Below are positions 1 to 64,000 of a stretch of DNA of 64,000 bases, in pieces. Numbering within the stretch: the stretch's first letter is position 1; every line of letters begins with the position of its first letter. The DNA is taken from contig NZ_BOPA01000020.1 in the NCBI RefSeq assembly GCF_016863515.1, positions 1 through 64,000 of the forward strand, written 5' to 3'. A model generated the notes under the pieces. That model made no database searches. It was not told the origin of the DNA and saw only the letters and a list, made by a program, of their open reading frames with translations. Position numbers and translations under genes: made by a program. The stretch comes from Micromonospora gifhornensis. GTDB taxonomy: Bacteria; Actinomycetota; Actinomycetes; Mycobacteriales; Micromonosporaceae.

Positions 1-12
1 TGGGGGGGGTGG

Positions 13-528
13 TTAGGGGAGGGGGTGGGAGATGTTGTGGGCGTGGTCGGTCAGGGCGGCGGAGGCGATTGTGGCTTCCAGGGGGAGGACTTCGAGGCAG
101 CGGCGGACGGCGGCGGCCATCAGGGTGTTCGGCACGCGCATCGACAGGGTGCAGTGCGGGATCCAGCGGCCCGGGTGGTAGTGCTCGTGCAGGGCGATGC
201 CGGCGGCGGCGAGCCGGTCGTACACCCGTCGATGGTGTGCCAGCAGCTCCGCGGTGGGCGCCGGGCCCAGCCAGAGCACCCGGCCGACGAACTGCCCGGC
301 GTGCTGGAAGGACAGCCGCAGCGGTGCGGCCACCGTGAAACCGGCCAACGCCGCCGCCACCTGCTCCGGGTCGAACCGGGGCGCGACCGCGAGCGAGACG
401 TGCGGTCGGTGCCGTTGCTCCAACAGCGACCGCAGGCTCTGCACCCCCTCGGCCTCCAGGGCATCCCAGAGCACCCGGATCCGGCGGGTGGCGACCGGGT
501 CCAGGTAGAGCTCCAGCGCGGCGACCAC
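13..528 (-). CDS. 2'-5' RNA ligase / 2H phosphoesterase family protein
   Basis: A 171-aa soluble protein carrying the two H-x-T/S-x motifs that define the 2H phosphoesterase fold: HVSL near residue 44 and HCTL near residue 126. The family acts on 2',3'-cyclic or 2'-5' phosphodiester ends of RNA or nucleotides; the substrate here cannot be told. The start is a GTG; a TAGGAT hexamer ends 6 nt before it, so the mRNA may be leaderless. The gene lies 32 bp behind the alcohol dehydrogenase on the same strand and may also be read from that transcript. The family is clear, the exact function is not. Confidence 0.85.
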   Translation of the reverse strand: MVAALELYLDPVATRRIRVLWDALEAEGVQSLRSLLEQRHRPHVSLAVAPRFDPEQVAAALAGFTVAAPLRLSFQHAGQFVGRVLWLGPAPTAELLAHHRRVYDRLAAAGIALHEHYHPGRWIPHCTLSMRVPNTLMAAAVRRCLEVLPLEATIASAALTDHAHNISHPLP

Positions 529-534
529 ATGATC

Positions 535-540
535 ATCCTA
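535..540 (-). promoter_or_regulatory. candidate -10 box, leaderless start of the 2H phosphoesterase gene
   Basis: TAGGAT on the minus strand ends 6 nt before the GTG start, the usual spacing for actinobacterial leaderless mRNAs. No consensus -35 box is evident. Confidence 0.4.
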
Positions 541-560
541 GAGGGCGCGGGAACCGGTGG

Positions 561-1607
561 TCAGGGCACGATCACGGCGCGGCCTTCGAGGGTGCCGTCC
601 TGCATCTGCCGGTACGCGCTCATCGCGTCGTCCAGGGAGAACGTGGTGGTCTTCGGCGCAAGCAGCCCACGGGAGCCCAGGTCCAGCACCTCGATCAGCT
701 CCGGTCGGCTGCCCCAGTAGGTGGTCTGGATGCTCACCTCGTACGGCACGGAGAAGAAGCTCACCGGCAGCGATCCGCCGCCGATGCCGACGATGGTCAG
801 GTCGCCCACGGTACGCGCGGCGGCGGCACCCATCTTCATGGTGGCGTCCGCGCCGACGAAGTCCAGCACGACGTCCGCGCCCCGGCCGCCGGTGGCCGAG
901 CGGATCTCCTCGACGGTCCCCTCACCCGACCGCAGCGTCTGGTCGGCGCCGCACTCCTCGGCCAGCCGCAACGCCTCGTCCCGGGTGTCCACGGCGATGA
1001 TCCGGGCAGCGGTGGTGGCCTTGAGGATCTGCACCCCGACATGACCGAGCCCACCCACGCCGATCACCACGGCCGTGCTGCCGGGCGGCAGCTTCGGCCA
1101 CGAGCGGCGGATCGCGTGGTACGGGGTCAGGCCCGCGTCGGTCAGCGGCGCCGCCAGCACCGGATCCAGCCCCTCGGGCAGCGGCACCACCAGCCGGGCG
1201 TCCGGCACCAACTCGTACTCGGCCATTCCGCCGTCCAGGCCGAGACCGCCTCCGCCCCCGGGGATGGGTGCGGCGGCCGGGTTCTCGCAGTAGTTCTCGG
1301 CACCGACCCGGCAGCGGGCGCAGGCGCCGCAGCCCCACGGCCCGTAGACGGCGACCGGTTGGCCGATCTCCAGTCCGGTCACACCGGCGCCGAGGGCGTG
1401 CACCCAACCGGCGTTCTCGTGACCGAGCGTGAACGGCGGATTCCAGGGCAGGGAACCGGCCTCGAAGTCGTGCATCAGGTGCAGGTCGGAGTGGCATGCG
1501 CCGGCGCCGCCGATCTTCACCACCACCTCGCCCGGGCCGGGTGTCGGCTCGTCGACCTCGACCAGTTCCGGTTCGCTCTTCCACGCAGGCAGCCGTAGCG
1601 CACGCAT
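561..1607 (-). CDS. zinc-dependent, NAD(P)-binding alcohol dehydrogenase
   Basis: A 348-aa medium-chain dehydrogenase. Catalytic zinc ligands are Cys38 (in GACHSD) and His63-Glu64 (GHE); the structural zinc site is Cys93, 96, 99 and 107; the Rossmann motif GVGGLGHVG follows near residue 176. It should interconvert an alcohol with an aldehyde or ketone in the cytoplasm. The ATG start is set by the strong CTGGAGG ribosome site 5 nt upstream. The same frame stays open far upstream, across the oppositely oriented DUF72 gene, which I regard as a high-GC artefact. Substrate unknown. Confidence 0.92.
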   Translation of the reverse strand: MRALRLPAWKSEPELVEVDEPTPGPGEVVVKIGGAGACHSDLHLMHDFEAGSLPWNPPFTLGHENAGWVHALGAGVTGLEIGQPVAVYGPWGCGACARCRVGAENYCENPAAAPIPGGGGGLGLDGGMAEYELVPDARLVVPLPEGLDPVLAAPLTDAGLTPYHAIRRSWPKLPPGSTAVVIGVGGLGHVGVQILKATTAARIIAVDTRDEALRLAEECGADQTLRSGEGTVEEIRSATGGRGADVVLDFVGADATMKMGAAAARTVGDLTIVGIGGGSLPVSFFSVPYEVSIQTTYWGSRPELIEVLDLGSRGLLAPKTTTFSLDDAMSAYRQMQDGTLEGRAVIVP

Positions 1608-1724
1608 CCTTACCTCCAGTAAACCGCTGTAGCCAACTGGTGGGCTCCCCGGTTGCGGCCGATCCAAACCCACTGGCGCCGCCACCGGTTGCCGATCCCC
1701 GCCGGTGGCGGTGCACTGAATTAC

Positions 1725-2666
1725 ATGACTGTCATCAAGGTGGGCACGTCCTCGTGGGCCGACCGGACGCTTGTGCGCTCCGGCTGGTATCCGCGCGAGG
1801 CGAACACCCCGGCCGGCCGGTTGCGCCACTACGCGGGCAGGTTCGCACTGGTCGAGGTGGACACGTCGTACTACGCCGTGCCGGCACCGGAGACGACCCA
1901 GGGCTGGGTCGACGCCACCGGCGACGACTTCACCTTCAACGTCAAGGCGTACCGCCTCTTCACCGGCCATCCGACCCCGGTCGCCACCCTCCCCGCCGAC
2001 CTGCGCCCGGTCGGCGGGCCGGCCCAGATCCGTCGGCGTGACCTGCCGCCGACGGCGTACGACGAGTTGTGGTGGCGGTTCCGCGCGGCGCTGGACCCGA
2101 TCGCGGCGGCCGACCGGCTCGGCGCGGTGCTGTTGCAGTTCCCGCCGTGGCTGGCCCGCGGCGACGCGGCCCGACGGCGGATCGCGGAACTGGCCGACCG
2201 CTGCCGGCCGTGGCGGGTCGCCGTCGAGCTGCGACACGGGTCCTGGTTCGACGGTCGGGCGGCGCTGGAGACCCTGGCCTTCCTCCGCGACCAGGGGCTC
2301 ACGTTCTGCTGCGTGGACATGCCGCAGGGCCACCCCGAGTCGGTGCCACCGATCCTGCACGCCACCGCCGAGCTGGCGATGGTGCGGATGCACGGGCACA
2401 GCACCGCCTGGGACGGCGGAGACAAGGAGGACCGCTTCCGGTACGCCTACGGCGACCGGGAGCTGCGCATCTGGTCGGACCTGCTGACCGAGTTCGCCGA
2501 GCAGGCCGACGAGCTGCACGTGCTGTTCAACAACTGCTGTGCCGGGCAGGCCCAGCGCGACGCCGAACGGCTCACCGGCCTGCTCGCCGCCGGGCGGGTG
2601 CCCGCCGGCCGATCGGCGCGCCAATCCGCCGGGCGGGTATCCGCCGGCCGATCGGCGCGCCACTGA
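1725..2666 (+). CDS. DUF72 (YecE-like) protein
   Basis: A 313-aa protein starting MTVIKVGTSSW, with the N-terminal strand (VGTSSW), the EVDTSYY segment and the FNVKAYRLFT segment typical of DUF72, a TIM-barrel family of unknown biochemical role. The ATG is preferred over an upstream in-frame codon because the family starts at this point. The C-terminus carries an in-frame 39-bp tandem duplication (13-residue unit beginning AGRV). It is divergent from the alcohol dehydrogenase, with 117 bp between starts. Confidence 0.88.
   Translation: MTVIKVGTSSWADRTLVRSGWYPREANTPAGRLRHYAGRFALVEVDTSYYAVPAPETTQGWVDATGDDFTFNVKAYRLFTGHPTPVATLPADLRPVGGPAQIRRRDLPPTAYDELWWRFRAALDPIAAADRLGAVLLQFPPWLARGDAARRRIAELADRCRPWRVAVELRHGSWFDGRAALETLAFLRDQGLTFCCVDMPQGHPESVPPILHATAELAMVRMHGHSTAWDGGDKEDRFRYAYGDRELRIWSDLLTEFAEQADELHVLFNNCCAGQAQRDAERLTGLLAAGRVPAGRSARQSAGRVSAGRSARH
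2586..2663 (+). repeat. 39-bp direct tandem duplication at the 3' end of the DUF72 gene
   Basis: Two adjacent 39-bp copies, 2586-2624 and 2625-2663, differ at a few bases and encode AGRVPAGRSARQS and AGRVSAGRSARH. The period is a multiple of three, so the frame is kept, and the stop follows directly. Confidence 0.8.
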
Positions 2667-2688
2667 GCGGGTCGTCCCGAGGCCGTGT

Positions 2689-3069
2689 TCAACCGCGCCG
2701 GGAGATCCCTTCCGGCCGCATGCCGGTCGCCTCCTCCAACGCGTTGTCCGGCAGATCCTCACCGGCCACCTCCGCCGGGAACGAGCGGCGCGGCGGCGCC
2801 GGATCCGGCGGTGCGCCCGGCCCGGCCGCCGGCGTCCGGGTCGGCTCCACCGACCCGAACCCGTGCCGGCCGGCGGGCGGATGCTCCCGCGGCGTCTCAC
2901 CCGCCCGCCGTTCACCACGCCGACCCTCCGCCACGGCGGTCGGCTCACTGCCCTCGTCCATCGGTGAGTCCTCGCCGACGCCCCACGGCGGGTCGGCATC
3001 GAAGCCGTCAGTGGTCCCCCAGGGCTCGACGCCCTCGGGGCCCTGGTCCTGCCTGTCCCTGTCCGTCAT
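2689..3069 (-). CDS. hypothetical disordered acidic protein
   Basis: A 126-aa protein rich in Pro, Gly, Asp, Glu and Arg, with no hydrophobic core, predicted mostly disordered. The last third (near PAEVAGEDLPDNALEEATG) looks like the only ordered part. The ATG start has GAGG 5 nt upstream; a GTG two codons earlier is possible. It is convergent with the DUF72 gene, 22 bp apart. No function can be assigned. Confidence 0.6.
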   Translation of the reverse strand: MTDRDRQDQGPEGVEPWGTTDGFDADPPWGVGEDSPMDEGSEPTAVAEGRRGERRAGETPREHPPAGRHGFGSVEPTRTPAAGPGAPPDPAPPRRSFPAEVAGEDLPDNALEEATGMRPEGISRRG

Positions 3070-3180
3070 GGCCACCTCGCTGATCGGCGCCGGTTGCCGG
3101 CCGGCGGTCCGGATGCTGCTGCCGGGCCTCAGCGGCGCGACCTCACCCGATGCCGCCGGACCGCCCGCGTCACCGCCATG

Positions 3181-3810
3181 TCAGTGGCCGTTGCGGCTCA
3201 TCGCCTTCGACATCTGCATCAGGCCGCCGCCCTTGGCCATCGTCTTCGGTGTCTGCATCAGGCCGTTGGCCCGGCCGAGCATGCCGCGCAGCACCTGCCC
3301 GGGCTTCTGCTGCTCACCCATGTACGCGGTGACCACGATCAGCGCGCCGGTGAGCGCCGGGATGGCCCACTGGAGCAGCTTGAGCTGCCGTTGACAGGCG
3401 GCCACGTTCTGCGGCGTCTGCTGGTTCGGCTCGGTGACGCCGGCCACGCTGGTGCCGCCGGCCCTGGACAGCCGATTGCCGAGCATCCGGCTGTAACCGG
3501 TCGCCGCGAGGGCGCCGACGGTCAGGGCGGTCTTCAGCGTGCTCGCCCGACCGACGCCGCGCTGGGCGGCCATCCGCGGGCTCTCGGTGACCAGTTCACC
3601 GACGGCGCCCGCGAGGTGGGCGCCGATGGCGGCGGCGTTGACCGGCGTCCACTTGGACCAGCCGGCCGAAGCCACCGGAATTCGCTGGGTCGAGTCGCCG
3701 ACCCGTGCCGCGGCGCCGTTGACGCCGAACGCCCCCATCAGGGAGCCGCCGAACCAGGCCGCCAGGCCCAGGTCGTGCATGGATCGCAGGGTGGTGTGCG
3801 TGTCCGACAT
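3181..3810 (-). CDS. hypothetical membrane protein
   Basis: A 209-aa protein with hydrophobic segments near residues 13-30 (GLAAWFGGSLMGAFGV), 92-105 and 147-163 (WAIPALTGALIVVTAYM), suggesting two to three membrane spans, and a short basic, glycine-rich tail. The ATG has a strong GAGGGGG ribosome site 7 nt upstream. It resembles uncharacterised actinobacterial membrane proteins; I recognise no catalytic motif. Confidence 0.75.
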   Translation of the reverse strand: MSDTHTTLRSMHDLGLAAWFGGSLMGAFGVNGAAARVGDSTQRIPVASAGWSKWTPVNAAAIGAHLAGAVGELVTESPRMAAQRGVGRASTLKTALTVGALAATGYSRMLGNRLSRAGGTSVAGVTEPNQQTPQNVAACQRQLKLLQWAIPALTGALIVVTAYMGEQQKPGQVLRGMLGRANGLMQTPKTMAKGGGLMQMSKAMSRNGH

Positions 3811-3892
3811 GATGTGTCCCCCTCAGCCGTTTCGAGCGCTGCGGCTTACCCCCGATGCGGGGCACTAATCGTGGGGTCGGGGACAGCCTGGA

Positions 3893-4756
3893 TCAGCGTG
3901 CGGGGAGGGCGGCGGCGAACGCGGCGACCCGCGCGGCCAGCGGCTCGGCGGCGTGCCGTACCCAGGTGAAGTGGTCGAGCGCGACGCCGTCCGGGCCGCC
4001 GTGCCGCTCGCGGACGACGGGAGCCGCGGCGAGCTTGGCGCAGAGCCGGTCCAGCGTCGAATGGGGGGTGTACTGGTCGTCGTCGACGCTGACCGCCAGC
4101 ACCGGGGTGCGGATCTGCCGCACCGCCGCCTCGGTGTCGACGCCGTCCAGGTGCGGGAAACGGCCGGTCCGCGCGGTGTGCGCCCAGTCGCGGATCACCC
4201 CGCGCGCCTGGCGGCCACCGAATCCCCAGCCGGGCCAGACCCCGAGCAGCCGGGCCGTGGCGGCGATGCCCTGGGTGTACGGCAGCACGCCGTACCGCCG
4301 TGGGCCGGTGAAGTCCCGCCAGTACGGGATGCCGACGGCCACCAGCACCAACCCGTCGACCTCCTGCTCGCCGTGCAGGGCCAGGTGCAGCACGGCGGCC
4401 TGCCCACCGAGGGAGTGCCCGAGCAGCAGCGTGCGTCGACCGTCGAAGCGGGCCTTGAGCGCTGTGCGTACCGCACCGATGTCGGCGGCCAGTTCGGTGT
4501 AGCCGTACCGGCAGGCCCGGCTCGGCCGGGGCGTGCTCTCGCCGGTGCCGCGCAGGTCGGCCACGACCACGGCCAGCCCGGCGGCGCGCAGGGCGGTGGC
4601 GAACGGCCGGTAGTACCGGGCCCGAACCCCCATGGCCGGCACGACAAGCACCACCGGTGCCTCCGCCGGGCCGGTGGGCTCCGGGTAGACCTGGATGCCC
4701 AGGCGGGCGCCGTCGACCTGGACGAAATCCTGCACGTATTCCACAGTCGCGCTCAC
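3893..4756 (-). CDS. alpha/beta hydrolase (serine esterase-like)
   Basis: A 287-aa alpha/beta hydrolase with the nucleophile elbow GHSLGG (serine near residue 116), an upstream oxyanion segment (VVPAMGVRARYY) and a likely catalytic His in the C-terminal DHFTW segment. It probably acts on a carboxylic ester or related bond in the cytoplasm; substrate unknown. The GTG start has no ribosome site, but TAACCT lies 6 nt upstream, so the transcript is probably leaderless. A terminator hairpin separates it from the flavohemoglobin gene. Confidence 0.87.
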   Translation of the reverse strand: MSATVEYVQDFVQVDGARLGIQVYPEPTGPAEAPVVLVVPAMGVRARYYRPFATALRAAGLAVVVADLRGTGESTPRPSRACRYGYTELAADIGAVRTALKARFDGRRTLLLGHSLGGQAAVLHLALHGEQEVDGLVLVAVGIPYWRDFTGPRRYGVLPYTQGIAATARLLGVWPGWGFGGRQARGVIRDWAHTARTGRFPHLDGVDTEAAVRQIRTPVLAVSVDDDQYTPHSTLDRLCAKLAAAPVVRERHGGPDGVALDHFTWVRHAAEPLAARVAAFAAALPAR

Positions 4757-4762
4757 CCGTAC

Positions 4763-4768
4763 AGGTTA
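4763..4768 (-). promoter_or_regulatory. candidate -10 box, leaderless start of the alpha/beta hydrolase gene
   Basis: TAACCT on the minus strand ends 6 nt before the GTG start, with no Shine-Dalgarno sequence between. Confidence 0.45.
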
Positions 4769-4794
4769 CCCGCGAGTAGGGTGCGGTGGGGGCG

Positions 4795-4827
4795 GCCCCC
4801 GGCGGGGTCGCTCGACCCGCCGGGGGC
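4795..4827 (-). terminator. hairpin terminator after hmp
   Basis: A GC-only stem (GCCCCCGGCGGG paired with CCCGCCGGGGGC) begins 6 nt past the flavohemoglobin stop codon. No T-run follows, as is usual for actinomycete hairpins. Confidence 0.6.
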
Positions 4828-4833
4828 GGCGCA

Positions 4834-6045
4834 CTAGCCGCGCAGCATGCCCGGACCGAACACCTCGTAGGCGATCCGCTCCACCGGTACGCCCCGGCGC
4901 AACAGTCCACCCCGGACGATGTTCATGAACGGCAGTGGCCCGCAGAGGTGCACGTGGGCGTCGGGGGAGAGCGGGATCGACTCGGGGTCCACCCGGCCGC
5001 CGGTCACCTCGACGGCTACCCCGGGCAGTGCGACGTCGCTGGTGTCCTCGTACCACAGCCTGGTGCGCAGGTTCGGCAGCGCGGCGTGCAGGCGCGGCAG
5101 ATCGCCGCGCAGCGCGTGGGCGGCGCCGGCCCGGTCGGCGTGCACCAGCACCACCGGGCGCTGCGGCGCGGTGACCGCCAGATGTTCCAGCGCGGCCATC
5201 GCCGGGGTCAGCCCGATACCGGCGCTGACCAGCAGCAGCGGGCCGTCGCCCGCGACGGCGTTGACCTCGCCGAAGGGTGGGCTGAGCCGCAGCGTCGTAC
5301 CGACCGTCACGTGTTCGTGCAGGAAGGTCGAGACCTGGCCGTCCGGTGCGCCGTCGATCCCGCGCAGCCGCTTGACGGCGATCCGCCAGTGCGCGGCACC
5401 CGGGCGTCCGGCGAGGCTGTACTGGCGGATCTGCCGGCCGCGGCCGCCGCCGAGGTCGACCGCGACCGAGGTGTACTGGCCCGGCACGAAGGTGGGCACC
5501 TCGCCGGAGTCGTCGGGCGTCACGGTGAACGAGACCACGTCGGGGGTCTCCTGCCGGCGCGCCGTCACCCGCCACGGGCGCCACACCGGCTCGCCCTCGG
5601 TCAGCCCGGCGGCGGCGTAGAGCCGGGCCTCCCGGGCGACCAGTTCGACGGCGAGCAGCCAGTAGACCTCGTCCCAGGCGAGGGCAACGGACGGGGTGAC
5701 CGCCTCGCCGAGCACCTCGCCGACGGCGGCGAGCAGGTGCCGGCCCACGACGGTGTACTGGGCCGGAGTGATCCCCAGGGAGGCGTGCTTGTGTGCGATG
5801 CGGTCCAGCACCGGACCCCACGGCGTGGCGCCCGCGCCGATGAGGTGCTCGGCGTACGCGACCACGGCGGCGGCCAGGGCCGCCTGTTGGCTGCCGCTGG
5901 CCTGGTTGCCCCGGTTGAACAGGTCGAGCAGCTCGGGATGCGCGGCGAACATCCGCTGGTAGAACCGGCGTGTGATGGCTTCGCCGTGCGCCCGTACGGC
6001 GGGCAGGGTCGCCGTAACCACCTCTGCTGAGGACTGGGTGAGCAC
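4834..6045 (-). CDS. hmp: flavohemoglobin, nitric oxide dioxygenase
   Basis: A 403-aa three-domain protein: globin (residues 1-140), FAD-binding ferredoxin-reductase domain (RQYSLAG near 240) and NAD-binding domain (GIGLTP near 295). It oxidises nitric oxide to nitrate with O2 and NADH. With the GTG start chosen here the globin residues fall at Tyr29 (B10), Gln53 (E7) and His85 (F8), the same numbers as in E. coli Hmp, and AAGGAG sits 7 nt upstream. It is divergent from an nsrR-like gene, with a dyad operator between them, so NO-responsive repression is likely. Confidence 0.95.
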   Translation of the reverse strand: MLTQSSAEVVTATLPAVRAHGEAITRRFYQRMFAAHPELLDLFNRGNQASGSQQAALAAAVVAYAEHLIGAGATPWGPVLDRIAHKHASLGITPAQYTVVGRHLLAAVGEVLGEAVTPSVALAWDEVYWLLAVELVAREARLYAAAGLTEGEPVWRPWRVTARRQETPDVVSFTVTPDDSGEVPTFVPGQYTSVAVDLGGGRGRQIRQYSLAGRPGAAHWRIAVKRLRGIDGAPDGQVSTFLHEHVTVGTTLRLSPPFGEVNAVAGDGPLLLVSAGIGLTPAMAALEHLAVTAPQRPVVLVHADRAGAAHALRGDLPRLHAALPNLRTRLWYEDTSDVALPGVAVEVTGGRVDPESIPLSPDAHVHLCGPLPFMNIVRGGLLRRGVPVERIAYEVFGPGMLRG

Positions 6046-6086
6046 GATGTTCTCCTTCGGGACGAACCTTACGGACGCGCCCACAA

Positions 6087-6111
6087 AAACAGGTATTGCA
6101 GGTACCTCTTT
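6087..6111. promoter_or_regulatory. candidate NsrR operator between hmp and nsrR
   Basis: A 25-bp dyad of the form AAAnAGGTA, 7 nt, TACCTnTTT. All eight outer base pairs on each side match. It is an AT-rich patch in a GC-rich gap and lies 41 bp before the hmp start and 80 bp before nsrR, placed to control both. The size suits an Rrf2-family dimer; binding by the neighbouring NsrR is inferred. Confidence 0.65.
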
Positions 6112-6179
6112 AGGGTCGAAGGTCCCGGATCACCGGTCGCGCGGATCACACCGGCGGCCGGTGCGGCCCGCGGCCACCG

Positions 6180-6185
6180 TAAGGT
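6180..6185 (+). promoter_or_regulatory. candidate -10 box, leaderless start of nsrR
   Basis: TAAGGT ends 6 nt before the GTG start of nsrR. No consensus -35 box is seen. Confidence 0.45.
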
Positions 6186-6191
6186 CGAAAG

Positions 6192-6626
6192 GTGAAGCTC
6201 AACCGGTCCACCGACATGGCGATGCGGATCGCCATGCTGACCGCCGCCTCCGGCCGCAGGACCACTGTGGACGAGTTGGCGCAGCGACTGGCGCTGCCCC
6301 GCAACCACGTGGCCAAGGTGGTGCAGCGGTTGCAGCACCTCGGCGTGCTGGTGACCATCCGCGGCCGTTCCGGCGGGGTGGCGTTCGCCGCGGACGGCGC
6401 GACCTACACCGTCGGGCAGGTGGTCCGGGCGTTCGAGGGCGACGGTGAGGTGGTCGACTGCGAGGCGCCGGCCTGCCCGCTGCGGGCGGCCTGCCGGTTG
6501 CGGATCGAGCTGCGCCGGGCGCAGGAGGCGTTCCTCGCCGTGCTCGACCGGGTCAGCCTGGCGGATCTCGTCGACTCACCGACCGGCCCGGTGCTGCTCG
6601 CACTCGGTGCCCCGCCTGCGCCCTGA
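6192..6626 (+). CDS. nsrR: Rrf2-family NO-sensing repressor, NsrR-like
   Basis: A 144-aa Rrf2 regulator: winged helix-turn-helix at residues 24-62 (helix around RNHVAKVVQRL), then an iron-sulfur ligand set Cys90, Cys95 and Cys101. Asp8 is also present, at the position of the fourth ligand in the Streptomyces coelicolor NsrR [4Fe-4S] cluster. NO destroys the cluster and releases repression. Divergence from hmp with a dyad between the genes supports the assignment over IscR-type relatives. The GTG start appears leaderless. Confidence 0.92.
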   Translation: MKLNRSTDMAMRIAMLTAASGRRTTVDELAQRLALPRNHVAKVVQRLQHLGVLVTIRGRSGGVAFAADGATYTVGQVVRAFEGDGEVVDCEAPACPLRAACRLRIELRRAQEAFLAVLDRVSLADLVDSPTGPVLLALGAPPAP

Positions 6627-6637
6627 GCGGTGACGGC

Positions 6638-6669
6638 GACCGGCCCGCACCTCGGGATGCGGGCCGGTC
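6638..6669. terminator. bidirectional terminator between nsrR and the SGNH hydrolase gene
   Basis: A perfect 12-bp stem (GACCGGCCCGCA with TGCGGGCCGGTC) and an 8-nt loop lie between two convergent stop codons. Confidence 0.75.
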
Positions 6670-6677
6670 CCGGATGG

Positions 6678-7937
6678 TCAGGAGACGCTGATCGTGCCGT
6701 TCGAGGCCCGTACGCAGGCCACTGAGCGGGCCGTGGTGGTGGCCGCTCCGGCCAGGCACTGGCCGAGCACCTGGTGCCCGGCGGCGTTCGGGTGCCACGA
6801 CTCCTGGCAGGTCTGGAAGTAGGTCACGCAGGTGTTCGCGATCCGCTGGATGGCGATCTTGTCCTTGCCGGAGAGGCTGGTGACGAAGGTGCCGTTGGGC
6901 GGGTTGTCCATCAACCGGATCGGGGTGGCCAGCGTGCCGGTCGGGCTGTTCGAGGTCTCGCAGAGCCGGGCGCCGTCGAAGGCCCGCTGGACGTTGAGGT
7001 AGACCAGGTCGGTGCCGGGGAACTCGGCGGCCAGGGTGTCCCGGGTGGAGCGCACGATGGTGCCGAGTCCCTGGGAGAAGCGGTGGCCGGGGGCGAGGCT
7101 GGCCCGGTGGATCGGGCAGCCGGCGGCGTACCGCTCGGCACCGAGGGCGCGGAACTTGTCCCGGGTGTCGTCCCGGCTGTCCTCCGAGTGGTACGGCGAG
7201 GCCAGGTCCAGCGGCAGCGGGTTCGTGTAGTCCTGCAGCACCACCCGGTGCTGACCGTCGGCGTCCACCTCGCGCAGGGTGGTCAGGATCTGGCGTACCG
7301 CGGCGGTGGTCTCGGCGGTCGCGGCGCTGATCTGCGCGGCGGTGGCCAGGTCCGCGTCGGTGCAGGGCTTCTGCTCCACCGGGCCGTTGAGGTACGCCCA
7401 GAACTCCCACCAGCCGGTCCAGGCGTCGGCGATGAACCGGTTGGCGCACTTCTCGGCGACCCCGCCGAAGGTGAACGAGCTGTTGTTGGAGCCCAGCCCG
7501 ATCAGCACCAGGTCGATGTCGTGGGTGCGGGCGACGGTGCGAAGCTGGTCGAGTTGGGCGGCCACCTGACGGCCGTTGGCGCGCGCCGACGAGGCGGCGG
7601 CGATGTCGCGCGGCTGGCCGCCGGAGCAGGCCAGGTTGAACCGGTCCTGGATGCCGGGCAGCGACGCCTTGTGCAGCGAGGCGTTGCCGGACCGGTGGCA
7701 GAAGAAGGCGTTGCTGTTCGACGCTGTCCAGCCCGGGAAGCTGCGTGCGACCCCGGTCGAGTCGACCACCGGCTGGTACGCCCCGGCACCCTCGCCGCTG
7801 ATGAAGCTGTCGCCGAGGGCGACCGCAGCGGTGGGCAGCGCCGCGGCCGCGGGAGCGGCGGTGGTCACGGCTGTGGAAAGGGTCGCCGCGGCGACGGCCA
7901 GAGCCATCGCGGCGGCGGTACGACGCAACCCGGACAT
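6678..7937 (-). CDS. secreted SGNH/GDSL-family hydrolase
   Basis: A 419-aa exported protein: an Arg-containing N-terminus, an Ala-rich hydrophobic core and a probable signal peptidase site near AAPAAAALP (about residue 35). GDSF of block I (catalytic Ser) follows near residue 43; the C-terminal HPNAAGH supplies the catalytic His and Asp-position residue. Family members are extracellular lipases or esterases. Six or more Cys in the mature part suggest disulfides. The ATG with a GGGGA run upstream is preferred to one five codons earlier. The upstream region holds a cluster of palindromes. Confidence 0.9.
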   Translation of the reverse strand: MSGLRRTAAAMALAVAAATLSTAVTTAAPAAAALPTAAVALGDSFISGEGAGAYQPVVDSTGVARSFPGWTASNSNAFFCHRSGNASLHKASLPGIQDRFNLACSGGQPRDIAAASSARANGRQVAAQLDQLRTVARTHDIDLVLIGLGSNNSSFTFGGVAEKCANRFIADAWTGWWEFWAYLNGPVEQKPCTDADLATAAQISAATAETTAAVRQILTTLREVDADGQHRVVLQDYTNPLPLDLASPYHSEDSRDDTRDKFRALGAERYAAGCPIHRASLAPGHRFSQGLGTIVRSTRDTLAAEFPGTDLVYLNVQRAFDGARLCETSNSPTGTLATPIRLMDNPPNGTFVTSLSGKDKIAIQRIANTCVTYFQTCQESWHPNAAGHQVLGQCLAGAATTTARSVACVRASNGTISVS

Positions 7938-8273
7938 GGCATCCCCATCCATTCATGGAAATATGAAAGATCCTCTGGTGCGTGATGGAATCACGCAGGT
8001 GTGACGTACGTCAACAACGGGAAACAGATGTGACATCTGGGTCAGGCGGGAGTTAAATCCCAGCCCACACCGGAGGCGGCACCGGGCATAAGGCGCGACG
8101 CCGGGGCGTTGACCGCGGCAGGTACCACCAGCGGCGGCCTCCTGCGGCGCGCCGCGCGGGTGTCCGCATCAGCTGTCGGGGCGTACGGCTACGCTCGCTG
8201 CGGCCGTCCCACGCTGGGCCAACCACCGACGGTGCGGGGCAGCGCATCGCCGAGACCGGGGAGTACGACGGAG
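7938..8273. promoter_or_regulatory. 336-bp divergent intergenic region with three palindromes
   Basis: No gene is seen here. The half nearest the SGNH hydrolase gene holds three dyads in 61 bp: TGCGTGAT-GGA-ATCACGCA (7979-7997), the perfect palindrome TGACGTACGTCA (8002-8013, part of TGTGA-N6-TCAAC, close to a CRP-type site) and CAGATGT-G-ACATCTG (8025-8039). The half nearest the topoisomerase gene shows no clear promoter. Confidence 0.6.
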
Positions 8274-10331
8274 TTGACCGCAGAGCCAGAGACCCTGTAC
8301 GGGGCCGACGACCTCACGCACCTTGAGGGGCTGGACGCCGTCCGCAAACGGCCCGGCATGTACATCGGCTCCACCGACAGCCGTGGCGTGGGTCACCTCG
8401 TCAACGAGATCCTCGACAACTCCACCGACGAGGGCGTCGCCGGCCACGCCACCACCATCGAGGTCACCCTGCACGCCGACGGCTCGGTGCAGGTCGACGA
8501 CGACGGCCGGGGCATCCCCACCGACGTGCACGCCCGCTCCGGCATCTCCGGCGTCGAGCTGGTGCTCACCCGGCTGCACGCCGGCGGCAAGTTCGGCGGC
8601 TCCGGCTACAAGACCTCCGGCGGTCTGCACGGCGTGGGCGCCTCGGCGGTCAACGCGCTGTCCCGCCGCTTCGACGTCACCGTGCGCCGCAGCGGCAAGG
8701 TGCACACCATGTCGTTCCGCCACGGCGTGCCCGGCATCTTCGACGGCGACGGCCCGGACGCGCCGTTCACCCCCGGCCCGGGCCTGCAGGTCGTCGGCGC
8801 CATGAAGCGCGGCCAGCGCACCGGCACCTCGATCCGCTACTGGTACGACGCCCGCTACTTCGAGACCGGCGCCACCCTCGACCACGACGCCGTGCGCGCC
8901 AAGCTGCGCCACACCGCCTTCCTGGTGCCCGGGGTCAGCTACACCCTGCGCGACCTCACGGTCGAGGAGCCGACCAGGGAGCAGTTCCACTACCCCAACG
9001 GGCTCACCGACATGGTGGACTTCCTCGCCCCGGCCGGCGACCGGCCGGTCTCCGGCACCCTGCTGGTCACCGGCGAGGGCACCTACCGGGAGAACGCCGC
9101 CGACGCCAACGGCGTCATGCAGTCGAACGTCCAGCGGCGCGCCGAGATCGAGGTGGCGTTCCGCTGGGGCACCGGCTACGAGCGCACCGTCGAGTGCTTC
9201 ACCAACACCATCCGCAACGCGCACGGCGGGACTCACCGCAAGGGCTTCGAGCGAGCTCTGGCGCGTACCCTCGCCGACGCCGTACGCAACACCCGTGGCC
9301 TGCTCAAGGCCAAGGAGGACGCGCCCACCCTGGACGACGTGCTGGAGGGCATGACCGCGGTGGTGCACGTGCGGGTGCCCGAGCCGCAGTTCACCTCGCA
9401 GACCAAGGACGAGCTCTCCACCGCCGGGGTCACCAAGGTGGTGCAGGGCCTGGTCGAGCAGCACCTCAAGTCCTGGCTGGACGACCGTAAGACCAAGACC
9501 GAGGCGCGTACGGTCCTGCAGAAGATCGTCGACGCCGCGCGGGTACGCCTGACCCAGAAGCAGCAGAAGGACGCCGCCCGCCGCAAGACCGCCCTCGAAG
9601 GCGCCGCCATGCCGGCCAAACTGGTCGACTGCCGCGCCTCAGGGATCGATAGAAGTGAATTGTTCATCGTGGAAGGGGACAGCGCCCTGGGCACAGGGCG
9701 ACTTGCCCGTTCCGCCGAATATCAGGCGCTTCTGCCGATTCGGGGCAAGATCCTCAACGTGCAGAAGGCCAACCTCCAGCAGGTGCTGGACAATGCCGAG
9801 TGCGCGGCGATCGTGCAGGTGCTCGGCGCCGGCTCCGGGCGTACCTTCGACCTGTCCGCGATGCGGTACGGCCGGGTGCTCATCATGGCCGACGCGGACG
9901 TCGACGGCGCCCACATCCGGACCCTGCTGATCACCCTGTTCGCCCGGTACATGCGACCGCTGATCGAAGCGGGTCGGCTCTACGCCGCGATGCCGCCCCT
10001 GCACAAGATCACCACCAAGGGGCGTAACCCGGAGACCGTCTACACCTACACCCAGGCGGAGATGGAGGCGACCGTCCGCAAGCTGGAGCAGGCCGGCAAG
10101 CAGATCGTCACCCCCATCCCCCGGTTCAAGGGTCTCGGTGAGATGGACGCCGACGAGTTGTGGGAGACCACGATGAACCCGGCCACCCGCTCGGTGCGCC
10201 GGATCACCCTGGACGACGTCGACGCCGCCGAGCGCATCCTCGAACTGCTGATGGGGGAGAAGGTCGAGCCGCGCCGCAACTGGCTGATCGACTCCGCCGA
10301 CCGCGTCGACCGCGACGCCATCGACGCCTGA
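8274..10331 (+). CDS. parE: type IIA DNA topoisomerase subunit B (ParE/GyrB family)
   Basis: A 685-aa ATPase subunit. The GHKL ATP site shows Glu45 and Asn49 (EILDNSTDEG), then DDGRGIP and GGLHGVGASAVNALS; a transducer domain follows; the Toprim domain has EGDSA and DADVDGAHI, which bind catalytic Mg2+. The length matches the short form, without the extra domain of proteobacterial GyrB. The start is taken at TTG (giving MTAEPETLYG) because GGGGAG lies 10 nt before it and homologous sequence begins there; an in-frame GTG at 8232 is an alternative. It is followed 31 bp later by the A subunit. Confidence 0.9.
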   Translation: MTAEPETLYGADDLTHLEGLDAVRKRPGMYIGSTDSRGVGHLVNEILDNSTDEGVAGHATTIEVTLHADGSVQVDDDGRGIPTDVHARSGISGVELVLTRLHAGGKFGGSGYKTSGGLHGVGASAVNALSRRFDVTVRRSGKVHTMSFRHGVPGIFDGDGPDAPFTPGPGLQVVGAMKRGQRTGTSIRYWYDARYFETGATLDHDAVRAKLRHTAFLVPGVSYTLRDLTVEEPTREQFHYPNGLTDMVDFLAPAGDRPVSGTLLVTGEGTYRENAADANGVMQSNVQRRAEIEVAFRWGTGYERTVECFTNTIRNAHGGTHRKGFERALARTLADAVRNTRGLLKAKEDAPTLDDVLEGMTAVVHVRVPEPQFTSQTKDELSTAGVTKVVQGLVEQHLKSWLDDRKTKTEARTVLQKIVDAARVRLTQKQQKDAARRKTALEGAAMPAKLVDCRASGIDRSELFIVEGDSALGTGRLARSAEYQALLPIRGKILNVQKANLQQVLDNAECAAIVQVLGAGSGRTFDLSAMRYGRVLIMADADVDGAHIRTLLITLFARYMRPLIEAGRLYAAMPPLHKITTKGRNPETVYTYTQAEMEATVRKLEQAGKQIVTPIPRFKGLGEMDADELWETTMNPATRSVRRITLDDVDAAERILELLMGEKVEPRRNWLIDSADRVDRDAIDA

Positions 10332-10362
10332 CCAACGGGTTCTTCGGAAGGAAAGCTGAACC

Positions 10363-12846
10363 ATGGCACGCCGCAAGGAAACGAAGGTCGACCACTCCGC
10401 GTTCGACCGGGCCGGCGCGCGGGTCTTCGACAACCCGCTGGTCACCGAGGTCTCCGACTCCTACCTGGAGTACGCCTTCTCGGTCATCCACTCCCGCGCC
10501 CTGCCGGACGCCCGCGACGGCCTCAAGCCGGTGCACCGGCGCATCCTCTACGCCATGTACGAGTCGGGCTTCCGGCCCGACCGGGCGCACGTCAAGTCGG
10601 CCCGCGTGGTCGGTGACGTGATGGGCCGCTACCACCCGCACGGCGACACCGCGATCTACGACGCCATGGTTCGGATGGCGCAGGACTTCTCCCTCAACGT
10701 CCCACTCATCGACGGGCATGGAAATTTTGGGAGTCCAGACGATGGACCGGCGGCGGCGCGTTACACCGAAGCGCGGATGTCGCGGGAGGCGATGCTGCTC
10801 GTCGGCGAGCTGGGTGAGGAGACCGTCGACGTCGAGCCCAACTACGACGGCTCGCTGACCCAGCCCACCGTGCTGCCGGCCGCCTTCCCGAACCTGCTGG
10901 TCAACGGCACTTCCGGGATCGCGGTCGGGATGGCGACCAACATGATCCCGCACAACCTGGGCGAGGTCGTGTCGGCGGCGCGCTGGCTGATCCGGCACCC
11001 GAACGCCACCCTCGACAAGCTGATGGAGTTCGTGCCCGGCCCCGACCTGCCCACCGGTGGTCTGCTGCTCGGCCTCGACGAGGTGCGCCGTGCCTACGAG
11101 ACCGGCCGGGGCGTGGTGCGGATGCGCGGCAAGGTGGAGATCGGTCCGCTGGAGGGCAGCCGGGGTCGGCAGGCGATCACCGTGGTCGAGTTGCCGTACG
11201 GGGTGGGCGCGGAGAAGGTCATCGCGGCCATCACCAACGAGGTCACCAAGACCAAGCGGCTGACCGGGATCGCCGACGTCAAGGACCTGACCGACCGGGA
11301 GAACGGCACCCGCCTGGTCATCGAGTGCAAGGTGGGGGTCAACCCGCAGGCGTTGCTGGCCGACCTGTACCGCCTCACCCCGCTGGAGCAGTCCTTCGGC
11401 GTGAACAACCTGGTGCTTGTCGACGGGCAGCCGCGCACCCTCGGGCTGAAGGCGCTGCTGGAGGTGTTCCTGGCGCACCGCTACGAGGTGGTGACCCGGC
11501 GCAGCGCGTACCGCAGGCGTAAGCGCGAGGAGCGGCTGCACCTGGTCGACGGTCTGCTGATCGCCCTGCTGGACATCGACAAGGTGGTCAAGCTGATCCG
11601 GGCCAGTGAGGACGCCCAGGAGGCCAAGGACGGCCTGATGCGCCGGTTCAAGCTCTCCGAGATCCAGGCCAGTTACATCCTGGACACCCCGTTGCGTCGG
11701 CTGACCAAGTACGACCGGCTGGAGTTGGAGGCCGAGCAGGAGAAGCTGCGCGCCGAGATCGCCGAGCTGTCCACCATCCTGGACGACGAGAACGTGCTGA
11801 AGAAGCTCGTCTCCGACGAGTTGGCTGCGGTGGTCAAGCAGTTCGCCGCACCGCGTCGGACCACGCTTGTCGACGGTGACCTGAAGGAGGTGCTCGCCGC
11901 CTCCGCCCCGGCCGGGCCGCTGGAGGTGGCCGACGACCCGTGTCAGGTGATCCTGTCCGCTACCGGTCTGGTGGCGCGGACCGCGGCCGAGTCGGAGGAG
12001 GCCGCCGAGGGGCGCCGCCGGCACGGCCGGGTCAAGCACGACGCGGTACGCGCGGTGGTGCACTCCACCGCCCGGGGTCGGGTGCTGCTGGTGACAAGCG
12101 CCGGTCGCGCGTTCAAGGTGGACGTGTTGCCGTTGCCGGTGTTGCCGGAGCAGGCGGGCACGGTGTCGTTGCGTGGTGGGATGTCCGCGGCCGAGTTGGT
12201 GCCGTTGGAGCCGGGGGAGAGCGTGGTCGGTCTGGCGCCGCTCGGCCCGACGGCCGAGGGTTCTCCCGGTTTGGCGTTGGGCACCCGGCAGGGGGTGGTC
12301 AAGGTGTGTGCCCCGGACTGGCCGGTCCGCTCCGACGAGTTCGAGGTGATCGGGCTGCGGGACGGCGACGAGGTGGTCGGGGCGACCTGGTTGACCGACG
12401 GTGCGGAATCTCTGGCCTTCCTGACCAGCGCGGCGTCGCTGTTGCGTTTTCCCGCCGGCACGGTTCGCCCGCAGGGGCTCAAGGGTGGCGGCATGGCCGG
12501 CATCGCCCTGCCGGCCGGGACGCAGGTGGTGTACTTCGGTGCGGTGCGTACCGACGATCCGCAGCACGGTGAGCCGATGGTGGTCACCTCCACCGGCGGC
12601 ACTGTCAAGGTGACGCCGTTCGCGGCGTACCCGGCGAAGGGGCGGGCGACCGGCGGGGTGCGTGCGCAGCGGTTCCTCAAGGGTGAGACCGACGTGGTCG
12701 TCGCTTGGATCGGTCCTCGCCCGGTGGGCTCGACGGCGAATGGCGAGCCGGTCGAGCTTCCGACCGCCGATCCCCGTCGGGACGGCTCCGGTTTCGCCGT
12801 GATGCTCGGCCCCACCGTGATCGGTCATCAGATCGATCGCCAGTAA
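10363..12846 (+). CDS. parC: type IIA DNA topoisomerase subunit A (ParC/GyrA family)
   Basis: An 827-aa DNA-breakage/reunion subunit. The active-site Tyr134 sits in [10 protein letters not shown]; the quinolone-contact region reads GDTAIYD, with Thr96 and Asp100 at the positions of E. coli GyrA Ser83 and Asp87. A C-terminal beta-pinwheel follows (about residues 510-800), but no GyrA-box (QRRGGKG) is visible there. This favours a topoisomerase IV-like decatenase over a gyrase. The ribosome site is GGAAGG before the ATG. It is presumably co-transcribed with the B subunit. Confidence 0.9.
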
Positions 12847-12942
12847 CTGGAGGTCCCGGTCTGGCCTGGACGTGTGAATCGGGCAGGTCGGAGACGTATC
12901 GATGCTCGTCATTGACGTAAGACGTATGACGACGCTACGTTG

Positions 12943-12964
12943 AGGCTGTCCGCAGGGGCAGCCT
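12943..12964 (+). promoter_or_regulatory. 6-bp dyad upstream of the lectin-esterase gene
   Basis: AGGCTG and CAGCCT are separated by 10 nt in the 208-bp gap before the secreted esterase gene. It could be a small hairpin in the leader or an operator; nothing decides which. Confidence 0.3.
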
Positions 12965-13054
12965 TGACGTGTTTGCACCACCACCCGGACGTCGGCGCCT
13001 GCGGCAACGTGCGCCTGTCCTGAGCGCGCGTGGTCCCAGTCGAAGGAGTCAGTA

Positions 13055-14431
13055 ATGACCGGTGAGGTACGTCCCGCCTCTCCTGAAAGACGTCGACGGT
13101 CCTCCGCAGTGGCTGCGGCCGGTGCGGCACTCCTGGTGGCCAGCACACTCGTCGCAATCGATGCGGCCCCCGCTGCTGCCGCGACGCCGGACACCAATGC
13201 CTGGTACGTGCTCGTCAACCGCAACAGCGGCAAGGCGCTGGACGTGTACGGGCTGGCCACCAACGACGGCGCGCGGATCAGCCAGTGGTCGCGCAACGAC
13301 GGGGCCAACCAGCAGTGGCAGTTCGTGGACTCCGGTGGTGGCTACTACCGGCTGAAGTCGCGGCATTCCGGCAAGGTCCTGGACGTGTCGGGGGCGTCGA
13401 CCGCCGACGGTGGCGCCATCGTGCAGTGGGCGGACCACAACGGGACGAACCAGCAGTTCCGGCTGGCCGACTCCGACTCCGGCCACGTCCGGCTGATCAC
13501 CCGGCACAGCAACAAGGTGGTGGAGGTGCAGGGCGCCTCGACCGCCGACGGGGCGAACATCGTCCAGTACGCCGACCACAACGGCGCCAACCAGCAGTGG
13601 CAGTTGGTGGCGGTCGGTGGCGGGTCCACGCCACCGCCCACGGGTGAACCGGGGGCCGGGTGCGGCAGGGCACCGACGTTGAGCAGTGGCTCGCACACGA
13701 TCCAGAGCGGTGGCAAGAGTCGCAGCTTCATCCTGCGGATTCCCGCCAACTACAACAACAACACCCGCTACCGGTTGATGTTCGCGTTCCACTGGTTGGG
13801 TGGCACCTCCGGTGATGTCGCCTACGGTGGCGCCGACGGGGCCGCCTGGGCCTACTACGGGCAGCAGGAGCAGTCGAACAACAGCGCGATCCTGGTCGCG
13901 CCCCAGGGCATCGGCAACGGCTGGCCCAATTCCGGCGGCGAGGACGTCACCTTCGTCGACGACATGATCCGGCGGATCGAGAGCGACCTCTGCGTGAACA
14001 CGACGCAACGCTTCGCCCTCGGTTTCAGCTATGGCGGTGCCATGAGTTACGCGCTCGCCTGCGCCCGACCGAACATCTTCCGGGCCGTCGCGGTGTACGG
14101 CGCGCCGCGAGAGCTGAGCGGGTGCAGCGGTGGCACCCAGCCGGTGGCGTACTTCGGTATCCACGGCATCTCCGACAACATCGCCAGCGGGCGGGCGTTG
14201 CGCGACAGGTTCGTCCGCAACAACGGCTGCAACCAGCAGAATGCGCCGGAACCGGCGCCGGGTAGCCGGACGCACATCACCACCGTCTACTCGGGGTGCC
14301 GTGCCGGGTATCCGGTGCAGTGGGGCGCGTTCGACGGCGGTCACACCCCCGGCCACGTCGACGGTGGCGGTGACAGCGGCGCCAGGACGTGGACCAAGGG
14401 CGAGGTCTGGCGGTTCTTCTCGCAGTTCTGA
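13055..14431 (+). CDS. secreted ricin-type lectin / CE1-like esterase fusion
   Basis: A 458-aa exported protein. The signal peptide ends near AAPAAAATP (about residue 43). Residues 48-188 form a ricin B-type beta-trefoil with three QxW-type repeats (NQQWQF, NQQFRL, NQQWQL), a carbohydrate-binding module. A Pro/Gly linker precedes a C-terminal catalytic domain (about 205-458) like polyhydroxybutyrate depolymerases or feruloyl esterases, with nucleophile GFSYGG and a likely catalytic His in GGHTPGH. It probably de-esterifies plant-wall xylan or a polyester outside the cell. The start ATG has GAAGGAG upstream. Confidence 0.88.
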   Translation: MTGEVRPASPERRRRSSAVAAAGAALLVASTLVAIDAAPAAAATPDTNAWYVLVNRNSGKALDVYGLATNDGARISQWSRNDGANQQWQFVDSGGGYYRLKSRHSGKVLDVSGASTADGGAIVQWADHNGTNQQFRLADSDSGHVRLITRHSNKVVEVQGASTADGANIVQYADHNGANQQWQLVAVGGGSTPPPTGEPGAGCGRAPTLSSGSHTIQSGGKSRSFILRIPANYNNNTRYRLMFAFHWLGGTSGDVAYGGADGAAWAYYGQQEQSNNSAILVAPQGIGNGWPNSGGEDVTFVDDMIRRIESDLCVNTTQRFALGFSYGGAMSYALACARPNIFRAVAVYGAPRELSGCSGGTQPVAYFGIHGISDNIASGRALRDRFVRNNGCNQQNAPEPAPGSRTHITTVYSGCRAGYPVQWGAFDGGHTPGHVDGGGDSGARTWTKGEVWRFFSQF

Positions 14432-14432
14432 T

Positions 14433-14480
14433 CCGGACGTGTCGAAGTCCCCGGCGCTGGCCGGGGACTTCGACATCCGG
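14433..14480. terminator. strong bidirectional hairpin terminator
   Basis: A perfect 16-bp stem (TGTCGAAGTCCCCGGC and its complement) closes on a GCTG loop; after a 2-nt bulge, CCGGA pairs with TCCGG for five more. It lies between the convergent esterase and permease genes. Confidence 0.85.
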
Positions 14481-14521
14481 TTCGGCCTCGACGCTGCCGG
14501 CGAGCCGAGCGGTGAATCTGC

Positions 14522-15865
14522 TCAGAGTTCCGGCTCGGGGCCCTGGCGGGAGGTCGGGGTGGTGTTGCGGAGGCGGGCGATCAGGCGCATGCCGTGGTAC
14601 GCGATCAGGGCGGCGGCGGTGCCCAGGGCGATGCCGTTGAAGGAGAGGTCGCCGGCGGTGAGGGTGTAGTCGGCGGCACCGATGATCACCGCGACGGCGG
14701 CGGTGAGCAGGTTCACCGGGTCCTGGAAGTCGACCCGGTTGTCCAGCCAGATGCGGGCGCCGAGGATGGCGATCAGACCGTAGAGGGCGGTGGTGGCGCC
14801 GCCGAGCACGCCGGCCGGCACGGTGAGGATCAGCGCGCCGACCTTCGGGCTGAGCCCGAGCAGCACCGCGGCCAGCCCGGCTACCCAGTACGCGGCGGTC
14901 GAGTAGACGCGGGTCGCCGCCATCACACCGATGTTCTCCGCGTACGTGGTGGTGCCGGAGCCGCCGCCGGAGCCGGCGAGCACGGTGGCCAGGCCGTCAC
15001 CCATGAACGCCCTGCCCATGTCGCGGTCCATGTTCCGGCCGGTGGTGGCGGCCACCGCCTTCACGTGGCCGGCGTTCTCCGCGATCAGCACCAGCACCAC
15101 CGGGATGATCAGCACCACCGCACGCAGGCTGAAGCTGGGCGAGTGGAACTCGGGCAGCCCGATCCAGGCGGCCTCCCGTAGCCCGGTGACCGTCGTCGGG
15201 TCCAGCCCGCCGGTGAGCGCGGCGAGCAGCCACCCGACGAGCACCCCGAGCAGGATCGACAGCCGGGCCAGGAAGCCCCGGAACAGCACCGTGAACAGCA
15301 GGATCGACACGAGCGTGACGACCGCGACCAGTGGTTGGGCCTTGACCCCGCCGTCGCCGCCGCCGTCCCAGGCCACCGGGGCGAGGTTCAATCCGATCAG
15401 CATCACGATGGCGCCGGTGACCAGGGGCGGCATCAGCCGGCTGATCCAGCCCGCGCCGGCGATCTGCACGACCAGGCCGACCAGGGCCACCGCGACGCCG
15501 GCCACCACGATGCCGCCGAGGGCCGGGCCGATGTCACCGCCGGCCTTGGCCGCCAGCACCGGGGCGATGAAGGCGAACGACGAGCCGAGGTACGACGGCA
15601 GCCGGTTGCCGGTGATGAGCAGGAACAGCAGGGTGCCCAGCCCGGAGAAGAAGAGCGTGGTGGCGGGCGGGAAGCCGGTGATCAGCGGCACCGTGAAGGT
15701 GGCGCCGAACATCGCCACCACGTGCTGCACGCCGATGCCCAGGGTGCGGGGCCAGGAGAGCCGCTCGTCGGGCTGCACCACGTCGCCGGGGCGTACGGTG
15801 CGGCCGTCGCCGTGCAGGGACCAGGGCGACCAGCGGGAACGCGGTTCGGTGGGGGACTGGGTCAT
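14522..15865 (-). CDS. NCS2-family uracil/xanthine permease
   Basis: A 447-aa polytopic membrane protein with about 12-14 hydrophobic segments. The N-terminal region (GIGVQHVVAMFGATFTVP) and the EN-AGHVKAV and SGGGSGTTTYAENIGV segments are hallmarks of UraA-type NCS2 transporters, which import nucleobases with protons. The AENIG glutamate corresponds to the substrate-binding residue of UraA. The sequence does not separate uracil from xanthine specificity. No pyrimidine or purine gene is adjacent. Confidence 0.92.
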   Translation of the reverse strand: MTQSPTEPRSRWSPWSLHGDGRTVRPGDVVQPDERLSWPRTLGIGVQHVVAMFGATFTVPLITGFPPATTLFFSGLGTLLFLLITGNRLPSYLGSSFAFIAPVLAAKAGGDIGPALGGIVVAGVAVALVGLVVQIAGAGWISRLMPPLVTGAIVMLIGLNLAPVAWDGGGDGGVKAQPLVAVVTLVSILLFTVLFRGFLARLSILLGVLVGWLLAALTGGLDPTTVTGLREAAWIGLPEFHSPSFSLRAVVLIIPVVLVLIAENAGHVKAVAATTGRNMDRDMGRAFMGDGLATVLAGSGGGSGTTTYAENIGVMAATRVYSTAAYWVAGLAAVLLGLSPKVGALILTVPAGVLGGATTALYGLIAILGARIWLDNRVDFQDPVNLLTAAVAVIIGAADYTLTAGDLSFNGIALGTAAALIAYHGMRLIARLRNTTPTSRQGPEPEL

Positions 15866-15988
15866 GGTGGCCCTTCACGTCGAAGTGCTGACGGGGGCGA
15901 TCGACCCTGGAGGTAATTTCTAGCACGGCCGGTCGCGGGGCCTGCGGAGGCTGCGGGTGGCGGCGGGCGGCTGCGGTTGGCTGCGGCG

Positions 15989-16041
15989 TTAAGAAGGGGC
16001 CCTTCCTCTACCCGAGGCGTTAACAAGGTGCCCTTCCTTAC
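15989..16041 (+). repeat. 53-bp two-unit interspersed repeat, copy 1
   Basis: Unit A (15989-16011, begins TTAAGAAGGGG, ends CCTCTAC), an 8-nt linker CCGAGGCG and unit B (16020-16041, begins TTAACAAGG, ends CCTTAC). Unit A contains the near-perfect palindrome GAAGGGGCCCTTC. It starts 2 nt after the alkB stop codon. Copy 2 after glgA matches at 49 of 53 positions. It probably acts as a 3'-end or terminator-like element. Confidence 0.8.
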
Positions 16042-16043
16042 CG

Positions 16044-16679
16044 TCAGGCGACGCCGGCGGGGCGGAACTGGACGCTGACGCGGGGGCCGACCGGGCGGGT
16101 GGTCTTGGGCACCGCGTGCTCCCAGGTGCGTTGGCAGGAGCCGCCCATCACGACCAGGTCGCCGTGACCGAGGGGGAAGCGCAGGCTGGCGCCGCCGCCG
16201 CGTGGGCGCAGCAGCAGGTGGCGGGGGGAGCCGAACGAGACGATGGCGACCAGGGTGTCGGTGTGTGCGGAGCGGCCCTGGGTGTCGCCGTGCCAGGCCA
16301 CGCTGTCGCGGCCGTCGCGGTAGAGGCACATGCCGGCGGTGACGAACGGCTCGCCCAACTCGTCGGCGTAGTGCCGGGTCAGCGTGGTGCGGGCGACCGA
16401 GAGCACCGGGTGCGGCAGCGGCCGGCCCGCGCCGTACCAGCAGAGCAGGCGGGGGACGTCGACCTCGGTGTCGTACATGGTGCGTCGCTCGGCCCGCCAG
16501 GGCACCTCCCGCAGCAGGACGTCGAGCACCTGGTCGGAGCCGTGCACCCAGCCCGGCAGGTGGTCCACCCAGGCGCCCCGACTCAACGGATGCCGGCGCA
16601 GTCGTCCCGGCAGCGGCCCGAGCGTCGGCTCCGCGTCGGTGACGTCCAGCATCGACGGCTGGTAGGCGGCCTGCGACAT
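16044..16679 (-). CDS. alkB: AlkB-like 2-oxoglutarate/Fe(II) dioxygenase
   Basis: A 211-aa oxygenase. Iron ligands are His130 and Asp132 (AWHGD) and His188 (WEHAVPK); the 2-oxoglutarate-binding arginines are in RPVGPRVSVQFR. AlkB proteins remove N-methyl lesions from DNA or RNA by oxidative demethylation. The segment CWYGAG near residue 80 matches the nucleotide-recognition lid. The ATG has no ribosome site, but TAGGGT lies 6 nt upstream, so a leaderless mRNA is likely. It follows pseG on the same strand after 20 bp but is probably read separately. Confidence 0.9.
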   Translation of the reverse strand: MSQAAYQPSMLDVTDAEPTLGPLPGRLRRHPLSRGAWVDHLPGWVHGSDQVLDVLLREVPWRAERRTMYDTEVDVPRLLCWYGAGRPLPHPVLSVARTTLTRHYADELGEPFVTAGMCLYRDGRDSVAWHGDTQGRSAHTDTLVAIVSFGSPRHLLLRPRGGGASLRFPLGHGDLVVMGGSCQRTWEHAVPKTTRPVGPRVSVQFRPAGVA

Positions 16680-16685
16680 AGGGGC

Positions 16686-16691
16686 ACCCTA
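16686..16691 (-). promoter_or_regulatory. candidate -10 box, leaderless start of alkB
   Basis: TAGGGT on the minus strand ends 6 nt before the ATG; the same hexamer precedes glgA at 7 nt. Confidence 0.45.
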
Positions 16692-16699
16692 GCAGGCGA

Positions 16700-17749
16700 T
16701 TAGCACAAGCGTTCTACCGAACGGCGAAGCGTGTCGAGCACGGCGTCGACCACTCGGGCCCGGCCCCGCCCGTCGACCGCCGACCAGGCCCGCTGCGACA
16801 GCGCCGCCCGGTGTTGCGCACTGCCCAGCAGCGCGTCCAGGGTCCGCGCGGCGGCGGCCCGGGCGGTCGGGTCGGCGACCAGGGTCGGCAGGTCGCCGAG
16901 CCCGGCGGCCAGCCCGGCGGCGACCACCCGGTGGTACGACTCACGCTGGTTGTCCACCACGCAGACCAGCGCCGACGGCGCACCCAGACAGCACAGCTCC
17001 CAGGTCGACGTGCCGGCCGCGCTGACCACCAGGTCGGCGGCGGCGATCAGGTCCGGCAACCGGCCGGTCGGCGGCAGCACCGTCAGCGTCTGCCCCGGCG
17101 CCGGGACGAGCCGGGCCAGCCGGTCGGCCAGGTCGGGACGGCCGGCGACGACGGTGAGCGCCATCGGCCGGCCGGTGGACAGCAGCACCTCGGTCAGCAG
17201 CGGCGCCGCGCCGGCCGCGTCGGTGCCCCCGAAGAAGGCAAGCACCGTCGGACGGTCCACCGGCACCGCCGGGCGGGCCGCTGCCGGCCGGGCGGCCAGC
17301 ACCTCACCCCGCAGCAGGGCGTACGCGCTGCCGGCCAGCAGCCGTCCCGCCGGCACCACCAGGTCGGTGTCGAAGTTCTGGTCGAGGTAGAGGTCGGCGT
17401 CCTGCCCCCGGGTGTCGCCGTCGACGATCGCCAGGGTCACCACGGCCGCCGCACGCACCGCACCGGCCGCGGCCGGATCCAACTCGTACGAGTCGAGCAC
17501 CAGCACGTCCACCTCGTGTCGGCGTACCGTCTCGACCAGTTCCTCAGGCGTCTCCGGGCCCGGATGCCGTGGGATGCCTCGGGCGGCGAGTTGGTCGGCC
17601 GCCCAGTCGACGCCGGCCACCGTGCCGAACATCTGGACCCGAGCACCCCGGCTCAGGAACTCCTCACCGAGGGCGAGGCAGCGGACCAGGTGCCCGACCC
17701 CGCGCTGCGGCCCGGCGTCGCACCGCAGACCGACCCGTGGCGTGTTCAG
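16700..17749 (-). CDS. pseG: PseG/SpsG-type nucleotide-sugar hydrolase
   Basis: A 349-aa GT-B-like protein. PseG removes UDP from UDP-2,4-diacetamido-2,4,6-trideoxy-L-altrose in pseudaminic acid synthesis. The N-terminal signature VGLRCDAG...GVGHLVRCLALG is intact but lies upstream of the first in-frame ATG (17632). No ATG, GTG or TTG precedes it in frame. The best start is a CTG at 17747-17749 that overlaps the pseF stop (CTGA), with GGAGG 4 nt before it. The UDP-binding segment is SAAGTSTWE near residue 265. It is the last gene of a tightly overlapping operon. Confidence 0.88.
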   Translation of the reverse strand: MNTPRVGLRCDAGPQRGVGHLVRCLALGEEFLSRGARVQMFGTVAGVDWAADQLAARGIPRHPGPETPEELVETVRRHEVDVLVLDSYELDPAAAGAVRAAAVVTLAIVDGDTRGQDADLYLDQNFDTDLVVPAGRLLAGSAYALLRGEVLAARPAAARPAVPVDRPTVLAFFGGTDAAGAAPLLTEVLLSTGRPMALTVVAGRPDLADRLARLVPAPGQTLTVLPPTGRLPDLIAAADLVVSAAGTSTWELCCLGAPSALVCVVDNQRESYHRVVAAGLAAGLGDLPTLVADPTARAAAARTLDALLGSAQHRAALSQRAWSAVDGRGRARVVDAVLDTLRRSVERLC

Positions 17750-18480
17750 CTCTCCTCCAACCGCTTCTGCCGGACGTCGGCGTTGAGGGCCCGCAACTGC
17801 GGCTGCCCGTCGAGCCAGTCGGCGAGCTTGGCCAACGGCACGCTGACGTCGCCGAACTGCTCCACCACCGCCCGCACCAGCTGCCAGTCCGGCTCGGTGT
17901 CCAGGGTGAGCCGCAGCGCGGAACGATCCGGGGTCAGCGTCACGCCGAGCACCCGGAACAACTCCGGATGACGGTACGCGTACGAGGTGACGTGCACCCG
18001 GTGGTGCGCGGTGGCGAGCCGGTCCACGGCCCGCAACGCGTCGGCCCGGATGATCTCGACGTCCAGCCCGCGGGGCAGCGTACGGGCGATCGACGTGCTG
18101 ACGTAGTCCAGCCCCGACGCGCCCCGGTACACCCCGGCGACCAGGGCGACGATCTCCGGGTCGAGCAGCGGACAGTCGGCGGTGAACCGCATGACGGCGT
18201 CGGCGGGATACGCGTCGAGCGCACCGACGAACCGGGTCAACACATCGTCGACGGGCCCCCGGTGCCAGGCCACCCCGAGCCGGTCACACTCGGCGACCAC
18301 CGCGTCGTCGGAGCCGTCGGTGCTGGTCGCCACCACCAGGTCGGCGAGCACCCCGCTGTCCTGAGCAGCCCGCACCACCCGACCGAGCACACTGCGACCG
18401 GCCAGCGGGCGCAGCACCTTGCCCGGTAGCCGGGACGAACCCATCCGGGCCTGGACGATGCCCACTATCCGGTCACTCAC
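17746..18480 (-). CDS. pseF: SpsF/PseF-type cytidylyltransferase
   Basis: A 244-aa CMP-sugar synthetase of the SpsF branch, with the CTP-binding N-terminus IVGIVQARMGSSRLPGK and MRFTADCPLLDPE as the metal-binding segment. It should activate the nonulosonic acid with CTP before transfer. The GTG start overlaps the preceding methyltransferase gene by 8 nt (GTGAGTGA). It resembles Bacillus SpsF more than Campylobacter PseF, so the CMP-pseudaminate role rests on the neighbours pseB, C, H, G and I. Confidence 0.88.
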   Translation of the reverse strand: MSDRIVGIVQARMGSSRLPGKVLRPLAGRSVLGRVVRAAQDSGVLADLVVATSTDGSDDAVVAECDRLGVAWHRGPVDDVLTRFVGALDAYPADAVMRFTADCPLLDPEIVALVAGVYRGASGLDYVSTSIARTLPRGLDVEIIRADALRAVDRLATAHHRVHVTSYAYRHPELFRVLGVTLTPDRSALRLTLDTEPDWQLVRAVVEQFGDVSVPLAKLADWLDGQPQLRALNADVRQKRLEES

Positions 18481-20338
18481 GGTTGCCGTCCTTCCGGGTG
18501 ATGGCCGCACGGGCCCGTCGTTTCACGGCCCGTGCCCCTCGACGGGCGATGCGGGCCGGGGTGACGGCCAGCCGGGCGAGCTGGTAACTGACAGTTCCGC
18601 TGAGCAGGTCGAGCTTCGCCTCGGCCCGGCGCAGCGCCTTCTCCCGCGAGGCGAGCAGGTCCTCGGTCCAACTCAGCGCCGCAGCCAGCCGGGTGTTCTC
18701 GTCCCGCTGCCGCAGCCAGGCGTCGCGCAGCTGCTGGTAGCTGTGCCGTCCGGGCGGCAGGTCGGTGGACGTGACCGTCCGCAGCCCGGCCTCGGGGCCG
18801 CCGCGTCGATCGGCGCCCCGACTGTCCCGGTGTTCTGCCTCTCGGATGCGTCGGACCGCGGCGTCGACGTCCAGCGCGGCTTCGACGTCCAGCGCGGCGT
18901 CGACAACGGCCCGGTCGAAGTCCCGCCCGGCCACGCCACCGAGGACCACGGTCAGACCGATCGCATCCAGTGTGGAGGTCCACGGGTGGGCGTAGCCGCC
19001 GGTGAGTAGTTCGGTGGCGAAGCGCCACAGGGCCCGGGCCAGCACCACGTCGACAGGTAACGGGTCGTCGACCCGCCAGCTCGGATCGAGCACCGCGAAC
19101 CGGTCACCGGCGACGACCAGGTTGTCCACCCCGGCCAACGCCACCGCACCGGTGAGCGGGTCGGCGGCGGCCTGGTGGGTGAGCCAGTCGGCGTAGCCGC
19201 GTAGCAGTCGACGCAGCAGGGCCGTGTCGCGGCGCAGGCAGCCGTCCAGCAGCAGGTTGTGCAGCAGACGGCCGTCGGGCACCGGCCCGTCCGGCGCCGC
19301 CGGATCGAGGTGGGCGATCTCCCGACTGGCGTACGGCGCGGGCGTCGCCGCAGCCGCCACCGGCCCCGGTCGATGCCAGTGCCAGCCGTGCGGACCGTCG
19401 ACGACCTCGACGATCCGGGTATCCGAGCCGCCGCCCCACAGCAACACCGGTAGTCGCCCGTCGTCGGCCGTGGGCGTGGCGGTGGGCAGGCCGGCTGCCG
19501 ACATCGCCGGTTCGGGACCGAAGGCGGGCGGGCGGTGGGCGACGGCCAGCCAGGACGGGGCGAGGTCGCCCGCCCGGCCAGCGAACAGCGCGTCGACCGC
19601 CAGCCGGGCCGGGTCGGCGAGCACGAACCGGCCGGTGTAACCGTGGGTGCAGCTCTCCTGCAGGACCGCCTCGAACAGCCCGGAGGTGGTCCGCCGGGCC
19701 AGCTCGTCGGTCGCCAGCAACGCGGTGGTCGACTCCGGGCGGGGATAGCCGGCGTAGCTTCCCGCCACCCGCAGCCCCACCGCGTCGAGCCGTAGCCGCA
19801 ACTGGTCCAGGTTCGCCGGACGGCTCTGGTCGAGCACCCCGCCGAGGGTCCACTCGGCGTCGTCACGGCCGACGTACCAGCCGCAGGACGCCACCAACCG
19901 GTGGACACCGAGCGGGTTGTCCAGCCGCAGCAGCAGGACGCCGCCGGGGCGTACCGCCGCCGCCAACCGGGCCAGCACCCCGTCCCAGCCCAGCCGGGGG
20001 CCCTCCACCGACTCCACGGTGTCCAGCCCGGCGGCGGCGATCACCACGTCGTACGCCTCGTCGGCCGGTAGGCATGTTGCTCCGGCGGCCACCACCCGGT
20101 CGACCCGGCCGGCCAGCGCCGCCGCGTCCGGATAGCCGCGCAGCAGAGCGGTGACCCGGGCCCCGCCCAGCGCGTCGAGCACGGCCGGATCGACCGGCCC
20201 GGCCAGCAGCACGTCGGCACCGGGCGGCACCAGCCGCGCGACCAACGCGGCAAGCGGCCGGTTGCCGGCGTCGGCACGCTGGTCGGACCAGGTCAACATC
20301 TCGCCGCCGGGCAGCGTCACCGCCGTCTCGGTCGTCAC
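18473..20338 (-). CDS. large SAM-dependent methyltransferase-like protein of the sugar cluster
   Basis: A 621-aa protein. Residues 1-170 resemble a class I methyltransferase fold (VLLAGPVDPAVLDALGG near 42, AYDVVIAAAGLDTVE, then PGGVLLLRLDNPLG). The central region is unassigned. The C-terminal 120 residues contain a probable coiled coil (QLRDAWLRQRDENTRLAAAL onward) and a very basic tail (RRGARAVKRRARAA), as in proteins that act on large surface glycans. The GTG start has AAGGAGGA upstream and overlaps the previous gene by 4 nt. It may methylate the nonulosonic acid or its polymer; substrate unknown. Confidence 0.78.
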   Translation of the reverse strand: MTTETAVTLPGGEMLTWSDQRADAGNRPLAALVARLVPPGADVLLAGPVDPAVLDALGGARVTALLRGYPDAAALAGRVDRVVAAGATCLPADEAYDVVIAAAGLDTVESVEGPRLGWDGVLARLAAAVRPGGVLLLRLDNPLGVHRLVASCGWYVGRDDAEWTLGGVLDQSRPANLDQLRLRLDAVGLRVAGSYAGYPRPESTTALLATDELARRTTSGLFEAVLQESCTHGYTGRFVLADPARLAVDALFAGRAGDLAPSWLAVAHRPPAFGPEPAMSAAGLPTATPTADDGRLPVLLWGGGSDTRIVEVVDGPHGWHWHRPGPVAAAATPAPYASREIAHLDPAAPDGPVPDGRLLHNLLLDGCLRRDTALLRRLLRGYADWLTHQAAADPLTGAVALAGVDNLVVAGDRFAVLDPSWRVDDPLPVDVVLARALWRFATELLTGGYAHPWTSTLDAIGLTVVLGGVAGRDFDRAVVDAALDVEAALDVDAAVRRIREAEHRDSRGADRRGGPEAGLRTVTSTDLPPGRHSYQQLRDAWLRQRDENTRLAAALSWTEDLLASREKALRRAEAKLDLLSGTVSYQLARLAVTPARIARRGARAVKRRARAAITRKDGNRE

Positions 20339-21174
20339 GCTTCCTCCTTGTGCACAGCAGCCGTCCAACCGAGCAGTTCGCGCAACGCGGCCGGTGGGTA
20401 GCGGTGGTCGACGCCCAGCTCGGCGCGGGCGATCTCCACGGCGGTCGGCAGGTGCACCTGTTCGCCGTGCAACTCGGGCCACTGCCGCCGGATCCGGGCG
20501 GTACCGCCGAAGGTCGGATCCTCGTCGGCCAGCACCATCGGGTTGCCGTACACCGCAGGTTCGCAACCGGCCGCGATGCCGTAGAAGACGGCGCTGGTCA
20601 GCCGGTTGGAGGCGACCCGGGCGTGCCGGCGCAGTTCGGTGAGCTGGCGGTCCAGGAAATCCGGGTCGGTGCCGGACCACCAGTGCCCGCGGTAGCCGTG
20701 GCAGATGACCCGGAAACCCGCGTTCTCGTACCGGCGACGGACCCGGCGCATCCGGTGCTCGTGCCAGTAGAGGCAGACCGTGACCGGCCCGGGTTCGGTG
20801 TCCCGGATCTGGGCGATCAGCCGGTCGTGGTCGCCCTCGACGTGCTGGCCCTCCCAGCCGTGGAACGGGTACCAGATGGTGCCGGCCCGCTGCGGCGGCG
20901 ACTGCGGTTCGGGGCGCATCGCCAGCAGGTAGCCGAACGGTGCCCCGATCACGGTGACGTTGCGCCGCCCGACCGACCAGGCCCGCCGCCGGGTCTGCTC
21001 CGACCACAGCAGACTCGGGGTGCCCTCGGCGTACGGGTGTCCGGGGGCCAGGCCGTCACCGATGTTCCAGCCGTGCTGGACGTACCCGTTGATCCGCGGT
21101 GGATGCCCGTCGCCGAGGCCCGCGTACCGGGCCAGCACGTGGGCGTGGCCGTAGAAGTGGTTCGCGTGGTGCAT
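20335..21174 (-). CDS. hypothetical protein, possibly GT-B-like, in the pse operon
   Basis: A 279-aa soluble protein I do not recognise with certainty. A repeated pattern of strand-loop segments (YVQHGWNIGDG, TIWYPFHGWEGQH, VTVCLYWHEHR, ASNRLTSAVFYGIAAG) recalls the nucleotide-binding half of GT-B glycosyltransferases or polysialyltransferase-like proteins, in which the Asn/Ser-Arg segment binds the sugar nucleotide. The ATG lies 9 nt after the pseC stop, with the ribosome site GAGGGA overlapping that stop. A role in transferring or polymerising the sugar is inferred from position only. Confidence 0.65.
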   Translation of the reverse strand: MHHANHFYGHAHVLARYAGLGDGHPPRINGYVQHGWNIGDGLAPGHPYAEGTPSLLWSEQTRRRAWSVGRRNVTVIGAPFGYLLAMRPEPQSPPQRAGTIWYPFHGWEGQHVEGDHDRLIAQIRDTEPGPVTVCLYWHEHRMRRVRRRYENAGFRVICHGYRGHWWSGTDPDFLDRQLTELRRHARVASNRLTSAVFYGIAAGCEPAVYGNPMVLADEDPTFGGTARIRRQWPELHGEQVHLPTAVEIARAELGVDHRYPPAALRELLGWTAAVHKEEA

Positions 21175-21183
21175 CGGCGTCCC

Positions 21184-22374
21184 TCAGGTGACGGGGCGGA
21201 CCGGGACGCCAGCCGGTCGTGGAGGTCCAGGCCAAACTGGTCGCCGCAGGGCCGCGGCGAGCGCGTCGACGACACGCTCCTGGTCGCTGTCGCGCAGCCC
21301 CGGAAACAGCGGCAGCGACAACTGCTGGGCGTAGAACCCCTCGGCCACCGGGCAGCTGCCCCGCCGGTAACCGAGGTCGGCGAACGCCGGATGCCAGTGC
21401 ACGGGAAGGTAGTTGACCTGTACTCCGATGCCGGCGGCGCGCATCGCGTCGTACACCTCGCGGCGTCGACCGTCGAGCACCCGGATCGGGTACAGGTGCC
21501 AGGCCGGGCTCGCCCAGTCCCGTCGCCCCGGCGTCAGCACGCCCGGCAGGTCGGCGAGGGCTTCGTCGTAGCGGGCCACCAGTTCGGCGCGGCGGCGCAG
21601 GAAGGCATCCAGGCGGCGCAGCTGGCTGCGGCCCAGCGCGCAGAGCACGTCCGGCAGCCGGTAGTTCAGCCCGAAGGCGTGCACCTCCTGGTGCCAGCCG
21701 CCCTCGTCGGGCCACCGCAACTCGTCGCGTTCCCGGACCAGGCCGACGGTGCGGAACCGGCGAGCCCGGGTGAGCAGCTCGGGGTCGCCGGTGGCGACCG
21801 CGCCGCCCTCGGCGGTGGTCAGGTTCTTGGTGGGGAAGAAGGAGAACGTGGTCAGGTCGGCGAGCGAGCCGACCGGACGGCCCCGGTAGGTCGCGCCGAT
21901 GGAGTGGGCGGCGTCGGCGAGCAGCAGCGCGTCGCTGCCGGCGACAGCGGCCCGCAGCGCGTCGTAGTCGGCCGGGTGACCGGCGTAGTCCACCGCGGCG
22001 ACGACAGCCGTCCGCCCGGTGGTCGCCGCAGCCACCGCCGCCGGGTCGAGGGTGAACGTCTCCTCCTCGACGTCGGCAAAGACCACCCGCGCGCCCAACG
22101 CGACCGCGCTGCTCGCGGTGGCGACGAACGTCATCGGCGGCACGATCACCTCGTCGCCGGGGCCGACCCCGGCCGCCGCGTACGCCACGTGCAACGCGGC
22201 CGTGCCGTTGGAGACCACGGCCACCCCGGCCCCGCCGGCCCACCGGGACAGCTCCGCCTCGAAGGCGGCGACCTCGGGGCCGGTGGTGAGCCAGTCGCTG
22301 CGCAGCGCCGCGACCACTGCCGCGACGTCGTCGTCGGTCACCGACTGCCGGCCGTACGGCAGGAGAGACGTCAT
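21184..22374 (-). CDS. pseC: PseC-type PLP-dependent sugar aminotransferase
   Basis: A 396-aa DegT/DnrJ/EryC1 family enzyme. The PLP lysine lies in FSFFPTKNLTTAEGG; the substrate and cofactor segments SNGTAALHVA and ADAAHSIGA are intact. PseC adds the C4 amino group to the 4-keto sugar made by PseB. The ATG overlaps the pseB stop by 4 nt (ATGA). Within the wider family the assignment rests on the adjacent PseB; a perosamine- or bacillosamine-type enzyme would look similar. Confidence 0.92.
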   Translation of the reverse strand: MTSLLPYGRQSVTDDDVAAVVAALRSDWLTTGPEVAAFEAELSRWAGGAGVAVVSNGTAALHVAYAAAGVGPGDEVIVPPMTFVATASSAVALGARVVFADVEEETFTLDPAAVAAATTGRTAVVAAVDYAGHPADYDALRAAVAGSDALLLADAAHSIGATYRGRPVGSLADLTTFSFFPTKNLTTAEGGAVATGDPELLTRARRFRTVGLVRERDELRWPDEGGWHQEVHAFGLNYRLPDVLCALGRSQLRRLDAFLRRRAELVARYDEALADLPGVLTPGRRDWASPAWHLYPIRVLDGRRREVYDAMRAAGIGVQVNYLPVHWHPAFADLGYRRGSCPVAEGFYAQQLSLPLFPGLRDSDQERVVDALAAALRRPVWPGPPRPAGVPVRPVT

Positions 22375-23381
22375 GCTTCGCCACCGGCTGGCAGGCTCGC
22401 CGCCGTGATGCCGAGCATGTCGCGCAACTGCGGCACGCTGAGCCACTCGTCGTTGGTGTCCGACTGGTACGCGAAGCCGTCCGGCACCGGCGCACACTCC
22501 ACCGGCGGCTGATAGCCCCAGGTCGCGATGGTCGGCTGGACGATGAACCGGTCCTTGGCGATCAGCGTCCGCCGGCTGTCGTCCGGGGCGATCATCTCCT
22601 CGTGCAGCTTCTCGCCGGGGCGGATGCCGATCTCGTGGGTGGTGGCGTCCGGGGCGACCGCCTCGACCAGGTCGAGGATGCGCATGCTCGGGATACGCGG
22701 CACGAACAGTTCGCCGCCCTGCATCTGGTCGAACGAGTCCATGACGAACTGCACGGCCTGGTCGAGCGTGATCCAGAAGCGGGTCATCCGCTTGTCCGTG
22801 ATCGGCAGGCTTTTGCCCTCGGCGGCGAGCCGCCGGAACAGCGGCACCACCGAACCCCGGCTGCCCACCACGTTGCCGTAGCGCACCACGGCGAACCGGG
22901 TCGGGTGGTGCGCGGCGTAGTGGTTGGCGGAGATGAACAGCTTGTCGCCGACCAGCTTGGTGGCGCCGTACAGGTTGATCGGGCTGGACGCCTTGTCGGT
23001 GGAGAGCGCGATGACCTTGCGCACTCCGGCTTCGATCGCGGCGTCCACGACGTGCTGGGAACCGGTGATGTTCGTGGCGATGAACTCCGACGGGTTGTAC
23101 TCGGCCGTGTCGACCTGCTTGAGGGCGGCGGCGTGCACCACGTGGTCGACGCCGTGCATGGCGCGGGTCAGCCGGTGCCGGTCCCGGATGTCGCCGATGA
23201 ACCAGCGCAGCCGGGGGTCGTCACCGAGTTGCTGGCGCAGCTCGTACTGCTTGAGCTCGTCGCGGGAGAAGACCACCACCCGCGCCGGGTCGGCCTCGGC
23301 GAGGAGATGCCGCAGGAAGGTCCTGCCGAAGGAACCCGTACCCCCGGTGACGAGGATGGACGATCCACTCAGCTCGCTCAA
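22371..23381 (-). CDS. pseB: UDP-GlcNAc 4,6-dehydratase (5-inverting), PseB
   Basis: A 336-aa extended short-chain dehydrogenase: NADP motif GGTGSFGR, VVFSRDELKQYEL, and the catalytic STDKASSPINLYGATK (Asp, Lys, Tyr). The long match to the PseB/FlaA1 type identifies the first step from UDP-GlcNAc to pseudaminic acid. No in-frame ATG precedes the fold; a TTG with GGGAG 7 nt upstream is chosen, with another TTG at 23429 as alternative. It follows pseH after about 110 bp and overlaps pseC. Confidence 0.93.
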   Translation of the reverse strand: MSELSGSSILVTGGTGSFGRTFLRHLLAEADPARVVVFSRDELKQYELRQQLGDDPRLRWFIGDIRDRHRLTRAMHGVDHVVHAAALKQVDTAEYNPSEFIATNITGSQHVVDAAIEAGVRKVIALSTDKASSPINLYGATKLVGDKLFISANHYAAHHPTRFAVVRYGNVVGSRGSVVPLFRRLAAEGKSLPITDKRMTRFWITLDQAVQFVMDSFDQMQGGELFVPRIPSMRILDLVEAVAPDATTHEIGIRPGEKLHEEMIAPDDSRRTLIAKDRFIVQPTIATWGYQPPVECAPVPDGFAYQSDTNDEWLSVPQLRDMLGITAASLPAGGEA

Positions 23382-23489
23382 TGTGGTGCTCCCGTGTTCG
23401 TCGTGATGCGGTTGACCGGATCCACTCAACCGGTGAATGGCCGGCCGGCGGAAAACGTCTCGTGAACAGTTGATGGACGGTACGATAAA

Positions 23490-23999
23490 TCAGCGCCTAC
23501 GGCGGGCCGCACGATCGAGAGAAATGGGAATGACAGTGATTTCCCGACCGTCGTGAACCTCTGCTCGTCCGGTGCCTTCGACGAATCGAAACCGTCGGTT
23601 CATCTGGCGTACGGCGGTGTTGTGCGCGAGCACCTCGCCGTCGAGCCGGTCCAGATTCAGCACATCGAAGGCGTGGTCCACCGCTGCGCGCATGACGTCG
23701 ATCCAGGCGGGCAGCGTCTCGCCCCGCTCGGCCAGCGCGTCGGCATCCAGGTAGAAGCCCCAGGAGCCGGTACGCGGAGCGTCGAACCGCAGGTCGAAGA
23801 AGGTCACCACCCCGCAGGGCAGCCCGTCGCGCAGGTAGATCAGCACCCGCCGGGCGGGGTCGACCCGGACGGCCGCCCACCAGTGGGCGTGCTCGTCGGC
23901 GCTTATGACATGGTGCGTCCTGCTGGCCATTCGGTTGATTTCCTGATTACGCCAGGACAACATCAGGTTAACGTCTTCCTCGGTGGCGTCACGCAGCAT
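23490..23999 (-). CDS. pseH: GNAT N-acyltransferase, PseH-like
   Basis: A 169-aa GNAT enzyme with LMLSWRNQEINRMASRTHHVIS at the N-terminus, as in PseH/SpsD-type N-acetyltransferases of amino-sugar nucleotides, and the late motif LNLDRLDGEVLAHNTAVRQMNRR. It should acylate the 4-amino group before PseG acts. Whether the donor is acetyl-CoA or another acyl group is open, because acyl-activation genes start 77 bp away on the other strand. Confidence 0.88.
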   Translation of the reverse strand: MLRDATEEDVNLMLSWRNQEINRMASRTHHVISADEHAHWWAAVRVDPARRVLIYLRDGLPCGVVTFFDLRFDAPRTGSWGFYLDADALAERGETLPAWIDVMRAAVDHAFDVLNLDRLDGEVLAHNTAVRQMNRRFRFVEGTGRAEVHDGREITVIPISLDRAARRRR

Positions 24000-24063
24000 G
24001 TCCCGCTCGCTTTCTGCTCCATCTCCGGGCCCCCGGGAACCCTAGTCACCAACAATCTGGCTG

Positions 24064-24069
24064 TACACT
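24064..24069 (+). promoter_or_regulatory. candidate -10 box, leaderless start of the acyl carrier protein gene
   Basis: TACACT ends 7 nt before the ATG, with no ribosome site between. This 77-bp gap must also carry the promoter of the divergent pseH operon. Confidence 0.45.
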
Positions 24070-24076
24070 CCGCCGC

Positions 24077-24328
24077 ATGACGGAATTGACTCGTGCGCGA
24101 ATTCGCGACCTCATGGGACAGGTGCTGGCCAATCAGGGCAAGGTGCTTCCCGATGACGACGACGCGGATCTGCGGGAGATCGGCTTCCGGTCGTTGGACT
24201 TCTCCGAGTTGGCCCTGCGGGTGGAGGACGAGACCGACGAGGAGTTGAACTTCGACGCGGCGGGACTGCGCCGGATCGCCACCGTCGGCGATGTCCTGGA
24301 CTTCCTCGCCGACCTCCAACGGCCGTGA
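24077..24328 (+). CDS. acyl carrier protein
   Basis: An 83-aa acidic carrier protein with the phosphopantetheine site GFRSLDFSEL (Ser near residue 41). It is followed without gaps by an AMP-forming ligase (4-nt GTGA overlap), a ketoreductase and a short PPTase-like protein. There is no ketosynthase, so it is not a chain-extending fatty acid or polyketide ACP by itself; it probably carries one short acyl group. It lies inside the pseudaminic acid gene island and is transcribed away from pseH. Confidence 0.92.
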   Translation: MTELTRARIRDLMGQVLANQGKVLPDDDDADLREIGFRSLDFSELALRVEDETDEELNFDAAGLRRIATVGDVLDFLADLQRP

Positions 24329-25569
24329 GCGTCGACACCGCGCGCCCGGCCGCACCCCGCCCGGCCGGCCTGGACAACCGGGTCGTGGTCGACGGCACCG
24401 CGTTGTCCTGGCGGGACCTGCCGGAGCTGCGCCTGCCCGCCCCGGTGGCGCTGCTCGCGCACCGTGCCCGGTACGCCCTCGCCGCCGCCCGCCACCACGC
24501 GGTGCACGGCACCGAACTGCTGCTCACCACGGCCGGCCGGGCCGACAGCGTGCTGCGCGCCGAACTGTCCGAGGCCGGCTTCACCGTCATCGACACCGGC
24601 GGCGCCGACCTCCCGCCGTCGCGGCCGCGTGCTGGCGAACCCGGCCGACTGTGGCTGCTCACCTCCGGCACCACCGGCCGCCCCAAGCGGGTCGGGCACA
24701 CCCTGGCGTCACTGACCACCGTCCGTGGCCGCCAACCCGGCCGCACCTGGCTGTGCCCGTACGCGCCAGGCAGCTACGCCTGGTGGCAGGTGGTGACCCT
24801 GTCGCTGACCCAGCCGGGTCAGCATCTGGTGGTGGTGGAGCCGGAGCAGCTCGACGACTGGCCGACGCTGGCCGCGACGCACGGGGTGGACGCGGCCTCC
24901 GGCACCCCGACCTTCTGGCGTCGGGCCCTGCACCGCGACCCCGCCGCCCTCGCCCGGGTGCCGCTGCGCCAGCTCACTCTCGGTGGTGAACCGGTCGACC
25001 AGACGATCCTGGACCGGCTCCGCGAGGTCTACCCCACCACCCGCATCTCCTGGATCTACGCCTCCTCCGAGGTCGGTGCGGCGATCGTGGTGCACGACGG
25101 CCGGGCCGGGTTCCCGGTCGAGTGGCTGGACCGCCCGGCACCGGGACGCCCCACCCTCGGCGTACGCGACGGGGAACTGGTGGTCACCTCGCCGTACCAC
25201 GGCGTCGGCCTGGCCGGCCCGATCCGTACCGGCGATCGGGTGCAGGTCGTCGACGGCCGGGTCCTGATCACCGGTCGACTCGACTCCGACGAGATCAACG
25301 TGGGCGGCAGCAAGGTCTCCGCCAGCGCGGTGCGGGACGTGCTGACCGCTCATCCGCAGGTGGCCTGGGCCCGGGTGGGTGCCCGGCGCGCGCCACTGCT
25401 CGGCCACCTGGTCGTCGCCGAGGTGGTACCCACCGGCACTGTCGGGCCGCCCGACGAGGCGGCGCTGGCGCGCTGGTGCGCCGACCGGCTGCCCGAGTAC
25501 GCGGTGCCCCGCCGGATCCGTCTGTTGCCCGAGATCCCCGTCAAGGAGACCCTGAAAAGCGATGTCTGA
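24325..25569 (+). CDS. AMP-forming acyl ligase for the carrier protein
   Basis: A 414-aa member of the adenylate-forming superfamily, about 100 residues shorter than usual because the N-terminal subdomain is reduced. The P-loop TSGTTGRPKR is near residue 113; YASSEVGAA (A5), the TGDRVQV and GRLDSDEINVGGSKV segments (A7-A8) and the C-terminal lysine in PVKETLKSD (A10) are intact. It should activate a small carboxylic acid with ATP and load it on the preceding ACP. The GTG overlaps the ACP stop. The binding-pocket residues do not tell me the substrate. Confidence 0.88.
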   Translation: MSVDTARPAAPRPAGLDNRVVVDGTALSWRDLPELRLPAPVALLAHRARYALAAARHHAVHGTELLLTTAGRADSVLRAELSEAGFTVIDTGGADLPPSRPRAGEPGRLWLLTSGTTGRPKRVGHTLASLTTVRGRQPGRTWLCPYAPGSYAWWQVVTLSLTQPGQHLVVVEPEQLDDWPTLAATHGVDAASGTPTFWRRALHRDPAALARVPLRQLTLGGEPVDQTILDRLREVYPTTRISWIYASSEVGAAIVVHDGRAGFPVEWLDRPAPGRPTLGVRDGELVVTSPYHGVGLAGPIRTGDRVQVVDGRVLITGRLDSDEINVGGSKVSASAVRDVLTAHPQVAWARVGARRAPLLGHLVVAEVVPTGTVGPPDEAALARWCADRLPEYAVPRRIRLLPEIPVKETLKSDV

Positions 25570-25591
25570 CCCCACCATGTCTGACCCCACC
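25562..25591 (+). repeat. 15-bp tandem duplication at the ketoreductase start codon
   Basis: Two exact copies of ATGTCTGACCCCACC in frame, duplicating the first five codons and the start ATG. Confidence 0.85.
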
Positions 25592-26335
25592 ACGTCCGCC
25601 CCGCCGGTTTCGCCCTCCACAGTGGTGCTCGTCTCCGGTGGTTCGCGCGGGCTCGGCCTCGCCATCGTCACCGACCTGCTCGATGCCGGCCTGCGGGTCG
25701 CGGCCTTCGCCCGCACCGTCACCCCGGAGTTGGCGAAGCTCGCCGCCAACCACCCGGACCGCTCGCATGTCGGCCCGGTCGACGTCACCGACCTCGCCGC
25801 CGTGCAGGCGTTCGTCCGGGCCGCCGAGCAACACCTCGGCCCGATCGACGGTCTGGTCAACAATGCCGCCGTCGGGCAGGACTCGCTGCACGTGCACACC
25901 GCCACCGCCGACCTGGCGGGGATCGTCGAGACGAACCTGACCGCGCCGCTACAACTGACCCGCCTGGTCGTACGCCGAATGCTGGCCCAGGGCCGACGCG
26001 GCCGGATCGTCAACATCACCTCGATCTGCGGGCAGCGCGGCTTCCCCGGCCTGGTCGCGTACTCGGCCACCAAGGGCGGCATGGACGCGGCCACCCGCTC
26101 CCTGGCCCGGGAGCTGGGCGGGCGGGTCCTGGTCAACGCCGTCGCGCCCGGCTTCTTCGCCTCGGAGATGTCGGCGGTGCTGGGCCAGACCCAACTGGAC
26201 CAGATCGTCCGCCGCACCCCGACCGGTCACCTGACCGAGCCGGACGAGGTGCTCCCGGTGGTACGGATGCTGCTGCGCGAGCAGACCAACATCAACGGCC
26301 AGGTCCTCGTGGTCGACGGTGCTGCCTCGATCTGA
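25562..26335 (+). CDS. 3-oxoacyl-ACP reductase-like SDR
   Basis: A 257-aa short-chain dehydrogenase: cofactor motif GGSRGLG, NNAAVG, catalytic Ser (NITSICGQ) and YSATK. Closest in feel to FabG, which reduces 3-ketoacyl-ACP to 3-hydroxyacyl-ACP with NADPH. The first 15 bp (encoding MSDPT) are duplicated in tandem, giving two in-frame ATGs 15 nt apart; the first overlaps the ligase gene by 8 nt. In this context it may make a 3-hydroxyacyl group, for example 3-hydroxybutyryl, on the ACP. Confidence 0.87.
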   Translation: MSDPTMSDPTTSAPPVSPSTVVLVSGGSRGLGLAIVTDLLDAGLRVAAFARTVTPELAKLAANHPDRSHVGPVDVTDLAAVQAFVRAAEQHLGPIDGLVNNAAVGQDSLHVHTATADLAGIVETNLTAPLQLTRLVVRRMLAQGRRGRIVNITSICGQRGFPGLVAYSATKGGMDAATRSLARELGGRVLVNAVAPGFFASEMSAVLGQTQLDQIVRRTPTGHLTEPDEVLPVVRMLLREQTNINGQVLVVDGAASI

Positions 26336-26786
26336 CCCCGCCCCGCCATCGGACGGGTCCGGGGCACCGTCGGTGGTCTCGCTGCTCGCGGTCGCCCACC
26401 GGCACCTGCGGCTCGCCGCTCCGGCCGAGTCGGTCGACGCGACCACCCGCAGCTATCTGGACGACGGCCGCTGCCTCGGCTGGTACGCACCGCCGGTGCC
26501 ACGATGGCGGGCGGCGATCGACGCCGAGCGAGTCGGCGCAGCAGTACCGACGGCGCTGGCCCGGCGCTTCGGCACCGGTGATTTCTGGGCCCGCTGGACC
26601 CGCGCCGAATGCCTGGCCAAGCTCACCGACGTCCCGATGGCCATCTGGTGGCAGCGGCACGGACTGGAGGTGCCGCCCCGCATCGACTGGCTGTGGCGCA
26701 CGCTGACCCTCGCCGACCTGGTCGTCACCGTCGCCTTCGTCGCCACCGACCGACCCCGCAACGCCACTGACGGCACCCCTACCTGA
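26319..26786 (+). CDS. short 4'-phosphopantetheinyl transferase-like protein
   Basis: A 155-aa protein whose second half has the PPTase signature FWARWTRAECLAKL, matching the W-[ST]-x-x-E-x-x-x-K core. The upstream metal-binding G-[VI]-D motif is not clear and the protein is shorter than Sfp-type enzymes, so it may be degenerate, or dedicated to the adjacent ACP. The GTG start overlaps the reductase gene by 17 nt; another GTG at 26371 is possible. Position as the fourth gene of an ACP operon supports the assignment. Confidence 0.6.
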   Translation: MLPRSDPAPPSDGSGAPSVVSLLAVAHRHLRLAAPAESVDATTRSYLDDGRCLGWYAPPVPRWRAAIDAERVGAAVPTALARRFGTGDFWARWTRAECLAKLTDVPMAIWWQRHGLEVPPRIDWLWRTLTLADLVVTVAFVATDRPRNATDGTPT

Positions 26787-26951
26787 CGGCGTGACCCTGA
26801 CGGAACCGCCCGGGTGGTGACGTCCGGGTAGCGATGCTCGGGTGACGGCGCGGACCACCGCAGCCGCAGCCACTACTGTAAGTAACAATCGGCGTCCTCC
26901 ATCATGGTCACCGACCGTGACGGCGTCCTGTCGCCCCCTCATGTTCTCTTC

Positions 26952-27083
26952 TGGCCCTTTGCTCTGCTTCAACCCACGCAATAGCGTCCGACCAGGGAAG
27001 TTGTGGTGGTGAGGCTGCATGCCGCCTTGGTGGCTGCTCACCGAGGGTCACTGTTGCGTATGTTGAAGCAGAGCAAAGGGCCA
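26952..27083. repeat. 132-bp long inverted repeat between convergent operons
   Basis: Arms 26952-26981 and 27054-27083 pair at 28 of 30 positions: a perfect outer 22 bp (26952-26973 with 27062-27083), two mismatches, then ACGCAA with TTGCGT. Inside is a further GTGAG/CTCAC pair. The 371-bp gap between the PPTase-like gene and pseI (26787-27157) holds nothing else I can identify. It may be a large hairpin terminator for the convergent transcripts or a MITE-like remnant; no target duplication is visible. Confidence 0.8.
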
Positions 27084-27157
27084 ACGGGCACATGGCGGCC
27101 GGGCGAGGTGAGACACCGACAGTGACGCCGTGGTCGAGCTGCCCCCGGGACGGCCGG

Positions 27158-28207
27158 TCAGATCAGGTCCCAGCTGAGGGGGGTGCCGCGTGTGACGTCG
27201 ACGGTGAAGTGGCGGCCCAGCACGCGGTCGATCTCCACTGGGGACAGTCCGCCGGCCGGTCGGATCGAGCGGACGTTGGCGGCGGTGACCTCGTCGCCGG
27301 CGCGGACGTCCGCCACCACGTAGAGCGAGCGGCGGAAGCGTAGCCCTTCCCGTTCGGCCGGGGTCGGGCCGATGGTGGTGCCGCCGAGTGCCGCGTGGGC
27401 GCGTTCCGCCTCGACCACCAGGGCCGACAGTTCCGCCGGGTTCAGGGAGAAGTCGGAGTCCACGCCACCGTCGGCCCGGTCCAGCGTGATGTGCTTCTCG
27501 ATGAAGCAGGCGCCGAGGGCCACCGACGCGACGGGCACGCCGATGCCGGGAGTGTGGTCGGAGAGGCCTACCGGTACGCCGAACGCCTCGGCGAGCACCG
27601 GGATGCGGCGCAGGTTGCTGTCGGCGGGTGGGGCCGGGTAGGCGGCTGTGCAGGCCAGCAGCACGATCCCGCCCGTACCGGCGGACCGGGCCGTACGGAC
27701 CGCCGCGTCGATCTCGGCCAGGGTGGCCATCCCGGTGGAGATGATCAGGGGTTTGCCGGTGGCGGCGACGAGCCGGATCAACGGCAGGTCGACAAGTTCC
27801 GAGGAGGCGATCTTGTACGCGGGCGCGTCCAAGCCCTCCAGCAACTCGACCGCCGTGGCGTCGAAGGGGGAGGAGAAGACCGTCAGGCCCCGATCGCGGG
27901 CCCGTTCGAAGATCGGACCGTGCCACTCGTACGGGGTGTGGGCCCGCTCGTAGAGCCGGTACAGGTTCTGCCCGCCCCACAGTTCGTGGCCGCCGGAAAT
28001 GCGGAAGGCCGGGGCGTCGACGTCGATGGTGATGGTGTCCGGCCGGTACGTCTGGAGCTTCAACGCGTGCGCACCGCTCTCGGCCACGGCGTCCACGATG
28101 GCCAGTGCCCGGTCCAGGTCACCGTTGTGGTTGCCGGACATCTCCGCCACCACGAAGGGACGTTCGCCGGTGCCGATCAGATGCGGCCCGATGGTGAGCG
28201 TGGTCAT
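27158..28207 (-). CDS. pseI: pseudaminic acid synthase, PseI (NeuB family)
   Basis: A 349-aa NeuB-family enzyme: FVVAEMSGNHNGDLDRA at the N-terminus and KLQTYRPDTIT are of the PseI type rather than sialate synthase. A TIM barrel with YKIASSELVDLPLI and the metal-binding FIEKHITLDR follows, then a C-terminal antifreeze-like SAF domain (about 285-349). It condenses the 2,4-diacylamino hexose released by PseG with phosphoenolpyruvate. The ATG overlaps the glycosyltransferase stop by 4 nt. Confidence 0.93.
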   Translation of the reverse strand: MTTLTIGPHLIGTGERPFVVAEMSGNHNGDLDRALAIVDAVAESGAHALKLQTYRPDTITIDVDAPAFRISGGHELWGGQNLYRLYERAHTPYEWHGPIFERARDRGLTVFSSPFDATAVELLEGLDAPAYKIASSELVDLPLIRLVAATGKPLIISTGMATLAEIDAAVRTARSAGTGGIVLLACTAAYPAPPADSNLRRIPVLAEAFGVPVGLSDHTPGIGVPVASVALGACFIEKHITLDRADGGVDSDFSLNPAELSALVVEAERAHAALGGTTIGPTPAEREGLRFRRSLYVVADVRAGDEVTAANVRSIRPAGGLSPVEIDRVLGRHFTVDVTRGTPLSWDLI

Positions 28208-29325
28208 CGCGTTCCGTTTCCGTGTGTCCGCACCAGTGTGCGAGGTTGCGTGAGGTCGGGACCGGCGTCGGGGCCGGTCGTCGCGGGCGGTGGGGCCGAC
28301 GGGCTGCGTAGCCTGCCGGCCAGCCGGTGGGCGCGGCGCAGTGCCACGTACGCCAGGTAGTTGTTCCGGTCGACCAGCCGGTGCTTGAGCCCGGCCACCC
28401 CGCCCGGCCGGGGGTAGCCGCCGCCGGGTAGGTGTCGGCGGTAGTGGGCGGCGACCCGGCGGAAGAAGCGCCGCCGCAGGTGCGGGTGCAGCCGGTCGTC
28501 GTTGCCGACCACCACCAGGAAGTGGTTCACCATCAGGTCGAACAGTTCCGCGTGCCAACGCCCGTCGGGGTGGTGCTGTCGCAGCCAGGCGAACAGCCGG
28601 TCGTACTGGTCGAAGGCGTCGAAGTGCCGGCCGCTGCGGGTCGAGGTGATCGCGCCCTGGCGGCCCTGCCGGTACAGGTAACAGACCCGGTTCAGCACCG
28701 AGATCCGATTCGCGCCGATCAGCAGCGGATGGCTGAACGGGATGTCCTCGTACCAGCCGGGGTGGAAGCGCAGCCCCAGCTCAGCCATGAACGCCCGGCG
28801 TACCACCTTGTTCCAGGCGGTGTGTTGCACCCGCAACAGCTGCGGCCGGTCGACCAGCCGCACCACACCGGGTGTCCCGCGCAGCAGGTGACTGCTGGCG
28901 TCGGTGTCGCGACGCCCGCACTCGTGTACCCGGAGATGATCGATCATCATCACGTCGGGCCGGTCCGCACGCAGCCTGTCGAGTATGGCCGCGATGCTGC
29001 CCGGTGGCAGCCAGTCGTCACTGTCGACGAACCAGACGTAGTCGCCGGTGGCCACGTCCAGGCCCGCGTTGCGCGCCGGCCCGAGACCGACGTTCGTGTC
29101 CAGGTGCAGCACCCGCACGCCGGAGTGGTCGGCGGCATACTCGCGCAGCAGGTGTCCACAGCCGTCCGGTGAGGCGTCGTCGACCGCGATCAACTCCACC
29201 GTCGCCGTCTCGTCCGCGGGCACATCGCCGCGAATCGAGTCGAGGCACTGACGCAGGTAAGCCTCGACGCCGTAGACCGGCACGACGATGCTCAGCAACG
29301 GCGCTCGCGTCGGCTGATTGACCAC
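28204..29325 (-). CDS. family 2 glycosyltransferase (GT-A)
   Basis: A 373-aa GT2 enzyme: LLSIVVPVYGVEAYLRQCLDSI, then VDSDDW as the metal/nucleotide-binding DxD region. The C-terminal half has the basic, aromatic helices seen in transferases of wall glycopolymers. The GTG start has GAGGG 7 nt upstream. Co-transcribed with pseI, it is a candidate for transferring the nonulosonic acid or a partner sugar, although CMP-nonulosonate transferases usually belong to other families. Confidence 0.88.
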   Translation of the reverse strand: MVNQPTRAPLLSIVVPVYGVEAYLRQCLDSIRGDVPADETATVELIAVDDASPDGCGHLLREYAADHSGVRVLHLDTNVGLGPARNAGLDVATGDYVWFVDSDDWLPPGSIAAILDRLRADRPDVMMIDHLRVHECGRRDTDASSHLLRGTPGVVRLVDRPQLLRVQHTAWNKVVRRAFMAELGLRFHPGWYEDIPFSHPLLIGANRISVLNRVCYLYRQGRQGAITSTRSGRHFDAFDQYDRLFAWLRQHHPDGRWHAELFDLMVNHFLVVVGNDDRLHPHLRRRFFRRVAAHYRRHLPGGGYPRPGGVAGLKHRLVDRNNYLAYVALRRAHRLAGRLRSPSAPPPATTGPDAGPDLTQPRTLVRTHGNGTR

Positions 29326-29556
29326 GCCGACACCCTCGACCGCCAGGGTGGACGGGACGGGAACCAGACATGGCCGACAGCGGTGAAGCGATTGAACAGC
29401 GTGACAGCGTACGGTCACCGATCACCCGGCGAGTGGATCGATCACCGAGCGGGTAGGGTGCCCGACGGCGACGCCGGGTGGCCCCGGCAGCCGATCGGAC
29501 GGGCCAACCGGCCCTGGGGAGGGGAGACGCGTGCCGCCGACGCCGGAGGTGCCCGT

Positions 29557-30681
29557 ATGACCAGCGCACCGGTGGCGGCACCGCCGGGCTCCGCGACCGA
29601 CCGGGCCCTGGCCAGCCGGCTACCGTCGTTGACCGGGCTGCGGTGGATAGCCGCGCTGCTGGTCTTCGGCTTCCACGCCGGCACCATGCGGATCATCGCC
29701 GAGCCGGACTACCAGGCGGTCGTCGGCAAGGTCTTCACCCTGGGCCTCTCCGGGGTGCAGTTCTTCTTCATCCTCAGCGGCTTCGTGCTGGTCTGGTCGG
29801 CCCGACCTGAGGACTCCCGGCGGCGGTTCTGGCGGCGTCGGTTCGCCAAGATCTATCCGAACCACGTCCTGCTCTGGGCGTTGGCCATAGGGGCCGCCGT
29901 CTGGTTCGCCGATCCGATCAACCCCGTCGCGGCGCTGGAGAACCTGTTCCTGCTCCAGGCCTGGGATCCCCGTCCCGGGTACTTCTACAGCGTCAACAAC
30001 GTGAGCTGGTCGCTCTCCTGCGAGCTGTTCTTCTACCTGTGCCTGCCGCTGGTCCTGCCACTGGTGCGCCGGGCCCGGCCCTGGCACCTGTGGGCCGTGG
30101 TGATCGCCGTGCCGCTGCTGATCCTGGCGTTGTGGCCTGCCCAGACCCTGGTGCCGGAGCAGAGCCGATGGTGGTTCACCCAGGTGTTCCCCCTGGTCCG
30201 CTCGCTGGAGTTCTGGATGGGCGTGGCCGCGGCCGAGCTGATGCTGCGCGGGCGGTGGCGGGGTCCCGGCCTGCCCCTGGCGAGCCTGATCTTCGTGGGC
30301 ACCTGGGTGGTCGCCGCCGAGTGGATCCGGGCCGAGTTCTGGGCGGCGCTGCTGGCGGCGGCGTACATCCTGGTCATCGCCGCGGCGGCGGACGCCGACG
30401 TGCGGGGGCGTCGCTCCCCGCTGCGGTCGCGCCCGATGGTCTGGCTCGGCGAGGTCTCGTTCGCCTTCTACCTGGTGCACGTATTCGTGATCATGACGAT
30501 TCTCCGGGTCACCGGGGACTGGGGGACCGGCCTGCCCGGCTGGTGGGGCCCGGCCGCGGTGATCGGCTTCCTGGCCCTCACGCTGGGGCTCGCCGCACTT
30601 GTGCACCGCTTCGTCGAACAGCCGATGATGCGTCGCCTGGCACCGCGCCGATCGCCCCCTGCCGTCCAGCCTGGACGGTGA
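29557..30681 (+). CDS. acyltransferase 3 family membrane protein (OafA-like)
   Basis: A 374-aa integral membrane protein with about ten hydrophobic segments; FHAGTM near residue 47 carries the conserved His, and SFAFYLVHVF near 310 is the late family motif. OafA-like proteins O-acylate surface carbohydrates at the membrane. The ATG has GGAGGT 6 nt upstream. It is divergent from the GT2-pseI operon (231-bp gap) and may decorate the same polymer. Confidence 0.9.
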   Translation: MTSAPVAAPPGSATDRALASRLPSLTGLRWIAALLVFGFHAGTMRIIAEPDYQAVVGKVFTLGLSGVQFFFILSGFVLVWSARPEDSRRRFWRRRFAKIYPNHVLLWALAIGAAVWFADPINPVAALENLFLLQAWDPRPGYFYSVNNVSWSLSCELFFYLCLPLVLPLVRRARPWHLWAVVIAVPLLILALWPAQTLVPEQSRWWFTQVFPLVRSLEFWMGVAAAELMLRGRWRGPGLPLASLIFVGTWVVAAEWIRAEFWAALLAAAYILVIAAAADADVRGRRSPLRSRPMVWLGEVSFAFYLVHVFVIMTILRVTGDWGTGLPGWWGPAAVIGFLALTLGLAALVHRFVEQPMMRRLAPRRSPPAVQPGR

Positions 30682-30788
30682 CTCCACCCCCGCTGACCTG
30701 CGGCCCTCCGGTCAACCCGAATCAGGTTCTTCGCTGCGACACGCCGGGCGGCAGTGCGGCCCGCGGAACCTGGCGGTAGCGTGGCAGC

Positions 30789-31208
30789 GTGTTCCCGGTC
30801 GTCCCCACTCGTCCTCCTCTGTGGTGGTTGGCGCGTCGGGTGACACGGCTGCTGACCGGGTTCGCCGTCGCCGCCGCGTTCGCCGTCGGCGCCTGGACGA
30901 TGCCCGCACACCCCGGCCACCCCGGTGATCTCGGACCGGCGGCGGGCCCTGCCGGGCAGCCCAGCATGGTCAGCTTCGCCCCGTCGACCGAGACGTCGGC
31001 ATCCGACAGGTGCGCCGCGATCCCGCCGACAGTCGATGGACTGACCAGCGGCAGCGACGACCGCCCCGCCGCAGGCGCCGCGACGACACCCGCGTCCCCG
31101 GCGCGGCCCGACCAGAGCGCCGACCCGACTGGCGTGGCTGTCGATGATCAGCCGCCTGCGGTGGACACCTCGGGTCTGCGGTGCGTCCGCGCCCCGCCCG
31201 GCGCCTGA
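30789..31208 (+). CDS. hypothetical membrane-anchored protein
   Basis: A 139-aa frame with an N-terminal basic stretch and one hydrophobic segment (LLTGFAVAAAFAVGAWTM, residues 21-38), then a Pro/Ala/Asp-rich disordered tail. The GTG has no clear ribosome site. The hydrophobic helix makes it credible, but it could be a chance frame in GC-rich DNA. Confidence 0.4.
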   Translation: MFPVVPTRPPLWWLARRVTRLLTGFAVAAAFAVGAWTMPAHPGHPGDLGPAAGPAGQPSMVSFAPSTETSASDRCAAIPPTVDGLTSGSDDRPAAGAATTPASPARPDQSADPTGVAVDDQPPAVDTSGLRCVRAPPGA

Positions 31209-31374
31209 CTCCCGCCCGTACCGTCGGCTGACCCGGACGGCCCTCGCACGGCTGTCCCGGTGTGCCTTCCGCCTCCCGCGCTCCACCACCTTGACGATCC
31301 GGGATCCGTCGCTACGCGGCGACCCGCCACCGGCGGCACCCCAGGCCGCCACATCGCTCCCGCGAGGTATCGAC

Positions 31375-32124
31375 ATGGAGAAGACCGTTCTCTACCAGTT
31401 CCTGATCGACGCGCCTCGGGCCGCCGCCATCTGGTCGGTGTTGCTGGTGCTCGCGCTGGGCGTACTCACCGCGCTTGTCGCCCGGCCCGAGCCGGGCCCG
31501 CCGACCGACCGGACCCCGGACCTCCCGGACCACGACGATGTCGCGGACCAGCGTCGCTACGCCGGTGAGGTCGCCGTCGCCGCGGCGGGCGCCACGCAGA
31601 ACGCCGGACGTCGCCGCGACGCATGGCAACGCGCGCAGACGGAACTCGACCGCGCCTGGGCCGCGTACGCCGAGGCGGAGACCGCCGCCCGACGGCTCGC
31701 CGCCGCCACCGCCTGGCCCAGCCCCGGTACGCCCCGGACCCCCGCCGAGTACGCGGCTCGGGAGCGCTGGCTGCACCACGCCGCGATGACCGCATACTGG
31801 CGCGGCGACCTGACGGGACGGCAGCTCGCCGACGCGCTGGCCCACCGGGCCGGCTGGGATCCCCGACGGCATCCCGCGGAGCAGGAGGTCTTCCTGGCCC
31901 GGGTGGTGCGTGACGGCCGCCTGGCGGCCTACCAGGCGGCCGCGCAGCGGGAACGCGACGCCTGGCGGGCCGCGGAACTGGCCGCCGACGCCGCCCGCGC
32001 CCTCTCCACCGAGGCGTACGCCGCAGCTCAGCGGCTGCGGCCGAACCCGCTGCCGGTGCCTCGTCGGGTGGTCGCCGGTCGGCCCGCAACAGCCCTGCGC
32101 TGGCGGCCGGCACGGGTGGGATGA
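31375..32124 (+). CDS. hypothetical membrane-anchored coiled-coil protein
   Basis: A 249-aa protein with one N-terminal membrane helix (SVLLVLALGVLTALVA, about 20-36) and a long Ala/Arg/Glu-rich helical region that looks coiled-coil. The ATG has GAGGT 6 nt upstream. No catalytic motif; function unknown. Confidence 0.75.
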   Translation: MEKTVLYQFLIDAPRAAAIWSVLLVLALGVLTALVARPEPGPPTDRTPDLPDHDDVADQRRYAGEVAVAAAGATQNAGRRRDAWQRAQTELDRAWAAYAEAETAARRLAAATAWPSPGTPRTPAEYAARERWLHHAAMTAYWRGDLTGRQLADALAHRAGWDPRRHPAEQEVFLARVVRDGRLAAYQAAAQRERDAWRAAELAADAARALSTEAYAAAQRLRPNPLPVPRRVVAGRPATALRWRPARVG

Positions 32125-32228
32125 GCGTCGCCTCCCCGTCCGTTCAGCGGCAGGTGGCCGAAATTCGGTGACCCCGGTCACAGCAATTGCCGAATCGGTC
32201 AACGTGGGTCAGACGTCGAAGACGGGCC

Positions 32229-32248
32229 ACAATGTGCGGGAACATTGT
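32229..32248. promoter_or_regulatory. 7-6-7 dyad in the long upstream region of the C39 peptidase gene
   Basis: ACAATGT and ACATTGT separated by 6 nt, a perfect inverted repeat in a relatively AT-rich stretch, about 145 bp before the riboswitch promoter. It looks like an operator for an unidentified regulator. Confidence 0.45.
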
Positions 32249-32372
32249 CAACGTCCGGTCCGGTTACCGCCCCGACAGGAATGTCCGCGAGCGCTGTCCC
32301 ATTGAGCGACGACAGTTCCGCGATACCCGAAAAAAATCGCACCGGACCAGGTTTAGGCAGGTCAGGGCAGGC

Positions 32373-32401
32373 TTGGCAGGAGCGATACCGGACAGTAGTG
32401 T
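32373..32401 (+). promoter_or_regulatory. vegetative-type promoter of the riboswitch transcript
   Basis: TTGGCA and TAGTGT separated by exactly 17 nt, placing the transcript start near 32408, just before the riboswitch. A 9-bp inverted repeat (ACCGGACAG, 32387-32395, with CTGTCCGGT, 32406-32414) straddles the -10 box and could bind a regulator. Confidence 0.6.
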
Positions 32402-32444
32402 CGGCCTGTCCGGTGCGGTAAATGATCGCAAGTGGCGACGCCGC

Positions 32445-32575
32445 GCCGACCCGCTCAATCGTGATCACACGAACCGGGGAACCACTGCACCACTTGGGGT
32501 GAATCCGCGAGCCACGGCTCGCGGTAGGGCGATCTTCCCGCCCGAATCCGTCAGCTAACCCGGTCGGCGGTGTCG
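32445..32575 (+). ncRNA. c-di-AMP (ydaO/yuaA-type) riboswitch
   Basis: The leader contains the conserved blocks of the ydaO class in order: CCGGGGAACCAC (32473-), TTGGGGTGAATCC (32494-32506), a hairpin CCGCGAGCC/GGCTCGCGG, a GGGCG/CGCCC stem, and CGAATCCGTCAGCTAACC followed by CGGTCGGC. In actinobacteria this class sits before cell-wall hydrolase genes and turns them off at high c-di-AMP. A GGCACC/GGTGCC hairpin at 32636-32649 may be part of the expression platform. The gene downstream is a secreted C39-like peptidase. Confidence 0.9.
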
Positions 32576-32722
32576 GAAGGAGTTCCTGTACTCGTGCAGC
32601 ACAATTCAACACCCCCGATATTCCCCCGCCTCCACGGCACCGTGGTGCCTGCGCTCGCCGGTCCGCTCTCCGCAGCCTGAGCCAGGCCCCACCCGTCCAC
32701 CCCTCAGCCCGTGGAGGCTCTC

Positions 32723-33607
32723 GTGAAGCACACCCTCAAGCGTCAGCTCCGTAAGCTGGCCACCGAACGCCCCTACCAGCTCTTCGCCACGTCGGCGGTG
32801 GCCCTCGTGCTGGCCACCGGTGCCGGTGCCCTGGTCGCCCGGAGCGACGACAACCTGGTCGACGCGCCCACCGCCACCGCCGTGGCCGAGCTGCGCGACG
32901 ACAGTGCGGCCTCGCGTTCCCTCGCGCGGGTCGCTACCGCCCCCAGCAGCGACGCGCCCAGCAGTGCCGACCCGAGCAGCACCCCGCGCAGCGCCGTCCC
33001 CAGCAGTGCCGCGCCGAGCAGCGCCGCCGCCTCGCCGTCGGCGCGGGCCACCACGGCCGACCCGGACGTGGCCAGTAAGAAGGCCGCGCCGAAGCCGCCG
33101 GCGGAGAAGGTGCTGTCGTACGACTACCAGGCCCAGATCAACGGTTACTACTGCGGCCCGGCAGCGGTGCGCAACGCGCTCAGCGCCGCCGGCATCGAGC
33201 GCGGCCAGGAGACCCTCGCCGCCCAGATGGGCACCACCTTCGCCGGCACCAACTCGGCGTACGACACCACGCGGGCGCTCAACGCCGCGGTCAAGGGTGA
33301 GCCGTACAAGACCACGATGATTCCCGGTGGCGCGGCGACCCCGGCCCAGATGGACCAGCTTCAGGCCGATGTCGTGGCGGCCATCTCCGACGGGCGCGGC
33401 GTCGTGGTGAACGTCGCCGGCAGCGTCGTGGACACCGCCGGTGGCTGGCACTCCTTCCCCGGCGGCCACTACGTCGCCGTGGTCGGCTACGAGGACGAGG
33501 GTCGGATGGTGAAGATCGCCGACTCGGCCGACGCGTCGTACTACTCGTACTGGTTGAGCACGATCGACCTGGCCAACTGGGCTGCCACCCGGGGCTATTC
33601 GTCCTGA
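32723..33607 (+). CDS. secreted C39-like cysteine peptidase under riboswitch control
   Basis: A 294-aa exported protein: basic N-terminus, membrane helix or signal (LFATSAVALVLATGAGALVA, about 20-39), a Ser/Ala/Pro linker (about 65-125), then a peptidase C39-type domain with the catalytic Cys in NGYYCGPAAVRNAL and His in GGHYVAVVGY. The GTG at 32723 is chosen because GGAGG lies 5 nt before it. The c-di-AMP riboswitch upstream links it to cell-wall or osmotic control. Its target protein or peptide is unknown. Confidence 0.88.
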   Translation: MKHTLKRQLRKLATERPYQLFATSAVALVLATGAGALVARSDDNLVDAPTATAVAELRDDSAASRSLARVATAPSSDAPSSADPSSTPRSAVPSSAAPSSAAASPSARATTADPDVASKKAAPKPPAEKVLSYDYQAQINGYYCGPAAVRNALSAAGIERGQETLAAQMGTTFAGTNSAYDTTRALNAAVKGEPYKTTMIPGGAATPAQMDQLQADVVAAISDGRGVVVNVAGSVVDTAGGWHSFPGGHYVAVVGYEDEGRMVKIADSADASYYSYWLSTIDLANWAATRGYSS

Positions 33608-33620
33608 CTCATGCTGTTCG

Positions 33621-33656
33621 TGCCGGGCGTCGACCCTTCGGGGTCGGCGCCCGGTG
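33621..33656 (+). terminator. UUCG-loop hairpin terminator after the C39 gene
   Basis: A 14-bp stem (CCGGGCGTCGACCC with GGGTCGGCGCCCGG, one G-U pair) closes on TTCG, 13 nt past the stop codon. Confidence 0.85.
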
Positions 33657-33712
33657 TCGTATCCCGGTCGCGGCTCTCGCCGACCGGACCGGGCGGTGGC
33701 AAACTGCCCGAC

Positions 33713-34456
33713 ATGATCACGGAGTCGGGTGAGCGGGGCGGCTCGCCGGTGTTGTTGCTGTTGCACGGGATGGGCGCCACCGGCGACGTGTGGCTGCCCT
33801 GCGCGCCGCTGCTGCACCAGCGGTGGCCGGGACGGTGGATGGCCCCCGATCTGGCCGGCCACGGCGCGTCAACCCCGCTGCCGGCGTACTCGTTCGCCGC
33901 ACTCGCCGATCAGGTCGCCGCGAGCCTGCACCCCGGCGACCGGGTGATCGTGCTGGGCCACTCGCTCGGCGGGGTGGTCGGTCTGGCGCTCGCCGCCGTG
34001 AGCCGAGCGGTCACCGTCGACGCGGTGGTCGGGCTCGGCATCAAGGCGGTGTGGTCCCCGGCGGAACTGGCCCGCGCCGGTGATCTGGCGGCCCGCCCGG
34101 TCACCTGGTTCGACAGCCGTGACGAGGCGGCCCGACGGTATCTGCGGGTAGCCGGCCTGGCCGATCTGCTCAGCCCCGACGATCCGGCCGTGGCGGCCGG
34201 GCTACGGCAGGTGGACGGCCGGTGGCGACTGGCGATGGATCCGGCCGCCTTCGGCGTCGGCGAGCCCGACCTGACCACCCTGCTGGCCGGGATCGACGCG
34301 CCGGTGCTGCTGGCCCGTGGCGAGCACGATCTGATGGTCTCCGAGACACAGCTCAAGCAGTACGGCGTACCGGTGGTGACCCTGCCCGGGCTCGGTCACA
34401 ACGCCCACGTCGAGGATCCGGCGGCCGTGCTGGCGCTGCTCGACGCCGTCGGGTGA
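33713..34456 (+). CDS. alpha/beta hydrolase
   Basis: A 247-aa alpha/beta hydrolase: oxyanion segment LLHGMGATGDVW, nucleophile GHSLGG, acid near the LLARGEHDLMV strand and catalytic His in GLGHNAHVE. Similar in size to esterases and carboxylesterase/lactonase relatives. The ATG (MITESGERGG) is preferred because the frame upstream runs through the terminator hairpin. Substrate unknown. Confidence 0.87.
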   Translation: MITESGERGGSPVLLLLHGMGATGDVWLPCAPLLHQRWPGRWMAPDLAGHGASTPLPAYSFAALADQVAASLHPGDRVIVLGHSLGGVVGLALAAVSRAVTVDAVVGLGIKAVWSPAELARAGDLAARPVTWFDSRDEAARRYLRVAGLADLLSPDDPAVAAGLRQVDGRWRLAMDPAAFGVGEPDLTTLLAGIDAPVLLARGEHDLMVSETQLKQYGVPVVTLPGLGHNAHVEDPAAVLALLDAVG

Positions 34457-34466
34457 CCGGTCCCGG

Positions 34467-34697
34467 TCAGGAGCGTTCGCCGTCGCCGGCCTGCTCGGGG
34501 GAGACCTGGTCGGGGGACTTGCGTAACCACAGGACCACCCCGAGCACTCCTGCCACTGCGCTGCTGATCGCGATCGCCGTCTCCGCCAGTTCGGGCCAGT
34601 CGTCCATGAACGGGTACATGCGCGAGAGGACCATCCCGACGAAGCAGTACAGCAGCAGAACGACGGCGACGACGCGCTGGAGAATCATGGCATTCAT
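34467..34697 (-). CDS. small membrane protein
   Basis: A 76-aa protein with two hydrophobic helices (MILQRVVAVVLLLYCFVGMVL and TAIAISSAVAGVLGVVLWL) separated by a short acidic loop; both ends are charged. The start could be 34697 or 34688; neither has a clear ribosome site. It is convergent with the hydrolase gene. Function unknown. Confidence 0.65.
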   Translation of the reverse strand: MNAMILQRVVAVVLLLYCFVGMVLSRMYPFMDDWPELAETAIAISSAVAGVLGVVLWLRKSPDQVSPEQAGDGERS

Positions 34698-34753
34698 TGG
34701 AGCACAGTGTCGCGAGCGACCGTCGGGCACCATCCACAGTGTCCACTGAGCCA

Positions 34754-34777
34754 GCCGCCGGGCCGGTACCCGGCGGC
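34754..34777 (-). terminator. hairpin after the glycerophosphotransferase gene
   Basis: GCCGCCGGG and CCCGGCGGC close on CCGGTA, 9 nt beyond the stop codon. Confidence 0.6.
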
Positions 34778-34785
34778 GGCATCGC

Positions 34786-36483
34786 TCAGGTGGCGGGGGA
34801 GAACGGGGCGTCGCTGGCGGACCGGGGGGCCGGGGCGGCCCAGTGCGGGTCCAGTTCGCGCCGGGCGGCGGTCAGGAACCCCTCGGCGTACGTCTCGGTC
34901 GGGAAGTCCCCCAGGTACCGGCGGCGGGTGGCCCACCGGGCCTCGGCCAGGGGGTCGGTGTCCAGCAGTCGGGTCAGCACCTCGTCCACCTCGGCCAGGT
35001 CCCGACGCAGGACGTAGCCGGAGGCGGCCAGCGGGAACCGTTCCAGGAACCGGTCGCCGTCGACCCCGGTGTCGGTGACCGCGTACGGCTTGCCGGAGTG
35101 CAGCCAGTCGGACACCACCCCGGAGACGTCGGAGATCAGGGCGTCCGCGCGGTTCACCGACTCGGCCAGGGTCAGCGCGCCGGCGGCGGCACCGAACAGG
35201 TGCGGGCGACCGGTGCGGGCCCGGTCGGCGGCCAGCAGGTCGTGCAGCCGCCCCAACTGGCGGGCCGAGGCCGGGTTGTGGGCGGTGTACGGGTGGGGCC
35301 GCACGATCACCGTGGCCCCCCGGTCGAGCAGCCGGGTCAGCAGGGCCTCGGCGAACGGCAGGGAACAGTAGTCGGCGTCGGCGTGGTGCCCGGTCCAGGT
35401 GGGGGTGTAGAGCACGGTGGGGTTCGGCAGGCGACGGACCGGGCCGGTGCGCACCTCGATCGCCTCGACCTGGGGCCGGCCGACCACCACGAACTTGTCG
35501 GCCGGGATGTCCACCCCGGCCCGGGCGTACCTGTCGATGGCCGCCTCACCCGCGACGAAGATCCGGTCGAAGATCGCCGACACCGGGTTGGCGCTGGAGG
35601 CCTTGTCGCTGTCGCCGTGATGCAACTGGATGTGGGTGAGCTGGGTGAAGCGCAGGCAGTGGCTGTTCTTGGCGCCGTGGTTGACGTAGAACGCCGCGCG
35701 CAGGCTCGGCACCAGCACCTCGTCCATGCTGCGCAGGGTGGGGCAGTAGAGCACCGGAGCGGTGGTCGCCGCCGCGATGACCGGCAGCGCGTCCGGCTCC
35801 CGCAGCATCACCACGAACGGCCGTCCGATCCGCTCCAGGTACGGCAGCCACATGGTGACCTGGTACTCGGACCCGGGCGGGGCGGAGAAGTAGAGCAGGA
35901 ACTCCGGCTGGTGCCGGCGTAGCTCCCGGGTCACCGGGGAGCCACCGGAGGCGGGACGCAACCGCCGCTGGACCAGTTTGACGGCGACCGCGCCGACGGC
36001 CCCACCGGCCAGCAGGCTCGCCGCCAGGGCGACGACAGCGGGCAGCGCCGCCAGTGCGGCAAGCGCCAACACCGCGAGCAGGGCGGCGACCAGGTCACCG
36101 AGGCGGGCGGTGACCTGCGGCACCCAGGTGCGTACCGGCAGGTTGGCGGCGCGGAGCTCCAGGTTCCCCGCGTCGCGCAGCGGGCCGGTGAGCGCCATCA
36201 GCCCCAGCAGGATCAACGCGGTACCGGCCAGGGCCGGGTCGAAGCCGGCGTCGAGCTGCCGGGCGTAACCGACAAGCACCCCGGCCGCGATCAGTGTGGT
36301 TTCCGCACCGCTGTCCGCCCCGGGGCGCACCCGACGTTCCCAGACCGTGGCGGCGAGGGCGAGCACCGAGAGCGCGAGCCCCCAGGTGGTCGCGCCGGTG
36401 AGCGCGACCACGATGAACGCCAGGACTGCCGCACCGGTGGCCAGGCCCCGGGCGGCCAGTTTCCTGACCAGGTCACCACGCAT
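34786..36483 (-). CDS. CDP-glycerol/ribitol glycerophosphotransferase-like polymerase (TagF family)
   Basis: A 565-aa protein with about five N-terminal membrane helices (residues 15-165) and a C-terminal GT-B transferase domain. The TagF-type motifs are HIQLHHGDSDKASS, VLYTPTWTGHH, VIVRPHPYT and ISDVSGVVSDWLHSGKP, where the His residues and the SD pair bind the CDP-polyol and acceptor. It should build a polyol-phosphate chain of teichoic-acid type. It lies 34 bp behind the bifunctional CDP-polyol synthesis gene, which would supply its donor. Confidence 0.9.
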   Translation of the reverse strand: MRGDLVRKLAARGLATGAAVLAFIVVALTGATTWGLALSVLALAATVWERRVRPGADSGAETTLIAAGVLVGYARQLDAGFDPALAGTALILLGLMALTGPLRDAGNLELRAANLPVRTWVPQVTARLGDLVAALLAVLALAALAALPAVVALAASLLAGGAVGAVAVKLVQRRLRPASGGSPVTRELRRHQPEFLLYFSAPPGSEYQVTMWLPYLERIGRPFVVMLREPDALPVIAAATTAPVLYCPTLRSMDEVLVPSLRAAFYVNHGAKNSHCLRFTQLTHIQLHHGDSDKASSANPVSAIFDRIFVAGEAAIDRYARAGVDIPADKFVVVGRPQVEAIEVRTGPVRRLPNPTVLYTPTWTGHHADADYCSLPFAEALLTRLLDRGATVIVRPHPYTAHNPASARQLGRLHDLLAADRARTGRPHLFGAAAGALTLAESVNRADALISDVSGVVSDWLHSGKPYAVTDTGVDGDRFLERFPLAASGYVLRRDLAEVDEVLTRLLDTDPLAEARWATRRRYLGDFPTETYAEGFLTAARRELDPHWAAPAPRSASDAPFSPAT

Positions 36484-36517
36484 CTCGGTGCTGCCTTCCG
36501 CGGTCGTCGTGCGTCGG

Positions 36518-38020
36518 TCAGCCGACGGGGGTGGTGCTGGTCGACCGGCTGCCCTGGGCCGGCACGACAGGGGTCGGCGCCTCGCCCGGGGAGCGGCGCA
36601 CGTCGATCACCTGGCCGGTGAGCTCCGAGACGAGCACGTCCAACGAGGCCTGGGCGACGATCTCGGCGGCGAGCAGCGTGTGCTCGGGCTCGGTGCCGAA
36701 CGCCTTGGTCCGCATCGGGGTGGCGGTCCGCTCGGGGTTGATGACGTTGACCCGTACGCCCAGCTCGGCCCACTCGTCCGACAGCGCCTGGGTGAGGTTG
36801 ACCAGGGCCGCCTTGGTCGCCGAGTAGAGCGCGTAGTCCGCCCGACCCCGGGTGTACGAGCTGGAGGTGTACAGCAGCAGCTGGCCCTTCGTGTGCTGAA
36901 GGTAGGGCAGCGACTGCCGCGCGACCGTGACCGGGCCGACGAAGTTGACCTGGAGCACCCGGTCGATGGTCTCCTGGTCCATCTCGGCCAGCGCGCCCTT
37001 CTCCAGGATGCCGGCGGTGACCACCACGTAGTCGATCCGCCCGGTGGCCTCGAAGGCCGTCTTCAGGGCGGCCTCGACGTCGGCCGGGCGCTCGACGTGG
37101 GTGCCGGTGCTGGAGCGGCTGAACGGGAAGACCTGGGCGCCGTAGCGGCGGGCCAGTTCGGTCAGGTCGTGGCCGATGCCGTAGCTGCCGCCGAACACGA
37201 CGATCGTGCGGCCCGCGACCTCGTCGCTGTAGGTGCGCTGGTCGGCCAGGCGGGGCACCTTGGCGGCGGCCAACTGGAAGAGCTTGTCCGCCAGGTGCAC
37301 GTCGACCGGGTGGGTGACCTTGATGTTCTCGTCCGAGCCGTCGATCACCTTGATCGGCACCTCGGGCAGGTAGCGCAGCACCACACCGCAGTCGTCGGTG
37401 GCGGCGAAGTTCGGGTCACCGGCGGCCCGCCGGTACGCCTCCCGGATGGTGCTGGAGCGGAACGCCTGCGGGGTCTGCCCCCGGCGCAGGGTGGAGCGCA
37501 CCGGGATGTCGGTGATGCACTCGTTCTCGTCGACCTGGATGATCGTGTCGGCCGACGGGATGGCCACGTCGACCGCCGAGTACGTCCAGAGGGCGTTCAC
37601 GCACTCCCGCACGATCCGGCCGCTGAGCAGGGGCCGTACCGCGTCGTGGAAGAGGATGTTGCAGTCCTGCTCGCCGACCGCGTCCAGGGCGATGCGGGTG
37701 GTGGCGTTGCGGGTGTCGCCACCCTCGATGACCTTGGTGACCTTGCGGAAGCCGGCCTTGGTCACGATCTGCTGCGCCTCGGCGACGTGCCCGCTGGCCA
37801 TCAGCACGATGATCTCGTCGATCTCCGGTGCGGCCTCGAAGACGGCCAGGGTGTGCTCGATGATCGGCTTACCGGCGATCTTCAGCAGCTGCTTGGGGAT
37901 GCCGAGGCCGAGCCGGGTACCGGTGCCGCCGGCCAGCACCACGGCCACCGTCCGTGAGGGTCGCCACGGCGCCGTGTTCTGCGGCGTGGTGCCCGAATCG
38001 GTGGTCTGGTCCTGCGTCAT
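36518..38020 (-). CDS. bifunctional CDP-ribitol-type synthase (cytidylyltransferase + SDR)
   Basis: A 500-aa fusion. Residues 25-260 are an IspD/TarI-like cytidylyltransferase (VLAGGTGTRLGLGIPKQLLKIAGKP, HDAVRPLL, ATDDCGV); residues 268-480 are an SDR with GGSYGIG and catalytic YSATK. The pair of activities matches the TarI/TarJ reactions, reduction of ribulose 5-phosphate and activation with CTP, as in the Haemophilus Acs1/Bcs1 fusions. It is followed by the polyol-phosphate polymerase gene. Ribitol versus another polyol is inferred. Confidence 0.9.
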   Translation of the reverse strand: MTQDQTTDSGTTPQNTAPWRPSRTVAVVLAGGTGTRLGLGIPKQLLKIAGKPIIEHTLAVFEAAPEIDEIIVLMASGHVAEAQQIVTKAGFRKVTKVIEGGDTRNATTRIALDAVGEQDCNILFHDAVRPLLSGRIVRECVNALWTYSAVDVAIPSADTIIQVDENECITDIPVRSTLRRGQTPQAFRSSTIREAYRRAAGDPNFAATDDCGVVLRYLPEVPIKVIDGSDENIKVTHPVDVHLADKLFQLAAAKVPRLADQRTYSDEVAGRTIVVFGGSYGIGHDLTELARRYGAQVFPFSRSSTGTHVERPADVEAALKTAFEATGRIDYVVVTAGILEKGALAEMDQETIDRVLQVNFVGPVTVARQSLPYLQHTKGQLLLYTSSSYTRGRADYALYSATKAALVNLTQALSDEWAELGVRVNVINPERTATPMRTKAFGTEPEHTLLAAEIVAQASLDVLVSELTGQVIDVRRSPGEAPTPVVPAQGSRSTSTTPVG

Positions 38021-38168
38021 TGCCGGTCCTCACTCTCGGTGCATGGCGGTGGGGGGTTGTGTGAACGGAAGGTGTTGTCGACGATGCGACGGGATGAACG
38101 ATAACGCGGGTGGGCATCGTTCGGGCGCGGCGCTGTCGCCCGAACGATGCCGAACATTCACCGAAACT

Positions 38169-38987
38169 CTACTTCCCGCTGGTGAACGCCTCGTATGCCT
38201 TCAATACCTCATCGGTGGGGCCATCCATCTTGATGACTCCGGATTCCAGCCAGATTGTCCGCTCACACGTGTCGCGTACCGAGGAGAGCTGGTGGCTGAC
38301 CAGGAACACCGTTCCGGCGTTCTCCCGCAGCTGCCGCACCCGCGCCTCGCTGCGCTTGCGGAACCGCTTGTCACCGGTGGCCAGGGCCTCGTCGATCAGC
38401 AGCACGTCGTGCTGCTTGGCCGCGGCGATGGAGAACCGCAGCCGGGCCGACATGCCGGAGGAGTAGGTACGCATCGGCAGCGAGGCGAAGTCACCCCGCT
38501 GGTTGATCCCGGAGAACTCGATGATCTCCGGCAGTTGGCGCTGCACCTCGGCCGGGGACATGCCCATGGCCAGGCAGCCGAGTGTGACGTTGCGCTCGCC
38601 GGACAGGTCGTTGAGCAGAGCGGCGTTCACCCCGAGCAGGGACGGCTGGCCCTCGGTGTAGACCGCGCCCCGCTCCACCGGCAGCAACCCGGCGATGGCC
38701 CGCAGCAGGGTCGACTTGCCGGAGCCGTTGGTGCCGATCAGCCCGATCGCCTCGCCCCGGTACGCGGTGAAGGTGACACCCCGCACCGCGTGCACCTCCC
38801 GCACGTTCGGTGTGGAGGTGCGGGTCACCAGCCGCCGCAGCGCGGCCACCGGGCTGTGGCTGCCGGCGGCGCCCTTGTGCACCCGGTAGACGACGTGCGC
38901 GTCGTCCACCACCACCGTCGGGATCCGATCCTGGATCCGGGGCAGGGTCACCGTCACGTCGTTGGACATCGCGAGGTGATCAACCAC
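38169..38987 (-). CDS. tagH: wall-polymer ABC exporter, ATP-binding subunit (TagH-like)
   Basis: A 272-aa ATPase: Walker A GTNGSGKST, signature YSSGMSARL, Walker B DVLLIDEALATGD and H-loop LVSHQ, with the VRGVTFTAYRGE lead-in typical of polysaccharide/teichoic acid exporters (TagH, RfbB). The GTG start overlaps the permease gene by 8 nt and has AGGAG 7 nt upstream. With the permease it should flip the lipid-linked polymer to the outer face. Confidence 0.93.
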   Translation of the reverse strand: MVDHLAMSNDVTVTLPRIQDRIPTVVVDDAHVVYRVHKGAAGSHSPVAALRRLVTRTSTPNVREVHAVRGVTFTAYRGEAIGLIGTNGSGKSTLLRAIAGLLPVERGAVYTEGQPSLLGVNAALLNDLSGERNVTLGCLAMGMSPAEVQRQLPEIIEFSGINQRGDFASLPMRTYSSGMSARLRFSIAAAKQHDVLLIDEALATGDKRFRKRSEARVRQLRENAGTVFLVSHQLSSVRDTCERTIWLESGVIKMDGPTDEVLKAYEAFTSGK

Positions 38988-39879
38988 GGCCGTACTCCTG
39001 TTCGCCGCGCCAGAAGTAAAGGTAGCCCCCGAGGCCCATCACGAGCGACCAGCCGATCGCGACCAGCCAGGTCAGCGGCAGGGAGTCGTTGAGCAGGGGA
39101 GTGTTCTCCAGCAGCGCCACGCGGGCCAGCTCGATGTAGACAAGCATCGGGTTGAACTGCACGATGGCGGTGGCCCAGCCCGGCAGGTTCTCGGCGAACA
39201 GCTCGACGCTGTAGAGCACACCGGAGCCGTACATCCAGGTCCGCAGGATGAAGGGCATCACCTGCTTGAGGTCGGTGGCCTTGGCGCCCAGCCGCGCCAC
39301 CGTCATGGTCAGCCCGGCGTTGAACACCGTCTGGAGCAGCACCGCCGGCACCAGCATCAGCCACATCAGGGTGATCGGCTCGCCGGTGATCAGCACGATG
39401 GCGATCAGCACCACCATCGAGCCGAGCAGCTGCTGGAACTGGGTGATGGTGATGGCCAGCGGCAGGCTGGCCCGGGGGAAGTGCAGGGCGCGGATCAGCC
39501 CCAGGTTTCCGCTGATCGCCTGGGTGCCCTGCTGCACGCTGGTCTGGGTGAAGTTGAAGATGAACAGCCCGGCGGTCAGGTAGGCGATGAAGTTGTCCAT
39601 CCCCCGGCTCTGCTGGAGCACCAGACCGAAGATCAGGTAGTAGACCGCCGCGTTGCTCAGCGGGGTGAGCACCTGCCAGAGCTGCCCGAGGCGGGCGTTG
39701 CTGAACGAGGCCGCCAGCTTCGCATTGGCGTACGCGGTGATGAAGTGCCGGTAGCGCCAGAGCTGGCGGCTGTAGGTGCCCAGGGAGGGGCGTTGACCGG
39801 CCATGCGCAGCCCGTGCCGGGCGGCCAGCTGCGCAGGGGGAAGGCCGGAGTCGGGATCGGCCAGCGTGGTGTTGGCCAT
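38980..39879 (-). CDS. tagG: wall-polymer ABC exporter, permease subunit (TagG-like)
   Basis: A 299-aa membrane protein with six hydrophobic helices of the ABC2 type (e.g. YYLIFGLVL, YLTAGLFIFNFT, LLGSMVVLIAIVLI) and an N-terminal amphipathic segment around YSRQLWRYRHFI common to TagG/RfbA permeases. ATG start is the first in a good position; GGAG lies 11 nt before it. Partner of the ATPase with which it overlaps. Confidence 0.92.
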   Translation of the reverse strand: MANTTLADPDSGLPPAQLAARHGLRMAGQRPSLGTYSRQLWRYRHFITAYANAKLAASFSNARLGQLWQVLTPLSNAAVYYLIFGLVLQQSRGMDNFIAYLTAGLFIFNFTQTSVQQGTQAISGNLGLIRALHFPRASLPLAITITQFQQLLGSMVVLIAIVLITGEPITLMWLMLVPAVLLQTVFNAGLTMTVARLGAKATDLKQVMPFILRTWMYGSGVLYSVELFAENLPGWATAIVQFNPMLVYIELARVALLENTPLLNDSLPLTWLVAIGWSLVMGLGGYLYFWRGEQEYGRG

Positions 39880-40007
39880 AGGGATGGGCGCTCCGATCTT
39901 GTCGAGCCGGCGGGTGCGTTCGCGACGATGGAATCTAGCGTGTTCGTACCCGGAGCGCCGCCTCGCCGCTGCGTGGACATTAGTCCGAAATACGTCGGGA
40001 CGCAACC

Positions 40008-40025
40008 GTACCGTCGTTGCGGTAC
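40008..40025. promoter_or_regulatory. candidate TetR-family operator
   Basis: GTACCG and CGGTAC separated by 6 nt, a perfect dyad 33 bp before the GTG start of the TetR-type regulator gene and inside the divergent gap to tagG. Autoregulation is likely; control of the exporter is possible. Confidence 0.55.
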
Positions 40026-40058
40026 ATTGTCCTGCGTGACAGCCGAGAAGAGTCCCAG

Positions 40059-40697
40059 GTGACGACCGGGAAGAGGCGGGCGCCGGCCGGTGCGGCGGTG
40101 CTTCGTGGAGACATCACCACGGCCATCCGCCGCGCCCTGATGCAGGAACTCGCCGCGGTCGGCTACGGCCGACTATCCATCGAGGCGGTGGCCCGCCGCG
40201 CCGGAGTCAGCAAGACGGCAATCTATCGCCGCTGGAACTCGAAGCTCGACCTGGTCCTGGAGGTGGTCACCGCCGCCGCCGGGGCGCGCCTGCCCGCCCT
40301 GGACACCGGCAGCCTGCGCGGCGATCTCGCCCTGCTGTTCCAGGTGGTGGCACACGCGCTCGGGCACCCGCTGGCCGCGCAGATCATCCCGGACCTGCTC
40401 GCCGAGGCCGCCCGCAACCCGACGATCGACGAGACGCTCCAGCAGGTGCTGCGGGCCCGGCAGCAGGAGGTCGCCGGTCGGCTGATCACTCGTGCCGTGG
40501 ACCGGGGCGAGTTGCCGGCCACGACCGATCCGGACGCGGCGGTGGACCTGATCGTGGGGCCGCTGTACTGGCGGCTGGCCATCGCCCGTACCCCCGTGAC
40601 CGACAGTTACCTGGAGGGCCTGGTGGATTCGGTGGCGCGGGCGCTGGGCGCCGTGGACGCCGTACCCCGTCAGCGAGCCTCGCCGACATCGGGTTGA
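40059..40697 (+). CDS. TetR-family transcriptional regulator
   Basis: A 212-aa repressor-type protein: N-terminal helix-turn-helix (about residues 30-70; YGRLSIEAVARRAGVSKTAIYRRW) and a TetR C-terminal ligand domain. The GTG at 40059 is preferred because a start further upstream would lie in the operator dyad. It is divergent from the TagGH exporter genes; ligand unknown. Confidence 0.9.
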   Translation: MTTGKRRAPAGAAVLRGDITTAIRRALMQELAAVGYGRLSIEAVARRAGVSKTAIYRRWNSKLDLVLEVVTAAAGARLPALDTGSLRGDLALLFQVVAHALGHPLAAQIIPDLLAEAARNPTIDETLQQVLRARQQEVAGRLITRAVDRGELPATTDPDAAVDLIVGPLYWRLAIARTPVTDSYLEGLVDSVARALGAVDAVPRQRASPTSG

Positions 40698-40879
40698 GCT
40701 GGACCGGTCCGGGGTATGGCTGCTCGCTGTGGCCCGCCACCCGGGCCCGGACCGGCGCCGCCACCACCGGTCCCAGGGAGCCGGCTACTACCCTCGGTGG
40801 CGTTCGCCCGGCACGGTGGCTGCCGCGACGAACCCTGCCCGCCTGAGCCGCACCCGCCCGTACGACGACAAGGACGCTC

Positions 40880-43210
40880 GTGTCGATGACCGACCTCGCC
40901 GTCGCCGCAACCAGACCGGCAGCGGCTGACGACCAGGCCGAACCCGCTCCGGTCCACCGCAGCCGGATCCGGGCCGTGCTCGACGGGGTCCGCGCCGGCA
41001 TCGCGGCGATACCCGCGCTGCTGACCGACTGCGCCGTGCTGGCCTTCGCGCTCTTCACGCTGCTCTACCACGCGGCCCTTCCGTGGGGCCTCGCCCCGTC
41101 GCTGACACTGCGCATCTGGCTGGTCGCCGGATCGGTGCTGGCGGTGCTCGCCGTCCTGCTCCGGTTCGGCCTGCGCTGGCGACGCCGACGCGCGACCCCG
41201 GGTTCTGACTCCGACCCGGACGCCGTGGCCGAGGCCGCCTCCGACCCGGACGCCGAGGACGCCTCGGATGCTGAAACCGGTCCGGACGCCGTGGCCGAGG
41301 ATGCCCCCGACCCCGGACCCGGTCCGGACGGCGTGGTCGAGGACGCCTCGGATGCTGCACCTGCCTCCCGCGCGGCCGGGGCGTCGGTGCCGGCGGCGTC
41401 GACCGTCGACCGGGCCGGCTGGGTGGGTGTGGCGCAGCGGTGGGGGACGGTGCTGACCCTGCTGGTCGGCACCGTCGCCGCGATCACGGCCGGGCTGGCC
41501 GGCACCCCGGCCGGTGCGGGCATCTCCTGGTGGGTTCCCGGCTCCGCCGGGCTCGTGGCGGCGGTCGGTGCGGTGCTGCTGACCTGGCAGACCTGGCGGG
41601 CCACCCCGCCGACCCCGACGGACGTCCCGGCGCCGAAGGCCTGGCAGTCGGTGTACGCGCTGCTGATCGCCGGGCTGGCCGCGGTCGCCTCGCTCTACCT
41701 GGCCCGCAGCACCCCCGACGACATCTACTACGTGGGCCGCTCGGTCTGGGTGGCCGAGCGCGACATCGTCCCCCTCAACGACTTCCTGTTCAGCGAGAAC
41801 GTGCTCCCGGCGATGGCCTCGCAGCCCCCGGTCGCCAGCATCGAGGTCTTCGCCGGAGCACTCGCCCGCTTCTTCGGCCTCCCGGCCGCCTCGGCCACCT
41901 GGTACCTGCTGCTGCCCGTCCTGGCCGTCCTCGCGGTACTGGCGCTGTGGCGCCTGGTGCAGCGGTGGGCGCCGCGCCGTCCGGTGCTCGCCTTCACCGT
42001 GGCCGTCACCTTCCTGGCGCTGGTCTGCGGCCCGGACGCGGCGCTGGGCACCTTCCACCTGCCCCGCCTGTACCAGGGCAAGGGCATGTTCGTCTCCGCG
42101 GTCGTGCCGCTGATGTGGCTCTACCTGACCCGCTGGTTCGACGACCGCTCGAAGCGGAACCTGGTGCTCATCGTCGCCCTGTCGATCACCGCGATCGGGC
42201 TCACCACCACCGCGGCGATCATCCTGCCGATGCTGGTCGGTGGGGCGGCCCTGATGATGCTGCTGGTGGGGCGCTGGAAGTCTGCGCTGATCGCCGGGGT
42301 CGCCGCGTTGGCCTACCCGGTCGGGGCGGTGGTCATCACCCAGTTGCTGATCGGCACGTCCGCCAACGAGGCGGCGGCCGACGTCAACTTCTACGACGCC
42401 GCGCACACCTACCGGCGGACCTTCGAGATCGGCATCGTGGGCGTGATCGGCGGGCTCGCGTTGTGGTGTGGTCCGTTGCTGGCCCGCCGTCGTACCCCGG
42501 CGCTGCTCGCGGCCGGCGGTGCGCTGACGCTGAGCGTCCTGCTGGTGCCCGGGGTGCTGGAGTGGCTCAGCGCGGTCACCGGCATCTCGGTGGTGCTCTG
42601 GCGGGTTCCCTGGCTGCTGGCCGTCCCGGCGTTGATCGGTCTGCTCTGCACTGTCTGGCTGCCCACCCGGCTGCGCGTGGTGCGGGCCGTGGTCGGTGTG
42701 GTGCTGGCCGCCGCGATGGTGACCTCGTTCGCCGTCTACGCCGTGCCGATGTGGGACGAACGCAGCGGCGTGCTGGTGCACGAGGAGCCGACCTGGAAGA
42801 TCCGGCCGCAGCGGCAGGCCATCGCGCAGTTCATCATCGATCTCGACCGTCCGGACGGCCTGGTGCTCGCCCCGGCGAGCATCATGCGGACCATCCCGGT
42901 GATGAGCAGCGCACCCCGGGTGGTGCTGCCCCGCGACTTCTTCCTGGTCGAGTACGACATCAACTCGCAGTTCTCGCAGGACCGGTTGCTGCTGACCAAG
43001 TTCGCCAACGGGGGCCCGAGGGTGGAGCGGCCGGAACGTGACGACGTGATCGCCGCGCTGCAACGGCTGGACGTGGGGACGATCTGCTTCTACAGCCAGA
43101 ACCGCTACGCCCTGCGTACCGGTGAGCGGGCCGGCTACACCATGGTCGCCGAGCGGCCCGCCGAGCCGCCCGTGCACCCCAACGCGGTGACCTGCATGGT
43201 CCGGCAGTGA
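40880..43210 (+). CDS. large polytopic membrane protein (DUF6077-like)
   Basis: A 776-aa protein. Residues 50-95 hold two membrane helices, then an acidic Asp/Ala-rich repetitive linker (about 108-165, units such as DPDAVAE and EDASDA), then about twelve more helices with the conserved segment TPDDIYYVGRSVWVAER and a C-terminal extracytoplasmic domain. The arrangement recalls GT-C-type or DUF6077 proteins of actinomycetes. The GTG has AAGGA 5 nt upstream. Function unknown; a role in cell-surface glycans is only suggested by context. Confidence 0.82.
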   Translation: MSMTDLAVAATRPAAADDQAEPAPVHRSRIRAVLDGVRAGIAAIPALLTDCAVLAFALFTLLYHAALPWGLAPSLTLRIWLVAGSVLAVLAVLLRFGLRWRRRRATPGSDSDPDAVAEAASDPDAEDASDAETGPDAVAEDAPDPGPGPDGVVEDASDAAPASRAAGASVPAASTVDRAGWVGVAQRWGTVLTLLVGTVAAITAGLAGTPAGAGISWWVPGSAGLVAAVGAVLLTWQTWRATPPTPTDVPAPKAWQSVYALLIAGLAAVASLYLARSTPDDIYYVGRSVWVAERDIVPLNDFLFSENVLPAMASQPPVASIEVFAGALARFFGLPAASATWYLLLPVLAVLAVLALWRLVQRWAPRRPVLAFTVAVTFLALVCGPDAALGTFHLPRLYQGKGMFVSAVVPLMWLYLTRWFDDRSKRNLVLIVALSITAIGLTTTAAIILPMLVGGAALMMLLVGRWKSALIAGVAALAYPVGAVVITQLLIGTSANEAAADVNFYDAAHTYRRTFEIGIVGVIGGLALWCGPLLARRRTPALLAAGGALTLSVLLVPGVLEWLSAVTGISVVLWRVPWLLAVPALIGLLCTVWLPTRLRVVRAVVGVVLAAAMVTSFAVYAVPMWDERSGVLVHEEPTWKIRPQRQAIAQFIIDLDRPDGLVLAPASIMRTIPVMSSAPRVVLPRDFFLVEYDINSQFSQDRLLLTKFANGGPRVERPERDDVIAALQRLDVGTICFYSQNRYALRTGERAGYTMVAERPAEPPVHPNAVTCMVRQ

Positions 43211-43350
43211 CCGGCTCCGGCCGAGCCCGTCGCCGGGCTGAGCCGGACCGAAAATTCGCGTGGCCGGCGGTGGCTTGTGCGGTACCCGCCCGATCCGCCG
43301 TCGGGACGGGCATGCTCACAGGGCAGGCCGTCGCACCACGGGAGGTGGGC

Positions 43351-43662
43351 ATGGAGAGCTACCACGAGGACTGGACGGACAGTCAGCGCGCGCTCTACGA
43401 CGAGTGCTACCGCTGCGGAACCGACTGGGCCGACGATCCGGCGACGCCCGCCGAGGACGTGCAGCACGTGATCAACCTCGGCGAGGCCGACGACGACACC
43501 CTCGCCGACGCCGAGATCGACTTCCCGCCGCTTGTCGACGCGGTCACCCAGGCCACCGGCGAGATCGTCACCACGGTGCCCGCCAGCCACGACGACCCCG
43601 CCTTCAAAGGCTTCGTCGACGGGGTACGCGACGCCACCTCCGACGAGGTCTTCGGTCTCTGA
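43351..43662 (+). CDS. hypothetical acidic small protein
   Basis: A 103-aa protein, strongly acidic, beginning MESYHEDWTDSQRALYDECYRCGTD with a CxxC-like pair of cysteines. The ATG has a strong GGAGG 5 nt upstream. No family recognised. Confidence 0.7.
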   Translation: MESYHEDWTDSQRALYDECYRCGTDWADDPATPAEDVQHVINLGEADDDTLADAEIDFPPLVDAVTQATGEIVTTVPASHDDPAFKGFVDGVRDATSDEVFGL

Positions 43663-43760
43663 GCACGGGTCAACCGCCCCCAGGCCTGTCACCCCGGCCG
43701 GTCTTCTGCCACCATCAACCGGAACCGTTCCGGCGCGGAGCAGACCTGATGGGAGGCCAG

Positions 43761-44417
43761 GTGCGGATCCTGTTGGTCGAGGACGACCGCCGGGTGGCCG
43801 GTGCCCTGTCGTCGGCCCTGCACCGGCGTGGGTACGACGTGGAGCACGCCGCCACCGTCGCCGCCGCTCTCTCCGCCGCCCCGTGCGACCTCGTGCTGCT
43901 CGACCTGACCCTGCCCGACGGGGACGGCACCGACCTGTGCCGGGAACTGCGTCGGCGCAGCAACCAACTCGGCATCATCGCGGTGACCGCCCGTGGTGAG
44001 GAACGCGACCGGGTCCTCGGCCTGCGGATCGGCGCCGACGACTACGTCGTCAAACCCTTCTCGATGGTGGAGTTGCAGGCCCGGATCGAGGCGGTGCTGC
44101 GGCGGGCCTCACACGCCACGCCGCACCGCAGCCTGATCGAGGTCGGGAAGATCCGCGTGGACGTGTCGGCGCGTACGGTCACCGTGGCCGGCGAGCCGGT
44201 GTCGCTGACCCGCAAGGAATTCGACGTCCTGCTCTCGTTGGCCCGGCAACCCGGCGTCGCCGTCCCCCGGGACCGGATCCTGCTCGACGCCTGGGGCACC
44301 ACCTTCGCCGACCGGCACACCGTCGAGGTGCACGTCGGCTCGCTGCGCGGCAAGCTGGGCGACCCACGCCTGGTGGAGACCGTCCGTGGCGTCGGTTACC
44401 GGCTACGGGCCGAGTGA
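43761..44417 (+). CDS. OmpR-family response regulator
   Basis: A 218-aa regulator: receiver domain with acidic pocket EDD, phospho-acceptor Asp in LLDLTLPDGDG and Lys in VVKPFS, then a winged-helix DNA-binding domain (about 125-218; LTRKEFDVLLSLAR, VEVHVGSLRGKLG). GTG at 43761 has GGGAGG 4 nt before it; an ATG four codons upstream is equally possible. The cognate kinase follows after 10 nt. Confidence 0.93.
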   Translation: MRILLVEDDRRVAGALSSALHRRGYDVEHAATVAAALSAAPCDLVLLDLTLPDGDGTDLCRELRRRSNQLGIIAVTARGEERDRVLGLRIGADDYVVKPFSMVELQARIEAVLRRASHATPHRSLIEVGKIRVDVSARTVTVAGEPVSLTRKEFDVLLSLARQPGVAVPRDRILLDAWGTTFADRHTVEVHVGSLRGKLGDPRLVETVRGVGYRLRAE

Positions 44418-44427
44418 GGGGCCGGGT

Positions 44428-45891
44428 GTGCGACGCCGCCTGGTGATCAGCTATCTGCTGCTGATGGTGCTGGTGCTGGTGGCGTTGGGGACGCCACTGG
44501 CGATGACGCTTGCCACCCGGGAGACCGACCGGATCCGGGCCGACCGGATCGCCGACGCCACCCGGTTCGCCTCGCTGGCCGGGCCGGCGTTGCGCGACGG
44601 CACGACCGGCCCGCTCGACAGCGAACTGACCAGCTACGAGGGGCTGTACAGCATCAACGCGGCGGTGGTCGACCGGGACGGCGCGGCGGTGATCCCGTCG
44701 CCGGGCTGGCAGTGGACCCTGGGCACCCGGGAGGCGCTTGACGTCGCGTTGTCCGGGCAGCAGACCAGCCGACCCGACTCGGTCTGGCCGTGGGTGGACG
44801 ATCCGATCGTGGTGGCGGTGCCGATCAACGACGGGGGCGAGGTCCTCGGGGCGGTGATCACCGCCAGTCCGTCCGACGGAGTCCGTCGTACGGTGACGAC
44901 CTGGTGGCTGCTGCTGGCCGGCACCGGCCTGGTAGCCGTGCTGGCCTGCGTACTAACCGCGTTCGGGCTGGCCGGCTGGGTGCTGCGCCCGATCACCGAA
45001 CTCGACGCGGTGACCCACGAGATCGCCGAGGGGGACCGGGGCGCCCGCGTACAGCACCGCCTCGGCCCGCCGGAGCTGCGTCGCCTGGCGGCGAGCTTCA
45101 ACCACATGGCCGACGTGGTGTCCGACGTGATGGACCGGCAACGGGCGTTCGTCGCCCACGCCAGCCATCAGCTGCGCAACCCGCTCACCGCGTTGCGGCT
45201 GCGGGTGGAGGAACTCGGGCCGAGCCTGACCGACGAGCAGGGTCGCGCCGAACACCAGCTCGCGCTGGAGGAGACCGACCGGCTGACCCTGCTGCTGGAC
45301 GGCCTGCTCACCCTGGCCCGGGCCGAGCGCCGGGAGAACCAGCGGGTGACAGTGGACGCGGTGGAGGTGGCCGAGTCCCGGGTGGCGGCGTGGGAGCCGC
45401 TGGCCCGGTACCGGTCGGTGACGCTGCGGCTGACCACCGGCCCGGCCCCGGTCTACGCCCGGACCGTGCCGACCGCGATCGACCAGGCCCTCGACGCGTT
45501 GATCGACAACGCGGTGAAGTTCAGCGGCGCGGGCGGCGAGGTGACGGTGACCGTCACGGCCCGCGACGAAGGCTGCGTGCTGGAGGTACGCGACACCGGC
45601 CCCGGCATGACCCCCAGTCAGCTCGGCCAGGCCACCGAGCGGTTCTGGCGGGCTCCGGAGGTGCAGAACGTCGACGGCGCGGGACTGGGGTTGACAATCG
45701 CCGCGGTGCTCGTCGACGCCTCCGACGGTCGCCTCACCATGCACCCGAACTCGCCCCGCGGACTGGTCGCCACGCTGTGGTTCCCGGCCCCCGACGAGCC
45801 GTCCACCTCGGCCGAGTCGTCGGACCTCGACGTGCCACCCGCTGCCGGCGGCCCGCGCGCCGAACTGGAGTCGGCTGTGCGATCCGGCTGA
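44428..45891 (+). CDS. sensor histidine kinase
   Basis: A 487-aa membrane kinase. Two membrane helices (about 8-28 and 155-180) flank an extracytoplasmic sensor region; a HAMP domain follows (VLRPITELDAVTHEIAEG), then the phospho-acceptor His in HASHQLRNPLTALRLR and a HATPase domain (DNAVKF, DTGPGM, GLGLTIA). GTG start with GAGGGG 6 nt upstream. It pairs with the preceding regulator and its stop lies 9 bp from that of a convergent TAXI binding-protein gene, suggesting a sensed small carboxylate. Confidence 0.92.
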   Translation: MRRRLVISYLLLMVLVLVALGTPLAMTLATRETDRIRADRIADATRFASLAGPALRDGTTGPLDSELTSYEGLYSINAAVVDRDGAAVIPSPGWQWTLGTREALDVALSGQQTSRPDSVWPWVDDPIVVAVPINDGGEVLGAVITASPSDGVRRTVTTWWLLLAGTGLVAVLACVLTAFGLAGWVLRPITELDAVTHEIAEGDRGARVQHRLGPPELRRLAASFNHMADVVSDVMDRQRAFVAHASHQLRNPLTALRLRVEELGPSLTDEQGRAEHQLALEETDRLTLLLDGLLTLARAERRENQRVTVDAVEVAESRVAAWEPLARYRSVTLRLTTGPAPVYARTVPTAIDQALDALIDNAVKFSGAGGEVTVTVTARDEGCVLEVRDTGPGMTPSQLGQATERFWRAPEVQNVDGAGLGLTIAAVLVDASDGRLTMHPNSPRGLVATLWFPAPDEPSTSAESSDLDVPPAAGGPRAELESAVRSG

Positions 45892-45900
45892 CCGGCCCGG

Positions 45901-46866
45901 TCAGGGTTTGCTGTCGCGGTAGTACTCGGCGGCACCCGGATGCAGCGGCAGCGGCGGGGTGGCGATCGCCGACCGGGCGCTGATCCGCCCGGCTGCCGGG
46001 TGCGCCTCGGCCAACTCGGCGCGGCGTTCCATCAGCAGGCGGGTCACCTGACGGACCAGGTCCTCCGGCAGGTCGGCCCGGACCAGCAGGTAGTTGGGGT
46101 TGGCCACGGCGGTGACCGGGTCCATGCCGTACACCGACCGGGGTATGTCCCGGGGCACGTACACCTCCCGGTTGCCCCGGCGCAGCGGCACCGTCCACTC
46201 GCCGAGGTCGACGAGGCGGGCGGGAGTGTCCTCGACGAACTGGACCACGGCCCGCACCGGCAGGCCACCGGAGAAGAAGAAGGCGTCGATCTCACCGCGG
46301 CGCAGGGCGCTCACCGAGTCGTCCAGACCGAGCTGCACCCGGTGCAGCCCGGCGTCGTCCAGCCCGGCCACGGTGAGCAGCCGGTTGACGGTGATCTCCG
46401 TACCGGAACCGGCCGCGCCGATGGACACCCGCCGACCCGCCAGGTCGGTCAGTTTGCGGATCGGGCTGGCGGCGGTGGTGACCAGGTGCAACAGGTCGTC
46501 GTAGACCCGGGCGACCGCCACCACCGGCGGATCCGGCCCCGGGTAGGCCGGCAGCACGTCGGCCTGGGTGAACCCGAGTTCGACCTCGCCGGCCTTGAGC
46601 AGCCGGACGTTCTCCACCGAGGCGGCAGTGACCAACACCTCAGCGCGTACGTTCGGCAGTTCCCGGTTCAGGATGGCGGCCAGCGACGTGCCGAAGGCGT
46701 GGTAGACGGCGGTCGGGCTGCCGGTGGCGATGCGGATGCGTACCGTGTCGTCGGGATCGTCCCGGCAGGCGCTGAGGCTGCTGGGCAGGATCAGCAGCAC
46801 GGCGACCAGGACGACGGCGCTGGCGACGGGCCGCCGGTCTCGGGCAGCAAACCGGGTACGGGTCAC
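45901..46866 (-). CDS. TAXI-family solute-binding lipoprotein
   Basis: A 321-aa exported protein. The signal helix (VASAVVLVAVLLILP) ends in a lipobox LSAC, so it is probably lipid-anchored. The mature part has TAXI features: RIATGSPTAVYHAFG at the start, VTAASVENVRLLKAGEVELGFTQADVL and GAAGSGTEITVNRLL. TAXI proteins bind carboxylic acids such as glutamate or 2-oxoglutarate. No TRAP permease gene is in this window. GTG start chosen by the signal peptide; ribosome site weak. Confidence 0.87.
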   Translation of the reverse strand: MTRTRFAARDRRPVASAVVLVAVLLILPSSLSACRDDPDDTVRIRIATGSPTAVYHAFGTSLAAILNRELPNVRAEVLVTAASVENVRLLKAGEVELGFTQADVLPAYPGPDPPVVAVARVYDDLLHLVTTAASPIRKLTDLAGRRVSIGAAGSGTEITVNRLLTVAGLDDAGLHRVQLGLDDSVSALRRGEIDAFFFSGGLPVRAVVQFVEDTPARLVDLGEWTVPLRRGNREVYVPRDIPRSVYGMDPVTAVANPNYLLVRADLPEDLVRQVTRLLMERRAELAEAHPAAGRISARSAIATPPLPLHPGAAEYYRDSKP

Positions 46867-46963
46867 GGGCAGCACTGTGCGCCGCCGGACCCCTGCGGCG
46901 CAACCCCAGGGGGGCGGAGTTCGTCCCAATCGCGGTGCAGTCTGCCCTGACCGGGTCGTTTAC

Positions 46964-47638
46964 TCAGGCGACCGGGCGGTGCGCCACCTCCTCACCGGCA
47001 TGGTGCAGAATCCGGTCGCGGTCCGGGCCATGGGCGACGCTGACCAGGTAACAGCCGGTGCCGGCGCGCAGCAGCGCCGGTACGTCGAGCAGGGCGGCGC
47101 CACGGACCAGTACGGCGGCCAGTTCCCGGTCGGTGATCCGTACCCCGAGGATGTGCCGGCGCACGTGCCGTCCACCGGCCAGCAGCGCGGCCCGCCAGGC
47201 GGCGGAGGCCAACCGGGTGCGCCACTGACGGCGTGCCGTCGAGGCGCCCGGCGCCGGGCCGCCGAGCAGTTCCCGTCGGCCCCGGTGCCAGCCGTTCTCC
47301 ATCAGCGCCGTGTAGTCGGATCGCGCGTCTCGGGCCACGTGCAGCCGGTGCAACTCGTAGCGGCGACGCAGGCCGCCGACGGCCAACTCGTGCTGTACCG
47401 GGATGCCGAGCCGGTCCAGCAGTTGTCGCGTACGCCGGGCCGCCTCCTCCCGGTTGAACTCGATCGCGGTGGGCAGGCTGGCACGCCGCCCGGCGTGGCG
47501 TTGACCGGGCGTGGCCGGCGGCGGCATGCAGCGCAGCAGGCAGGCTGCTTCGAAGGCGTCGGCCAGGGTCGTCCAGTCCAGCGGCGGCAGGGTCGACGGC
47601 GAGCGGGGTCGGTCGAGCAGAATCGGTTCGGCAACCAC
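46964..47638 (-). CDS. hypothetical basic protein
   Basis: A 224-aa Arg- and Ala-rich protein with Cys residues near 33 and 37 (CLLRC). I recognise no domain. GTG start with GAGGAGG 8 nt upstream, which supports a real gene. It lies about 100 bp behind the yaaA stop on the same strand. Confidence 0.7.
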   Translation of the reverse strand: MVAEPILLDRPRSPSTLPPLDWTTLADAFEAACLLRCMPPPATPGQRHAGRRASLPTAIEFNREEAARRTRQLLDRLGIPVQHELAVGGLRRRYELHRLHVARDARSDYTALMENGWHRGRRELLGGPAPGASTARRQWRTRLASAAWRAALLAGGRHVRRHILGVRITDRELAAVLVRGAALLDVPALLRAGTGCYLVSVAHGPDRDRILHHAGEEVAHRPVA

Positions 47639-47737
47639 CCGGAGGGCCTCCTCGTGGTGTCGGGTGTCATTACGGTGACCCGAGACGCCCTGCCGTGGTA
47701 CCGATCCGGCCCAGCCTTGAGGAAATCTTGCGGCTGG

Positions 47738-48532
47738 TTACAGCGCCGACACGACAACGTCGATCTGCCGTGGCCGTCCCGCTGCCGAGGGCTGCTCGCA
47801 CACCGTGTATTTCAGGTCGCGTAGCGCCCCCACCAGCGCGTCGGCGCTGCGCGGGCGGACGCCGTGCAGCAGCAGATCCCGCACCAGTCGACCCTTCGTG
47901 GCCTTGTTGAAGTGACTCACCACCGAACGCACCGGTGTCCCGTCGACCTCCCGTTCGTGCAGCACCCGGACGGTGACGGTGCGTTCGGCCAACTCGCCGC
48001 GGGGCGTCCAGGCGGCGGCGTAGGCGCCGGAGCGCAGGTCGAGCACCGGCCCGGCACCCGCCGCCGAGGTCAGCGCCGGCCCCAACACCGGCCGCCAGAG
48101 CGCGGGCAGCGCGGCGGCGCCGGGCAACCGGGCCCCGATGGGGCAGCGGTACGGCGGAATACGGTCGGTCAACCGGACCGCCCCCCACAGGCCGGAGGAG
48201 ATCAGCACCTGCCGGGCCGCCGCGCGCTGTGCCGCCGCCGGAAGGGTGGCCAGGTCCAACGCCTCGTAGAGCACCCCGGTGTAGATCCGGCCCGCCGGTG
48301 CGGTGGCCGCCCGCTCCAGACGGGCGTTGCGGCGAAGCTCACCGTGCTGGCCGCTGCCGAGCCCGAGCGCGGCCAACGCCGCCTCCGCCGGCCCCGCGCT
48401 GAGCGTCAGCAACGCGGCCAGCACCTGTTCGCGGACGGGGTTCAGCTCCGGCAGCGAGAGCTTGGTCAGGTCCAGGCGGCGACCGGCGCCGGCCTCGGCC
48501 TTGCCCTCCGAGGGCGGCAGCAGGATGAGCAT
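47738..48532 (-). CDS. yaaA: YaaA-family peroxide stress protein
   Basis: A 264-aa member of UPF0246: MLILLPPSEGKAEA at the N-terminus, YTGVLYEALD, LISSGLWGAVRLTDRIPPYR and SHFNKATKGRLVRDL are family signatures. YaaA lowers intracellular iron-driven oxidative damage in E. coli and binds DNA. ATG start, in line with the family. Confidence 0.92.
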   Translation of the reverse strand: MLILLPPSEGKAEAGAGRRLDLTKLSLPELNPVREQVLAALLTLSAGPAEAALAALGLGSGQHGELRRNARLERAATAPAGRIYTGVLYEALDLATLPAAAQRAAARQVLISSGLWGAVRLTDRIPPYRCPIGARLPGAAALPALWRPVLGPALTSAAGAGPVLDLRSGAYAAAWTPRGELAERTVTVRVLHEREVDGTPVRSVVSHFNKATKGRLVRDLLLHGVRPRSADALVGALRDLKYTVCEQPSAAGRPRQIDVVVSAL

Positions 48533-48599
48533 CGACAGACTCCTCGACGTCCCGGACCGCACCATCCGCGCCGGGGGTCCGGCCAGCGTACGACCCGGC

Positions 48600-50231
48600 T
48601 CACCGCCACGGCCGCAGCGGCGTCGGCGGGTGGTAGACGCGGAAGTCGCCGACCTCGGCCAGCAACGCGGCGTCCGCTCCGTCGCCGAGCAACTCCCGCA
48701 GGCGTCGCTCCGCCGACCCGCCGGCCTCCAGCACGTAGCCGGGCCGCGAGGCGCGAGCCAACCGCCACCAGTACGCCGGGTAGCGGTTCTGCCCGGGATG
48801 CAGGTCACCGTCGAGCACGCCACAGACCACCTGCTCGCCGGTGTTGAAGACCAGCCGGTTGCAGGTCCAGTACTCGCCGTACACCTCGCGCAGCCCGGCG
48901 GCACGGACCGTGTCCGCGAGTTGGCGGGACTGCCGCTCCTCCACCCGACCCGGCGCCGCGCCGACGGTGGCGAACAGCACGGTGACCACCAGCGACGTCG
49001 CCGCCAACGCGGCCAGCAGCGCGGTCGCCAGCGCGCCGACGAGCCGACCGGCAGCGCCGACCGTGCCGCGCGCGCACGCCGCCGCCGCCACCCACAGCGG
49101 CCACAGCACCGCCGGTAGCGACAGTTGCAGCACCGACAGGTAGCGGGCGTTACCCAGCGGATCCGTCGCGGCGAGCGAACTGCGCACGTACGCCAGCAGG
49201 GTTGCCGCCGCGCCGACGAGCAGGGCGAGACGCACCACCGCCACCACCCGCTCACCCCGTCCGACCCGGCGGCGGTATGCGAGCCCGGCGAGCACCACCG
49301 CGACGACCAGCAGCACCGGGTAGAGCAGACCGAACCACTCCTGCCAGCCGGCACAGCCGGTCATCGGGCACAGCCCGGCGGCCAGCGGCACCCCCTCCAG
49401 CAGCCCGCCGTCGAGCCGTTGGCCCCACGTCGGGGACGGTCCCTGCGCGCCGCTGATGCGGCCCAGCACCGAGAGGGAATCCTGCCCGGCCGGGGCCACC
49501 AGGTTGTCGCGGATCATCGGGGCGATCCCGACGCCGAACCCGACGACCAGCAGCAGACCGGCCCCACCGAGCAGTTCCCGGCGCAGCACCCAGAGCAGGG
49601 CCGCCCCGGCCACCGCCAGGTACGGCGCGATCAGCCAGTCCGACCACAGGGCCAGCCCGGCGAGCAACCCGAAGCCGCCGACGGCCCACCGGCGGTGCCG
49701 CACCGTGCCGCGGGCCAACCCCACCACGATCAGCAGCATCACCAGTACGGCGACCTTGACCTCCGGCCGACCGCCGACCGTCGTCACCTGGTCGCGGATG
49801 ACCCGCTCGGAGCCGAGCGCCAGCAGACCGACGATCGCGGTGGCGAACCACGGTGAACCGATCCGCCGGGTCAGCCGGTGGATCAGCCAGAGGAACAACG
49901 CGTAGAGCGCGAGCACCGGCAGCCGCAGCGCCGGCCAACTCGGCCCGGTCACCGCGAGCAGGGGCGCTGCCAGGTAGGACTGCAGCATGCCCATGTAGCG
50001 CTGGCCGTACAGGAAGACCGGATGTTCCCGGCCCTGGGCGATGTGCAGGGCGGCCAGCCCGAAGGTCGCCTCGTCACTGTTTGCCACCGGCACGGTGTTC
50101 AGCACCAGATACAACCGGTAGCCGACCCCGAGCACGCCGAGGATCAGCGCGACGAGGGCGGGCCGGTCCAGCCGTGGCTGCCACCGCCCGCGCCGTCGCT
50201 GTGCTCGCGACCCTGCCTGTGGCACGACCAT
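48600..50231 (-). CDS. polytopic glycosyltransferase-like membrane protein (GT39/GT-C type)
   Basis: A 543-aa protein with about eleven membrane helices. The first loop after helix 1 contains NSDEATFGLAALHIAQGREHP, the acidic GT-C signature position, and FLYGQRYMG. A soluble C-terminal domain (about 440-543) follows. GT-C enzymes move sugars from lipid-phosphate donors on the outer face. AGAGG lies 8 nt before the ATG, and the tnpB stop codon of the IS607-type element is only 12 nt upstream, so the insertion sits against its ribosome site. Confidence 0.85.
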   Translation of the reverse strand: MVVPQAGSRAQRRRGRWQPRLDRPALVALILGVLGVGYRLYLVLNTVPVANSDEATFGLAALHIAQGREHPVFLYGQRYMGMLQSYLAAPLLAVTGPSWPALRLPVLALYALFLWLIHRLTRRIGSPWFATAIVGLLALGSERVIRDQVTTVGGRPEVKVAVLVMLLIVVGLARGTVRHRRWAVGGFGLLAGLALWSDWLIAPYLAVAGAALLWVLRRELLGGAGLLLVVGFGVGIAPMIRDNLVAPAGQDSLSVLGRISGAQGPSPTWGQRLDGGLLEGVPLAAGLCPMTGCAGWQEWFGLLYPVLLVVAVVLAGLAYRRRVGRGERVVAVVRLALLVGAAATLLAYVRSSLAATDPLGNARYLSVLQLSLPAVLWPLWVAAAACARGTVGAAGRLVGALATALLAALAATSLVVTVLFATVGAAPGRVEERQSRQLADTVRAAGLREVYGEYWTCNRLVFNTGEQVVCGVLDGDLHPGQNRYPAYWWRLARASRPGYVLEAGGSAERRLRELLGDGADAALLAEVGDFRVYHPPTPLRPWR

Positions 50232-50243
50232 CGCCGTTACCTC

Positions 50244-51623
50244 TCAGTGCGCTTTAGTGAGCACACGGTTGGTAGTCCTGCCTTGCGGTAGGACGGTCCC
50301 GGTCTGACCGGCGGACGCCGTGCCGGGTTGACGTTTCACAGCCACCAGCCCGCGCGCGCGGGTCTTCCGGTCGGCTCCACGTCCTGCCACCGGGCCACTC
50401 CCGGCGGTGTCCACCTCACGCGCGAGCGCGGCGAGGTTACGCGCGGCGTTGAGGTCCCGGTCAAGGGTCAAGCCGCAGGTGGTGCAGGTGTAGGTGCGCT
50501 CGGACAGGGCGAGCTTGGCTTTCACCGTGCCGCAGCCCGAGCAGGTCTTCGAGGATGGATACCAGCGGTCGGCCACCACAAGTCGGCCACCGTTGCATTC
50601 GGTCTTGTACGCCAACTGGCGGCGGATCTCCGCGAAACCGGCGTCGGCGATGTGTCGGGCTAGCCTGCGGTTACGCAGCATGCCGGCGACGTTGAGGTCT
50701 TCCACCACGACCGTGCCGTGCTCGCGGGCGAGTCTGGTGGTGAGCTTGTGCATGCCGTCGCGGCGTAGGTTCGCCACCCGGGCGTGCGCGCGGCCGAGCC
50801 GGGTCGCCGCTCGTTGCCACCGCTTCGACGCGCGGCGGCCGGTGCGTCGGTCTGGGCCGATCTTGCGTGACAGGGATCGGCCCAGCGAGCGCATCCGCTG
50901 CTGTGCGTCCGCCAGGTGGCGCGGGTTCGGTACGAGTTCGTCGTTGGTGAGCACCGCGAGGTGTTTGATCCCGACGTCCACTCCGACGACTGATGTCGGC
51001 CGGACGGGGACGCGCTCGGCGCGCTCGACCTCCACGGTGGAGGCGACGTGCCACCGGCTGCCGTCACGCCGCACGGTCGCCGACTCGATCCGGGCCGTGC
51101 CGTTGTCCAGGCGACGAGCCAGCTTGCGGGAAGACTCGTGCAACTTGAGCCGGCCCAGGCGTGGCAGGACGACGTGCTTGCGGTCGGGCTCGACCCGGAT
51201 CGCGCCGGTGGTGGACCGCACGGACGGTGTAGCGCGGCGGCGGGACTTGAACCGGGGAAACCCGACTGGCCGCCCGGCCCGCTTCCCGCTGCGGGAGTCC
51301 GACCAGTTCTTGAGGGCGCGGGCGAGGGCGTCGAGGCCGGTGTTGAACGCCTCCTTGGAGCATTCCCGCCACCATGGGGCCACCTCGCCCTTCGCGGAGT
51401 TCCACGCCCTGCGCAGCGCGGGCAGCGACCACCCCACGGTCGGGGTCAACTCCGCTTCTGTGGCGCCGTAGGTGCGTTCGGCCGCGCGCTGATCCATGAC
51501 CGCCTTCACTCGGGCCAGTGCCCAGTTGTGCGCGACCCGGGCCGCACCCGCGTGCGCCGATACCGCGCGCTCCTGACGGGGGGTCAGGTCCAACGCGAAC
51601 CGGTACGCCTGGATCGACTTCAC
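50244..51623 (-). CDS. tnpB: TnpB, RNA-guided nuclease of the IS607 element
   Basis: A 459-aa OrfB/TnpB. RuvC residues are Asp216 (GVDVGIKHL), Glu309 (VVVEDLNVAGM) and Asp390 (LDRDLNAARN); the zinc ribbon has Cys361, 364, 380 and 383. All look intact, so the nuclease may be active. TnpB uses an omega RNA transcribed across the end of its own gene, with the guide taken from flanking DNA. GTG start overlaps the tnpA stop. The last 50 residues are basic and low-complexity, as expected where the RNA scaffold overlaps the gene. Confidence 0.92.
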   Translation of the reverse strand: MKSIQAYRFALDLTPRQERAVSAHAGAARVAHNWALARVKAVMDQRAAERTYGATEAELTPTVGWSLPALRRAWNSAKGEVAPWWRECSKEAFNTGLDALARALKNWSDSRSGKRAGRPVGFPRFKSRRRATPSVRSTTGAIRVEPDRKHVVLPRLGRLKLHESSRKLARRLDNGTARIESATVRRDGSRWHVASTVEVERAERVPVRPTSVVGVDVGIKHLAVLTNDELVPNPRHLADAQQRMRSLGRSLSRKIGPDRRTGRRASKRWQRAATRLGRAHARVANLRRDGMHKLTTRLAREHGTVVVEDLNVAGMLRNRRLARHIADAGFAEIRRQLAYKTECNGGRLVVADRWYPSSKTCSGCGTVKAKLALSERTYTCTTCGLTLDRDLNAARNLAALAREVDTAGSGPVAGRGADRKTRARGLVAVKRQPGTASAGQTGTVLPQGRTTNRVLTKAH

Positions 51624-52201
51624 GCCGGGCCACTCTCGGTGACGGCTTCGACCGCCCGGCGGGCACGGTTCGCGGCAGCGCGACGGCCGTACAGGCGGGC
51701 GCACAACGACGTCAGGATCTCGGTCACGTCGCGGACCAAGTCGTCGTCGACCTCAGCGCCGGGCCGACCACCAGCAGCCGGCGGCCCTGCGCGTTCAGGG
51801 CGGCCTCGACGTACTCCGCACCGAATCGGGCGAACCGGTCCCGGTGCTCGACCACGATCGTTGACACCGCCGGGTCGCGCAGCAGCGCGAGGAACCTTTT
51901 GCGGTGCCCGTTCAACGCGGATCCAACCTCGGTCACCACCCGGTCGATGCCGAGTTCTGTCCGGTGGCCCATACGGTGACCCGGGCGACCTGCCGGTCCA
52001 GGTCGGGTTTCTGGTCGGCTGAGGAAACCCGGGCGTACACCACGGTCTGCCCCGTCTCGGCCGACGTGCCGGTGACCGGCTCACCGACCATGATCAGCCG
52101 ACCGATCCGGTAGGTGGGAACAGGCAGCGTCCAGCCGCGTACTGTCGCCGAGCAGTGATGTACGCGATGCCGGTCGACGCCGCCCACTCCTTGAGGTTCA
52201 C
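51620..52201 (-). pseudogene. tnpA: IS607-type serine recombinase tnpA, frameshifted
   Basis: Pieces of one protein lie in order but in three frames: an N-terminal HTH (VNLKEWAASTGIAYITARRQ from GTG at 52199-52201), TVVYARVSSADQKPDLDRQ with the catalytic-Ser region, ELGIDRVVTEVGSALNGHRKRF through IVVEHRDRFARFG, and the C-terminal DDDLVRDVTEILTSLCARLYGRR. Joining them needs three frameshifts, so no full-length recombinase can be made. Total length (about 194 codons) matches intact IS607 TnpA. Confidence 0.85.
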
Positions 52202-52334
52202 GCGAGCATCATGGCAGCTTAAAGAGCACCATAGATGCCCAACGCGAGATGCCCAACGCGCCAATAGCCAACTACCCCCGTCGTCGTCCCGACCGGAGTG
52301 TTTCACGGTCGGCAGGCGCCCCGGGCGCGGTTGC

Positions 52335-52395
52335 CTTGATCGTCTTCGTTTCCGCCACCGTGCCCGCGGACGCGCCCCGAGCGGAGACGATCAAG
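52335..52395. promoter_or_regulatory. 11-bp inverted repeat upstream of the App1-like gene
   Basis: CTTGATCGTCT (52335-52345) and AGACGATCAAG (52385-52395) are exact inverted copies 39 nt apart, about 50 bp before the GTG start. It could be an operator pair or a structured leader. Confidence 0.4.
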
Positions 52396-52447
52396 AAGCC
52401 CGGGTCTCGCGTGGCCGAGGTCGGCAGGGTGTGGCAGGGTTGCAGAC

Positions 52448-53488
52448 GTGCCACCCACACCCGCAGGCCAGTTGGCCATACCGAACCTGCATCGGGCCGC
52501 GCGGATCGAGGACGCCGTGCACAAGCTGGTCGAACGCCGACTCCGGCGGACGGGCTGGCGGACCAACATCATCGCCTACACCGGCTACGGCGCGCCCGGT
52601 TGGGCGCGGGTGATGTGCCGGGTGCTGCTGGGCCGGCCGGACACCCGACAACGGGGGCGGCTGGAGAAGGTCCGAGGCTGGCGCAGCTTCACCACCCTGC
52701 CGGCCAAGCACGTCACGGTGACCATCGAGACCGGCGGGGTGGTGCACGAGGCGCAGGCCGACCGCAGCGGCTTCATCGACACCACCGTCGAGGCGGACCT
52801 GCCCCCCGGCTGGGGCTCGGTGCGGCTCAGCATGCCCGACGCCGAACCGGTCGAGGCGCCGGTGCGCATCCTCGATCCGGAGGTCCGCTTCGGCATCCTC
52901 TCCGACATCGACGACACGGTGATGGTGACCGCGCTACCCCGCCCGCTGCTCGCCGCCTGGAACACGTTCGTGCTCGACGAGCACGCCCGCGCCGCGGTGC
53001 CCGGCATGGCCGTGCTGTACGAGCGGCTGGTCACCGCGCACCCCGGCGCACCGGTGTTCTACCTGTCCACCGGCGCGTGGAACGTCGCCCCGACCCTGAC
53101 CCGCTTCCTGTCCCGGCATCTCTACCCGGCGGGACCGCTGCTGCTCACCAACTGGGGTCCCACCCAGGACCGCTGGTTCCGCAGCGGCCGGGAGCACAAG
53201 CGAGCCACCCTGGCCCGGCTGGCCAAGGAGTTCCCCGACGTACGCTGGCTGCTCGTCGGCGACGACGGCCAGCACGACCCGGAGATCTACCGGGAGTTCG
53301 CCGCCGCCCACCCGGACAACGTGGCAGCCGTTGCGGTCCGCCGCCTCTCGCCCGCCCAGTCGGTGCTCGCCGGCAGCCTGCCGGTGCCGCACGACCAGCC
53401 GACCGAGGGGCCGATCGGCCAGAAGTGGCTCTCCGCCCCCGACGGCGCGGGCCTGTGGACCCTGCTCCGCGGCGCCGGCCTGGTCTGA
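52448..53488 (+). CDS. App1/DUF2183-family phosphatase
   Basis: A 346-aa protein. Residues 40-140 are a beta-rich N-terminal domain; the C-terminal half is the App1-type phosphatidate phosphatase-like fold with the HAD motif SDIDDTVMVT (DxDxT) and later VGDDGQHDPEIY. Yeast App1 dephosphorylates phosphatidate; bacterial relatives are little studied. The GTG start has a weak ribosome site. It ends 19 bp from the convergent glgB stop. Confidence 0.87.
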   Translation: MPPTPAGQLAIPNLHRAARIEDAVHKLVERRLRRTGWRTNIIAYTGYGAPGWARVMCRVLLGRPDTRQRGRLEKVRGWRSFTTLPAKHVTVTIETGGVVHEAQADRSGFIDTTVEADLPPGWGSVRLSMPDAEPVEAPVRILDPEVRFGILSDIDDTVMVTALPRPLLAAWNTFVLDEHARAAVPGMAVLYERLVTAHPGAPVFYLSTGAWNVAPTLTRFLSRHLYPAGPLLLTNWGPTQDRWFRSGREHKRATLARLAKEFPDVRWLLVGDDGQHDPEIYREFAAAHPDNVAAVAVRRLSPAQSVLAGSLPVPHDQPTEGPIGQKWLSAPDGAGLWTLLRGAGLV

Positions 53489-53507
53489 GTCCGCCGCGGT
53501 GCCCGTT

Positions 53508-55597
<2,090 letters not shown>

Positions 55598-55610
<13 letters not shown>

Positions 55611-57628
55611 CGGGCGTCGTCCTTCGTGGCGGCAGGGCCGGCGGTGTCGGTGGGAACGGCGGCGGTGGCGGCGGGGAGGGTGAGCACGTGGGCGGGGTGC
55701 AGGTACGGGTCGAGCCGGACCGCGTTGCGCTGTCCCCAGTCGTAGCTGGCCCCGGTCAACTCGTCGTACACGGTGAACCGGTCGTGCCAGTCCAGGCCCA
55801 GCGCCGGCATGTCCAGGGTGGTGTTGCCCCACTGCACGGTGTGCGAGTCGAACGAGCAGACCACCAGCACGGTGTTGCCGGTGATCGGGTCGCGTTTGGA
55901 CCAGCACAGCAGGGCCGGGTTGTCGATGTCGTGGAAGACCAGGTTGCGCAGCCGGTGCAGGGCCGGGTTCTCCCGGCGTACCCGGTTCAGGGTGGCGATG
56001 AACGGCGCCAGGGACCGCCCCTGCGCCTGGGCCTGCGCCCAGTCCCGGGGCCGCAGCTCGTACTTCTCGTTGTCGAGGTATTCCTCCGCGCCCGGACGCG
56101 CGACGTGCTCGAACAGCTCGAAGCCGGCGTACATGCCCCAGGACGGGGAGAGCAGCGCGGCAAGCACCGCCCGGATCTTGAACATCGGCGGCCCGCCGTG
56201 CTGCAGGCTCTCGTGCAGGATGTCCGGGGTGTTGGGCCAGAAGTTCGGTCGCATGTAGTCGGCCGCCGCCACCAGCTCCGCGCAGTACTCGCGCATCTGC
56301 GCGGCCGAGGTCCGCCAGGTGAAGTACGTGTACGACTGGGTGAAGCCGACCTTGGCCAGCCCGTGCATCATCGCCGGTCGGGTGAACGCCTCGGCCAGGA
56401 AGAGCACGTCCGGGTCGGTCCGCTTGACCTCCCAGATCAGCCAGTGCCAGAAGTCGACAGGCTTGGTGTGCGGGTTGTCCACCCGGAAGATCTTCACGCC
56501 CTCGCCGACCCAGTGCCGTACCACCCGCAGGATCTCCGCCCGGATGCCCTCGGGGTCGTTGTCGAAGTTCAGCGGGTAGATGTCCTGGTACTTCTTCGGC
56601 GGGTTCTCCGCGTACGCGATGCTGCCGTCGGCGCGGGTGGTGAACCATTCCGGGTGCTCGCTCACCCACGGGTGATCCGGCGCGCACTGCAACGCCAGGT
56701 CCATCGCCACCTCCAGGCCGTGTTCGGCGGCGGCGGCCACGAAGTCGCGGAAGTCCTGCGGCGTACCCAGATCGGGGTGGATGGCGTCGTGGCCGCCCTC
56801 GGCCGCGCCGATCGCCCACGGCGAACCCACGTCGTGCGGCCCGGCGGTCAGGCTGTTGTTCGGGCCCTTGCGGTTGACCCGGCCGATCGGGTGTATCGGC
56901 GGCAGGTAGAGCACGTCGAAGCCCATCGCGGCGACCCCGGGCAGCCGCTCGGTCGCGGTGGCGAAGGTCCCGGAGCGGGCCGGGGTCTCGGCGGTGGCCA
57001 GGATCGCCCCCTCCGAGCGGGGGAAGAACTCGTACCAGGCGGAGTAGAGAGCCCGCTCCCGGTCCACCCAGATGCGGTACTCCTCGCCGGTGGTGACCAA
57101 CTCGCGTACCGGGTGCGCCCAGAGCAGGTCGGCCAGGGCGAGCGCCGGGGCGCTGCGCTGCGGCAGCGGCATCGTCGAGTCATCCAGGGCGGCCACGGCC
57201 TGCTCGATCCGGGCCCGCTGCGCCGCCGGCACCAGGTCGGCGGCGGCGGTCAGCACGCGTACGCCCTCGGCCAGGTCGTTGGCCAGGTCTTCCGCGCCCT
57301 GGCCGGCGGCGATCTTCTTGGTCACCGCGTTGTGCCAGGTCAGGTACGGGTCGCTGAACGCCTCCACCGTGAAGATCCACTCGCCGACCGCGTCGGGGGT
57401 GATGGTGGCGTGCCACCGGTCCCGGCCGGGTTCCCCGGGCCGCATCCGGGTGAACGGCCGGGCCCGACCGTCCGGTCCGAGCCAGACCACGTTGCAGCCG
57501 AGCGCGTCGTGCCCTTCGCGGTACGCGGTCGCCGACACCGGCACCAGTTCCCCGACGACGGCGCGGGCCGGATAACGCCCGCAGGAGACGACGGGGGAGA
57601 CGTCTTCGATCGGGAACCGTCCAGTCAC
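55598..57628 (-). CDS. glgE: alpha-1,4-glucan:maltose-1-phosphate maltosyltransferase
   Basis: A 676-aa GH13_3 enzyme. The N-terminal beta domain binds donor and dimer partner; [14 protein letters not shown], the nucleophile Asp in [12 protein letters not shown] and the acid Glu in [11 protein letters not shown] identify GlgE. It extends glucan with maltose 1-phosphate, the actinobacterial GlgE pathway. Gene order glgE-glgB with glgA and glgC 7 kb away is typical; treS and pep2 are not in this window. Confidence 0.96.
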
Positions 57629-57690
57629 CCCGTCAACCTACTGCGCGAGATCCTTTCGCGCTCGATTGCGCGCTGCTTCCACCACGTCGG

Positions 57691-58536
57691 TCAGCGCCGC
57701 GCCCGCCACGCCTTGGCGCGCCGCAGGTAGCGCAGCACCCCGACCGGGCCGGTCGAGACGGGCCAGTCGTCGGTGCGGAAGTAGGCGTCCGAGCCGCCGT
57801 CCAGGAAGATCACCGAACCGCAGAGGAAATCGGCGGCCGGCGAGAGCATGAACGCCACCCACTCGCCGACGTCCGCCGGCTTGCCGCGCCCGCCGATCGG
57901 CACCGGCAGCCCCTCGACCGCCTCCTTCTCGCCCCGGGCCATCTGCTCCTCCAGCAGCGGGGTGGCGATGATGCCGGGGGCCAGGACGTTGACCCGGATG
58001 CCGGCGCCGGCCCACTCCGGCGAGATCGCGGCGCGGCGTGCCCACCGGGTCACCGCCAGCTTCGAACTCGCGTACGCGAACGGCGCCGAGCGCTTGCCGA
58101 AGCGCCCCACCACGCGCAGCGCCCGGCCGGCGTCGCGGTCGAGCAGGGCCCGCACGGCGCGCTCCGGCACCATCGGCGTGAGCGTGACGGAGTTCGAGCC
58201 GAACACCACGACCTTGCTGTTGCCGGCAGCGGCCAGCGTCGGTCGCCACGCCTCGAGCAACTCCACCACACCGAAGAAGTTGACCTGCTGCACGACCTGG
58301 TCCCGGCCGGGGATGCCGCCGAGCCCGGCGGCGCAGACCGCCCCGTCGAGCCGCCCTCCGGCGCGCTCCAGCACCTCGGTGGCCGCCGCCGCGCGCCCGG
58401 TCGGCGTGGAGAGGTCGGCGATCACCTCCACGTCCCGCAGGTCCACGCCGACGACGGTGTGCCCGTCGCGGCGCAGCCGCTCGGCGGACGCCCGGCCCAT
58501 GCCGGAGGCCGCGCCGGTCACCGCGTACGTACCCAT
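57691..58536 (-). CDS. SDR-family oxidoreductase
   Basis: A 281-aa short-chain dehydrogenase: TGAASGMGRA, VCAAGLGG, and the catalytic Tyr/Lys in FAYASSKLA, with Ser in FGSNSVTLT. Resembles 3-alpha-hydroxysteroid / coniferyl-alcohol dehydrogenases. With the KstD-like, ene-reductase-like and TetR genes upstream it suggests oxidation of a steroid or other cyclic ketone. ATG start with GAGAGGAA before it. Confidence 0.9.
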   Translation of the reverse strand: MGTYAVTGAASGMGRASAERLRRDGHTVVGVDLRDVEVIADLSTPTGRAAAATEVLERAGGRLDGAVCAAGLGGIPGRDQVVQQVNFFGVVELLEAWRPTLAAAGNSKVVVFGSNSVTLTPMVPERAVRALLDRDAGRALRVVGRFGKRSAPFAYASSKLAVTRWARRAAISPEWAGAGIRVNVLAPGIIATPLLEEQMARGEKEAVEGLPVPIGGRGKPADVGEWVAFMLSPAADFLCGSVIFLDGGSDAYFRTDDWPVSTGPVGVLRYLRRAKAWRARR

Positions 58537-58637
58537 CTCGGTTCCTCTCCGCTTCGCCGACGGTCGGTCCGGATCGGCCCCTCGCGTCCTGCCGGATGCT
58601 GGCACGCCCGGCGGCCCCGGGTGCGCCAAACCCGTGC

Positions 58638-60353
58638 CTATTCCGCCGTCCGGCGGTCCGGGGCCCGGTCGGCGGCGGGGAGCTTGCCCGCCGCGTGCCG
58701 TCCGACGATGTAGCCGTAGACCAGGCCCTGCCCGATGGTCGCCCCGGCCCCCGGGTAGGTGCGGCCGAAGGCGTTGGCGGCGGCGTTGCCGATGGCGTAC
58801 AGCCCGGGGACCGGGGTCCCCTCGTCGGACAGCGCCCGGCCGAGGCCGTCGGCCCGGATCCCGCCGCAGGTCCCGAGGTCGGACAGGACGACCCGGACGG
58901 CGTACAGGGTGCCGGCCAGCGGCCGCAGGTTCGGGTTCGGCGTCACCGTCGGATCGCCGTAGTAGCGGTCGTACGCGCTCGCGCCGCGCGCGAAATCGTC
59001 ATCGACGCCGGCGGCGGCGAACCTGTTGAACCGTGCCACGGTGGCGTTCAGCGCGTCGGCGTCCACGCCCATCGACCGGGCGAGGTCACCCGGGTTGTCC
59101 GCGCGGTGCGCGATGCCCGCCGCGTACCAGGACTTCGGCAGCGGAGCGCGGGGGAACTGCGTGCCGGCGAAGACGTAACTGTTGCGGTACCGCTTGTCGA
59201 AGACCAGCCACATGGTCGGCAGCGACCCACCTTCACGGGCGAGACCGAGCACCCGCTGCCCGAACGTCATGTAGTCGCAGGACTCGTTGACGAACCGGCG
59301 GCCCGTGCCGTCCACCATGAGCGACCCGGGCAGGGAACGCTCGGCGAGCAGCACCGACGGCGCGGCGTCGCCGACCGGCGCGACGGCGGGGAACCACCAC
59401 GCCTGCTCCATCAGGTCGGTGCCGGCGCCCGCCTCCTGCGCGGCGCGGATCCCGTCGCCGGTGTTGCTGTCCGCGCCGAGGCTCCAGCCGCCCAGGTCGC
59501 GGTGGTGGTGGGTGTGCCGCAGCGGCAGGTCGTGGTCGAATCCGCCGGTGGCGAGCACGACACCCCGCTCGGCCCGTATCGCGAACGTCGTCTCCTGATG
59601 GCGCAGCTCGGCCCCGACGACCCGGTCCCCCTCGACCACGAGCCGCTCCAGCGCCGTCTCGGTCCAGACCGGGATGCCGGCGCGGCGGACGCCGGCGAAC
59701 AGACCGGCGGCGATGGCCTGGCCGCCGGCGGCGTACTCGCGCCCGACCACGAGGCCGCCGAGGCCCTGGGCGAGGCGCGTCACGATGCGGGGCAGCGCGC
59801 GAACCGGGGTCTTCGCCATCAGGTTGAGCCACTTGTAGTCCGCGCCGGTGACCGGCATGGGCACGGGCGCGGAGAGGACGGCGGGACGCAGCCGCGCCCG
59901 GTCGGCACCGAGGAGCTTCAGGTCGAGCGGACGGCACTCGCAGCTACGGCCCTCGGCGGTGCCGCCGGGCAGCTCCGGGTGGTAGTCGGAGTAGCCGCGG
60001 GCCCAGAGGAACCGCATCGGGGTGGTCCGCGTGAGCATCTCGATCGTGGCGGTGCCGTGCTCGAGGAAGCTGCGCCAGCGCTGTTCGGGCGCGGAGCCGT
60101 CCACCACGGCCTCCAGGTACGCCGCGCCGCGCTCGGGCGTGTCCCCGGAGCCCTCCGCGGCCAGCACGGGGTTGGCGGGGATCCAGAAGGCGCCGCCGGA
60201 GCGTGCCGTGGAGCCGCCCACCCAGCGCGACTTCTCCACGACCACGACGGAGAGGCCGGCCTCGTGGGCGCTGAGCGCGGCGGCGAGGCCGGTGCCGGAG
60301 CCGATCACGACGAGGTCGACCGAGGTCGGCTGGGGCTGCCGGGGTATGGACAT
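58638..60353 (-). CDS. FAD-dependent 3-ketosteroid dehydrogenase-like enzyme
   Basis: A 571-aa flavoprotein. FAD binding: VVIGSGTGLAAALSAHEAGLSVVVVEKS near the N-terminus, GGSTARSGGAFWIP, and the C-terminal GLYAIGNAAANAFGRTYPGAGATIGQG. The order and length match 3-ketosteroid delta-1 dehydrogenases, which insert a double bond into ring A. The catalytic Tyr positions cannot be confirmed by eye. It is flanked by an SDR and an old-yellow-enzyme homologue in one operon; the substrate may be a non-steroid. Confidence 0.87.
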   Translation of the reverse strand: MSIPRQPQPTSVDLVVIGSGTGLAAALSAHEAGLSVVVVEKSRWVGGSTARSGGAFWIPANPVLAAEGSGDTPERGAAYLEAVVDGSAPEQRWRSFLEHGTATIEMLTRTTPMRFLWARGYSDYHPELPGGTAEGRSCECRPLDLKLLGADRARLRPAVLSAPVPMPVTGADYKWLNLMAKTPVRALPRIVTRLAQGLGGLVVGREYAAGGQAIAAGLFAGVRRAGIPVWTETALERLVVEGDRVVGAELRHQETTFAIRAERGVVLATGGFDHDLPLRHTHHHRDLGGWSLGADSNTGDGIRAAQEAGAGTDLMEQAWWFPAVAPVGDAAPSVLLAERSLPGSLMVDGTGRRFVNESCDYMTFGQRVLGLAREGGSLPTMWLVFDKRYRNSYVFAGTQFPRAPLPKSWYAAGIAHRADNPGDLARSMGVDADALNATVARFNRFAAAGVDDDFARGASAYDRYYGDPTVTPNPNLRPLAGTLYAVRVVLSDLGTCGGIRADGLGRALSDEGTPVPGLYAIGNAAANAFGRTYPGAGATIGQGLVYGYIVGRHAAGKLPAADRAPDRRTAE

Positions 60354-60367
60354 CGCAGAACTCCTTG

Positions 60368-61597
60368 CTACGGGGCGACGACGGGCCGGGTACCGGCGGC
60401 GACGAGCGCCGTCGTCCCCTCGGTGTCCAGGGGGCAGTGGGTGCCGGTGAAGATGCTGGCGGCGCAGAGGTTGCAGTGGGTGCAGCGCGACCGGGTGGCG
60501 GCGTCGTGGCGGATCTTGTTGATCAGGTCCGGCTCCCTGAGCAGGGCGCGGGCCATGGCGACGTACTCGAAGCCGTCGCTCATCGCCGTGCGCATCCCGT
60601 CGAGGTCGGTGACGCCGCCGAGCAGGATCAGCGGCATGGACAGCTCGCGGCGGAACTGGAGCGCGAGGTCGCGGAAGTAGAGCGGCTGGTAGGGGTAGTC
60701 GCGGAACAGGAACCGGCCGAACATCTTCATCCCGAGCCGCAGCAGCGGCGGCTGGGGCGCGGCCATCGCCGCGAGCGGGATGTCGCCCCGGAACAGGTAC
60801 ATCGGGTTGAGCAGCGAGGACCCGCCGGTGAGTTCCAGGGCGTCCAGGTGTCCGTCGGCCTGGAGCATCCGGGCGAACGGGATCGACTCGTCGAGGTCGA
60901 AACCGCCGGGCACGCCGTCGCTCATGTTCATCTTGGCGATGACGGCCACGTTGTCACCGACGGCCTCCTTGACGGCGGCCAGGATCCGGCGTGGGAACTC
61001 CGCGCGGTTGGTCAGCGCACCGCCGAACTCGTCCCGGCGTCGGTTGAGCTTCGGCGACAGGAACGATCCGGCGAGGTAGGTGTGGCCCAGGTGCACCTCG
61101 ACGGCGTCGAAGCCCACCTCGCGCGCCGCCGCGGCGGCGCTACCGTGGGCGGCCACGATGCGGTGGATGTCGTCGTGGGTCGCGGCGCGGTCGAAGCCCA
61201 TCCCCAGCGGGTTGAACCGCGCCGACGCGGCGAGCGAGGGCAGCCCGTTCGAGCGGGAGTTGGCCACCGGGCCGGCGTGCCCGATCTGGGCGCTGACCTT
61301 GGCGCCGGTGGCGTGCACCGCCTCGGTCAGCCGCCGCAGCCCGGGCAACGCCTCGGGCCGCCAGTAGACCTGGCCCCGTTCGGTGCGCCCCTCGGGCGCG
61401 ACGGCGAGGTAGGCGACCGTCGTCATGCCGACGCCGCCGCGACCCACAGCGGTGTGGTACTCGATCAGGCGGTCGGTGACCAGGGCGTCCGGGGTCGCAC
61501 CCTCGAAGGTGGCGGACTTGATGACCCGGTTTCGCAGGCGCACCGGGCCGAGGGTGGCGGGGGCGAGCGGGTCGGGAATCGGGCGGGTGGTGGTCAC
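60368..61597 (-). CDS. NADH:flavin oxidoreductase, old yellow enzyme type with Fe-S motif
   Basis: A 409-aa TIM-barrel FMN enzyme: LRNRVIKSATFEG, VSAQIGHAG, VEVHLGHTYLAGSFLSPKLNRR (His/His-type pair replaced by HLGH). The C-terminus has CTHCNLCAAS...HC, the iron-sulfur motif of 2,4-dienoyl-CoA / 2-enoate reductases, but the second flavin domain is missing. It should reduce an activated C=C bond. The GTG start overlaps the regulator stop by 4 nt (GTGA), with GAGGAAG upstream. Confidence 0.88.
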   Translation of the reverse strand: MTTTRPIPDPLAPATLGPVRLRNRVIKSATFEGATPDALVTDRLIEYHTAVGRGGVGMTTVAYLAVAPEGRTERGQVYWRPEALPGLRRLTEAVHATGAKVSAQIGHAGPVANSRSNGLPSLAASARFNPLGMGFDRAATHDDIHRIVAAHGSAAAAAREVGFDAVEVHLGHTYLAGSFLSPKLNRRRDEFGGALTNRAEFPRRILAAVKEAVGDNVAVIAKMNMSDGVPGGFDLDESIPFARMLQADGHLDALELTGGSSLLNPMYLFRGDIPLAAMAAPQPPLLRLGMKMFGRFLFRDYPYQPLYFRDLALQFRRELSMPLILLGGVTDLDGMRTAMSDGFEYVAMARALLREPDLINKIRHDAATRSRCTHCNLCAASIFTGTHCPLDTEGTTALVAAGTRPVVAP

Positions 61598-62208
61598 GGC
61601 GCTTCCTCGGGTGTGGTGATGCGGATGTCCAGCCGACGCAGCAGGGCGTCGACGGCGTGCGCGGGCGAGCCGTCGGGGCTGCGGGCCCAGTCGTACAGCG
61701 CGGCCTGGGCCGCCTCGCGGTACGCGGTGGCGACGGCGTGGTAGATCGCCCTCGGCGCTCCCGGTCGACGCCGGGCGATCTCCCGGGCGAGGGCCTCGGT
61801 CCAGGGCGCGTAGGCGCGGGCGGAGGCTTCCGCCAGTTCGGGTTCCTCGGCGACGACCCGCATCCAGTACCCGCCCGCGCTGAGCACGAGCGCGTCGTCG
61901 GAGACGGAGGCGGCCACGGCGGCGCGCAGCGCGTCCGACAGCGGAATGTCGAGGGGCAGCGTGCGGAACGTCTCGGTCAGCCGCCGGGTGGCGGCGGGCA
62001 CTCCCACCCAGGCGAGGGCGGCCTTGGACGGGAAGTGCCGCATCAGGGTGCGGGCGCTGATCCCGGTGGCCGCGGAGATGTCGTCCCAGCCGGTGGCGCC
62101 GTAGCCGCGCACGGCCCAGAGCTTCAGGGCCGCGGTGCCGACCGCTTCGGGATCGAGCACGGTGGGTCGACCACGTCGGCGCGGGGTGGGCGAGAGATCC
62201 GAGGCCAT
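61594..62208 (-). CDS. TetR-family regulator of the redox operon
   Basis: A 204-aa regulator with N-terminal HTH (about 30-65; WDDISAATGISARTLMRHFPSK) and a TetR ligand domain. It is the first gene of the operon with the ene-reductase, KstD-like and SDR genes, so it probably represses its own operon until the substrate appears. An AT-rich stretch with TTGACG lies just upstream. Confidence 0.9.
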   Translation of the reverse strand: MASDLSPTPRRRGRPTVLDPEAVGTAALKLWAVRGYGATGWDDISAATGISARTLMRHFPSKAALAWVGVPAATRRLTETFRTLPLDIPLSDALRAAVAASVSDDALVLSAGGYWMRVVAEEPELAEASARAYAPWTEALAREIARRRPGAPRAIYHAVATAYREAAQAALYDWARSPDGSPAHAVDALLRRLDIRITTPEEAP

Positions 62209-62370
62209 GCCACAAGTGAATCATTTTTGGCAAGAAGCGTCAATAATCAGGTCGATGCTGTGCCAGGGGTGCTCTCGTCAGCAACGGAGTGCAATCACAT
62301 GGGCGGGGCGGCGTCTCTCCTGCTGCCCCGCACCGACCTGCTCCTGACCGCACCGCCACTACCCCGGATC

Positions 62371-62412
62371 TGGGTGCGTTTGTTGTTGCTGTGACGACAA
62401 CAAACGCACCCA
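62371..62412. terminator. long perfect hairpin
   Basis: A 16-bp stem (TGGGTGCGTTTGTTGT with its exact complement) around a 10-nt loop. It lies between glgA and the TetR gene and probably ends the glgA transcript; distance from glgA (212 bp) leaves room for another role. Confidence 0.65.
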
Positions 62413-62438
62413 CAGGAAGGCGGAACAGCTGCGTGAGC

Positions 62439-62492
62439 GCGCCCACGTGACGGGCCGCGCCCACGTGACGGGCCGCGCCCACGTGACGGGGC
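62439..62492 (+). repeat. three tandem 18-bp repeats with CACGTG palindromes
   Basis: GCGCCCACGTGACGGGCC occurs at 62439-62456 and 62457-62474 exactly, and at 62475-62492 with a late change. Each unit has the palindrome CACGTG. The 416-bp gap 62209-62624 also holds the long hairpin and the 53-bp repeat, and no gene. Confidence 0.85.
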
Positions 62493-62575
62493 AGCGGCCG
62501 TCGGCGTACCGCTGGCCCGGCGGCGGTGCGCTGCGGGCGCGATGCGGATCGTCCGAGTAAGGGCGGTGCCGAGTG

Positions 62576-62628
62576 TTAAAAGGGGGCCCTTCCTCTACCC
62601 GAGGCGTTAATAGGGTGCCCTTCCTTAC
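62576..62628 (+). repeat. 53-bp two-unit interspersed repeat, copy 2
   Basis: Units 62576-62598 and 62607-62628 separated by the same CCGAGGCG linker as copy 1. Differences to copy 1 fall at positions 5 and 7 of both units. Here the repeat overlaps the glgA stop codon (62625-62627). Confidence 0.8.
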
Positions 62629-63821
62629 ATCAGTGAGCGGTAGAGCGCGAGGGTGCGGGCGGCGATCGCGTCCCAGGAGAAGTGCTCGACCGCCCGGCGA
62701 CGTCCGGCCCGGCCCAGGGCGGCGGCGTGGTCGGGCGAGGCCAGCAGCTCGTTCATCCGCGCTGCCAGGTCGGCCTCGAAGCGGGCCGGGTCGGCGGGCG
62801 TGCCGTCCAGACCGGCCTGCTCGATCGGGACCAGCAGGCCCGTCTCGCCGTCGGCGACCACCTCGGGGATGCCGCCGGTGGCGGTGGCGACCACTGCGGT
62901 CTCGCAGGCCATCGCCTCCAGGTTGACGATGCCCATCGGCTCGTACACCGAGGGGCAGACGAAGATGGTGGCGTGGGTGAGCACCTGGATCACCTCGGGC
63001 TTGGGCAGCATCTCGGCCACCCAGATCACCCCGGACCGGCTCGCCCGCAGCTCGGCGACCAGACCCTCCACCTCGGCGGCGATCTCCGGCGTGTCCGGTG
63101 CGCCGGCCAACAGCACGAGCTGGGTCTGCGGGGGCAGGTTGCGGGCGGCGCGCAGCAGGTGTGGCAGGCCCTTCTGCCGGGTGATCCGCCCGACGTAGAC
63201 CACGCTGGGCAGGGCCGGGTCGATGCCGAGTCGGGCCAGCACGTCCGTGCCCGGGTCCGGAGCGTACTGCGCGGTGTCGATGCCGTTGTAGATCACGTGC
63301 ACCCGGTCCGGATCGATCGACGGGTACGCGGTCAGCACGTCCCGGCGCATGCCGGCGCTGACCGCCACGATCGCGTCGGCCGACTCGTAGGCGGTGCGTT
63401 CGCACCAGGAGGAGAGGGCGTAGCCGCCGCCGAGCTGTTCGGCCTTCCACGGGCGCAGCGGCTCCAGGCTGTGCGCGGTCACCACGTGCGGCACCCCGTA
63501 CAGCAGCTTCGCGGTGTGCCCGGCCAGGTTGGCGTACCAGGTGTGGCTGTGCACCACGTCCGCGCCGGCACACCCGGCGGCCATCTCCAGGTCGACGCCC
63601 ATTGTTCGCAGCGCGGGGTTCGCGCCGGCCAGGCCCGCCGGTTCCGGGTACGCCCGCACGCCCGGCTCGGTGCGCGGTGCGCCGAAGCAGTGCACCCGGA
63701 CCTCGGCGAGCCGGCGCAGTTCCCGGGCCAGGTACTCGACGTGCACCCCGGCGCCGCCGTAGACCTCCGGCGGGTACTCCCGGGTGAGCAGGTCGACGCG
63801 CAGTCCGGTGGAGTCGGTCAT
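62625..63821 (-). CDS. glgA: glycogen synthase / maltose-1-phosphate synthase (GlgA/GlgM, GT4)
   Basis: A 398-aa GT-B enzyme: LTREYPPEVYGGAGVHVEYLA at the N-terminus, VYVGRITRQKGL, and the nucleotide-sugar site FVCPSVYEPMGIVNLEAMA with the catalytic Glu pair. Actinobacterial members (Mycobacterium Rv1212c, GlgM) use ADP-glucose to make maltose 1-phosphate for GlgE. ATG start; TAGGGT lies 7 nt upstream, so a leaderless mRNA is likely. Divergent from glgC (71 bp between starts). Confidence 0.95.
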   Translation of the reverse strand: MTDSTGLRVDLLTREYPPEVYGGAGVHVEYLARELRRLAEVRVHCFGAPRTEPGVRAYPEPAGLAGANPALRTMGVDLEMAAGCAGADVVHSHTWYANLAGHTAKLLYGVPHVVTAHSLEPLRPWKAEQLGGGYALSSWCERTAYESADAIVAVSAGMRRDVLTAYPSIDPDRVHVIYNGIDTAQYAPDPGTDVLARLGIDPALPSVVYVGRITRQKGLPHLLRAARNLPPQTQLVLLAGAPDTPEIAAEVEGLVAELRASRSGVIWVAEMLPKPEVIQVLTHATIFVCPSVYEPMGIVNLEAMACETAVVATATGGIPEVVADGETGLLVPIEQAGLDGTPADPARFEADLAARMNELLASPDHAAALGRAGRRRAVEHFSWDAIAARTLALYRSLM

Positions 63822-63828
63822 GCCCGGC

Positions 63829-63834
63829 ACCCTA
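63829..63834 (-). promoter_or_regulatory. candidate -10 box, leaderless start of glgA
   Basis: TAGGGT on the minus strand ends 7 nt before the glgA ATG. Confidence 0.45.
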
Positions 63835-63880
63835 GTGCAGAAGTGTGCCCGTACGAGTGGTGAAGCGGCACCGGGATGGA

Positions 63881-63886
63881 TAGCGT
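63881..63886 (+). promoter_or_regulatory. candidate -10 box, leaderless start of glgC
   Basis: TAGCGT ends 6 nt before the glgC ATG. A TGGTGA hexamer 17 nt upstream is a weak -35 candidate. Confidence 0.45.
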
Positions 63887-63892
63887 CTGGTC

Positions 63893-64000
63893 ATGGCTGA
63901 GAAGGTGCTCGCGATCGTCCTGGCCGGCGGAGAGGGCAAGCGCCTGATGCCGCTCACCGCGGACCGGGCCAAGCCGGCCGTCCCGTTCGGCGGGATGTAC
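63893..64000 (+). CDS. glgC: glucose-1-phosphate adenylyltransferase, N-terminal part
   Basis: Only the first 36 codons are in the window; the gene runs off the right edge. The visible part reads [18 protein letters not shown] followed by [10 protein letters not shown], the GlgC nucleotidyltransferase signature that binds ATP and glucose 1-phosphate. It makes ADP-glucose, the donor for the divergent glgA product. Confidence 0.95.

Follow-up and report, generated by a model that had tools for sequence, protein, structure and literature searches.

Why should genes that probably serve a carrier-bound acyl group lie inside a set of sugar biosynthesis genes? The question is raised by positions 24,077 to 26,786 of a 64,000-nucleotide stretch of Micromonospora gifhornensis DNA (contig NZ_BOPA01000020.1), which as a whole is called the window here. 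A reading of the sequence alone had described four overlapping genes at this place, for an acyl carrier protein (ACP), a short AMP-forming ligase, a FabG-like reductase and a PPTase-like protein, situated between pseH and pseI on the opposite strand and including neither a ketosynthase nor a condensation domain. The open reading frames bear out this description. The comparisons reported here suggest that the choice of acyl group on a cell-surface sugar probably lies with this cassette.

The cassette and the surrounding island

The four genes lie on the + strand and overlap successively by 4, 8 and 17 bases, and no ketosynthase or condensation domain was matched in their products by the Pfam scan. 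The ACP (24,077-24,328, 83 amino acids) matches PP-binding PF00550 with 26.4 bits against a cut-off of 20.8; its S39, within GFRSLDF, is invariant in 12 aligned sequences and is, judging from the family, the predicted phosphopantetheine site. The ligase (24,325-25,569, 414 amino acids) matches PF00501 (AMP-binding, 66 bits) and PF13193 (AMP-binding_C, 40.2 bits), both above cut-off, and no NCBIfam model exceeded its cut-off among the best 25 of 54 models listed. Its motif TSG[ST]TGRPK is invariant in 13 sequences except at the S/T position, as are K407 and K411, and we propose that the enzyme loads an acid onto the ACP. The FabG/MupS-like SDR ketoreductase (25,562-26,335, 257 amino acids; adh_short, 157.5 bits) has SGGSRGLG at position 25 as well as S154, Y167 and K171, to which we assign catalytic roles from general knowledge of SDRs.

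The fourth protein (26,319-26,786, 155 amino acids) matches no Pfam model even when E values up to 1 are admitted and no NCBIfam model, and a sequence comparison with the PDB gave 0 matches, so that its label comes from a structural model and from invariant residues rather than from a sequence family. D68, E70, W93, E97 and K101 are invariant in 22 sequences, and the D-x-E plus E...K motif (D68, E70; E97, K101) is what we take to be the metal-binding acids and the E...K signature of PPTases. With the AF2 model (mean pLDDT 85.6), Foldseek returned weak matches, AcpS being the first (E 0.15). In a structural re-comparison the names of 45 out of 50 rows identify PPTases or AcpS, four further rows (7ed0, 7ed1, 7ed2 and 4hc6) are presumably the same and one is FlgT; the best Z was 7.0, a value that can reflect merely a common arrangement. 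These findings point to a PPTase-like protein that may activate the ACP. Its gene was found at 59 of the best 80 of 94 named actinobacterial loci, and 18 of the 19 Kribbella-type loci gave no hit for it.

The neighbouring genes lie on the - strand. Two of them exceed the curated cut-offs and mark a pseudaminic acid island, i.e. pseB for an inverting UDP-GlcNAc 4,6-dehydratase (22,371-23,381; TIGR03589, 489.6 bits, cut-off 407.75) and pseI for pseudaminic acid synthase (27,158-28,207; TIGR03586, 461.1 bits, cut-off 340.25). For the pseC-like aminotransferase (21,184-22,374) TIGR03588 is the best model, yet its 396.1 bits fall short of the curated cut-off of 423.5. The pseF-like cytidylyltransferase (17,746-18,480; PF02348, 93 bits) and the pseG-like UDP-sugar hydrolase (16,700-17,632; PF04101, 19.5 bits, below the cut-off of 22) owe their pse names to position. 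The cassette is convergent with pseI and divergent from the gene of a PseH-like GNAT (23,490-23,999; TIGR03585, 68.7 bits, cut-off 93.1), the ACP start being 77 bases from the GNAT start. An OafA-like acyltransferase gene (29,572-30,681; PF01757) lies 2.8 kb from the cassette, and TagB-like and TarI/TarJ-like genes are found near the island.

Linkage of the cassette with PseI and with one class of PseH

The sequence-only reading had also supposed that the cassette makes a dedicated acyl donor, perhaps a 3-hydroxyacyl one, with which the PseH-like GNAT possibly acylates the amino sugar. A donor role of this kind is supported by co-occurrence with PseI and by a matching class of PseH, and in the neighbourhood survey that had been suggested as a check the cassette seldom occurs without PseI. 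A ligase ortholog is present in 66 of 151 genomes of the genus, and PseI in 65 of these 66 as against 23 of the other 85; since the PseI tree places the fetched cassette-bearing islands of the genus in a single clade, these are not 65 independent events. From this table (66/88) we left out ligase matches below 400 bits (G063, G085, G093, and further copies or fragments) and, for PseI, those below cut-off (G061; second copies in G077, G080 and G089). Where ligase and pseI share a contig, all 61 pairs are convergent and 1.2-8.2 kb apart. In a phylum-wide sample of 396 genomes the ligase (E up to 1e-40) occurs in three, all of them among the 13 with PseI above cut-off (Fisher p 2.8e-5).

Among the best 80 of the 94 named actinobacterial loci, pseI lies within about 10 kb at 68 and a PseH-like gene is found at 74, in 58 of which PseH is divergent and at most 203 bases away. 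Eleven of the 12 genomes whose loci have no nearby pseI carry PseI on another stretch. We note that several named loci come from the same genomes as the genus count, so the two counts are not additive. The order ACP>ligase>SDR is seen at 78/78 loci holding the three core genes, and this shared order rules out chance. The placement of pseI varies, i.e. it is beyond the cassette in Micromonospora and beside pseH in Knoellia and Nocardioides; pseH and the cassette remain neighbours despite these shifts, except in Kribbella-type loci.

The islands of the genus were compared using all 23 genomes with PseI and no ligase and 21 of the other 65 cassette-bearing ones (every third of the list, two replaced by hand, plus G138). 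In the cassette-free islands pseI, pseB and pseC are similar, whereas PseH belongs to another class (39-51% identity). Between the two PseH classes lie 1.16+0.73 substitutions per site, whereas the branch setting off the PseI of the same islands measures only 0.078. The window's PseH clusters with 24 cassette-linked PseHs from other genera, which include other families (support 100/99); the other 11 cassette-linked ones fall outside that group, and none is placed among the 23 cassette-free PseHs. These 35 cassette-linked PseHs derive from 44 loci (L118-L161) after removal of three from Micromonospora (L119, L120, L138) and six in which no PseH was found; the 23 contrasting PseHs all come from one genus. 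D69, R131 and N134 are invariant in 57/57 cassette-linked PseHs, and the same positions hold G, L and H in 23/23 non-cassette PseHs of the genus. From ten PseI loci without the cassette in other parts of the phylum came four PseH-like proteins; position 131 is I or L in these, and position 134 is Y. In other words, across these genomes the class of PseH changes together with the cassette, which is the strongest evidence for pairing the two, and the window's PseH-like GNAT is the likely user of the acyl-ACP.

The window's GNAT shares its fold and its place in the pathway with the PseH proteins of H. pylori and C. jejuni. Its AF2 model (pLDDT 95.6) matched SpeG (4.7e-11) and H. pylori PseH (4ri1, 1.6e-10) in Foldseek, but the protein scores below the equivalog cut-off of 93.1, as do ten relatives from both classes (63.0-87.3 bits). 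It also differs from four outside PseHs in that the GxG loop and their Tyr are, by eye, missing. Loss of the loop was considered as a mark of ACP use and rejected: both features are missing, again by eye, from both PseH classes of the genus, cassette-free proteins included, so their loss is no marker.

The cassette-free islands hold carrier genes of their own in part. An Aeromonas-like counterpart, termed type B here (ACP-SDR-ligase-LuxE-LuxC), is present in 13 of the 23 and a lone ACP in three. No carrier gene was found in the remaining seven, all of which have the other-class PseH, and the Pse pathway as such therefore needs no carrier. The type B set has undergone at least three changes on the tree; the idea that it is bound to its PseH class was discarded, as this PseH persists with a lone ACP (3/23) or with the set gone (7/23). 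LuxE and LuxC gave no match in the 21/21 fetched cassette-bearing islands of the genus or at the best 80 of the 94 named loci, and none was found among the scanned proteins of the window's island.

Could the product of the cassette serve a different enzyme, or none of the sugar pathway? The nearby acyltransferase had been named as an alternative user. The OafA-like gene is indeed present in 21/21 fetched cassette-bearing islands, but the same acyltransferase, 72-81% identical, also occurs in 15 of the 23 cassette-free islands, whereas the class of PseH changes with the cassette. We therefore rejected it as the main user, and delivery to this or another polymer enzyme instead of PseH appears improbable. 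That a natural-product priming cassette merely landed in the island and has no part in sugar synthesis is a thought prompted by the related trios found in natural-product clusters. We give it hardly any credence, because the linkage with PseH is kept across at least seven families while pseI is placed differently.

Proposed route and the candidate acyl group

The gene set, its conserved linkage and the change of PseH class can be read from the sequences, whereas each reaction of the route, and the wall polymer as its destination, are inferred. Phosphopantetheine would be attached to the small ACP by the PPTase-like protein or by a housekeeping enzyme of that kind; the ligase, using ATP, would activate a short carboxylic acid and load it onto the carrier; and the SDR would reduce the acid there, giving a hydroxyacyl-ACP. 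PseB and PseC would supply a UDP-sugar whose 4-amino group receives the hydroxyacyl moiety from the PseH-like GNAT; N7 of the completed pseudaminic acid would then bear hydroxyacyl in place of acetyl. This sugar probably ends up in a wall glycopolymer, given the TagB-like and TarI/TarJ-like genes nearby. We consider it probable that the cassette is such an acyl-donor module, delivering hydroxyacyl-ACP to N7 through the PseH-like GNAT. A hydroxyacyl precedent at this place is 7-N-glyceroyl pseudaminic acid in Tannerella forsythia, as described in an excerpt of PMC9912281.

The nature of the acyl group can be approached through the priming cassettes of mupirocin and thiomarinol (MupQ/MupS/MacpD and TmlQ/TmlS/TacpD), in which an adenylating enzyme, a FabG-like SDR and a free ACP are encoded together, as here. 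The thiomarinol cassette turns succinyl-CoA into 4-hydroxybutyryl. The top PDB relative of the window's SDR is MupS (4yxf, E 1.1e-50), and the SDR is 43-44% identical to MupS/TmlS, 44% to the pTML1 SDR and 38% to a FabG. In the tree its grouping with MupS/TmlS has a support of only 81/88, and the trio SDRs are set against FabG with 91/88. The ligase is 24% identical to TmlQ and falls in a separate clade, so the two do not qualify as orthologs. On pTML1 the order is ligase-SDR-ACP (presumably TmlQ, TmlS and TacpD) followed by a polyketide synthase gene, as against ACP-ligase-SDR in the window; those cassettes feed a polyketide, whereas the window's is placed with sugar genes. MupQ, MupS and MacpD convert malonyl-CoA to 3-hydroxypropionyl-ACP (PMC10098928, in part). 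Owing to this resemblance, 3-hydroxypropanoyl and 4-hydroxybutanoyl become candidates besides 3-hydroxybutyryl, and by analogy with MupS it is quite possible that the SDR acts on a dicarboxyl thioester and yields one of the former two.

Alternatively, a 3-oxo acid might be loaded and then reduced by the SDR, which would give the PseH-like GNAT a 3-hydroxyacyl-ACP, for instance 3-hydroxybutyryl-ACP, as its donor. The SDR does match TIGR01830 (3-oxoacyl-ACP reductase) with 175.2 bits, and 3-hydroxybutyryl has been described on a bacterial amino sugar together with acyltransferases predicted for it (part of PMC3628348). The score is, however, well under the cut-off of 297.75, the SDR is nearer to MupS/TmlS than to FabG, and none of the island neighbours that could be given a name is a gene for 3-oxo acid synthesis. 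We thus regard 3-hydroxybutyryl from a 3-oxo acid as a rather unlikely product. In another arrangement, modelled on the Dlt and Alm systems, the loaded group would be aminoacyl or some other acyl that undergoes no reduction, and the SDR would act on the sugar and not on the carrier. The solved structures nearest to the ligase are adenylation domains and CoA ligases; the two best relatives in a PDB sequence search are NRPS adenylation domains, which fits an aminoacyl substrate, and the best relative in a profile search is a malonyl-CoA ligase. Against this arrangement, ligase and SDR stay together amid very different neighbours, natural-product clusters included, as would be expected if the substrate were carried by the ACP, and to our knowledge the Pse pathway has no missing keto-sugar step. 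Such loading has little probability.

The hydroxyacyl-donor reading bears on comparable gene sets in Gram-negative bacteria. Aeromonas group II, which has pseudaminic acid, carries genes for an ACP, a 3-oxoacyl-ACP reductase, an AMP synthetase, LuxE and LuxC, and these are partly present in enterobacterial flagellin islands (excerpts of PMC7874193 and PMC4875605). These sets resemble the window's in having carrier, ligase and reductase inside a glycosylation island; they differ in their LuxE and LuxC, and the same excerpts name no PPTase. Their describers proposed a liposugar (same excerpts). For Shewanella a reductase gene and no carrier is described in part of PMC3765264. Closer to the window are plasmid islands of Azospirillum for pseudaminic acid and flagellin, where ACP-ligase-SDR occur in the same order with pseI (in A. 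brasilense a single island holds the trio, pseI and the genes for a GNAT and flagellin); ligase and SDR are 41-42% and 45-47% identical to those of the window. These islands add a ketoacyl-ACP synthase III and a hydrolase, have flagellin and not wall polymer genes, and, unlike the window, list no PPTase in the two stretches concerned. An annotated acyltransferase gene also precedes related trios in Haematobacter, where aminotransferase and epimerase genes accompany them, and in Qingshengfaniella, where a glycosyltransferase gene does.

A wider scheme may tentatively be drawn from these comparisons. A mupirocin-type trio might have been recruited to sugars, converting a dicarboxylyl-CoA to an omega-hydroxyacyl-ACP, either 3-hydroxypropanoyl or 4-hydroxybutanoyl, that a specialised GNAT uses instead of acetyl-CoA for N7; module and acyltransferase would then form one exchangeable, jointly inherited unit in actinobacterial wall islands, and the Azospirillum and Rhodobacterales trios might do likewise for other surface sugars. 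If so, the "fatty acid" genes of Gram-negative flagellin islands, at which their describers only guessed, would be given a meaning.

Among the matches listed from the open-licence literature, no title or opening of an abstract mentions acyl-ACP cassettes in the pseudaminic acid islands of actinobacteria, or the acyl groups borne by wall sugars in Kribbella or Micromonospora, and the excerpts of PMC13317340 and PMC7371886 contain nothing on these subjects. In the genome comparison one donor cassette is matched with one class of acyltransferase, and residues and strains for experiments are at hand; the expectation is that species with and without the cassette within one genus carry the same sugar with one acyl group changed. 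The main wall polymer of Kribbella is a teichuronic or teichulosonic acid (part of PMC6113628). Kribbella carries the cassette, and the chemistry can hence be checked in that genus too.

The cassette and its surroundings

The sequence-only reading had proposed four overlapping genes, for an ACP, a ligase, an SDR and a PPTase-like protein (24077-26786); all four were confirmed as open reading frames on the forward strand, three of them with curated domain matches over cut-off. The fourth, PPTase-like protein matched no curated family in Pfam or NCBIfam. Its predicted model (pLDDT 85.6) is closest, weakly, to phosphopantetheinyl transferases (Foldseek, best E 0.15), and in a second structural comparison (Z ≤7.0) 45 of 50 rows were named PPTases or AcpS, four further rows are likewise PPTases or AcpS, and one was FlgT. 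A D-x-E pair and an E...K motif are invariant in 22 aligned sequences. Since the window's genome has four other PPTases over cut-off, the ACP need not depend on this gene.

The surroundings of the cassette are a genuine pseudaminic acid island, in which PseB and PseI (27158-28207, reverse strand) are above the equivalog cut-offs and PseC is slightly below, while the divergent GNAT (23490-23999, reverse strand) is PseH-like, yet below the PseH cut-off. Because TagB-like (PF04464) and TarI/TarJ-like (IspD plus SDR) genes were found by Pfam nearby (34786-38020), it is a fair guess that the sugar is destined for a wall glycopolymer. Two proteins without a Pfam match, of 621 aa (18473-20338) and 279 aa (20335-21174), are candidates for sugar transfer or modification; they have relatives in 60 and 58 of the best 80 of 94 cassette loci, spread over several bacterial families. 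We also note a repeat-containing protein with a carbohydrate-binding look by eye (13208-14431) and a C39-like peptidase (PF13529, 32711-33607), each near one side of the island. Between pseI and the end of the cassette there is a 38-base inverted repeat (26952-26989 and 27046-27083, 87% complementary), whose exact 20-base core was found in 3 of 180 loci, all three covering this very place.

Linkage of the ligase with PseI

In the neighbourhood survey that had been suggested as a check, 65 of the 66 ligase-bearing genomes of the genus, which are related genomes, have PseI. Ligase matches were found in 69 of 151 genomes (E 1e-20), of which 66 were accepted as orthologs by score, and PseI above cut-off in 88; 23 genomes have PseI alone and 62 neither. 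The sole PseI-less genome with the ligase (G052) is a draft in about 590 contigs, the ligase being on a 9.4-kb contig. All 61 same-contig pairs of ligase and pseI are convergent, 1.2-8.2 kb apart; the other four are on different contigs. In the PseI tree of the genus a single clade holds the 22 cassette-bearing islands that were included, so the co-occurrences should not be counted as independent events.

To look past the genus, named genomes were scanned with a pattern; of the 94 relatives found, the best 80 were analysed. These include Micromonospora, Actinoplanes, Hamadaea, Kribbella, Actinophytocola, Nocardioides, Marmoricola, Knoellia, Intrasporangium, Terrabacter, Flexivirga, Allobranchiibius, Leekyejoonella, Raineyella, Propionicicella and others. 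Of these best 80 loci, 78 contain the ACP, 79 the SDR, 74 PseH, 68 PseI and 59 the PPTase-like gene (detected in only 1 of 19 Kribbella-type loci). Wherever all three core genes are present (78 loci), they are in the order ACP-ligase-SDR. PseH is divergent and at most 203 bases away in 58 loci, and 4.3-5.8 kb off in 16 Kribbella-type loci. Twelve loci, several ended by a contig end, lack a local PseI; 11 of these genomes have PseI elsewhere, the exception being Nocardioides marmoriginsengisoli with the ligase alone. In a sample of 396 genomes from across the phylum, three have the ligase (E up to 1e-40), and all three belong to the 13 that have PseI above cut-off (p 2.8e-5).

PseH classes and a second cassette

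All 23 genomes of the genus with PseI but without the ligase were fetched. In these cassette-free islands pseB, pseC, orf279 and pseI are 79-95% identical to those of the window, whereas identity drops to 46-52% for PseH (73-79% in cassette-bearing islands), whose gene is at a different place, i.e. between a glycosyltransferase and pseI. The two PseH classes (45 sequences) are mutually 39-51% identical and lie 1.16+0.73 substitutions per site apart, while the branch that separates these islands in the PseI tree has a length of 0.078. When 35 cassette-linked PseHs of other genera were added (midpoint root, long branches flagged), 24 from Kribbella, Actinoplanes, Hamadaea, Actinophytocola and Nocardioides grouped with the window's PseH (support 100/99); the remaining 11 were outside that group, and none of the 35 fell among the 23 cassette-free PseHs. 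Positions 69, 131 and 134 are D, R and N in 57 of 57 cassette-linked PseHs but G, L and H in 23 of 23 cassette-free ones of the genus. As a comparison from outside the genus, the ten PseI loci in the phylum sample that lack the cassette were examined: four of them have a PseH-like protein (threshold 40 bits), with 69 not D, 131 I or L and 134 Y, and G456, a cassette-bearing locus taken from that sample alongside them, has D, R and N. Judged from these sequences, PseH class and cassette thus change together, while pseI and its neighbours remain.

In 13 of the 23 cassette-free islands the interval from pseI to pseB holds another set, ACP-SDR-AMP ligase-LuxE-LuxC, encoded on the opposite strand (fetched locus L034:10575-15492; also L033, L035, L036, L040, L042, L044, L045, L047 and L049-L052). 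Two papers describe the same five functions in Aeromonas group II flagellin islands (PMC7874193) and, distributed across flagellin island types, in Enterobacteriaceae, where the authors proposed a liposugar (PMC4875605). The ACP alone is left in three islands, one with an SDR remnant; neither this set nor a lone ACP was found in the other seven, one of which (L041) is a 10-kb contig. In the tree PseH is unchanged across these losses, so the LuxE/LuxC-type cassette is not tied to PseH as the window's cassette is. None of the 21 fetched cassette-bearing islands has both.

Proposed role and relatives of the ACP-ligase-SDR trio

The genes, their linkage and the PseH class switch are shown by sequence and support the earlier proposal that the cassette supplies an acyl donor for the amino sugar, whichever acyl group this may be. 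In the pathway that we infer, with its reactions, acyl group and polymer, the PPTase would activate the ACP, the ligase would load it, the SDR would reduce the loaded acyl group, and the PseH-like GNAT would transfer it to the 4-amino sugar, to be followed by the PseG, PseI and PseF steps. The predicted PseH-like model (pLDDT 95.6) matches SpeG and PseH folds but does not discriminate between a CoA and an ACP donor. A precedent for a hydroxyacyl group at N7 is reported in 7-N-glyceroyl pseudaminic acid (PMC9912281). The parts are known, and no description of their combination in actinobacteria was found in the open-licence literature searched.

The best solved relative of the SDR is MupS (E 1.1e-50), followed by a FabG (3.4e-37). 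In the tree the trio SDRs separate from FabG (support 91/88), the window's SDR standing beside MupS/TmlS (81/88); the window's ligase and the thiomarinol ligase fall in separate clades. The thiomarinol enzymes convert succinyl-CoA to 4-hydroxybutyryl, and on their plasmid pTML1 the genes for ligase, SDR and ACP follow one another, the SDR being 44% and the ligase 24% identical to the window's. MupQ (adenylation), MupS (reductase) and MacpD (ACP) are described as converting malonyl-CoA to 3-hydroxypropionyl-ACP (PMC10098928). Plasmid records were examined for 3 of 29 with a related ligase and 4 of 21 from the SDR search. In pTML1 and Bradyrhizobium ligase-SDR-ACP is followed by a polyketide synthase gene; in Burkholderia the ligase and SDR genes are followed by one for a small hypothetical protein and then by a 6.3-kb gene whose sole annotation is SDR family. 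Two Azospirillum plasmids carry ACP-ligase-SDR within an island holding pseI and flagellin, and Haematobacter and Qingshengfaniella have acyltransferase-ACP-ligase-SDR amid surface-sugar genes. As the trio occurs in both antibiotic and sugar clusters, it seems to be a general device for producing an acyl group bound to a carrier, with the adjacent genes hinting at what the group is for, i.e. a ketosynthase in antibiotic and an acyltransferase in sugar clusters.

The two pseudaminic acid/flagellin islands of Azospirillum, L172 and L166 (the latter on plasmid p3 of Azospirillum brasilense Sp7), also have a KAS III, and their trios are alphaproteobacterial relatives of the window's. Six further loci (L055-L060) have ligase-SDR pairs in natural-product-like clusters (ligase identity 36-41%); carrier-protein genes were confirmed in L056, which by eye also has transporters and a ketosynthase-like fragment, and in L057, which also has a transglutaminase-like protein.
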